Source: an uncultured Clostridia bacterium (GTDB lineage: Bacteria > Bacillota > Clostridia > Oscillospirales > Ruminococcaceae). From it: a stretch of 34,457 nt of DNA. The translations under genes were made by a program, and so were the position numbers. Positions 1 through 34,457 of the stretch are shown here, one piece after another. Under the pieces are notes generated by a model. It was given only the letters and a program-made list of their open reading frames with translations, had not been told where the DNA came from and did not search any database. Numbering within the stretch: the stretch's first letter is position 1; each line of letters begins with the position of its first letter. The stretch lies in assembly GCA_947627985.1 (NCBI GenBank), contig CANQYD010000023.1, positions 1 to 34,457 of the forward strand, written 5' to 3'.

Positions 1-24
1 ATCAATTTTTGCTACTCTCGACAT
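1..24 (-). CDS. 5' end of an unidentified gene, truncated by the window edge
   Basis: Only the first eight codons are inside the window, reading MSRVAKID on the minus strand. The start is supported by a GAGGTGAT ribosome-binding site directly upstream (about 29-36) and by a promoter-like sequence at 43-71. Eight residues are too few to name a family. Confidence 0.6.
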
Positions 25-42
25 TTTTATCACCTCAACCAT

Positions 43-71
43 ATTATATCATGTTGTGGGCGGTTTGTACA
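43..71 (-). promoter_or_regulatory. Promoter of the truncated left-edge gene
   Basis: On the minus strand there is TGTACA (66-71), a 17-bp spacer and a perfect TATAAT (43-48), followed by the ribosome-binding site and ATG at 24. The -35 matches the sigma-A consensus at four of six positions. Confidence 0.55.
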
Positions 72-94
72 CACCCATGCAGTCGCATCCGGAG

Positions 95-150
95 CAGAAG
101 TCAGAGAACAGAAGTCGGAGAGCAGAAGTCAGAGAGCAGAAGTCGGATTG
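95..150. repeat. Four tandem 14-bp units of the AGAAGTC heptad family
   Basis: Four adjacent 14-bp units begin CAGAAGTC at 95, 109, 123 and 137 and differ at one to three positions. Each unit is two 7-bp heptads. It is the reverse-complement form of the TCTGACY repeat found near 3136, 11545, 12250, 16155, 9465 and 34300. It lies between the left-edge gene and the nucleotidyltransferase operon; an open reading frame across it looks like a chance product of the repeat. Confidence 0.8.
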
Positions 151-164
151 TCAGAATTACAAGG

Positions 165-181
165 CGTCACCGGGGGTGACG
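165..181. repeat. Short perfect hairpin in the 25-273 intergenic region
   Basis: CGTCACC (165-171) and GGTGACG (175-181) form a perfect 7-bp stem with a GGG triloop. No T-run follows on either strand, so it does not look like a standard terminator. The rest of 182-273 holds no feature I can name, apart from a second copy of the motif TTGTACAC that also occurs near 65. Confidence 0.55.
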
Positions 182-273
182 GATTTAAATAGTGAGGATA
201 ATGAGGGAGAATTGTACACCCCCGGAGCCGATGTCTTATAATGACAAAAATCTGCTTAAAGTGGGTTCCAAAC

Positions 274-936
274 TCAAACTTCCCCCAACACCCTTTGACA
301 CCAATTAAACAGCGTCTCAAATGCTTTGTCGAAATCATAATCGCCGTTTTGCATATTTATGCACATCTGCAAGAACTTTTTGTCGTCGCCTTTCAGCGCT
401 TTAAGCAGGTCGCGCTTGGTTTGAACAAAATTACCGGTTATGAGATAATTAAGGTGCTGCAAAATATAAAAAACCTGTTTCGAGGACGCCGGGAGCCGGG
501 AAATATTATACTCCCTGTCAGCGTGGACAAAGCGGTGGCAAAGCTCGTGATAGAGATTGTTTACGCTCAGTCTGACATAGTTCCGCTCGTCCTCTTCGGA
601 GTATGCCGGGACGAGGCTTTTCAGCTCGCCGAAGCAGTCCTTTGTCGAATTCAGAAGATGACAGATTTCGAGCGGATTCCAGTTTTCAAGATCGCTTTTT
701 CCACAGATAAAGCCGCAGGATTTGTCAAAATTTCCTACCGAGATGAGCGCTTCGCGATATGTATTTAAATCACCGACAGACAGCCCGTCGATGACTGCCA
801 TGATGTCGATATCGCTCTTTTCGGTCGCCTCTCCACGAAGATAGCTTCCTTGCAGACCGACGTACAAAAGCCTTTTCCCGAATGCGGATTTTAATTCAGC
901 AGTTAAATCTTTAATATATTTATCTATTCCAAACAT
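274..936 (-). CDS. Nucleotidyltransferase-fold protein (220 aa)
   Basis: The protein belongs to the pol-beta-type nucleotidyltransferase superfamily, which transfers NMP groups to small molecules, proteins or RNA. The signature is clear: G30-S31 followed by D42-x-D44 in a SDIDIMAVID strand, the usual GS...DxD metal-binding motif. The remaining 150 residues are mostly helical and charged, as in aminoglycoside-type nucleotidyltransferases, but the substrate cannot be read. The start at 936 is chosen over an upstream ATG at 1065 because AGGAG lies 7 nt before it and because the longer frame would run through most of the NUDIX gene. It overlaps the end of the NUDIX gene by 13 bp, so translation is probably coupled. 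It is the last gene of the three-gene operon. A resistance role is possible but unsupported. Confidence 0.85.
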   Translation of the reverse strand: MFGIDKYIKDLTAELKSAFGKRLLYVGLQGSYLRGEATEKSDIDIMAVIDGLSVGDLNTYREALISVGNFDKSCGFICGKSDLENWNPLEICHLLNSTKDCFGELKSLVPAYSEEDERNYVRLSVNNLYHELCHRFVHADREYNISRLPASSKQVFYILQHLNYLITGNFVQTKRDLLKALKGDDKKFLQMCINMQNGDYDFDKAFETLFNWCQRVLGEV

Positions 937-1385
937 TCCGGATCTCCTGCCTCCTCGTTGCCGAGATATTTCGGGTAGGGCTTGTTTTCGTAAAAATTCA
1001 TGATAGCCCGGCGCTGTTTTGAAGGGTAGAGCGGGAGGGTGTTCAATTTTGAAATTTCCAGCCAATCGAAGCCGATCTGGTTTGTGTCGCCATGCCGATC
1101 TCCCGAAGCCTCACCGAGATAATCGCAGGAAAAAACGAGATCTACCCGATGAAAATCCTCGCCGTGCACGCCTTCGATCACAAAGAGCAGGTCACGGCAT
1201 TTTACGGCTAAGCCCGTCTCCTCCCTGACCTCGCGCTCGACCGCTTCGGGGAGGGTCTCTTCGCTGTCCTGACCTCCTCCCGGGAGGATATACCATTCCT
1301 CCCTGCCGTCGCCGAGTTTGATTGCCAAAAGCTTGCCGCCGCGGATTATCACCGCCTTTGCCGACGTTCTTATTTGTCTTGACAT
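924..1385 (-). CDS. NUDIX hydrolase (153 aa)
   Basis: NUDIX enzymes cleave nucleoside diphosphates linked to another group, such as oxidised dNTPs, ADP-ribose or nucleotide sugars. The NUDIX box is complete: G37-x5-E43-x7-R51-E52-V53-x-E55-E56-x-G58-L59, with the catalytic glutamates in REVREETGL. It is a single-domain protein of ordinary length. The start at 1385 is preferred over an ATG 17 codons upstream because AAAGGAG lies at the right distance, and because the earlier start would overlap the amidohydrolase gene. The gap to the amidohydrolase stop is 11 bp and the 3' end overlaps the nucleotidyltransferase, so the three genes form one transcript. The substrate is unknown; a nucleotide-processing step shared with the nucleotidyltransferase is a guess from adjacency. 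Confidence 0.9.
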   Translation of the reverse strand: MSRQIRTSAKAVIIRGGKLLAIKLGDGREEWYILPGGGQDSEETLPEAVEREVREETGLAVKCRDLLFVIEGVHGEDFHRVDLVFSCDYLGEASGDRHGDTNQIGFDWLEISKLNTLPLYPSKQRRAIMNFYENKPYPKYLGNEEAGDPECLE

Positions 1386-1396
1386 CTTAAACTCCT

Positions 1397-2194
1397 TTAT
1401 TTTCCGCCAAAGAACAGTTTTTCCGCATTCTGCCACAGGATCATCTGCCTCTCGGATTCCGTAAGGTCAAGGGAGCGGAAACGGTGAAGTTCGGCGTCAA
1501 AATCCCACATCGGATAATCCGTGCCGAATAAAACGCGCTCTGCCGAGTAGGACCTTATCAGCCGCAGCGCCTCATCTGCCGACATAAACGCCAGCGAGCT
1601 CGAGCAATCGACCCAGAAGTCGCGATGATTTTTTAAAATCTCCTCAGCCTCTTTCCAAAGCCCCCAGCCGCCGAAGTGCGCGCCGATCACCCGAAGCCCG
1701 GGATAGCGCTCCAGCACCTTCACGAGGCGTTCCGGGCGGGAAAAATCATAGCGGGTGTCGCCCATGTGCAAAAGCAGCAGAAGCCCGTGTTTTTCGCACA
1801 GTTCGTAGATCTTGAAGCAGCGGGGATCGTCGATCGCAATCCCCTGAATGTCGGGGTGGAGCTTGACGCCCTTGAGCCCGAGGTCGAGGATATTCCGAAT
1901 ATCGCCCTCGATGTCGTCGCTGTCGGGGTGAGCGGCGCCGAGCCCGCAGAGGTTTTCAAATGTCCCGACTTCCTCGGCGACGAAGGTGTTGATGCTTCTG
2001 ACCTGCGAGGGCTTTGTGGCTACGGAAAAGATGACGCTGTGGGTGATTCCGGCAGCCTCCCTGCACCGGATCATCTCAGCCGCGGTGCCGTGGTAAGCCA
2101 TCGGAAGCGAGTAGAATCTGCCTATGCTCTCGGTCGCCTTTTCGGCGATTTTTTCGGGATATATGTGGCAGTGGCAGTCGATTATTTTTTGCAT
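1397..2194 (-). CDS. Amidohydrolase-2 family metal-dependent hydrolase (265 aa)
   Basis: This is a TIM-barrel hydrolase or decarboxylase of the amidohydrolase-2 family (relatives include ACMSD and 2-pyrone-4,6-dicarboxylate hydrolase). Metal ligands expected for the family are visible: H8-x-H10 in DCHCHIYP at the N-terminus, H143 in LLHMG, H173 in GAHFGGW and D226 in FGTDYPMW. K111 sits in GVKLHPD. The start at 2194 has GGAG eight bases upstream and gives the usual family length. A longer frame reaching 2404 would add a proline-rich tail coded by a G/C-tract hairpin and is rejected. It is the first gene of the operon, with a strong promoter at 2217-2245. The substrate cannot be inferred. Confidence 0.88.
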   Translation of the reverse strand: MQKIIDCHCHIYPEKIAEKATESIGRFYSLPMAYHGTAAEMIRCREAAGITHSVIFSVATKPSQVRSINTFVAEEVGTFENLCGLGAAHPDSDDIEGDIRNILDLGLKGVKLHPDIQGIAIDDPRCFKIYELCEKHGLLLLLHMGDTRYDFSRPERLVKVLERYPGLRVIGAHFGGWGLWKEAEEILKNHRDFWVDCSSSLAFMSADEALRLIRSYSAERVLFGTDYPMWDFDAELHRFRSLDLTESERQMILWQNAEKLFFGGK

Positions 2195-2216
2195 TGTGAT
2201 CACTCCAAACATAGAT

Positions 2217-2245
2217 ATATTAGCGCAGTTTGGGGGAAAAGTCAA
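2217..2245 (-). promoter_or_regulatory. Promoter of the amidohydrolase-NUDIX-nucleotidyltransferase operon
   Basis: On the minus strand TTGACT (2240-2245) is followed after exactly 17 bp by TAATAT (2217-2222). The leader to the ATG at 2194 is short and contains the ribosome-binding site. Confidence 0.75.
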
Positions 2246-2314
2246 GTGGGGGATAGAGATTGGAGGGGGAGGGGGGAAATTGGGTTGTGCGGGGGCTTTT
2301 GTCACGATCTCGGA

Positions 2315-2341
2315 CCCCCTCCCCCTTTTAGGGGGAGGGGG
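2315..2341. repeat. C-tract/G-tract hairpin
   Basis: An 11-bp perfect stem, CCCCCTCCCCC (2315-2325) and GGGGGAGGGGG (2331-2341), closes on a TTTTA loop. It lies in G-rich low-complexity sequence (2246-2400). Similar C/G-tract hairpins occur at 2619-2639 and 2662-2685, so this is one copy of a local family. No gene is supported here. Confidence 0.75.
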
Positions 2342-2406
2342 GTATGCTTGGATATAAGTCTGTACAAAAGTAAACCGGGGGTGGGGGTCTGCTTTAAATA
2401 GCATGA

Positions 2407-2432
2407 GTTCATTTTCCGGCGGGAAAATGAAC
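2407..2432. repeat. Hairpin with CCGGCGG apex, copy 1
   Basis: GTTCATTTTCC (2407-2417) pairs with GGAAAATGAAC (2422-2432) across GGCG. The centre reads CCGGCGG, shared with hairpins at 2769-2797 (opposite orientation) and 2857-2875 while the outer stems differ. Confidence 0.75.
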
Positions 2433-2618
2433 GAATACCTTTTAACAATGGGTCGGGCAGGGAGGGGACTGCTATTTTATATTTAAGCCGTTGTTTATTT
2501 CCTCCCGACGTGGCTACTATGCTGGGGACAACCCTTGCAGGGTTTTCCCCAAACCCCTTTCCTCATGTGGGGCACCCCTGCGGGGTTCCCCACGCCCCTC
2601 CGGCTTCCCCCACCCCAA

Positions 2619-2685
2619 CCCCTCCCCGATGGGGAGGGGCTTTCTTCGCCCTCACCCCCAACCCCCTCTCCCAAGGGAGAGGGGG
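2619..2685. repeat. Two adjacent C/G-tract hairpins
   Basis: The first stem is CCCCTCCCC (2619-2627) with GGGGAGGGG (2631-2639) and a GAT loop. The second is CCCCCTCTCCC (2662-2672) with GGGAGAGGGGG (2675-2685) and an AA loop. Both are perfect. Reading frames across this stretch give proline/glycine-rich low-complexity peptides and have no ribosome-binding sites. Confidence 0.8.
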
Positions 2686-2740
2686 CATTTTGAGCTTCGC
2701 TTCGCTCGGCTCCGGACGACTTCGTCGCCGGTTTTTTGTT

Positions 2741-2918
2741 GGGGGAACCCCCGGCGAGGGTTCCCCCGATGAAAACAGTCCGCCGGACTGTTTTCATTCG
2801 CATACGCGGGGTTTTGTCTGCAAGTACGAGCAAGACACGCGGGGTTTTGCCCAAGAGACCATCCGGCGGATGGTCGATTGGTTGCAAAACCAGCTTGTCT
2901 TACAATCGTTTACGATTG
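2741..2918. repeat. Cluster of perfect hairpins, including CCGGCGG-apex copies 2 and 3
   Basis: There are four hairpins in series. GGGGGAACCC (2741-2750) pairs with GGGTTCCCCC (2758-2767). A 14-bp stem at 2769-2782/2784-2797 has apex CCGCCGG. GACCATCCG (2857-2865) pairs with CGGATGGTC (2867-2875), apex CCGGCGG. CAATCGT (2903-2909) pairs with ACGATTG (2912-2918). The phrase CGCGGGGTTTTG also occurs twice between them (about 2805 and 2840). No coding sequence is supported. Confidence 0.75.
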
Positions 2919-2979
2919 CGAAGTGCGAGCAGCAACAAAACCAGCTTATGCTCCCTCCTGCGCTATTGAACGATTAAAA

Positions 2980-3089
2980 GCCACCATATGTCCGCAAGCG
3001 TACATATGGTGGCTAAAGGATTTCGCTCACAGCGGTGAGCGACCAAGGACTCTGCCCTTGGATTCCGCAAGCCCTTTAAAAAGGGCTTG
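2980..3089. repeat. Run of three perfect hairpins downstream of the xylanase gene
   Basis: GCCACCATATGT (2980-2991) pairs with its complement at 3002-3013. TCGCTCAC (3023-3030) pairs with GTGAGCGA (3035-3042). CAAGCCCTTT (3068-3077) pairs with AAAGGGCTTG (3080-3089) around an AA loop. Read from the minus-strand xylanase gene they follow its stop codon, but none has a T-run after it, so a terminator role is uncertain. Confidence 0.7.
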
Positions 3090-3120
3090 ACCCTAAACTC
3101 GCCTTGTCTCTCAGAAGCCA

Positions 3121-3180
3121 AAGTGCAAAATCCGATCTCTGATTTCTACCACTCTACCACTCTAACTTCTATCCTCTATG
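3121..3180. repeat. TCTGACY-type heptad repeat overlapping the 3' end of the xylanase gene
   Basis: Heptads TCTGATT (3138-3144), TCTACCA (3145, 3153), TCTAACT (3161) and TCTATCC (3168-3174) run into the coding region. Read on the minus strand the repeat supplies the last codons (His-Arg-Gly) and the TAG stop of the xylanase. The neighbouring 3121-3132 is an inverted fragment of the 26-bp core seen at 11520 and 12286. Confidence 0.7.
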
Positions 3181-4518
3181 CTTCAGCGCAGCTCTTGCCA
3201 CAGCCCAGAATGCCGGCTTGACGATCATGTCCCTATCCGCAAGCAGAGCCGCGTTACGTCTGAGCTTCGGCGTGGTGTTGAGCCATGAGTTCTCATCGTC
3301 GGTGCCCCAGAACACTATCGCGTCGATGACCCCTTCGTCGGCAAAGTCGAGGAACATATCCACAAGCTCAAAATACTTGTCAGCCTGCCTCTCGTAGTCC
3401 TCCATCGACCATGTGTAGAAGCCCTCGTCGGCGATCGCGCCGACGAACATGTTCATGTCAAGCTCGGTGATCTCGACCCGGAAATTGCCCTTATACTCGG
3501 GGAAGCACTCGTCGTAGACCTCCGACAGGCTCGCGATTTTCTCGATATTTCTGCGGTAGAGCTCGACGTTGTTGTCGACGCTGATATGCGACTGGAAGCC
3601 GACGCCGTCGATCCTGACACCTTTTCTCATCATTCTTTCGAGCATGTCATACATCGCGTTCGTCTTTGAATCCTGCCACTCCATGTTGAAGTCGTTGATC
3701 ATCAGGACCATGTCCTCGCCGCCCGCTTCACGAGCCGCGTTGAAGGCGATCTCGACATAGTCGTCCGCGTATCCGTTGCCGTCGAGATCACCGATGATCT
3801 CAGACCAGAGCGAGCCGTCGTCGCTGTACTGCCTGATGCCGTTGCCATTCAAGACCTCGTTGCAGACGTCCCAAATCTTGATATCGTCTTTATAGCGGGT
3901 CATCAGTTCGGTGATATATGTTGTGACCCTCTCGATCAGCTGATCCGAAGAGGCAAGGGTGCCGTTTGTACGGCAGTCGGCAAGGGTCGACTGATCGTTT
4001 GGATCAGCCTTGAACCACCACTGCGGCACCTGAGAATGCCAGACGATGGTGTGACCCCGAAGTTGCGCGTTCGCGGCTTTTCCGATCTCGACGAATTTAT
4101 CCGCGTCGTCGAAGTTGTATACCCCCTCTGCGGGATTGCAGTGATCGGATTTGAGCTCGTTTCCGAGGACGTACATATTGTAATGCTTCAGAATCCCGGC
4201 TTTGACCTGATCCCCGACGGTGATCTTCGGACCCTCGGCTTTTTTATCGTAGGGAAGGGCGAGATCATAATCATACATCTGATTAGAGGTGAACGCCACG
4301 CCTACGCTGCAAAGCCCCTCAAAATACTTGTAAAGCGCCGGCAGACCGTAGTCGCCGATATGAAATTCCTGCTGCGACAGGCTCTCAAGCTCCTCTTCGG
4401 AGTAGGTGAGGGACTGGTCCGTCAGCTCCGTCTTATAGTCGATGATCTCCGGTTCGCCGCAGCTCACAAGCGTCAAAGTGAGCGCAAGGGCGGTCAGAAT
4501 TGCGATGATTTTCTTCAT
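3169..4518 (-). CDS. Secreted lipoprotein endo-1,4-beta-xylanase, GH10 (449 aa)
   Basis: The enzyme hydrolyses internal beta-1,4 bonds of xylan with retention of configuration. The N-terminus MKKIIAILTALALTLTLVSC is a lipoprotein signal with lipobox LVSC, so C20 should be lipidated and the enzyme held on the outer face of the membrane. Residues of about 60-445 form the GH10 barrel: H156 and WHSQVPQWW (160-168), acid/base E221 in WDVCNE, GFQSH (307-311), and nucleophile E352 in EITELD. Tryptophans near the end (FWGTDDENSW) match the family. There is no carbohydrate-binding module or dockerin. The start at 4518 has GGAGG seven bases upstream and begins exactly at the signal peptide; an earlier ATG at 4545 lacks this. 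The extreme C-terminus and stop codon lie in a heptad repeat. It appears to be a single-gene unit. Confidence 0.93.
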   Translation of the reverse strand: MKKIIAILTALALTLTLVSCGEPEIIDYKTELTDQSLTYSEEELESLSQQEFHIGDYGLPALYKYFEGLCSVGVAFTSNQMYDYDLALPYDKKAEGPKITVGDQVKAGILKHYNMYVLGNELKSDHCNPAEGVYNFDDADKFVEIGKAANAQLRGHTIVWHSQVPQWWFKADPNDQSTLADCRTNGTLASSDQLIERVTTYITELMTRYKDDIKIWDVCNEVLNGNGIRQYSDDGSLWSEIIGDLDGNGYADDYVEIAFNAAREAGGEDMVLMINDFNMEWQDSKTNAMYDMLERMMRKGVRIDGVGFQSHISVDNNVELYRRNIEKIASLSEVYDECFPEYKGNFRVEITELDMNMFVGAIADEGFYTWSMEDYERQADKYFELVDMFLDFADEGVIDAIVFWGTDDENSWLNTTPKLRRNAALLADRDMIVKPAFWAVARAALKHRG

Positions 4519-4554
4519 AAAATGTCCTCCAAAGTATTTTTGCACATAATATGC

Positions 4555-4569
4555 ATTATACCTATTATA
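4555..4569 (-). promoter_or_regulatory. Probable -10 region(s) of the xylanase promoter
   Basis: Two perfect TATAAT hexamers occur on the minus strand at 4564-4569 and 4555-4560, 40-50 bases before the xylanase start. Neither has a convincing -35 at 17 bp, which may point to an activator or a weak promoter. Confidence 0.4.
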
Positions 4570-4641
4570 TCATATCCCGAAAAAATTTTGTAGATGCAAA
4601 CGTCACAATTAAGGCTGTGGAAAGTTGTGCATTTTACCAAT

Positions 4642-7407
4642 TCACTGTATCACGACCTGAGCCGAGCTGCCCCCGCTCTTTCTCTTCGTCACGGCGATCT
4701 GCCTGCCGATCCGGGATTTCAGCTCCCCGACGTGGGAGATTATCCCGACGAGCCTGCCGCCGTCGGCAAGCGTCGCCAAGGCGTCGACAGCCTGTGAGAG
4801 GGTGTCGCTGTCTAACGTCCCGAAGCCCTCGTCCACAAACATCGCCTCGCACCTGATACCCCCGGCTGATGCCTGAACCTCCTCCGAAAGCCCGAGCGCA
4901 AGGCTTAAAGAGGCGATGAAGCTCTCGCCCCCCGACAGCGATTTTGCGCTCCTCTCACTGCCGTTGTAGTGGTCGATGACGTTCAGCTCAAGTCCGCTCT
5001 GTGCCCGCAGATTGTCTGCCGTCTTTTTCCTGATGAGGTCATATTTTCCTCCAGACATCTTCATGAGATGGAGGTTTGCGCGGCGGATTATCCTATCGAA
5101 AAACGCCGTCTGAACATAGGTCTCAAGGCTGATCTTTTCCCTGCCGCTGAGGTCTCCCGAAGCAGTCTGCGAAAGGGCGCTGACGGTCTGCCAGAGTCTT
5201 TCGGCGTCGGACATCTCCTCGCTTCTCTTTTTGATCTCTTCAAGCGCCGAGCGGTTGACGGTCAGCCTCGCGTAGATTTTGTTTTCAACATCCGAGGCTT
5301 CGGCGATTTTTTGATCCAAGTCCGATTTTTGGGATTTCAGCGCCTCGGGATCGGCTTCGATCGATCCTTTTAATAGCTCGGTCAGGCTCTTTTCCGAGGC
5401 GAGGGCGGAGTCATATTTTTCCTTAAGCTGATGAAACATCTCCCGGGCTTGCTCGGCTTCTTTTTTGAGATCGTTCCGCTCTTTTTCAAGATTTAATAGC
5501 CCCTGCCTCGCCTCGTCCGATGATTTGCATTTCAAGCCTTCTGCGAGTTCCCGGCGGCGGTCGTTAAGGCTTCTGAGCCGCTCTTTATCGGCTGCAAGAT
5601 CGGTCTCGGCAGAGGAAATATCCGGGATTATTTTCTCCTCGGCGGCTTGAAGGTCGGGGAGGATTTTATCAAGATCATTTCTGCGCAGGGTCCGCATTTC
5701 AGCGGCTTTTAAGGCTTTTGAGAGGAGGTTTTTGCGCGCGGCTTCGGCGGAATATATCTTCCGAAGATCATTTATCCCGTCCTCGTCCGAAATATCAAAC
5801 TCCCGGGCGAGCCGTTCGGCGTTTTCGGCTTCATGCTGATATGAAGCCTTCGCGGCGGCTGCTTTTGCGGACTTTTCGCTTGCGGTTTTTACGGCTTTTT
5901 CCCGCATTTTCTCGGCGGCGTTGACCTCCGATTCTTTGGGCGCCTCGGGAGGTCTGACGGCTTTTTTTGGGTGGATTTTCGAGCCGCAGACAGGGCAGGG
6001 ATCGCCTTCAGAAAGGGCTTCAGCCATGATCCCTGCCTGAGCGTCGTTGAAGAGGCGCCTTGCGTTCACAGCGGCTTCCGAGAGCCTGTCAGCCTCGTTT
6101 TGGGCGGCTGTGTATTCCTTTAAAGCGGCACTGTATGCCTCCCGCAGCTTCTCGGCTCCGGCAAGAGCGGTGCCGGCAGTCTCGATCTTTTTCAGGCGCT
6201 CGTCAGATTTCGAGATGTCGCTCATCAGTCTCTCACGCTCTTCGCCGGCGTTTTCAAGGGCTTTGCGCTCAGCCGTCAGCTTCTCGCGATCAGCTTTTTT
6301 GCGCTCATGCTCCTGCTTAAGATCATTTAACCTGCTTTCCTTTTTTGAAATATTTTCGGCAAGCTTTGATATATCCTTATCCAGTTCCGAGATCGCCTCA
6401 AAGGCTTTTATTTCGGGTCTCAGGAGGTTCATACGCTCCTCTAAACCGGCGTCTTTTTCGGGAAGATCGAGATCAAGCTTCTCACTTTTTTCTTTCAAAA
6501 TTTTCAGACGCGGCTCGGCTTCAAGGCGATCCGAGCGGCATTTTTCAATGCGTTTTTGGGTCTCGACGCGGCTCTCGGCTGACTTGATGAGCGCAGCCAG
6601 CTTTTCCGCTTCGGTCCGGAGTTTTTTGGTGTTTTCGGTCGCCGATTCATATAATTTCCCGTCCTCGGAGACGATATTGTTAATCAGCTCAATTATCCGC
6701 TCGGGCAAAAGTTCACCCCGGCGGGCGCATTCAATATCCGAAAAATACAAACTCTGCGGACCCGCAGTGATTCCCGCCGCGCACTTATCCGTCCACTTTT
6801 TTATCTCCCGAAGCCGCTCGGAGACCTCTTTTTCGGCTTTTGAAAGCTCGTCCTGAAGGGTTCGGTAGCCGTCGGTCTTAAAAATCTCACGGAAAATCTG
6901 CTGGCGGTCCTTGGTGTCGGCGAGGAGGAGCCGCAGGAAGTCGCCCTGCGCGATCATCGAAATCTGCATGAACTGCTGCCTGTTGAGCCCGATTATCTCC
7001 CGGATTTTTTGGTTGACGTCCTCTTTTTTGGAGATGACGCTGCCGCCCGGCAGGTACAGCTCCGCCTCCTGCCGCTGCTGTGTAAAGCCCTCTCCCCGGG
7101 ACTTTTTCCGCAGATATTCGGGCGAGCGCTTCACTTTATATATGCTGCCGCCGTCGGAAAATTCGAGGGCGACGAAGGTCGGGGTATCGTCGTCGGCATA
7201 TTTTGAACGGAGCATCGACGTCTCCCGGGCGGAGCCGCTTGCCTCGCCGTATAGCGCAAAGGAGATCGCGTCGAAGATGGTGGTCTTTCCCGCGCCGGTA
7301 TCGCCGCAGATGAGGTAGAGCCCGCCTCCGCCGAATTTATCAAAATCTATGACGGCTGACCCGGCATAGGGTCCGAACGCCGACATCTCAAGTCTCTTAG
7401 GTTTCAT
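4642..7407 (-). CDS. sbcC: SbcC/Rad50-type exonuclease ATPase subunit (921 aa)
   Basis: SbcC is the ATPase and DNA-tethering arm of the SbcCD nuclease, which opens and degrades DNA hairpins and protein-blocked ends. The N-terminal half of the ATPase has Walker A GDTGAGKT (35-42) and the Q-loop region near 154. Two long charged coiled-coil arms (about 180-465 and 490-740) flank the zinc hook CPVC (471-474). The C-terminal half has the signature LSGGES (about 823-828) and Walker B MFVDEGFG (856-863). The ATG follows the TAA of the ABC-F gene with no spacer and its ribosome-binding site (GGGAGG) lies inside that gene, so the two are co-translated. The usual partner sbcD is not next to it; upstream is an ABC-F gene and downstream the xylanase. 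A hairpin nuclease subunit is noteworthy in a region this rich in hairpins, but no link is shown. Confidence 0.9.
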   Translation of the reverse strand: MKPKRLEMSAFGPYAGSAVIDFDKFGGGGLYLICGDTGAGKTTIFDAISFALYGEASGSARETSMLRSKYADDDTPTFVALEFSDGGSIYKVKRSPEYLRKKSRGEGFTQQRQEAELYLPGGSVISKKEDVNQKIREIIGLNRQQFMQISMIAQGDFLRLLLADTKDRQQIFREIFKTDGYRTLQDELSKAEKEVSERLREIKKWTDKCAAGITAGPQSLYFSDIECARRGELLPERIIELINNIVSEDGKLYESATENTKKLRTEAEKLAALIKSAESRVETQKRIEKCRSDRLEAEPRLKILKEKSEKLDLDLPEKDAGLEERMNLLRPEIKAFEAISELDKDISKLAENISKKESRLNDLKQEHERKKADREKLTAERKALENAGEERERLMSDISKSDERLKKIETAGTALAGAEKLREAYSAALKEYTAAQNEADRLSEAAVNARRLFNDAQAGIMAEALSEGDPCPVCGSKIHPKKAVRPPEAPKESEVNAAEKMREKAVKTASEKSAKAAAAKASYQHEAENAERLAREFDISDEDGINDLRKIYSAEAARKNLLSKALKAAEMRTLRRNDLDKILPDLQAAEEKIIPDISSAETDLAADKERLRSLNDRRRELAEGLKCKSSDEARQGLLNLEKERNDLKKEAEQAREMFHQLKEKYDSALASEKSLTELLKGSIEADPEALKSQKSDLDQKIAEASDVENKIYARLTVNRSALEEIKKRSEEMSDAERLWQTVSALSQTASGDLSGREKISLETYVQTAFFDRIIRRANLHLMKMSGGKYDLIRKKTADNLRAQSGLELNVIDHYNGSERSAKSLSGGESFIASLSLALGLSEEVQASAGGIRCEAMFVDEGFGTLDSDTLSQAVDALATLADGGRLVGIISHVGELKSRIGRQIAVTKRKSGGSSAQVVIQ

Positions 7408-9330
7408 TTATCCTCCCGTTTCTACCCACTCAGCCATCTTCGCTTCAAGCTCGTTTTTTGCCTCCTCAAGGCGGGTGCAGAGCTCGGTCATCTTGACATA
7501 ATCGGAGGCTACTTCGGGCTGATTCAGGGCTTCCTCTATCTCGGAAATCTCCCGCTCAAGCGAGGCTATACTGTCCTCCAAAGCCTTTAAATCCTGCTTT
7601 TTCTTCACTTCCGCGGCTCTCATCTCGCGGGTCCGGTAGCCGCTTTTCTTTTCGGTTTTTTGGGATTTTTCGGCTGACTGCTTCTCCGATTCAAGGCGCT
7701 GTTCTTTGGACTTTTCTTCCATATATGCGTCGTAATTTCCCCGATATTCCCTGACGCTTCCGGGTCTCACCTCGATTATCCGGGAGACCGTTTTATTTAA
7801 GAGGTATCGGTCATGCGACACGAGGACCATCGTTCCGGTATAATCTGCCAGAGCGCCTTCGAGGGCTTCGCAGGTGTCGGCGTCGAGGTGGTTCGTCGGC
7901 TCGTCCAAAAGAAGCACGTTGGCGCGCTTTAAGCTCATCAGCGCAAAACTCAGCTTGGTTTTCTCGCCTCCGCTTATCACCCCGACCGGCTTGAATACGT
8001 CGTCTCCGGTCAGCAAAACGCTTCCCAAAAGGGTCCGCACAGCCTGATCGGTCATCAGGGGATAGCGCTTGTGGACCTCGTCGATGACGGTGTTCATCGG
8101 GTCAAGCTGCTCGTTTTTCTGATCGAAATAGGCGGTCTTGACGTTCATCGCCCAACTTATCCTGCCGCGGGAGTGGGGGTTGATCCCGATCATCGTCTTT
8201 AAGATCGACGACTTGCCGATCCCGTTCGGACCGATTATCCCGACCTTTTCGCCCCGCCTGATCTCGAAGGAAAGCGACTCGATGAGCGTTTTCCCGTCGC
8301 CGACGGTGATGTCGCAGTTCTCCATCTTGAAGACCTCTTTAGGCGGCTCGATGTCGTATTCAAGCTTTATCCTCGGGGGTCGCTTAGGTTTTTTCGGCTT
8401 CTCAACGCCCTCTTCGACGATTCGGTCGAGCATGTGCTGCTTGTTCTTCGCGGCTTTTGCGGACGTCGCTGAGGCGCGGTTCTTATCTATAAAAAATTGA
8501 AGTTCCTTAATCTTTTGCTGATCCCGCTCCCAGAGCTTCTCCTGACGTTCGAGATCGGCTTTTTTCTGCGCGACGAAGGCGGTGTAGTTGCCCTTGTAGC
8601 TCTTGACTTTTTTGTCCTCGAGCTCGATGATCCGGGTGCACAGCTTATCCAAAAAATACCTGTTATGGGAGACCGTCAGCACCGCTCCCTTGTACTCTTT
8701 GAGATAATTTTCCAGCCAGATCGTCGAATCGAGGTCGAGATGGTTTGTCGGCTCGTCCAAGATCAGCAGATCGGGTTCCTCGAGCAGCAGCTTGCAGAGC
8801 GCAAGACGGGTCCGCTCGCCTCCCGACAGCGAGCTTACGGTGCGGGACTGATCGAGGTCCTTAAATCCCATGCCGCCCAAGACGGTGCTGATTCTGACGT
8901 CGATGAGATAGCCGTCGTTAGCCTCAAAATGAGAGCTGAGAGCCGCATATTCAGCCGTCGCGTTCTCGAGATCGGGACCGGTGAGGGCATGCATGTTTGT
9001 GGATAATTCAACCATTTTTTCAAATTCCCGATCGAGCTCGGCAAAGGGTTTTCTCATCTCGACGGCGATGACGCTGTCGCTCTCCATGCCGGAATTCTGC
9101 TCGAGATAGCCGATCACGCGGTCTTTGGCGACCGATACGGCTCCGTCTCCGCCTTTTGTCGGGTCGAAGTCGGTCTTCCCGGCGATGATGTTGAGTAAAG
9201 TCGTCTTGCCGCAGCCGTTTACGCCGACCAGACCGACCTTTTCGCCGAGCTCGATAGTGAGGTCAACGTCCTCAAGGATCGGTTCTTCGGCTTCAAAATA
9301 TTTCCAGATATGTTCTAACTGCACCAGCAT
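7408..9330 (-). CDS. ABC-F family ATPase, duplicated nucleotide-binding domains (640 aa)
   Basis: ABC-F proteins have no membrane domain and act on ribosomes, resolving stalled translation or protecting against antibiotics. Domain 1 has Walker A GVNGCGKTT (36-44), signature LSGGE (168-172) and Walker B ILDEPTNHLD (190-199). The inter-domain linker (about 245-325) is charged and helical, as expected for the P-site tRNA interaction motif. Domain 2 has Walker A GPNGIGKSS (367-375), signature ISGGE (452-456) and Walker B LLDEPTNHLD (474-483). A C-terminal coiled coil (about 565-640) resembles the Uup/YdiF branch. The start at 9330 has GAAAGGA upstream and a strong promoter at 9360-9388. It is the first gene of the operon with sbcC. 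A housekeeping Uup/YdiF-like role is more likely than drug resistance, but sequence alone does not settle this. Confidence 0.92.
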   Translation of the reverse strand: MLVQLEHIWKYFEAEEPILEDVDLTIELGEKVGLVGVNGCGKTTLLNIIAGKTDFDPTKGGDGAVSVAKDRVIGYLEQNSGMESDSVIAVEMRKPFAELDREFEKMVELSTNMHALTGPDLENATAEYAALSSHFEANDGYLIDVRISTVLGGMGFKDLDQSRTVSSLSGGERTRLALCKLLLEEPDLLILDEPTNHLDLDSTIWLENYLKEYKGAVLTVSHNRYFLDKLCTRIIELEDKKVKSYKGNYTAFVAQKKADLERQEKLWERDQQKIKELQFFIDKNRASATSAKAAKNKQHMLDRIVEEGVEKPKKPKRPPRIKLEYDIEPPKEVFKMENCDITVGDGKTLIESLSFEIRRGEKVGIIGPNGIGKSSILKTMIGINPHSRGRISWAMNVKTAYFDQKNEQLDPMNTVIDEVHKRYPLMTDQAVRTLLGSVLLTGDDVFKPVGVISGGEKTKLSFALMSLKRANVLLLDEPTNHLDADTCEALEGALADYTGTMVLVSHDRYLLNKTVSRIIEVRPGSVREYRGNYDAYMEEKSKEQRLESEKQSAEKSQKTEKKSGYRTREMRAAEVKKKQDLKALEDSIASLEREISEIEEALNQPEVASDYVKMTELCTRLEEAKNELEAKMAEWVETGG

Positions 9331-9359
9331 TTTCGGGGTCCTTTCAGGGTGATGAGGTC

Positions 9360-9388
9360 ATTATACTACTTTTGCGGGGAAAATGCAA
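9360..9388 (-). promoter_or_regulatory. Promoter of the ABC-F/sbcC operon
   Basis: On the minus strand TTGCAT (9383-9388), a 17-bp spacer and TATAAT (9360-9365) precede the ABC-F ribosome-binding site. Confidence 0.75.
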
Positions 9389-9404
9389 GGTGGGGAGGGG
9401 ACGA

Positions 9405-9517
9405 GGGCGGGAGCGGGGGTGGTGCCTCTGCCGAACCTTGGTAGGAGCTGAGGGTGGAAGATGAGAATCTGACCTCTGACGTCTTATTTCTGTACTCTGT
9501 GCAGCCGGAGGGTGCAC
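9405..9517. repeat. Right end of an X module plus heptad segment of the composite repeat
   Basis: This stretch is similar to 34255-34358. Shared elements in order are a GGTGCC block, a CC(A)TTGGTAGGAG-like end, GGGTGGAAGAT, GAATCTGACCTCTGAC and a C/T-rich tail leading into a cloverleaf unit. It appears to be a partial copy of the modular element whose fuller form is at 34164-34445. Confidence 0.75.
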
Positions 9518-9607
9518 GGGGGCGAAGCCCCCCGGCGCCGAAGGCGCCGGCTGCCACAGCTTCGCTGTGGCAGGGACCGCGCGCTTGCGCGCGGTCGGGC
9601 TTCGCCC
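9518..9607. repeat. Cloverleaf-like multi-hairpin repeat, copy A
   Basis: The left arm GGGCGAAGCCC (within 9518-9533) and the right arm GGGCTTCGCCC (9597-9607) are exact reverse complements. Between them are three perfect hairpins: GGCGCCGAAGGCGCC (9534-9548); a 10-bp stem at 9551-9573 with TTC loop; and a stem at 9575-9596 (GACCGCGCGC). The arms can pair with each other, giving a cloverleaf, or fold individually on GAA/TTC triloops. Confidence 0.85.
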
Positions 9608-9614
9608 ATACCTT

Positions 9615-9743
9615 CTGCTCCTATCAGGGTTCGGTGGGTTGTGCAAGCTCGGTGGCAGGGTCGGGTGCCTCTTACGGGGTAAAAGCAGGAGCAGGGAGGC
9701 GGGGACGGGGTTGGGCGCCCCTACCGGACTTTGGCAGGAGCAG
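9615..9743. repeat. X module, copy 1: about 129 bp with imperfect terminal inverted repeats
   Basis: It starts CTGCTCCTATCAGG (9615) and ends CTTTGGCAGGAGCAG (9743), which are imperfect reverse complements. It lies between cloverleaf copies A and B. The interior matches the module at 34164-34290 in length and in shared blocks such as GTGGGTTG and GGCAGGG. It has no coding capacity that I can support and resembles a miniature inverted-repeat element in size and ends. Confidence 0.65.
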
Positions 9744-9750
9744 GGGGCTC

Positions 9751-9828
9751 GGGGCGAAGCCCCGCTGCCGGAGGCAGCGCGCCGACGCTCCGCGTCGGCG
9801 GTGCGACTTCGTCGCACGGGCTTCGCCC
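9751..9828. repeat. Cloverleaf-like multi-hairpin repeat, copy B (divergent stems)
   Basis: It has the same plan as copy A: left arm GGGGCGAAGCCCC (9751-9763), three hairpins, right arm GGGCTTCGCCC (9818-9828). The internal hairpins are GCTGCCGGAGGCAGC (9764-9778), CGCCGACGC/GCGTCGGCG (9780-9800) and GTGCGAC-TTC-GTCGCAC (9801-9817). Their sequences differ from copies A, C and D, but every stem is perfectly paired. The interval 9830-9979 downstream shows no further structure that I can name. Confidence 0.85.
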
Positions 9829-9979
9829 TGCACTCCTCCCTCCTCCCGCACTCACCCGCAAAAAGAGCCGCCCCACCCCGTCGGAGCATTCCGCAGTCGG
9901 GTATGTTTTATTCACTCATTGTTATAGCTGAACGGGGTCTGCTTTACGCTTTGTTTACGCCAATTTTTTCTCCCCCACC

Positions 9980-10008
9980 TTTACACAACCGCACATTCAT
10001 GTTATAAT
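9980..10008 (+). promoter_or_regulatory. Promoter of the LytTR regulator gene
   Basis: TTTACA (9980-9985), a 17-bp spacer and TATAAT (10003-10008) form a near-consensus sigma-A promoter. It ends 14 bases before the ribosome-binding site AAAGGAGG (10023-10030), so the leader is very short. Confidence 0.8.
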
Positions 10009-10037
10009 ATACCCATCACCCCAAAGGAGGTCCAATC

Positions 10038-10730
10038 ATGCTCATCTCCCTCTGCGACGACAACGCTGTCGAGCGCGGATACATAAAATCCCTCGTCCTG
10101 CGGTGGGCTGAGGGCTGCGGGCAGGCTGCCTTCCTGCGGGAATACCCCTCCGCCGAGGCGCTTCTGTTCGACTACCCCGACCACTGCCCCGATCTGCTTC
10201 TTCTGGACATCGAAATGCCCGGAATGAACGGCGTCGAGCTCGCAAAAAAGCTCCGCTCACAGGCTGATTCGGTGCAGATAATCTTCATCACCGGCTACCC
10301 GGACTTCATCGCCGAGGGTTACGACGTCGAGGCGCTTCACTACCTCTTAAAGCCCGTCACGCCTGAAAAACTTGCCGAGGTGCTCGACCGCGCTCTTGTG
10401 AAAATATCCCAAAGCGAGCGCAAGATTTTAGTGCCTTTTGACGGCGGGGAGATGGCTCTGCCTCTCCGGGAGATTCGCTATATCGAGGCGCAGCGGCAGT
10501 ATTCGGTGATCCGCACGGGCTCGGGGGAGTACCGCGTAAAGCTCCCTATTTCGGAATTAGAGACCCGGCTCGACGCCTTCTTTATGCGGGTCCAGCGCTC
10601 GTTTATCGTCAATCTGCGGGAGGTGCTGAGAATCCAAAGAACCGAGCTGATCCTGAGAAGCGGCGAGAATATCCCGATCAGCCGGGGAATGCAGGAAAAA
10701 ATCGGGAAGAAGATCATCGAGATTTTTTGA
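10038..10730 (+). CDS. LytTR-family response regulator (230 aa)
   Basis: This is a cytoplasmic transcription regulator of the AgrA/LytR type. Residues 1-120 are a receiver domain with acidic D7-D8, phosphoacceptor D57 in LLLDIEMPG, T85 in FITGY and K105 in LLKPV. Residues of about 135-230 are the LytTR DNA-binding domain, which normally binds pairs of roughly 9-bp direct repeats spaced two helical turns apart. The start has AAAGGAGG seven bases upstream. The histidine kinase gene follows after 84 bp. A candidate target is the 21-bp-phased direct repeat at 12393-12424 in front of the ABC exporter operon. Confidence 0.93.
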   Translation: MLISLCDDNAVERGYIKSLVLRWAEGCGQAAFLREYPSAEALLFDYPDHCPDLLLLDIEMPGMNGVELAKKLRSQADSVQIIFITGYPDFIAEGYDVEALHYLLKPVTPEKLAEVLDRALVKISQSERKILVPFDGGEMALPLREIRYIEAQRQYSVIRTGSGEYRVKLPISELETRLDAFFMRVQRSFIVNLREVLRIQRTELILRSGENIPISRGMQEKIGKKIIEIF

Positions 10731-10814
10731 TATATGATGTCTGCTATCCGCGTACATTTCGGCTGAATTGTCTTTGAAACGCTTGGGAAAATATAGGAAT
10801 ATAAGGGGTAAAAT

Positions 10815-11498
10815 ATGATCTTAGACAAAATCATCAACAAAAAAATCGAGCGCTACCAATCCGAGCTGCTCCAAAAATACTGCGACGAGGTGGAGTCGAT
10901 GTACCGCAAAATGCGGGGCTGGCGGCATGACTACCACAACCACATTCAGGCGCTACAGGCGTCGATGGCTGCCGGGAAATACGACGATGTGAACCGCTAC
11001 CTCAGCGACCTCAACGACGACCTCACGACGGTCGATACCGTCGTCAAGACCGGTCGGGTGATGGTCGACGCGATCTTAAACGGGAAGATGAATATCGCCG
11101 CGCAGAACAGTATCCCCGTCAACGCGAAGGCGAAAATTCCCGAAGGCACGCCGGTTTCCGACATCGATCTCTGCGTCATCATCGGGAACCTCCTCGACAA
11201 CGCGATCGAGGAGAACCTTCGCCTGCCGGAGGAATCGAGGTTCATCAGGGTCTATATCGGAAGAAAGAGCACCCAGTTTTACCTTTTAGTGACAAATGCC
11301 GCGGGCAAAAGGCGGGCAAAATCGGGGAGCAGATTTGAGTCCCAAAAGGGCTCGGATCACGGCTTCGGGCTGTCTCGGGTCGGCTCGACGGTTAAAAAGT
11401 ACGGCGGATTATTCTCGGCTGACAGCGAGGACGGCGGCTTCACGGCGGAACTCCTGATTCCGCTTTTAGAGGATAGAGAGTCAGAAAACAGAGGATAG
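10815..11498 (+). CDS. Soluble GHKL sensor histidine kinase, AgrC/SpoOB-type core without membrane domain (227 aa)
   Basis: It is the likely kinase partner of the LytTR regulator. The first 30 residues are a short helix leading into the H-box RHDYHNH (37-43), with H38 as probable phosphorylation site. The N-box is NLLDNAIE (125-132) and the G-box DHGFGLSRV (181-189), as in AgrC-like kinases. No transmembrane segment or sensor domain is present, so it must sense a cytoplasmic cue or a partner protein. The ribosome-binding site is AAGGGG (10803-10808). The last nine residues (EDRESENRG) and the TAG stop are encoded by the AGAGGATAG heptad repeat and are unlikely to belong to the ancestral kinase. 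Confidence 0.88.
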   Translation: MILDKIINKKIERYQSELLQKYCDEVESMYRKMRGWRHDYHNHIQALQASMAAGKYDDVNRYLSDLNDDLTTVDTVVKTGRVMVDAILNGKMNIAAQNSIPVNAKAKIPEGTPVSDIDLCVIIGNLLDNAIEENLRLPEESRFIRVYIGRKSTQFYLLVTNAAGKRRAKSGSRFESQKGSDHGFGLSRVGSTVKKYGGLFSADSEDGGFTAELLIPLLEDRESENRG

Positions 11499-11513
11499 AA
11501 ATTCTATCCTCTA
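11467..11513. repeat. Heptad repeat supplying the histidine kinase 3' end, with 11-bp hairpin
   Basis: AGAGGATAG occurs at 11468-11476 and 11490-11498. The second copy pairs perfectly with TTCTATCCTCT (11502-11512) around one base, an 11-bp stem at 11490-11500/11502-11512. The kinase TAG stop (11496-11498) lies inside the left arm. No T-run follows. Confidence 0.8.
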
Positions 11514-11576
11514 ATTTTATGGATTTTGCACATTTTGCGCATTTTCTGACTTCTGACCTCTGATTTCTGCCCTCTA
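11514..11576. repeat. 26-bp core plus TCTGACY heptads at the 3' end of hicB
   Basis: Bases 11520-11545 are identical to 12286-12311. They are followed by heptads TCTGACT (11545), TCTGACC (11552), TCTGATT (11559), TCTGCCC (11566) and TCTA (11573). The last bases, read on the minus strand, are the TAG stop codon of hicB (11574-11576). Confidence 0.85.
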
Positions 11577-11957
11577 TTCGAGGTGCAGTCTCTTTTTCAA
11601 TCCTTCTTGTAAAACGCCCGAAAAATTGATGTGCTCAGCTTCCGCAGCCTCGTTCAACCACGACGGAACGGTCAGAGTTTTCTTTACCGAGCGGGTGTCG
11701 TGAGCGCGCTTATAGTACAAATCATCATATTCAATCATCATCATAAAATCGGGCGCAGAGGTTTTTATATCTTCGGGGCGCGAGGGAGCGGGTATAGATT
11801 CAAGCCCGTCAAGATAAAGCCCGATGGCGTCCTTGATCATTTCAATCGCCTCGCCGATGGTATCGCCCTGAGAAAAACAGCCGTCAAGGTCGGGCACGCT
11901 CACCGAATAGCCCTCGGCTTCGGGACGGAAAATTGCGGGATAATAAAGCTTTTTCAT
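11574..11957 (-). CDS. hicB: HicB-type antitoxin (127 aa)
   Basis: HicB neutralises the HicA mRNA interferase and represses the operon. The N-terminal half is the partly degraded RNase H-like HicB fold (YYPAIFRPEAEGYSVSVPDLDGC at about 5-27, then GDTIGEAIEMIKDAIGLYLDGL). Residues of about 94-127 look like a ribbon-helix-helix DNA-binding domain (TLTVPSWLNEAAEAE...). The ribosome-binding site is AGGAG. It lies 23 bp after hicA in the same operon, in the toxin-first order common for hicAB. The stop codon lies at the edge of a heptad repeat. Confidence 0.9.
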   Translation of the reverse strand: MKKLYYPAIFRPEAEGYSVSVPDLDGCFSQGDTIGEAIEMIKDAIGLYLDGLESIPAPSRPEDIKTSAPDFMMMIEYDDLYYKRAHDTRSVKKTLTVPSWLNEAAEAEHINFSGVLQEGLKKRLHLE

Positions 11958-11980
11958 TTTAATTCGCTCCTATTCAATAA

Positions 11981-12169
11981 TTATTTCAGCCCTGCCTGCT
12001 TCAGAATGCTCTGTTCGGTTCCCTTTTTCAGCTCCTGCGCATGAAAGGGAACGATAACGGTCTTGCCTGTTTGGGGGTTATAATATTTACGGTGCGAACC
12101 GTTTGAACTGACAAACTCAAACCCGTTTTCTTCAAGAAGCTTCACCATTTTCCGAGGCGTCATAGGCAT
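11981..12169 (-). CDS. hicA: HicA-type mRNA interferase toxin (62 aa)
   Basis: HicA is a small double-stranded-RNA-binding-fold toxin that cleaves mRNA and tmRNA. The catalytic signature is G24-S25-H26 in NGSHRKYYN, and the C-terminal IVPFHAQELKKGTEQSILKQAG matches the family. Length is typical. The start at 12169 is chosen because AAAGGTGG lies nine bases upstream; an in-frame ATG two codons later is too far from it. The promoter with an embedded operator is at 12197-12225. The pair is inserted, on the opposite strand, between the two-component genes and the ABC exporter genes. Confidence 0.92.
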   Translation of the reverse strand: MPMTPRKMVKLLEENGFEFVSSNGSHRKYYNPQTGKTVIVPFHAQELKKGTEQSILKQAGLK

Positions 12170-12196
12170 TTTATAATTCCACCTTTCAGTGATAAT

Positions 12197-12225
12197 ATTA
12201 TAGCACGTATTATACGTGTTGTCAA
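12197..12225 (-). promoter_or_regulatory. hicAB promoter with a palindromic operator filling the spacer
   Basis: On the minus strand there is a perfect TTGACA (12220-12225), a 17-bp spacer and a perfect TATAAT (12197-12202). The spacer contains the palindrome CACGTAT-A-ATACGTG (12204-12218), 7-bp arms around one base. A repressor bound there would block RNA polymerase directly, as expected for autoregulation by the HicB ribbon-helix-helix domain. Confidence 0.85.
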
Positions 12226-12252
12226 GCGCTTATAGAAGATAGAACGTTAGAG

Positions 12253-12376
12253 GTTAGAGGATAGATACTCTCTGCCCAAGTTTTGTGGATTTTGCACATT
12301 TTGCGCATTTTGTCGGTCAGCGTGTGCAAAATGCGCAAAGTTCATGAACTTTCTGTTCTGAATTCTATCCTCTAAC
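12253..12376. repeat. Nested inverted-repeat unit of the heptad/26-bp-core family
   Basis: GTTAGAGGATAG (12253-12264) and CTATCCTCTAAC (12365-12376) are perfect 12-bp terminal inverted repeats. Inside is the 26-bp core (12286-12311), whose end forms a 13-bp hairpin with 12327-12339, and a small palindrome AAGTTCATGAACTT (about 12338-12351). This fills most of the 310-bp gap between hicA and the exporter genes; no gene is seen in it. Confidence 0.8.
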
Positions 12377-12392
12377 CCTCTATCCCCTAACT

Positions 12393-12424
12393 GCATTCTG
12401 TACACGCTTTTTAGCATTCCGTAC
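12393..12424 (+). promoter_or_regulatory. Direct repeat with 21-bp phasing: candidate LytTR operator
   Basis: GCATTCTGTAC (12393-12403) and GCATTCCGTAC (12414-12424) match at 10 of 11 positions and are spaced exactly 21 bp start to start. LytTR regulators typically bind imperfect direct repeats two helical turns apart. The site ends 55 bases before the ATG of the first exporter gene. Downstream a TACTCT (12455-12460) could serve as -10 but there is no recognisable -35, which fits an activator-dependent promoter. Confidence 0.55.
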
Positions 12425-12479
12425 CCAAATCCCCCAAAATCTTCGCAAATGTGTTACTCTAAATGCCGAGGTGATAAAC

Positions 12480-14312
12480 ATGTCAAAAAAAGAAAAAGAA
12501 CAGAAGCCCAAGCCGCGGTTCGGCATGCTTTCCTGCGTGGGGTGGGTGTATCGGCTCCTCTGGGAAAACGAGCGGTTTTTGGTATTTGTAGGGCTCGGGG
12601 TGGTGCCGCTGTCGATACTATCTGCCGCGTTCGGGCTCTACGCTTCGCCGATGATCATAAACGCCCTCTCGACGTATTCCTCCTTCGGATACATAGCGCT
12701 CGCGGTCTCGGGGATAGTCTTGGCTCGGACGGTAGTCACCGCCTCGGAAGGGATTCTGAGACAGCTGACATCAAACTCGGAACACCACGTCCTGGCGCTT
12801 TTGGCGTATAAATGCATCGAGGCGACGCGGCTCTGCGACAACTGTCTGCACTACGACAAGGGCTACAAAACCCTCATGGAGAGGGCAAACGCCGCGACTC
12901 GGGATCACTCACATGCCACACATTTTCCGATGATCTTTGCCGAGACGGTCGGAGAGATTATAAAATTCTTCCTCTTCGGCGCGACGGTGTCAATGCTCCA
13001 CCCCGCTCTGATTGTCCTTCTGATTGCCGGCGCGGTTATCGACCGGCGAATGTCGAACTGGCAGTGGCGGAAGCACTATGAGGAGCGAGACGGCCGCAAC
13101 GCCTCGGAGCGCAGGCGGAACTATATCACGTGGAACGTCGCGCGGGACCTTGGCTGCCAGAAGGAAATCCGCCTCTACGGCATGGCTAAGCCCCTTCGTG
13201 AGCGCTATAACAAGCATATCGACGAGAACCTTGACTGGCAGAAAAAGCATGAGCGGCGCGGTTTTTTGGTCTCGCTGACGGGCTTTGTGACGGTGCTTCT
13301 GCGGGACGGTCTTGCCTATGCGATACTCATAAATAAAGCGCTTTCGGGGGAAGTAGACGCCGCTCGGTTCGTGCTGTATTTCTCCGCGATAAGCTCTCTT
13401 GCGGGGCTTTTAGGCGGCATGGCATGGCGCTTTCAGCAGATAAAAGAGGGCTCGGCGCAGATAAGCGACCTACGGGAGCTTACCGAATATGAGGGAAAAC
13501 TCAACCGCGGGGAGGGGATCGCTCTGCCGAAAAAGCCGTTTTCGATCGAGTTTAAAAACGTCACGTACAAATATCCCGAGGGCGAGAAAAATGTCCTTGA
13601 GAACGTGTCGTTTAAGATCGAGCCCGGCGAGAAGATCGCCCTCGTGGGCTTGAACGGCGCCGGCAAGACGACGCTCGTAAGGCTTATCTGCGGGCTTTTG
13701 CTGCCGGACGCGGGAGAGGTGCTCCTTGACGGTCACGCGCTTTTTGAATACAACCGCGATGAGCTCTACTCAATGTTCGGGCTGATCCCGCAGGAGTACA
13801 ACTTGCTTCCGGTGTCGCTTGAGAAAAATATCGCCTGCACGGTCGACGAGGGGGATATAGACCGTGATCGGCTTGCGCGCGCCGTGGAGCTTTCGGGCTT
13901 TAAAGACAAGGCTGACAGCCTGAAAATGGGCTTGAAAACGCCTCTTGACAGAACCGTGAACGACGACGCGGTCGAGCTTTCGGGAGGAGAAAAGCAGCGG
14001 CTTTTGTTAGCCCGGTTAATTTATAAAGACCCTCTTTGCATGATTTTGGACGAGCCGACTGCGGCTCTCGATCCCATCGCGGAGGACAGAATGTATCGCC
14101 GCTACAACGAGATTTCAAAAAATTCCACGTCGGTGTTTATTTCCCACCGCCTTGCCTCGACAAGGTTCTGCGACAGGATTTTCCTTTTGGACGGCGCGAA
14201 CTTTGCCGAGGTCGGAACTCATGACGAGCTGATGGCAAAGGGCGGGAAATATCGCGAACTGTTCGACGTTCAGGCTAAATATTATCAGGAGGAGGTGCCC
14301 GAAAATGCTTAA
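12480..14312 (+). CDS. ABC exporter half-transporter, permease-ATPase fusion, subunit 1 (610 aa)
   Basis: The N-terminal half (about 20-330) is a type-IV exporter membrane domain, with hydrophobic stretches near 33-60, 68-85, 155-190, 260-290 and 295-315. The C-terminal ATPase has Walker A GLNGAGKTT (390-398), signature LSGGEKQR (500-507), Walker B MILDEP with E525, and the H-loop histidine at about 556 (FISHR). All catalytic residues are present. The ATG at 12480 is preferred to a GTG at 12471 because GAGGTGAT overlaps that GTG and is correctly placed for the ATG. It overlaps the next gene by 8 bp, so the two should form a heterodimer. The substrate is unknown; no peptide precursor or peptidase domain is seen. 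Confidence 0.9.
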   Translation: MSKKEKEQKPKPRFGMLSCVGWVYRLLWENERFLVFVGLGVVPLSILSAAFGLYASPMIINALSTYSSFGYIALAVSGIVLARTVVTASEGILRQLTSNSEHHVLALLAYKCIEATRLCDNCLHYDKGYKTLMERANAATRDHSHATHFPMIFAETVGEIIKFFLFGATVSMLHPALIVLLIAGAVIDRRMSNWQWRKHYEERDGRNASERRRNYITWNVARDLGCQKEIRLYGMAKPLRERYNKHIDENLDWQKKHERRGFLVSLTGFVTVLLRDGLAYAILINKALSGEVDAARFVLYFSAISSLAGLLGGMAWRFQQIKEGSAQISDLRELTEYEGKLNRGEGIALPKKPFSIEFKNVTYKYPEGEKNVLENVSFKIEPGEKIALVGLNGAGKTTLVRLICGLLLPDAGEVLLDGHALFEYNRDELYSMFGLIPQEYNLLPVSLEKNIACTVDEGDIDRDRLARAVELSGFKDKADSLKMGLKTPLDRTVNDDAVELSGGEKQRLLLARLIYKDPLCMILDEPTAALDPIAEDRMYRRYNEISKNSTSVFISHRLASTRFCDRIFLLDGANFAEVGTHDELMAKGGKYRELFDVQAKYYQEEVPENA

Positions 14313-16185
14313 ATCGGGGCTTAAAAAGGACATTACAGCCCTTAAGAGGGCGATGAAGATCTGGCGGGAGTATGCTCCGAAATACTGGACGTTTGCGATG
14401 CTACGAAGGATTTTGCAGCGAATATCGGGATATTTTTCCCTCGCGATGTCGGCGCTCTTATTAGATGAAATATCCGGCGCAAGAGATGAGAAAAGGTTAA
14501 TAATTTTTGCGGTGCTGACCGTTTTGGGAGGATTTATTTTCTCGGTTCTGAGCCGCGCCGCGCAGATGAAAGAAAATATTTTGGACAGTCAGAATTATTA
14601 TCAGTACGTAAGGATAATGTTTGACGAAAACTGCAAGCTGCAATATGAACATCTTGAAAACCCCGATGTCAAGCTACTAAACGAGAAGGTAGACGCCAAC
14701 ACCAGGACCGTTTACGGCGGGCTGATGAATGTTTTATACAACATTCCGAACATGGCTGAGGCTCTGACAGAGCTTGTGTTATCCCTATCACTGACAGCCG
14801 CGGCGCTCTTTGCCTCGGCTTCGGGAAGCTTTCACGGAATATTAGGATTTATCAATTCACCGCTTTCCGCGGCGGCTATGATCATCGTCATCTTCCTGTT
14901 CTCGATTTTAACCGCTAAGCTGTCAAAACTTCGGCAGCACGGAATCGACAGCGCGCTGTCGGGCGTCTCCCTCACGAGCCGCCGCTATGCGGCTTTCGGC
15001 AGCCTCTGGGGCGAGGACATGACGGTTTTCGGGCTTCACCCGATCGTCCTCGGCGAGTACCGCAGGACCACTCTGCGCCCGCCGTGGCTGAAAATGCTCG
15101 AAAATACGCAGATGAAATCCGGCTTGCTCGACGTCCCGAAAAACACTGCGATGCAGCTCATAATCTACCTCTACGTCGCCGCAAAGGCGTACATGGGGGC
15201 GTTCGGGATCGGCAGCTTCGTGATGTATGAGGGCGCGATAAACCGCTTTGCAGCCGCGATTGACGATATCTCGTCGACCATCACCCAGATGAGGTTTAAC
15301 ACTTCATATCTCGAAACGACCTATCAGTTTTTCGACCTGCCGAACAACATGTACAAAGGCACGCTTGCGGTCGAGAAGCGGGACGATCTCGACTATGACA
15401 TCGAGTTTAAAGACGTCAGTTTTAAGTACCCGAGGACCGATTTTTGGGCGCTGAGGCATGTCTCGATGAAGTTTAAGATCGGCGACAAGATCGCGATCGT
15501 CGGGGAAAACGGCTCCGGAAAATCCACGTTTATAAAACTTTTATGCAGATTATACGACCCGACCGAGGGCAAAATTTTACTTAACGGCATTGACATTACG
15601 CGGTACCGCTACGACGAGTATATGTCGCTGTTTTCGGTGGTTTTTCAGGACTTTAAGCTCTTCGCATTTTCCCTCGGGGACAACGTATCGGCGGGTCTCG
15701 GATATGATGAGAGCCGAGCCCGGGATTGCCTGAAAAGGGCGGGAATGGTAAATAAACTTAACGATTTGGATACTAAAGAAACCGATGACGGAAAGAAGGC
15801 GCTGGATCGGTGCATGGGCAAAGAATACGAGCTTGACGGGATCGAATTCTCGGGCGGCGAGGAGCAGAAAACAGCCCTTGCGAGGGCGCTTTACAAGGAC
15901 GCGCCGTTTGTGATCTTAGACGAGCCGACCGCAAGCTTAGACCCGATTGCGGAAGCGCAGGTCTATGAAAATTTCAACCGGATCGCCAAGGACCGCACCT
16001 CGGTTTTCATAAGCCACAGGCTTTCAAGCTGCCGGTTCTGCGAGAGGATTTTGGTGTTCGACAAGGGGCAAATCGCGCAGGACGGCGGGCATGAGGAGCT
16101 CGTCAGGGAGGGGAAGTATAAGCAGCTTTGGGAGGCGCAGGCGGGGTACTATGTAGAGGATAGAAAGTCAGAGGATAGAAGATAG
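14305..16185 (+). CDS. ABC exporter half-transporter, permease-ATPase fusion, subunit 2 (626 aa)
   Basis: This is the second half of the probable heterodimeric exporter. Hydrophobic segments lie near 40-55, 65-82, 150-172, 180-205, 280-300 and 303-320. The ATPase has Walker A GENGSGKST (400-408), signature FSGGEEQK (515-522, atypical F for L and EE), Walker B VILDEP with E540, and H571. The start overlaps the previous gene (ATG inside its final codons), with GGAGGAGG upstream. The C-terminal EDRKSEDRR and TAG stop are encoded by heptad repeat (16155-16187), so the natural C-terminus probably ended near residue 617. A terminator follows at 16216. Together with the upstream two-component genes it looks like a regulated efflux or export system interrupted by hicAB. 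Confidence 0.9.
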   Translation: MLKSGLKKDITALKRAMKIWREYAPKYWTFAMLRRILQRISGYFSLAMSALLLDEISGARDEKRLIIFAVLTVLGGFIFSVLSRAAQMKENILDSQNYYQYVRIMFDENCKLQYEHLENPDVKLLNEKVDANTRTVYGGLMNVLYNIPNMAEALTELVLSLSLTAAALFASASGSFHGILGFINSPLSAAAMIIVIFLFSILTAKLSKLRQHGIDSALSGVSLTSRRYAAFGSLWGEDMTVFGLHPIVLGEYRRTTLRPPWLKMLENTQMKSGLLDVPKNTAMQLIIYLYVAAKAYMGAFGIGSFVMYEGAINRFAAAIDDISSTITQMRFNTSYLETTYQFFDLPNNMYKGTLAVEKRDDLDYDIEFKDVSFKYPRTDFWALRHVSMKFKIGDKIAIVGENGSGKSTFIKLLCRLYDPTEGKILLNGIDITRYRYDEYMSLFSVVFQDFKLFAFSLGDNVSAGLGYDESRARDCLKRAGMVNKLNDLDTKETDDGKKALDRCMGKEYELDGIEFSGGEEQKTALARALYKDAPFVILDEPTASLDPIAEAQVYENFNRIAKDRTSVFISHRLSSCRFCERILVFDKGQIAQDGGHEELVREGKYKQLWEAQAGYYVEDRKSEDRR

Positions 16186-16187
16186 AA
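16155..16187. repeat. Heptad repeat supplying the 3' end of the second exporter gene
   Basis: AGAGGATAG (16155-16163), AAGTCAG, AGGATAG (16172-16178) and AGATAG (16180-16185) form the same pattern as at 11467-11498. The open frame reads through two copies of GATAG as Asp-Arg and stops at the third, which is in frame as TAG. Confidence 0.8.
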
Positions 16188-16215
16188 CAGATCATTATAA
16201 CTTTGCATAAAATAA

Positions 16216-16249
16216 GGGGAGACTGAGAGATCGGTCTCCCCGATTTTTT
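16216..16249 (+). terminator. Rho-independent terminator of the ABC exporter operon
   Basis: GGGGAGAC (16216-16223) pairs perfectly with GTCTCCCC (16234-16241), followed by GA and six T (16244-16249). Confidence 0.9.
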
Positions 16250-16279
16250 GAAATATTGCCGCAAAAAAATAAATATTTC

Positions 16280-16337
16280 AAAAAATTTTAAAAAATTTGA
16301 AAAAACTCTTGCAAATTCGCAAGACTTAGTGTATAAT
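16280..16337 (+). promoter_or_regulatory. Promoter of the giant surface-protein gene with phased A-tracts
   Basis: TTGCAA (16309-16314), a 17-bp spacer and a perfect TATAAT (16332-16337). Immediately upstream three A6 tracts begin at 16280, 16290 and 16300, exactly one helical turn apart, an arrangement that bends DNA and resembles an UP element for the RNA polymerase alpha subunits. Confidence 0.75.
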
Positions 16338-16377
16338 CATACGTGTTATTACTTTAACATAATAAACTAAAAATATC

Positions 16378-16558
16378 CTCCCCTGTAAAATTCTTACGGG
16401 GGGGGGGTAAAATTTTATATTTTGAATGTATTTATTGCATTTATATGTTTTTACCCTCGGTTTTAACCGGGAAATCAAATTGTGCCGAAGCCGGAAAATC
16501 TTTACGGGCGCAGGTCTTTTTTGCAGGACGTGTGGGCTATTCTGAAGGAGAGATTGAT
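16378..16558 (+). promoter_or_regulatory. Long structured leader with a G10 tract
   Basis: The predicted leader is about 215 nt. The C-rich stretch at 16378-16388 pairs with TTAC and the first Gs of a ten-G run (16398-16407) around an AATTC loop. A second small hairpin lies at about 16453-16470 (CGGTT/AACCG). I could not match the leader to a riboswitch class that I know. The ribosome-binding site GAAGGAG is at 16544-16550. Confidence 0.5.
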
Positions 16559-19500
16559 TTGAAAAAAATATATGTAAAGGCAGTATTTTGCAGGATATTT
16601 AAAGCCGTCAGACCGGTGCGCTTAGCGCAGTCGGTTTTGGCGGCGTGCCTGTTTTTGGGCGCGAGCGTCGTTGCGGCTCAGCCGGTGATGGCGGAGGGAA
16701 CGGCTGATCTTTTGGATTCGTCGCGCGACAACTATTATGCTTTGTACAAAGACACTACCGTTGACAGTCAAACAGTCACCAAAGAGTTAGTTGAAAGCGG
16801 AACATTTGACAGGCATATGAGTTTGTGGAAACTGATGGTTAAGAATTCGCCGACCGCGGTAAACGGCGCTAAGAGAACAGCGGATTCTTTCGGCGGAGTT
16901 ACCAATCAGCTCAGGGTCAAGTTTTATGCATATGAGGGAGAAGTGGCATTTCTCGGGAGCTCCTCGTATAAGAACGGCGCGATGATTACTTTGCCCGACG
17001 GCAAAACCGAAAATCTGTCTCTTTCGGCTACACAGGGTCATATCACTTCAAAGGCGTCATATATGAACGGACCTAATGGTGTATACAAAGCTGTAACCGA
17101 CGATGACGGAAGAAGCTTGGGCACAAATGAGGCTACACCGACAACGGACGGTTATAATGCATTTACTTATGAAATAAAGCAGTCCGGAGTTTACATAGTA
17201 GAATTTTACGCCGACGGTGCGTCTAACGCCGATGTGAAGAGATCTTTTGATGTCGCTGATAATACCTTGGCTAACAACGGCAATGAATACAATCAGCTTT
17301 ATGCTTTTGATGTAACCGTCTGCAAAAACACGGGCTCAGAAGCAGCACCGCATTATAATGCTACGAGCGGTCGTGTCTGGCTGGACGCATTGACCGGGCA
17401 AATGAATTCCGATAGCGGCTACGGCATGTACGGTTATCTGTACACCACGACCCGAGACGGCTATATCTGGAGAGTAGCTCTCAACGGAATCCAACCTTAT
17501 ACGGTAGCTCTTTATGCCAATCAGCGCGGCGGCATAGGAAAGGGTACCAACGCTTCTGCATATCATTCCGTGCATTCTCCGATCGACAATTATACCTCTT
17601 TCGATTATTATAATGACATGCTCGATAAAAACGGCAACGCCGACGGTCTGATGATATACGGTCCCGACAACGAGACAACCGATATCGACGCGCCCGACCA
17701 CATGTTCTTCAACTATCCCGACAAGGACCTCCCGGAATCGATTGTTCCGAAAGAGGCAAATGATGATTTCTCCGCGACAGGTATTGAGTTTGACGGTCGT
17801 GACCCTACTATCGAGGAAGTTGTCAATAAAGACGGAAGTCTCGATGAAGAAATTGATAATACCGGAACCGTCGGCGTCGGCGGCTACTTCACCGTGGATA
17901 CCAAGGGCGCGACTTCTTACCGCATTATTATCGATATGTCGAACATGTATGCCCGCTATTATCACGGTGAAGATGGCAACAATATAGGCAGCAACATGCA
18001 CCCCTCGTCAACGGATCACGATGAGGAAATCTGCCTGAGCACTCCATGGGCTGATTCTAATAATGGAGAGCATATTAACTTTATTTATTATAATTCCGAT
18101 GACAACAGTTGGTATAACATTGAAACACAGGTAAAAGACGCTGCCGGTCTTTACGACATGCACCCGATTAACAACGGCAATGACATGAACAAAGTGGTCA
18201 AGTATGTGAAGCTTGAGCCCAATGAAGTGACAGCGCTCGGACTTCCCAACAACCCCAACGGCGCCGAGGAAGTAGGAGGTACCGGATTTAAATTCAAGAG
18301 CCTCGGAAAAATCATGCTCGGAAACGCCGCCGTTGAAGGTCAGACCGACCGCATTTACTGGAACGGCAGAGATCAGTGGGGACGTATTCTGCCCGTTGGT
18401 CAGTACTTTGGCAATACCGGGCGCGGCAAAGTCTATGCCGAGGCTAAGGCGGGAGAGGTTCATTTCCCGATTTCCGACGCGGAGAAAGTGCCGAACGGTC
18501 TCGGCGTTTGGCTGATGAATCCCCCGGATTCCGTTCTTAACAATGTAGGAAACAGTAACGCATATTACAAAACTGCCGCCGACCTGCGCTCTAAGCTATA
18601 CTATAATAACCGCGAAAAGAGCTTGTTAAGGGATTATAGAACATCGTGGCAAAATAACAAGGGCTCAGGTTCTCTTTTGGCAGTATGGAATCTGCCGAGC
18701 TATAATTCAAACAATGATGTCGGAGAAGCATACGGTGCCGGACTTAACAGAGGTTGGTTTAAAGAGCAAGGCGGGCACGATTTTAATTCGCAATTTGAGG
18801 ACGTAAGTATTGAAGGTAAGCCCTCTTACAGCGACGCGGAAGGTAAAAATCCGACCAAGACTGCCGGAGCTATAAAAAGCGACGGCGCCGACCACGGCAT
18901 TTTCGACGTCTGGACGCATGTCATCTCGCCGAACAGTGTTACTCTCGACGAGCCTATCACGCTTTATCACTTTGCCAACAGAAAGATCATCACCGGATTC
19001 GTATTTCTCGATACCCCCGAGCCGGGAGCTGCTCAGGGCGAATATAACCGCATGACCAACGACCACGAGCTCGAAGGCGCTATCATAGTTGCGGAGTACG
19101 GAGACACATATTACAGGGATAATAAAACAGAAAACGAGGGACGTAATTCCGGACAGACCCGCTGGGTCCACTATGAGGCAAAGACCGATACCGACGGATA
19201 TTACTCTATCCCCGTTGATCTGACGGCGTTCGGTGAAGATGATATTGTAGATGATGAACACGGTCAGCCTACTTACCCCGTCACCATCTGGGTGTATTAT
19301 AATGAAAACATCAGCGGCGCGATCACTCATAAGGTGACGACTGTAAATAAAACTGCTGCGAAGTACTGCTCACCTCAGGAATATTCAAAATTTATAGGTC
19401 AGGAAATTCACAGCGAAAGCGTGCCGAGCGTAAGTAAACAGACTGTAAATATCCCTAAATATATTACAGATAGTCGAGGTACTGCAAATGTTTACCTCAA

Positions 19501-22500
19501 GGAGATTTATGCCGGGCAGGTGGGATATATCGCGGAAGCGGTGGATCAGGCTCTGACGATTACCAAAAAATGGGAGCCGTCCTACCTAAAGAGCTCTACT
19601 CTCGAAGCAAGTTTTACCATCGTAGGCATGAAGGAGGATAACAGGACTTCTATTGAAGAGTATTTTACCAAAAATGCTGATACGGAAGGCAAAATTACCG
19701 TCACCGAGTACAATGCCGAAACCAAACAGGTCGAGGAGAAACCGTATGATCAAGCAGCTTATACTGCAAAATACGGCTGCAAAAAAGACGGCTCAAAAGG
19801 CACAACAACTGCGGAAAACAGCTACATGGCTGTCCAGCACGACCCCAATTTCCCGAGCGACGAGACGGTTGCTTCTATCAAAGAAAAGGTAGACGCTTAT
19901 AACGCCGCGCACCAGTCCGATCCCATTACCGTTCAGGACGTTCTTGTAAACGGTAATGAAACGATCATGCCCGGCTTTACAGAATATGGCGATAAAATTA
20001 TTTACGTAGTCGAAAACGCCACCGTAGAGGAGGCGCGCGGCGGCATATATACAAATAAGATTCTGCCCAAGCAGACGTATGTTCTTTCAAATGATAATAT
20101 AACGGTTAATTCCGGCGGCATGATCGTTTACCGGGCTTATGAAAATCCGCTCGGTTCGTCATCGTCGGGAGAAGAGGAAGCGACAAAAACCAAGTACGGG
20201 ATTGAAAGAATCGGCAACGAGTGGACATACACCAATATCCTTAATCTTACTAACTATACCCTCACCCTGTTCCACGACAAAAACGCCGATAATAAATTGA
20301 CGTTTAATGATACGGTATTACCCGGCAAAACCGAGGGCAACGGCATATATGAACCGCCTACGGAGACACTGGACGGCGATGACCCGATAGAAGAAGCCAC
20401 CGTAACGATATCTAAGATGGACAACGGCGGCACGACCGAGCTGGGTCAATTCACCCATACTCTGAGCGATGAGGCTTTGAATGAGCTTTTCAACGATTCT
20501 GACCGTATTCGGAGATTTGAAAGTACGCATTCGGGATTGAAAGCTAAAGATTCTTCCACTAACGAATTTACCGAAGATTACAAAGAGTGGGCTGAAAAAG
20601 AAATCGACGTGTCCGCCGATGACGACGGCGTTCAGAAATGGATTTCAAAAAATCAGGAGTTTAAAACTGACGAGCACGGTCAGATCACCTTCGAGGGGCT
20701 GTCCTCCGGCGAGTACAGCATTCATGTGACATATAAAACCGAAACGGATTACAACACCGTCACCGTTGACGGCGCCAACAGTTATGTAGAAGTCACGCAA
20801 AACGAGCTTGACAATAACGAGTATATACAAAAGGTCACGATAGGCACCGAGAGCAACTATTATTCAACAATAGGTCTCGGATTCAGGGCGGAAATGCCGC
20901 TTGAACAGATAATTAACATTTATAAGAATCTTAACATCGAAGCGAGACCGACCGGAACGCTGAGTAACGATGTCAGTCTTTCGGACAGCTTTACCGTGAC
21001 CGCAAGCGCGGGATTTTCCGGGACTACTTCGCCCGCAATTCCCGCGGACGCTCCAAAGGATCTTGCCAAGCTCACGGATTCTCTTGATGACAATGACAAG
21101 GACGATCCTGTGGAAATGACCGCAAAGGTTACGGCAGATGATCCCGATAAAGGTTATGACGCCGAGTTTGATGAGAAGGGCAAGAACATCATCTTCTACG
21201 CGCCGGGGCAATATACGATAACCGTCAGCGAGAAAAAAGGCGACCGCGGTTATATTGATTATGACGGTGACGCGCATGAAGTCACGGTGGTAGTTGCGAA
21301 CGAGCCGGACAGCAACGGCAAGCCGAAAATTACCGTAAAGAAAGACGGAACCGACCTCAGAGAAAAGCAGGAAGAAATCATAATCGACAACACCCTCAAC
21401 ACGGGATACGTCACCGTCAATAAAGAAGTTGTCGGAAATAGCGCGAACCCGGACGATGAGTTTGAGTTTACCTTCACGGTTACAGGTGCCGGCGGGGTGG
21501 GGAAATTCCATACGCTCGGGGTTTATGACAGTGACCTTGAAAGCGGAGGCAAGTTTACGCTTAAAGACCGTCAGTCCGTCACGATTTATGATATACCCGT
21601 CGGCGCGACGGTGAAGGTCGAGGAGACGGAGAATACTGCCTATAAGACGACTATCGAAGGCGAAGAGATAAGATCGAAAACGGTCGAAATCGACAAAACC
21701 GGGCAAATAATTAACTTCAAAAATGAGCATTTAGAGAATGACCTTTCGATAACTCAGACTGTCGATAAGAGCGATCCGATGATTGAAGAGGCTGACGAAA
21801 AGTTTTCCTATACAATCACGATAGCCGATACGGATTATGATTTTGATCTTGAGTATGAGATCGACGGGGTTACAAGCACTCTCGAATTTAAAAAAGGAGT
21901 TGCTAATCTTGAGCTCAAAAAAGGTCAGACCGTGACGATCAAAGGTCTGCCGAAGGGCTGCAAATACACCGTCGCGCAGACCTCAATGCCTGTGCATTAT
22001 AAGCTCACCAAAATCAACGGCGAGAATGTTACAGTTAAAACTATAACTGATTCGCTTGAAGAAGACGAGACCGTGACCTTTAACAATGAGTTTGAGGCGG
22101 GCGATCTAAAAATCGATAATACGGTTTTCGGTGCAGAAGGCGACGTTAATTTTGAATATACCGTGGAGCTTACGCCTCCCGACGACGGCGTCACCCTTGC
22201 CGAGGAATATACCGTAGAGCCCGGTATTACACTTAAAAAAGTCAAGGAAAATGAGTATTCCCTGACATTCAGCATTGCCAAAGCTGAGGAGAATAAGACG
22301 CTCACGATAAAAAATCTCCCGACCGGGACAAAGGTGAACATAACCGAAAAAGTGCCGGCGGGATATGTCATCACAAAGCGGAATAATTATGAAAATATCG
22401 AGATTTCCGAAGCGCCGCAAACCGCAGAGTTTGTGTACAATGTCATTCCGACCGCAGAGGTGACGGTGAAAAAGGAATTTGACACTACACTTTTGACGGA

Positions 22501-25500
22501 CGGAGAGTTTGATTTTGAATTCACCGTCGAGCAGACTGACCCCAAATCGGGAACAGAAGTCGATCTTAAAGGCGATCTAAAATTTGAGAAACTCTCAAAG
22601 ACCAAGAACGAAGGCGAAGTCACGCTTACGGGTACATATGATCTTGATTATATTACCCTATTTAACAATAAAGCCGACTCCGTGACGTATAAATATACCG
22701 TTAAGGAAACCGACGGAAAACTCGGCGGAGTTGTTTATGACAGTGAAGAGCATGATGTCGAGATTAAGATATCCATGATAGAAAGCGGAGAGCTGGAAAT
22801 CAGCACTCCGTCTGAAGTGGTCCTCAAAAATAAATATGAGCCCAAGCCGACCGACTTCACCGTCAAGGTTCACAAGACGATATCAGCCACCTCCCTGCCG
22901 CAGAAAGATAACGAGTTTACTTTCAAGGTCAGCGCTGAGGACGGCACTCCTATGCCCGGCAATACTTCGGTGATCGTGACCGTTCCCGCAAATGAGGATG
23001 AAAGTGCTGTTGACGGCGATTGGAAGATCACCTTCGACCATGCCGGAGAGTATACCTACACCGTGACCGAGGAAGAAGTTTCTATCCCCGGGTTCAGCGG
23101 CACGGCTCCCGGGCAAACCGTTACCGTAAATGTCGAAGATAAAGACGGCGTGCTTTCCGTCAAGGAGTACACCGTCGGCACAGCGACGGGCAAGGGCGAT
23201 GAGTGCACTCTCACGTTCACCAATACCTATTCTCCCACCCCGGCGGAGTTTGAGATTAAGGTCTCAAAGACGATAAGCGATGACAGCGAGCCCCTGACCG
23301 ACGACTATGACTTCGGCTTTGAGCTTTCGGCAGGCGGCGGAGATAATTATCCCGAGATATCCGATAATACCGTGACGGCGACGGTCGCCAAGGGCGCCAA
23401 AAAATCCGCTGACGAAGCTTTTGGCAAGCTCAGTTTTGACACGGCGGGGACATATACGTTCACCGTGACCGAGACAAATGCCGGCGACAACTTTATCAAA
23501 GCGCCCGCGCAGACCTTTACCGTGACGGTTACGGATATGGGAGGAAGGCTTGCCGTTACCGGGGTGAGCGGAGGCGATCCGTCGGGCTCCGGGGAGTATA
23601 GCGGCACCACCCTTACGTTTGAAAATAAATACGCTCCGAAGCCGGCTTCTCTGACCGTCAAGGTCGATAATATCGTCGCGCTTCAGGATCGCCATGCGCC
23701 TTTGGCTGACGGGCATGAGTATGAATTCTCCTTCGAGCTTTCCGAAGACGCGGGCGATCCCACAGGAGCCGTTCTTCCCGGCGTTCTTCAACAGCTCACC
23801 GATAAGATCGATAAAGATTTTACCGGATATGCCGAAAGCTATAAGACAAACGCTTCCGACCGCACTCAGAAGATCGAGTTCGACAGGATAACATTCTCCA
23901 AAGCCGGAACCTATAACTTTGCCGTGACGGAGGACGATATCCTGACGTTTACCGGCGAGACCCATGACAGCACTCATAAAGAGGCGTTTATCACATATCC
24001 TTCGAGCGACAGGATCGCCGTCGCCGTTACCGTTGAGGATATTAACGGTCAGCTGACGGTGACGGGAATTACGGTCGGCGGAACCGCACAGACTCTGAAC
24101 GCCGTTGACGCCGAAGCTCAGCTGAGGTTTATAAATGTTTACCATGCCGATCCGTCGCATTTCATCTTCGAGATCGACAAGACCGTGAACGGCACTCTTC
24201 CCGACGATTGTTTCACCTTTGATTTTGATGTTGATCTTATCGATTCGCTCCACAATCATAAGGTGAATTACGAAGGCGGTAAAAACACCGCTTCAATATC
24301 GGGAGATGAATTCAAGACCGCAAGATCAGCTGCGGGATATGTCTATGTTGATTTCAACGAGCCGGGAGATTATACCTTCACGGTCACGGAACATATTTCA
24401 AAGAACGGTACCGACGACGGCTCGTCTGCGTTTAAATCTACCGACGTAAGAACGCACACGGTGACGGTAAACGTCGTTGACAGCGTCGGCAAGATGAGCG
24501 TTGCAAGCTACCAAGTCGACGGAGGAATAATTGTAACTCCTTCGGTATCCGAAGAGTATCTTGTCGGAAACATCAGCTTTACAAACAACTATGAACCCAA
24601 GCCCGCAGCTCTTGATCTTAATATTGAAAAGAAGATGTCTGACGGCAGCAACTCCCTGCCTAAGAGCTATGATTTCGGCTTTGAGATTTCGTCCGCAGCT
24701 TCCGACGGCGCGACTGTCGGTACTCCCGAGCTGACGGTAACTTTAAACGCGGGGGAGACAAGCGGCGCCGGTACGTCTCGGATGACATTTAATAAGGCGG
24801 GGACATATTCCATCACCGTCGGCGAAGATGTGATAACCGAGCCCGGGTTTAAAAATCATCCCGAAGATCAGGAGATCGCCGTTACCGTTGAAGATAACGG
24901 CGGAGAGTTGTATGTCGGGAGCGTGCAGGTCGGGAAAAACGTCAGAAGCGGGACTCCCGAGGAGCCGATAAAGGATCAGACCGTGACGTTTATAAATACA
25001 TACGATCCGACCGACGCGGAATTTGAGCTCAACGTGCATAAAACCGTGACGGGTAATCCCATTCCGAGCAAAAAGAATTACGGTTTTATGTTTAACGTCG
25101 CGGCAAGAGGCGATAATGCCGGCAAGGTCTCGATATCAAACTCTCAGGCAGCCGTCAACGCCACTGCGGCGCAGCTCAACGCGGGCGCAAACGCAAGCTT
25201 CGGCAGGGTGACTTTCAGCGAGAGCGGGGACTATATTCTCATAGTGACCGAGAGCGGCACTCTTCCCGAAGGCTTCAAAGAGAACCCGAAGGAGTACGCT
25301 CTGAATGTTCATGTCGATGACAACGGCGGCTCGCTTGCCGTCACGAAGTGCGTGACCGACGGCAAAGATATTTTAAAATCGGGCTCGGCGACGGTGGATA
25401 TCGAGAATATCTACGATCCCGACGACGTGAGCTTTGTCATCAGGCTCAACAAGACGGTAAGCGGCAGCACCGCTTTGGACGGGGACAATGAGTATGACTT

Positions 25501-28500
25501 TACATTTGCGTTAAGCGGCATAAGAATCGGCGGAGGAACCGCTCCGACGGCAGCCGCCCAGACTGTCGAAAACGTAACCGAATCCACCAAAAACAGCATT
25601 TCCCCGCTCAGCTTTGAGCTTACCTTCACCGAGGCGGGACTTTATACATTCAACCTCAGCGAGACGGTCGCCGATAAGTACGGCACTGCCGGCAACTGCG
25701 GATTTACACTTCCCGAGCTTCCCGCGGTGACGGTTACGGTGGTTGATAACGGCACCGGAAGCCTTGAAATCGAATCCTACAGATTGGGCTCCGGCGGTAA
25801 TGAAACAGGAAGCGAAGCGGTCATAGAAGCCGTAAACTTCTATAATCCCGTAAAGGTCGAAGATTTTGAGGTATTTATCGACAAGACCGTCGTCGGCGAC
25901 GAGCTCCCCGAGGGCTACGGCGAGTTTGAATTCACTCTTTCTCCCGACCCCGGAAATCCCTCGGGAGCGGACTTGGACGGCAATTCCGTGAAGGTAACGT
26001 ATTCTGATCTCGGCGCAAGAACGGAGGGGAAATATACCCTTAAAGACGGCGCAAAGAGCATATCGAAAATAGACTTTACGGAAGCCGGGACATATAACTT
26101 CACCGTGACGGAAAATCTCGGCTACGGCGGATTTACAGCCGATCGGGAAAGCTTCGCTCTGACGGTGAACGTCATCGACGACAAGGGCGTGCTTAAGATA
26201 GAGAGCTGCTCGGTGTCTCCCGATAACGGCGCTAAAATTTCGGATAATTCCGTTACAATCCCGTTTGTGAATGAATTTGACGCGGGAAGCACTTCCTTAA
26301 ACGTCGCCGTCAATAAGACCCTGACCGGAAACGCTCTTCCCAAAGGTCACGATTACGCCTTTACGTTTACTCTTTATGAAGACGGCGCTCCTGTCCTTGA
26401 AAGGACCGTCTCCGCCGGCGAGCTTACTCCCGGTACCGCGAAAGAGATACCCTTAGGCTCCATAACCTACGAAGCCGCGGGCAAGCATGTCTACACCGCG
26501 TCCGAGACGGTTACGGAAACCGTAAACGGCGAGAAGATCACAGACGTAAACGGCAATAATCACGGCTTCGGCAGGACCGACAGCTATACTTTGGAAGTTA
26601 CGGTTGATGATAAAGTCAGCGGAAGCGAGCAGGCTCTTGAAGTCGGCTGCGAAGGGGCTTCGGGATATGATACTTCCAAAAATCTCGCAACTCTTGACTT
26701 TACCAACACCTACACGCCCGAGGCTGCGGAATTTGCCCTCGGAGTTGCAAAGACCGTCAGCGGAAACGCTCTTCCCGCCGGTCATGAATATGATTTCGCC
26801 TTCACCCTTGACGGCGATTTCAGCGATGAAAAGACCGCGTCCGGAATCACCGAGGGCAATAAGGATTCAATCCCGGACATCATGTTCGATCTTCCCGAAT
26901 TCACCGAGGCAGGGGAGTATAAATACACCGTCTCTGAAAATGTGACCGAGAGATTTGAGGGAAATCCCGTCGCGGGCAAGAGCGGCTTTGCGGCAGTTGA
27001 TCCCATTGATGTTACCGTTAAGATTGTAGATGACGGCGGCAAGTTAAGAGTTGACGAATGCACGGTTGGCGGCGTATCTACGGGCAGGACCGATAAATAT
27101 CCGATACCGATAACCAACAGATATATCCCCGACTCCGTCAGCGTTGACGACCCGAAGACCCCGGGAGGCACTGATAACAACGTCGTTCAAATTTCAAAGA
27201 TTTTAAAGACCGAAAACGGCACCTTTATCGACTTCCCCGAGGCGTTTGCGTTTAACGCGACCGTCGCCGAGATCGACGGTGCGGAAAAGGTTCCCGAGCC
27301 CGGTACTGCCGGCTGGGGCGATGATTTCACGCCGTCCGCGGTCATTATGACGACCGGAGGAAAAGGCGGCAGCGGAAGCGTATCCGTCAGCGGGTTGAGA
27401 TTTTCAAAAGCCGGGGTATATAAAGTCGCCGTCGCGGAGGACAATTCCCCATATGCCAATTCTTACGGCAGCATAAGAAAAGATACGCATTCCGCCGAGA
27501 TCATCTACACCGTCTCGGACGAAGGCGGAAAGCTTGTCATCTCGGACGTCGATTACACAAAGACCGAATTTGTCAATACCTTTATCCCGAACCCGAAGAC
27601 GGTCGAAATGACCTTTGACAAGAAGCTCATAAACACGATGACGGGCGGAGATCGGCTTGCTTTGACCGAGGGTATAAACGACGGGCTCTACAACAAGTTT
27701 AAGACCCTCTATGACGGCAGGTTCAGCTTCACGATGAGCCACGACATCTTTGATCCAAAGGATATCGAGACCGACGTCGCGGATTCGGGAGCCGTAATGT
27801 CCTCCGACGGAAAAATAAACGCCGTCAATAAGATGAACAAGGTAAACCTCGGAAACGTAATCATCAAGCGCGAGGGAAGCTATACCTTCGTGATCAGCGA
27901 GAATCAGCCCTTAGAGAGCAGCAGAGCCGAGCGCGTCGGCTACGGTCGCAAACCGATAACCGTGACCTTTGACGTCACAGCCGATCCAAAGACGGGCGAA
28001 CTTTTGATTTCAGAGGACTACATGTACGGCGAAGACAGTTATGCCGAAAAGCCCGCGTTTATAAATACCTACGGACCGATACCCTGCACTCTTACCGTCA
28101 CCACACGCGTTGAAACCGACCCCGAAGGTCTTGAATTCGACAGAACCAAGCCGTTTGAGTATGAGATAAGAGTCTGGGGCGAGCACGTCGTCCCCGACAA
28201 AGATCGGGACTCCGAGGGCAGGCGCACCGCTACGTTCAGAATATTCTATGAAAAGCCTATTGCGCAGCTTGCGGCTCTTGAAAACGACGGTGAAGAGGAC
28301 ACGAGCGTTCCGGTAAAATTTGCCGAGACTGCCGAAAACTCCGGCATATACTCCTTCACCGTCGCGGGATACGGCGACAACAGCTTCACTATTGAAGATA
28401 TTCCCTACGGCAAAGTTTACTACTCTGTCACTCAGAAGCTCGGAGCATCCGATAACGCGCTCGGATATTCCTTCATAGATGTTAAGGAAAATTACACCTA

Positions 28501-31500
28501 TAAAGATTCCGCCGAAGCTGTCTCAAGGACAGAGGATCTGACCGACGCCGTTCGGGACGGTCCGCAGACGGAAACGGGAGAATTCTTCGGAGAATTTGAC
28601 GGCACAGTCATAACCTACCGAAATCTCTATACCGTAACCTCCGAGAGCGAGACGGTGCCCGCAATTGAAAAGAAGATGTCGGGCGAGAGGGGACTTATTG
28701 AGGGCGAAGAGTACGGCTTTGACGTGACCCTTGAGGATCCCGAAGGAGGAGCCTTGCTTTTAGGCGGCGAGAGGACCGTTACGGCAGTCGCTTCGGCTGA
28801 TCCCGTAACCGGTGAAGTCACGGCTGAGGCGGAAATCGGAAATATCACCTTCACTAAGCCCGGGGTATATACCGTCTCCGTCAGGGAGATAATCCCTGCG
28901 GGCGAACTTAAGGGAGTTTTGTATGACAATACCCTTTACACGGTAGTTTACACCGTCACTGATTACGATCCCGCTGCGGGAATCAGGGACGGAAAGCTTC
29001 GTGCGGACAGGAAGATTTACGCGGACGGCGAAGAGGCTGAAAGCATAGTCTTTACAAACGCCTACTCCGCTTCCGATACCGGTGAAGTGATCTTTGATAT
29101 CTCGGATATCGTCATTCCTTCCGACCCGAATGCCCTTGCCGACGATGAGGAGTACAGGTTCACCGTAACCGATGAAAACGGTCTTAATAAGGATACCGAA
29201 GCTTTGGCGACGGTGTATTCAAAAGATTATGACAGCGCGGAAGGATATGCCTCCGGAAAAACGTCCGTAAGCCTCGGAACATTCGGCGATCCGGGAACCT
29301 ACAGCTTCACCGTCTCCGAAATCCCGGGAAATACTCTCGGAATGATTTATGACCAAAATGTTCACACCGTGACGGTCGAGGTCAGGGACAATCTTAAGGG
29401 CGGGCTCGAGTACGAGGTCTATGCGGACGGGATATTAAACGGCAGCGCGGAATTTGTCAACCGCTATATGACCGGAAGCGTCACCGTTACAAATACCCTT
29501 ACCGGCACCGGAATAGACGCAACTCTGCCGTTTGAATATAAAGTGACGGTGACGGGCGCTGACAGTCTCCCGGGAATATATAACTGCGAAGTCGGATCAT
29601 CGGGAGGAATATCTCCCTATTCGTTCGGCGGGATCATCAACCCGCGCAGCACTTCATCCTCGGGAAAACTGTCAAACGGCGGAACGGTTGAACTTAAGCA
29701 CAACGGGAAATTCACAATATCGGGAATACCCGAGGGCGCGATGGTAAAGATCGGGCAGCTGCCTATGGAAGGATATACCACGTCGGTAAACGTCGAGGAA
29801 AGATATGACTTCTCGGCGACAGTCAGCGGGTCGGAAGAACTCAGGGCTGAATATCTCAACCGTCATTACACCGAATACGGCAGAATTGACGGCTTTGTGT
29901 CCAAGAGCCAGACATATCCCGGCGACGGCGAGAGCGTTCGCGTCGGAGATACTCTCAGTTACTCCATCGACTGGCGCAACCCGAAGTTAAGAGACTCCGT
30001 TGTAATCATCAAAGACACCCTTTCGGAAGGCGTCGATCTTATCAAAGCTTCGGACGGATATGAATACGACCCCGCCGCCCGCACGGTCACATGGAAGATA
30101 AACGCCAAAGGTCTTGAAGCGGGATCGGTCGATCTGAGCGTAAAGGTCAACGAGCAGGCTCCGAAGATCGGCAGCATAAACAACGCTTCTCATGCCGAGA
30201 TTTATGATGATACCGTTTCCGATCCGGAAGAAGACGAACCGTCTGCCGAAGACGATTCCGAGGAGATAATAAACCCCGTCGTCGCTTTAGGGCTTGTAAA
30301 GAATGAATCCCTTGACGGAGGCGAGCCGGTTGAATCCTTGAAAGTCAGAGCGGGAGATATCATCACCTACAACCTCACCGCCACGGTTTCGGGACCCGGA
30401 GCCGAGAATCTCACGATAGCCGACGTTATCCCCAAGGGGCTTGAATATGTCGGATCAAGCGACAAAAACGCAGTTTACGACCCCGTGACGGGAACCGTCA
30501 GATGGACGTTTGCGGATACGGTCGAGCCCGGCGAGATAACCGTCAGCTACAGCGTTAAAGTGCCGGAGGTGAGCGCGCCTGCCGGCTGGAGCTCCTGCGG
30601 ATATGTCTATGAAGGGCATGAAGCGGCTCCCGCGAGCGTGGGCGAAGATTATCCCTGGATATCTTCAAATTATGTTGAGGCGCTGCCCGTTTCCGATCTC
30701 ACCGTTAAAAAGACTGTGCATTCCGATGACGGCATAATTCCGGCGGGTATAAAATTCAGATTCACGGTGGAGATCACCGATGAAAACGGCATGCCTGCTT
30801 CGGGACTTATCTGCGAAAAAGACGGCGTAAGAAGCTCGGTGCCGGGCGGCAGACTTCTTGTAAATCTCGGAGACGGCGAATCCGTCACCCTCTGCGACGT
30901 CCCTGCCGGGTCGGCATACACGGTCTTCGAGGAGCCTGTCGCGAATTACAGTCCCGATCCCGGAAACGTATACGGCGGAATACTTAAGAACGTAGATACA
31001 GACGTCGGGATTGTCAACAACTATGAAAAACTCGGCAGCATAACAGTCACAAAGACCGTCAAGGGCACCGACGACGATATGCTTCGCAGGTTCGGATTTA
31101 CCATTACCCTTTCGGATACTTCAATAAACGGAACCTACGGAGACCTTGAATTTATCGGCGGTACGGCGCAATTCAGCCTTGCAAACGGCGAAGAGGCAAC
31201 GGCTGCCCTGCTTCCTGCCGGCATTGAATATACGGTTTATGAAAACGCCGGCGACGCCGAAGATTTCACAGTCACCGATTCCGGAAATACCATCGGCAAG
31301 GTCCCCGAAAACGGCGAGGCGACGGTTGCATTCATTAACGAAAGGAAACCCGTCGAGTCAGGAGGACTTACCGTTAAAAATACGGTTATAGGCGGCTCAA
31401 GGGCTTTCAGCTTCGAGGTTCGGGTCTACGGAGATCAGCCGATATCCGGTCAGTACGGAGACATGGTGTTTGACGGCGCCGGGACTGCGGTATTTACACT

Positions 31501-33985
31501 TGCTCCCGGACAGAGCATAAGCGCTGACGGAATTCCTGCGGGAACTCATTATACGGTTACCGAAATCGACGCCGACGCGGACGGCTATGTCACAGAATTC
31601 AGAGACGGCTGTGGCGGCGTTATCCCCGCAAATTCGGCTGCAAGCGTCGAATTCATCAACACAAGGCGCATAGGAAGCCTTACCGTTAAGAATACGGTCG
31701 TAGGCGGAGACGATGTTTTCAGCTATACGGTAAAAATCTTCGGCGATATTATTCCGGGATATTACGGAGATATGTATTTTGAAGCCGACGGCACTGCCTT
31801 GTTCACTCTTTCAAACGGCGAGAGCGTAACGGCGTCGGGTCTGCCAGCAGGAGCGGCATATGAAGTGACGGAAATTGAGGCGAATCAGCGAGGATATGTC
31901 ACCTCGTCGAGCGGAGCCTCGGGAACCGTTGCGGAAGGGCTCGAAGCAACCGCGTCGTTTGTAAATACTCTTCCTGAGCCCTGCATTCTCACCGTCTCCA
32001 AGACGGTCATAGGCGGAAGCGGAAACGAGAGTTTCACGTTCAGTATTTCCCTTCACGATTCTCTGGGCGAGCCTCTTTCGGGAGTGTTCGGCGGGATCGA
32101 GACGGGGCCCGACGGCACGGCTGTGTTCTCACTGTCCGACGGCATGAGCATAAATATTCCTCTGCCGGAGGGCACCGTTTACAGCGTTTCGGAAGACCTT
32201 CTTTCCGCTTCGGGATATATTTCTGAGGTGAGCGGCAATCCTTCGGGAACGGTCACATCGGGCGGCGCATATGCGGCGTTTACAAACACTCTGAGGACCG
32301 GAAGCCTCACCGTATCCGACTGCGTCGGCGGAAACGCGTCCGATCCCGAAAAGACATTTACCTTCACCGTGGCGGCGCCCGTCGTCGGACAGTACGGAGA
32401 CATGCTGTTTGACATGTCGGGGACGGCGACGTTCACCCTGGGACACGGTCAGTCGGCAACGGCGGAAGGTCTGCCCGCGGGTATTACATACACCGTAGCC
32501 GAGGCAGACGCAAATACGGACGGCTACGTCACCGAATGCAACGGGGCGGAGTACACGGTCCCGATTTCCGGAATGATCGCCGAGAATACCGTCTCGGAGG
32601 TTAAGTTCAGAAATATCAAACAGGTCGAGGAAGCCGAGACGGTAGGTTCTCTGACCGTTGTCAACAACATCGTCGGGACCGTGACGGACGAGGAATTCAT
32701 GTTCACCGTTACCGTCGAAGACCCGAGCGGCATTGCGGCGGCAGCGCTTTCGGAGGAAGAAAACTTCCCGGGCGCAAGAAGCATATCAGCAGGTCCCAAC
32801 GGCGAGACAATCATTCGGTTTGCTCTTAAACACGGTGAATCGAAGAGGATCGACGGTCTGCCCGCGGGCACAAGATATACCGTCACCGAAAGCGGCAGCC
32901 TCTATTATCTCGTGTCCTCCGTCAACAGCGAAGGGGTCATACCGAGCGGAGAAAACCGCACGGCGGTCTTTACAAACAGGTGGAACGCGGGAAATCTCAG
33001 CGTTGAAGTTACGGTTGAAGATGAGAACGGCATTATCCGCGCCGACGACAGAGCCGAGTTCGCCTACCGCGTGACCCTCGACGGCATAGGAAGCGGATTT
33101 GCGTACCCGTCTCACATCACCGAGAATTACACCGAGACTGAGATGAGCGCCGACGTGATCATGAGATTTGATGAAAACGGCGTCGCAGAATTCACCCTCA
33201 GAGGCGGTCAAAGAGCCGCGGCGCCCGATCTCCCCGCGGGAATAGGCTACAGGGTGGAGCTTATCTCACGCTCCGACGAACGGCATTACGACAAATCCGA
33301 GAGCGGAACAGTCGGCATAATAACCGCAGGCGAAACCTCGGAAGCAGAGTTTGTCTACTACATCAGAACCGGAAGTCTCAGCGTCGCAAAGAAGCTTCTT
33401 GACCTCTACAACGGCGAAATCAAGGGCGGACATGACTTTGAGTTTGACTTAAGACTTTACGGCTCGGACGGCTTGCCTCTTGACGGCGCATATGCATATG
33501 ACGGATCAAGAAGCGGAACCGCGGCTGATTCGGGGATCATCACCCTGCGCGGAGGCGAAAGCATAACGGTCTACGGTCTGCCGGAGGGCGCCGAGTACAG
33601 CGTCACGGAAAGGCGTGCGGAAGGCTATCCGCTGATATCCGAAGAGAATTCGAGCGGCATAATAACCGCGGGAGAGGATATCAAGGCGGTCTTTACGAAC
33701 CGCATGACCGGATATCCCGCGAGACCTCAGAGACCGGGAGGCGGCGCCGATCCGGGTAAGCCCGATCCCGATAAGCCCGGAGACAGCGATAAGCCGGATA
33801 AGCCGGAAGATAAGGACGATCCCGACGAGCCGGAGGATCAGGGCACTGTCGAAATCGTGGTGCCGACGGAGGGATTGAATACCGAAAATCGGGAAGAGAC
33901 CGAGGAGGTTGACGAGTTTTATCGGGAGATACCGATGCCGCAGAAGAGGAGGGGCTTGAGGCTGCGGAGGGATGGGGAGAGTTGA
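16559..33985 (+). CDS. Giant secreted surface protein with isopeptide-type pilin repeats (about 5,808 aa)
   Basis: Probably an adhesin or fibre-like cell-surface protein. The TTG start at 16559 is chosen because GAAGGAG lies eight bases upstream and the frame then opens with a typical signal peptide: a basic n-region, hydrophobic SVLAACLFLGASVVAA and probable cleavage after VMA (residue 45). The upstream ATG at 16445 lacks a good ribosome-binding site. From about residue 46 to 1450 is an N-terminal ectodomain of unknown fold, with a FlgD-like phrase (YWNGRDQWGRILPVG), SdrD/CnaB-like pieces and one calcium-loop-like DKNADNKLTFND. Next are three DUF5979-like units, about fifteen FctA/Spy0128-like units, two DUF11-like units (about 29869-30690) and nine more DUF5979-like units. 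The end is a Pro/Lys/Asp linker and a hydrophilic, basic tail. There is no LPXTG motif and no terminal membrane helix, and no sortase gene in the window, so the mode of attachment is unknown. It is monocistronic with its own promoter and terminator. Confidence 0.9.
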   Translation: MKKIYVKAVFCRIFKAVRPVRLAQSVLAACLFLGASVVAAQPVMAEGTADLLDSSRDNYYALYKDTTVDSQTVTKELVESGTFDRHMSLWKLMVKNSPTAVNGAKRTADSFGGVTNQLRVKFYAYEGEVAFLGSSSYKNGAMITLPDGKTENLSLSATQGHITSKASYMNGPNGVYKAVTDDDGRSLGTNEATPTTDGYNAFTYEIKQSGVYIVEFYADGASNADVKRSFDVADNTLANNGNEYNQLYAFDVTVCKNTGSEAAPHYNATSGRVWLDALTGQMNSDSGYGMYGYLYTTTRDGYIWRVALNGIQPYTVALYANQRGGIGKGTNASAYHSVHSPIDNYTSFDYYNDMLDKNGNADGLMIYGPDNETTDIDAPDHMFFNYPDKDLPESIVPKEANDDFSATGIEFDGRDPTIEEVVNKDGSLDEEIDNTGTVGVGGYFTVDTKGATSYRIIIDMSNMYARYYHGEDGNNIGSNMHPSSTDHDEEICLSTPWADSNNGEHINFIYYNSDDNSWYNIETQVKDAAGLYDMHPINNGNDMNKVVKYVKLEPNEVTALGLPNNPNGAEEVGGTGFKFKSLGKIMLGNAAVEGQTDRIYWNGRDQWGRILPVGQYFGNTGRGKVYAEAKAGEVHFPISDAEKVPNGLGVWLMNPPDSVLNNVGNSNAYYKTAADLRSKLYYNNREKSLLRDYRTSWQNNKGSGSLLAVWNLPSYNSNNDVGEAYGAGLNRGWFKEQGGHDFNSQFEDVSIEGKPSYSDAEGKNPTKTAGAIKSDGADHGIFDVWTHVISPNSVTLDEPITLYHFANRKIITGFVFLDTPEPGAAQGEYNRMTNDHELEGAIIVAEYGDTYYRDNKTENEGRNSGQTRWVHYEAKTDTDGYYSIPVDLTAFGEDDIVDDEHGQPTYPVTIWVYYNENISGAITHKVTTVNKTAAKYCSPQEYSKFIGQEIHSESVPSVSKQTVNIPKYITDSRGTANVYLKEIYAGQVGYIAEAVDQALTITKKWEPSYLKSSTLEASFTIVGMKEDNRTSIEEYFTKNADTEGKITVTEYNAETKQVEEKPYDQAAYTAKYGCKKDGSKGTTTAENSYMAVQHDPNFPSDETVASIKEKVDAYNAAHQSDPITVQDVLVNGNETIMPGFTEYGDKIIYVVENATVEEARGGIYTNKILPKQTYVLSNDNITVNSGGMIVYRAYENPLGSSSSGEEEATKTKYGIERIGNEWTYTNILNLTNYTLTLFHDKNADNKLTFNDTVLPGKTEGNGIYEPPTETLDGDDPIEEATVTISKMDNGGTTELGQFTHTLSDEALNELFNDSDRIRRFESTHSGLKAKDSSTNEFTEDYKEWAEKEIDVSADDDGVQKWISKNQEFKTDEHGQITFEGLSSGEYSIHVTYKTETDYNTVTVDGANSYVEVTQNELDNNEYIQKVTIGTESNYYSTIGLGFRAEMPLEQIINIYKNLNIEARPTGTLSNDVSLSDSFTVTASAGFSGTTSPAIPADAPKDLAKLTDSLDDNDKDDPVEMTAKVTADDPDKGYDAEFDEKGKNIIFYAPGQYTITVSEKKGDRGYIDYDGDAHEVTVVVANEPDSNGKPKITVKKDGTDLREKQEEIIIDNTLNTGYVTVNKEVVGNSANPDDEFEFTFTVTGAGGVGKFHTLGVYDSDLESGGKFTLKDRQSVTIYDIPVGATVKVEETENTAYKTTIEGEEIRSKTVEIDKTGQIINFKNEHLENDLSITQTVDKSDPMIEEADEKFSYTITIADTDYDFDLEYEIDGVTSTLEFKKGVANLELKKGQTVTIKGLPKGCKYTVAQTSMPVHYKLTKINGENVTVKTITDSLEEDETVTFNNEFEAGDLKIDNTVFGAEGDVNFEYTVELTPPDDGVTLAEEYTVEPGITLKKVKENEYSLTFSIAKAEENKTLTIKNLPTGTKVNITEKVPAGYVITKRNNYENIEISEAPQTAEFVYNVIPTAEVTVKKEFDTTLLTDGEFDFEFTVEQTDPKSGTEVDLKGDLKFEKLSKTKNEGEVTLTGTYDLDYITLFNNKADSVTYKYTVKETDGKLGGVVYDSEEHDVEIKISMIESGELEISTPSEVVLKNKYEPKPTDFTVKVHKTISATSLPQKDNEFTFKVSAEDGTPMPGNTSVIVTVPANEDESAVDGDWKITFDHAGEYTYTVTEEEVSIPGFSGTAPGQTVTVNVEDKDGVLSVKEYTVGTATGKGDECTLTFTNTYSPTPAEFEIKVSKTISDDSEPLTDDYDFGFELSAGGGDNYPEISDNTVTATVAKGAKKSADEAFGKLSFDTAGTYTFTVTETNAGDNFIKAPAQTFTVTVTDMGGRLAVTGVSGGDPSGSGEYSGTTLTFENKYAPKPASLTVKVDNIVALQDRHAPLADGHEYEFSFELSEDAGDPTGAVLPGVLQQLTDKIDKDFTGYAESYKTNASDRTQKIEFDRITFSKAGTYNFAVTEDDILTFTGETHDSTHKEAFITYPSSDRIAVAVTVEDINGQLTVTGITVGGTAQTLNAVDAEAQLRFINVYHADPSHFIFEIDKTVNGTLPDDCFTFDFDVDLIDSLHNHKVNYEGGKNTASISGDEFKTARSAAGYVYVDFNEPGDYTFTVTEHISKNGTDDGSSAFKSTDVRTHTVTVNVVDSVGKMSVASYQVDGGIIVTPSVSEEYLVGNISFTNNYEPKPAALDLNIEKKMSDGSNSLPKSYDFGFEISSAASDGATVGTPELTVTLNAGETSGAGTSRMTFNKAGTYSITVGEDVITEPGFKNHPEDQEIAVTVEDNGGELYVGSVQVGKNVRSGTPEEPIKDQTVTFINTYDPTDAEFELNVHKTVTGNPIPSKKNYGFMFNVAARGDNAGKVSISNSQAAVNATAAQLNAGANASFGRVTFSESGDYILIVTESGTLPEGFKENPKEYALNVHVDDNGGSLAVTKCVTDGKDILKSGSATVDIENIYDPDDVSFVIRLNKTVSGSTALDGDNEYDFTFALSGIRIGGGTAPTAAAQTVENVTESTKNSISPLSFELTFTEAGLYTFNLSETVADKYGTAGNCGFTLPELPAVTVTVVDNGTGSLEIESYRLGSGGNETGSEAVIEAVNFYNPVKVEDFEVFIDKTVVGDELPEGYGEFEFTLSPDPGNPSGADLDGNSVKVTYSDLGARTEGKYTLKDGAKSISKIDFTEAGTYNFTVTENLGYGGFTADRESFALTVNVIDDKGVLKIESCSVSPDNGAKISDNSVTIPFVNEFDAGSTSLNVAVNKTLTGNALPKGHDYAFTFTLYEDGAPVLERTVSAGELTPGTAKEIPLGSITYEAAGKHVYTASETVTETVNGEKITDVNGNNHGFGRTDSYTLEVTVDDKVSGSEQALEVGCEGASGYDTSKNLATLDFTNTYTPEAAEFALGVAKTVSGNALPAGHEYDFAFTLDGDFSDEKTASGITEGNKDSIPDIMFDLPEFTEAGEYKYTVSENVTERFEGNPVAGKSGFAAVDPIDVTVKIVDDGGKLRVDECTVGGVSTGRTDKYPIPITNRYIPDSVSVDDPKTPGGTDNNVVQISKILKTENGTFIDFPEAFAFNATVAEIDGAEKVPEPGTAGWGDDFTPSAVIMTTGGKGGSGSVSVSGLRFSKAGVYKVAVAEDNSPYANSYGSIRKDTHSAEIIYTVSDEGGKLVISDVDYTKTEFVNTFIPNPKTVEMTFDKKLINTMTGGDRLALTEGINDGLYNKFKTLYDGRFSFTMSHDIFDPKDIETDVADSGAVMSSDGKINAVNKMNKVNLGNVIIKREGSYTFVISENQPLESSRAERVGYGRKPITVTFDVTADPKTGELLISEDYMYGEDSYAEKPAFINTYGPIPCTLTVTTRVETDPEGLEFDRTKPFEYEIRVWGEHVVPDKDRDSEGRRTATFRIFYEKPIAQLAALENDGEEDTSVPVKFAETAENSGIYSFTVAGYGDNSFTIEDIPYGKVYYSVTQKLGASDNALGYSFIDVKENYTYKDSAEAVSRTEDLTDAVRDGPQTETGEFFGEFDGTVITYRNLYTVTSESETVPAIEKKMSGERGLIEGEEYGFDVTLEDPEGGALLLGGERTVTAVASADPVTGEVTAEAEIGNITFTKPGVYTVSVREIIPAGELKGVLYDNTLYTVVYTVTDYDPAAGIRDGKLRADRKIYADGEEAESIVFTNAYSASDTGEVIFDISDIVIPSDPNALADDEEYRFTVTDENGLNKDTEALATVYSKDYDSAEGYASGKTSVSLGTFGDPGTYSFTVSEIPGNTLGMIYDQNVHTVTVEVRDNLKGGLEYEVYADGILNGSAEFVNRYMTGSVTVTNTLTGTGIDATLPFEYKVTVTGADSLPGIYNCEVGSSGGISPYSFGGIINPRSTSSSGKLSNGGTVELKHNGKFTISGIPEGAMVKIGQLPMEGYTTSVNVEERYDFSATVSGSEELRAEYLNRHYTEYGRIDGFVSKSQTYPGDGESVRVGDTLSYSIDWRNPKLRDSVVIIKDTLSEGVDLIKASDGYEYDPAARTVTWKINAKGLEAGSVDLSVKVNEQAPKIGSINNASHAEIYDDTVSDPEEDEPSAEDDSEEIINPVVALGLVKNESLDGGEPVESLKVRAGDIITYNLTATVSGPGAENLTIADVIPKGLEYVGSSDKNAVYDPVTGTVRWTFADTVEPGEITVSYSVKVPEVSAPAGWSSCGYVYEGHEAAPASVGEDYPWISSNYVEALPVSDLTVKKTVHSDDGIIPAGIKFRFTVEITDENGMPASGLICEKDGVRSSVPGGRLLVNLGDGESVTLCDVPAGSAYTVFEEPVANYSPDPGNVYGGILKNVDTDVGIVNNYEKLGSITVTKTVKGTDDDMLRRFGFTITLSDTSINGTYGDLEFIGGTAQFSLANGEEATAALLPAGIEYTVYENAGDAEDFTVTDSGNTIGKVPENGEATVAFINERKPVESGGLTVKNTVIGGSRAFSFEVRVYGDQPISGQYGDMVFDGAGTAVFTLAPGQSISADGIPAGTHYTVTEIDADADGYVTEFRDGCGGVIPANSAASVEFINTRRIGSLTVKNTVVGGDDVFSYTVKIFGDIIPGYYGDMYFEADGTALFTLSNGESVTASGLPAGAAYEVTEIEANQRGYVTSSSGASGTVAEGLEATASFVNTLPEPCILTVSKTVIGGSGNESFTFSISLHDSLGEPLSGVFGGIETGPDGTAVFSLSDGMSINIPLPEGTVYSVSEDLLSASGYISEVSGNPSGTVTSGGAYAAFTNTLRTGSLTVSDCVGGNASDPEKTFTFTVAAPVVGQYGDMLFDMSGTATFTLGHGQSATAEGLPAGITYTVAEADANTDGYVTECNGAEYTVPISGMIAENTVSEVKFRNIKQVEEAETVGSLTVVNNIVGTVTDEEFMFTVTVEDPSGIAAAALSEEENFPGARSISAGPNGETIIRFALKHGESKRIDGLPAGTRYTVTESGSLYYLVSSVNSEGVIPSGENRTAVFTNRWNAGNLSVEVTVEDENGIIRADDRAEFAYRVTLDGIGSGFAYPSHITENYTETEMSADVIMRFDENGVAEFTLRGGQRAAAPDLPAGIGYRVELISRSDERHYDKSESGTVGIITAGETSEAEFVYYIRTGSLSVAKKLLDLYNGEIKGGHDFEFDLRLYGSDGLPLDGAYAYDGSRSGTAADSGIITLRGGESITVYGLPEGAEYSVTERRAEGYPLISEENSSGIITAGEDIKAVFTNRMTGYPARPQRPGGGADPGKPDPDKPGDSDKPDKPEDKDDPDEPEDQGTVEIVVPTEGLNTENREETEEVDEFYREIPMPQKRRGLRLRRDGES
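22448..29467 (+). repeat. Coding repeat array: about 15 FctA/Spy0128-like domains of roughly 130-170 aa
   Basis: Unit borders recur as F-x-N-x-Y followed by xPxxxxFxVxVxKTVxG. Approximate starts are 22448, 22838, 23231, 23633, 24143, 24593, 25004, 25415, 25844, 26282, 26714, 27125, 27584, 28631 and 29069; one DUF5979-like unit (28073-28630) interrupts. In thirteen units the lysine after the first strand, the glutamate of a YTFTVTE-type strand and the terminal asparagine are all present, the triad known to form Lys-Asn isopeptide bonds in Spy0128. The units at 23633 (DNIVALQ) and 29069 (DISDIVI) have no lysine at that position. Family assignment is from motif memory, not a search. Confidence 0.75.
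30695..33709 (+). repeat. Coding repeat array: nine DUF5979-like domains of about 105-125 aa
   Basis: Each unit begins near GSLTVKNTVxGG, has a central G(L/I)PAGxxYxVxE and ends AxFxNT. Starts lie at about 30695, 31028, 31352, 31670, 31976, 32300, 32642, 32984 and 33365. The third to sixth are the most alike (QYGDMxFD and GYVT blocks), which suggests recent duplication. Similar single units occur earlier at about 21400, 21731, 22097, 28073 and 29468. Confidence 0.7.
33710..33985 (+). other. C-terminal linker and tail of the giant protein
   Basis: These 91 codons encode a Pro/Asp/Lys-rich spacer of the kind usually placed across the cell wall (repeated DKP and PED), then VEIVVPTEG, an acidic stretch and the basic end PQKRRGLRLRRDGES. 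The spacer-then-basic-tail order resembles a sortase signal, but the hydrophobic segment between them is absent and no other frame restores one. Confidence 0.7.
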
Positions 33986-33999
33986 GATTATGATAAATG

Positions 34000-34033
34000 C
34001 CAACGGCGGATTCGGGTCTGCCGTTGGTTTTTT
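34000..34033 (+). terminator. Rho-independent terminator of the giant gene
   Basis: CCAACGGC (34000-34007) pairs perfectly with GCCGTTGG (34020-34027), followed directly by six T. It is 14 bases after the stop codon. Confidence 0.92.
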
Positions 34034-34069
34034 ATGGGCGGGGCGGGGAGGAGAGAAGGGGTGGGAGCT

Positions 34070-34155
34070 GGGGCGAAGCCCCCGGCGCCGAAGGCGCCGG
34101 CTGCCACAGCGAAGCTGTGCCAGAAGCCGTGCGAAGCACGGCTTGGGCTTCGCCC
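34070..34155. repeat. Cloverleaf-like multi-hairpin repeat, copy C
   Basis: Left arm GGGGCGAAGCCCCC (34070-34083), hairpins at 34084-34098 (GGCGCCGAAGGCGCC), 34101-34123 (10-bp stem with one mismatch, GAA loop) and 34124-34144 (AAGCCGTGC-GAA-GCACGGCTT), right arm GGGCTTCGCCC (34145-34155). It shares hairpin 1 with copy A, while hairpin 3 differs completely. Confidence 0.85.
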
Positions 34156-34163
34156 ATACCTTC

Positions 34164-34290
34164 AGCTCCTATCAAGGCTAAGTGGGTTGCGCCAGCCCGG
34201 CGGCAGGGCTGGGTACTTCTGCCAGGGAAAGGTAGGAGCAGAAGGCTTGGGCACGGGGCTTGGTGCCGCTACCGTGCTTTGATAGGAGTT
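34164..34290. repeat. X module, copy 2: about 127 bp with terminal inverted repeats
   Basis: It starts AGCTCCTATCAAGG (34164) and ends CTTTGATAGGAGTT (34290), reverse complements with two mismatches. It occupies the same place after a cloverleaf as the module at 9615-9743 and shares blocks with it. Confidence 0.7.
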
Positions 34291-34345
34291 GCGGGTGGAA
34301 GATAAGAATCTGACCTCTGACTTCTACCCTCTGTCCTCTATGCGA
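34291..34345. repeat. Heptad segment between X module and cloverleaf copy D
   Basis: GGGTGGAAGATAAGAATC leads into TCTGACC, TCTGACT, TCTACCC, TCTGTCC, TCTA heptads. The same order and nearly the same sequence occur at about 9450-9500, tying the heptad family to the cloverleaf element. Confidence 0.8.
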
Positions 34346-34358
34346 CCAACGGGAGCGC

Positions 34359-34457
34359 GGGGGCGAAGCCCCCGGCGCCGAAGGCGCCGGCTGCCACAGC
34401 GAAGCTGTGGCAGAAGCCGTGCGAAGCACGGCTTGGGCTTCGCCCATACCCCCTGCT
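34359..34457. repeat. Cloverleaf-like repeat, copy D, and start of a further X module
   Basis: Left arm GGGGGCGAAGCCCCC (34359-34373), hairpins at 34374-34388, 34391-34413 (perfect where copy C has a mismatch) and 34414-34434, right arm 34435-34445. The last bases (ATACCCCCTGCT) match the junction to an X module, so the tandem array continues past the window. Confidence 0.85.

Follow-up and report, generated by a model that had tools for sequence, protein, structure and literature searches.

REP, BIME and REPIN sequences are short palindromes dispersed through intergenic DNA in high copy number, often in clusters. Passages of PMC3733652 give REPs as palindromes of 20–40 bp bearing GTAG/CGTC tags, and passages of PMC3116915 report compensatory changes in REPIN spacers and mention a 'clover' configuration. 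The cloverleaf described here is likewise a short, dispersed, high-copy and often clustered intergenic palindrome, but it differs in having one closing arm around three hairpins, a length of 75–89 bp in the genome studied and neither a GTAG/CGTC tag nor a consistent Y1 transposase.

In double-hairpin elements of Allomyces, as in the repetitive hairpin-forming elements of sponge mitochondria, stems are said to be conserved and loops to change; two types lie a few complementary substitutions apart, and triple-hairpin regions are mentioned for Igernella (passages of PMC2800124). Both the sponge and the Allomyces elements differ from the cloverleaf in belonging to organelle DNA, and those passages describe no enclosing arm pair. 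Yeast mitochondrial GC clusters (GC42) are mobile palindromes in which changes are concentrated in the loops and the stems are spared, loop diversity exceeding the median synonymous rate of most genes (passages of PMC4478555); unlike the cloverleaf they are 42 nt long and mitochondrial, and no fixed three-hairpin cloverleaf with rewritten stems is described in those passages.

Two further systems bear on how such structures change and how they may be recognized. Hairpin template switching produces loop inversions and compensated stem changes, both of which the cloverleaf displays, but in the passages of PMC8794818 that describe them the work concerns RNA genes (microRNAs and rRNA), whereas the cloverleaf is a dispersed bacterial repeat. 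Integron attC sites are also read as folded DNA hairpins (PMC11641012), and a stem-loop survey is, by its excerpts, among the closest published accounts (PMC1590033). In full-text searches of open-access papers we recognized none describing the three-hairpin cloverleaf; the arm sequence turns up in seven papers, all with unrelated titles.

Four cloverleaf copies in one contig

The window, meaning the whole 34,457-nucleotide stretch analysed (contig C23 of its genome), holds four copies of the element, A to D. Each has an exact 11-base arm, GGGCGAAGCCC, paired with its exact reverse complement around three hairpins, as the preliminary description had proposed; the starts given there were 1–2 bases too early and are corrected here to 9520, 9752, 34071 and 34361. 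The features are as follows, none being assigned to a strand:

9456..9519: repeated flank of copy A, a heptad-like (CAGARNT)n array that reads on the minus strand (boundary by eye)
9520..9607: copy A, cloverleaf of arms and three hairpins (arm match, DNA fold)
9520..9530: copy A 5' arm, GGGCGAAGCCC, which can itself fold as GGGC-GAA-GCCC (sequence)
9532..9550: copy A hairpin 1, CCGGCGCC(GAA) (sequence)
9551..9573: copy A hairpin 2, CTGCCACAGC(TTC) (sequence)
9575..9596: copy A hairpin 3, GACCGCGCGC(TT), with a CTTG loop if the last C-G pair opens (sequence, DNA fold)
9597..9607: copy A 3' arm, the exact reverse complement of the 5' arm (sequence)
9608..9680: repeated flank of copy A, 'CTTCTGCTCCTATCA' type (boundary by eye)
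9752..9828: copy B, cloverleaf (sequence)
9763..9779: copy B hairpin 1, CGCTGCC(GGA) (sequence)
9780..9800: copy B hairpin 2, CGCCGACGC(TCC) (sequence)
9801..9817: copy B hairpin 3, GTGCGAC(TTC) (sequence)
34071..34155: copy C, cloverleaf with one mismatch in hairpin 2 (34101–34123) (sequence)
34156..34230: flank of copy C, the same 'CTTCTGCTCCTATCA' type as beside copy A (boundary by eye)
34298..34360: flank of copy D, the same heptad type as 9456..9519 (boundary by eye)
34361..34445: copy D, cloverleaf with three perfect hairpins (sequence, DNA fold)

Eleven of the twelve hairpins pair without a mismatch, the sole exception lying in 34101–34123. Internal stems of unrelated sequence had been noted between copies, and this is borne out with pairing kept: no stem of B is common to C or D, and hairpin 3 of A is unlike its counterparts in C and D. 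The loops do switch between GAA, TTC, GGA and TCC (hairpin 2 has TTC in A versus GAA in C and D), but that set was incomplete, the loop of A hairpin 3 being TT. Folded as DNA with one additional base on each side, copies A to D reach −43.7 to −51.3 kcal/mol (z −7.8 to −10.7), and none of 200 shuffles did as well; copies A and B folded as RNA give a very stable cloverleaf of the same form on both strands. An Rfam scan of the window returned no family at gathering score, with four sub-threshold matches in 9331–10036 around A and B (the best, xerDC, at 23.6 of 72.5 bits, E 0.15), and ARAGORN found no tRNA.

A genome-wide family found by shape

The window copies belong to a large family, contrary to the possibility that the genome would hold no others. 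Two arms separated by 43–73 bases occur 190 times in the 2.16-Mb genome (72 contigs) against none for the reversed-pattern control, and the arm by itself is found at 215 places on one strand and at 210 on its complement, where the controls give 3 and 0. Many of the listed copies stand in tandem, spaced ~285 bp apart. For closer analysis we took the window and 40 further stretches of the same genome (823 kb, chosen in part for arm-pattern matches), which contain 73 elements with at most one mismatch per arm, 68 of them exact. All 73 divide into three hairpins, 62 without any stem mismatch, over a length of 75–89 bp; the commonest type, defined by the five bases adjoining each loop, is that of copy B (19 of 73). 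The segmentation script prefers 3-base loops and always looks for three hairpins, and its scores are at least 15.7 for these 73 elements versus at most 1.3 for four viral chance matches.

A search by shape alone recovers the same architecture. With a descriptor requiring a perfect outer stem of at least 8 pairs around k perfect hairpins (stems of at least 5 pairs, loops of 3–5 bases, linkers of up to 3), the 823 kb yield 62 shapes for k=3 and a single one for k=2; k=4 and k=5 are absent, and the 32 shapes at k=1 are ordinary long hairpins. Five Markov shuffles of the 823 kb gave k=1 once and nothing else. Three-hairpin elements number 37 in 432 kb versus none in one Markov shuffle. In stretches of 20 genomes beyond the genus (336 kb together) k=3 does not occur, nor does any shape with at least two hairpins in ~532 kb of genus non-carriers (partly the same stretches as the 336-kb set).

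Arms of non-standard sequence were found among the shape-only elements, in 1 of 34 distinct elements of the genome and 21 of 87 in the wider set. Some are truncated or one-base variants, and others (for example GCCCGCAGGGC, GGGCGGAGCCC and GGGCAAAGCCCC) pair through two-sided changes. The arm, taken with four bases on each side, forms a hairpin of at least 4 pairs in 54/54 shape-only elements of the genome, in 14/15 from a second genus and in 77/86 of the wider set, this last count being biased in that the standard arm fetched most of the wider-set loci. What is conserved, as judged by comparing sequences, is a shape: complementary arms around three hairpins with mostly 3-base loops, the arms usually folding as mini-hairpins too.

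Pairing is kept while sequence changes

The preliminary description had claimed a fold that outlasts changes in its sequence, and this holds across the genome and across species. We measured covariation by counting pairs against shuffled and slid controls. At the five pairs adjoining the loop, 219 hairpins of the genome are 99.0% Watson–Crick versus 48.7% with permuted partners, and the 54 distinct stems among the genome's hairpins are 99.3% versus 44.6%. A MAFFT alignment of 29 sequences contains 63 double-changed cells versus 20.7 when shuffled; as the first MAFFT alignment had split some stems of unequal length, we used a covariance model instead, built from the 29-sequence alignment. Run on 1.13 Mb drawn from 72 sources, training sequences among them, this model gives 208 matches with E ≤ 0.001 when both strands are counted. 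In 50 stretches of non-carriers and outside genomes (868 kb) it gives none even with E ≤ 0.1.

The best 150 of the 208 matches (134 distinct, possibly with both strands of one element) form an alignment that is fitted to the structure and so leans towards it; 98.9% of its cells are paired, with double changes at 30 of 34 pairs. Its covariation score of 0.656, versus 0.122 shuffled and at most 0.055 slid, is far above the controls, contrary to the possibility that covariation would not exceed the background. Selection does not follow from covariation alone, since compensated changes and flipped loops can also arise from template switching at hairpins (passages of PMC8794818).

Intergenic placement and the case for DNA

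A coding-score gene finder places none of the 73 elements over a predicted gene by more than 20 bases, so that high copy in intergenic DNA, as in REPs and REPINs, is found here too (190 matches; 0/73). A plain-ORF test had put 34 of 73 inside ORFs of 121–588 aa, a placement that the coding-score finder removed entirely. Of the 44 gaps that hold elements 7 are convergent, versus 40 of all 251 gaps of at least 100 bases, so there is no orientation bias; the elements lie up to 1566 bases from gene ends and up to 1036 from gene starts. A terminator-like T run (TTTT within 12 bases, either strand) accompanies one of 73.

Mismatches amount to 17 of 1840 pairs in the genome (five G-T, three A-C), to 49 of 2389 in 87 other exact-arm sequences, one of them a Streptomyces chance match (14 G-T, 14 A-C), and to 1 of 422 in 14 elements of the second genus, a further one there going unsegmented owing to a duplication. 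A helix kept as RNA should be enriched in G-U, and the lack of a G-T excess over A-C therefore counts against RNA; RNA required from both strands would lack G-U too, and this limits the wobble test.

GCGAAGC-type DNA mini-hairpins are extraordinarily stable. Triloops of the form c(GNA)g or its complement TNC make up 177 of the 186 in the genome, and both senses are common. The 5'-most hairpin, on whichever strand, favours GNA (40 versus 14 among distinct stem triples of the genome, p 0.0005; 80 versus 49 in other sequences, p 0.008, both values treating hairpins as independent). In the 19 members of the copy B type, hairpin 1 always has GNA and hairpin 3 always TTC, with a middle loop of TNC in 7, GNA in 10 and another form in 2.

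These counts bear on whether the cloverleaf could be an RNA element, that is, a transcribed intergenic structure that stabilises or ends mRNAs and could do so from either strand since it is near-symmetric under reverse complement. The location between genes and the very stable RNA folds of copies A and B on both strands would fit, and if both strands had to fold, the missing G-U pairs would be accounted for as well. Yet convergent gaps are not occupied in excess, a T run within 12 bases occurs once in 73 elements, loops are common in both senses, distances to gene ends and starts run to 1566 and 1036 bases, and no Rfam family reaches gathering score in the window; we consider an RNA element unlikely. 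The preliminary description had left the fold open as DNA or RNA: a maintained fold stands, and the evidence points to DNA over RNA. Given the lack of a G-T excess, the loops in both strand senses and the direction-blind placement, we read the cloverleaf as an element of DNA.

Distribution and a second arm

The exact arm occurs in 15 of 31 genomes of the genus, the present one included, versus 0 of 29 outside it, at 1 to 190 copies among the 15 carriers. Isolate names suggest a rabbit-gut habitat ('Lapin'), together with one rumen genome. Among the matches listed in a scan of genome contigs, three hairpins are present in 72 of 74 distinct sequences from Clostridia/Ruminococcaceae MAGs versus 1 of 13 from other phyla. 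The arm-pattern matches in other phyla are chance ones (among 80 listed loci, 12 of 13 distinct sequences are without three hairpins); the one passing locus among the matches listed, L094 of Streptomyces, has short stems and two mismatches, and a Bacteroides locus, L104, was left out for its Ns.

Covariance-model searches matched 2 of 245 genomes of the order, namely the present genome and G171 (another genus of the same family), and 1 of 291 genomes of the class, the present one; such searches miss elements with other arms, as in G102, which carries them yet went undetected. G171, which represents the second genus, and G102 follow the three-hairpin plan but close it with another arm, GCGGC-GAA-GCCGC; a scan of 395 genomes of the family detected this second arm in 2. 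The arm sequence is therefore replaceable, with the arm design, itself a triloop palindrome, persisting. A query with copy D against 72,556 plasmid and 50,697 phage records gave no match, and of four viral contigs with the arm pattern none has the three-hairpin layout.

Nearly frozen stems, fast loops and inverted loops

Orthologous sites show which parts of the element change. Of the three close species G171, G705 and G706 of the second genus, two or three share each of six element sites. Over seven pairwise comparisons that omit indels, loops differ at 22/63 positions (35%), flanks at 91/1024 (8.9%), stems at 2/422 and arms at 1/168 (stems and arms together, 0.5%); with sites treated as independent, the contrast with flanks has p 5e-8 for loops and p 2e-15 for stems plus arms. 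The indels set aside here and at the pst locus below include a duplication of 15 bases in the 5' portion of a G706 element relative to G705 (L348 ~1800–1830), consistent with slippage. At another locus of this genus, L327 ~1365–1497, G705 has a structured insertion of ~130 bp with several short-loop hairpins that is absent there from G171 and G706; among the sequences compared it was seen in two overlapping G705 loci alone.

The second set comes from a pstCAB-phoU-phoB-like region (L141:11703–18361), 91–92% identical to the present genome in five other species, in which PstC, PstA, PstB and PhoU score above curated cut-offs and PstS and the PhoB and PhoR-like genes fall short of them. The window's ABC-F gene, in contrast, reaches only 69–74% identity in its best-matching genomes. 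Across several species the pst region keeps about 90–93% identity, versus about 70–74% for the other gene compared, suggesting that it may have been transferred recently. The element stands at the same place in 6/6 species. Against one reference row and without indels, stems plus arms differ at 4/400 positions, flanks at 98/1440 and loops at 8/45, a loop excess over flanks (p 0.012) smaller than in the second genus: ~2.6x the flank divergence versus ~4x. Flank divergence is no clean neutral rate. Stem constancy could come from correction, selection or conversion between copies.

Some loop changes are exact inversions. Hairpin 1 at the pst locus has GAA in G028 and TTC in the other five species, and an exact TTC/GAA inversion occurs at two loci. 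With both ortholog sets taken together, every position has changed in six 3-base loops; two of these are exact inversions, three fall one base short of inversion and one is neither. At least two exact inversions among six has p 0.019 (chance 1 in 27), and at least five within one base p 0.006. Since loop inversion with an intact stem is the product of hairpin template switching, we take it as evidence that the DNA hairpins form in vivo.

Template switching might on its own make and repair perfect palindromes with neither function nor mover, and the cloverleaf would then be a mutational by-product. The loops inverted at orthologous sites agree with this, as do the similar events and compensated changes described for RNA genes in passages of PMC8794818, but such a by-product would leave unexplained why shape-only elements have three inner hairpins when two, four or five hardly ever occur, why arm and flank types are repeated, why 177 of 186 triloops are GNA/TNC and why the family is restricted to certain clades. 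We hold it to be quite unlikely.

The architecture, the covariation, the intergenic and direction-blind placement, the near-frozen stems, the fast loops and the exact orthologous inversions can all be read from the sequences themselves. They are probably best explained by a dispersed, intergenic, non-coding DNA repeat whose shape is what is maintained and which lives like a REPIN but by the tests made is not a REP, one in which hairpins forming in the cell, hairpin-templated copying and selection keep both the pairing and the count of three. Such an element would act as DNA, folding on a single strand, as a cruciform or on an exposed replication template. Template switching would repair stem pairs, now and then replace them and flip loops, and selection on the fold would hold the hairpin count at three. 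It would then be a case of a dispersed repeat upheld by its architecture instead of its sequence, and would speak to two old questions, whether DNA hairpins or cruciforms form in bacteria in vivo and how perfect palindromes persist.

SbcD is the partner of the hairpin nuclease SbcC. Loss of SbcCD is rejected as the cause of palindrome survival, SbcD being above cut-off in 9 of 15 carriers (the present genome included) versus 2 of 16 non-carriers; with SbcD in the present genome, the palindromes persist despite it. The ~200 copies in this SbcD-bearing genome of a gut bacterium would form a natural experiment, with the exact inversions as a record of folding. The window itself has an SbcC-like gene (4642–7407, minus strand, 921 aa) that scores under the curated SbcC cut-offs and has a GH10 xylanase-like gene on one side and the ABC-F gene on the other; the SbcD match of the genome lies elsewhere, on C3.

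Flanks, neighbours and mobility

The flanks are mosaics of a few repeated types, the three main groups holding 47, 35 and 11 half-flanks of the 73 elements. We rejected the idea that they extend the palindrome outwards (mean score of an element's left against its own right flank 7.17, below 8.91 for mismatched pairs), and also a link to one gene class: over 86 of the 88 neighbouring genes, the two of at least 1500 aa being left out, the commonest Pfam families match 3 of 86, and the neighbours are varied. Near one set of tandem copies, a T-box leader (L133:4695–4924) lies 5' of a predicted gene at 4991–7264.

Known mobile systems offer two comparisons. A true REP/REPIN family would be moved by a REP-associated tyrosine transposase, Y1, of the IS200/IS605-like kind, and the high copy number, intergenic location, palindromic form and tandem clusters of the cloverleaf are as expected of one. 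The Y1 family (PF01797) is present in 7 of 15 carriers versus 1 of 16 genus non-carriers, but a Y1 match is missing from 8 of 15 carriers, of which six are estimated to be 97–100% complete, and Y1 without an exact-arm element is seen in 12 of 29 genomes from beyond the genus; the link is weak and confounded with clade. Within 6 bases of the arm, GTAG and CGTC each occur in 0 of 146 flanks and GGAG in 4; within 12 bases the counts are 1 for GTAG, 0 for CGTC and 51 for GGAG, this last being a raw count. A match to a known repeat family had been raised as a possible objection; in the parts of that question covered, Rfam at gathering score in the window and the REP tags, none appeared. We regard a true REP/REPIN family as very unlikely.

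The core pair of an attC site is RYYYAAC/GTTRRRY. If the cloverleaf were a structure-read recombination site of this kind, a tyrosine recombinase would act on its folded single strand, much as attC sites are read as DNA hairpins (PMC11641012), and the tandem elements ~285 bp apart could be taken in the same sense. The core pair, in either order, is found within 30 bases of the arms in 0 of 73 elements, only ~200 bp separate tandem copies and the neighbouring genes are varied, so that an attC-like site strikes us as highly improbable.

Signs of movement, namely a clean empty site, a target duplication or an intermediate, are absent among the orthologs compared and the flanks of the 73 elements. 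Where orthologs were compared for empty sites, the site was shared, the region had been replaced or synteny was lacking: in the G016 ortholog another gene has replaced the pst intergenic region with its element, and at a further site the element is in G706 as in G705, the flanking parts in G171 being on different contigs. Direct repeats of 5, 6, 7 and 8 bases at equal offsets up to 30 bases from the arms, such as the target-site duplications of a MITE would give, are not in excess, numbering 2, 1, 0 and 0 versus means of 1.0, 0.58, 0.04 and 0.0, a range beyond which the true ends may lie.

The three-hairpin cloverleaf as a mobile element is accordingly a candidate reading, weaker than its maintenance as a shape. 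A REPIN-like, non-autonomous element might be spread in trans by a shape-reading enzyme. Put tentatively, it is possible that the cloverleaf is a shape-coded mobile or selfish bacterial DNA element, with an enzyme that recognizes exactly three hairpins closed by a self-complementary arm, stems that can be rewritten during spread and loops flipped by hairpins in the cell.

Between copies A/B and C/D, the window carries a 5846-aa open frame (16445–33985); within its first 5000 residues, seven stretches match the streptococcal pilin isopeptide linkage domain. The heptad flank type also occurs alone elsewhere in the genome: arrays are present at 9456–9505 and 34298–34345 of the window, in L203, L198 and others, with 86 fuzzy matches in the 823 kb, many of them away from any cloverleaf and some, by eye, beginning near gene ends. 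Recurrent among these heptad matches is a second repeated hairpin, 'gatgcggtcgaagcgaccgcatcaagaggacagaagtcag', with a conserved tail, 'ttgtcagaatttcaaggtgtcaccgttggt', examples being L195:3482(−), L204:19134 and L140:2189(−) (script offsets on the named strand).
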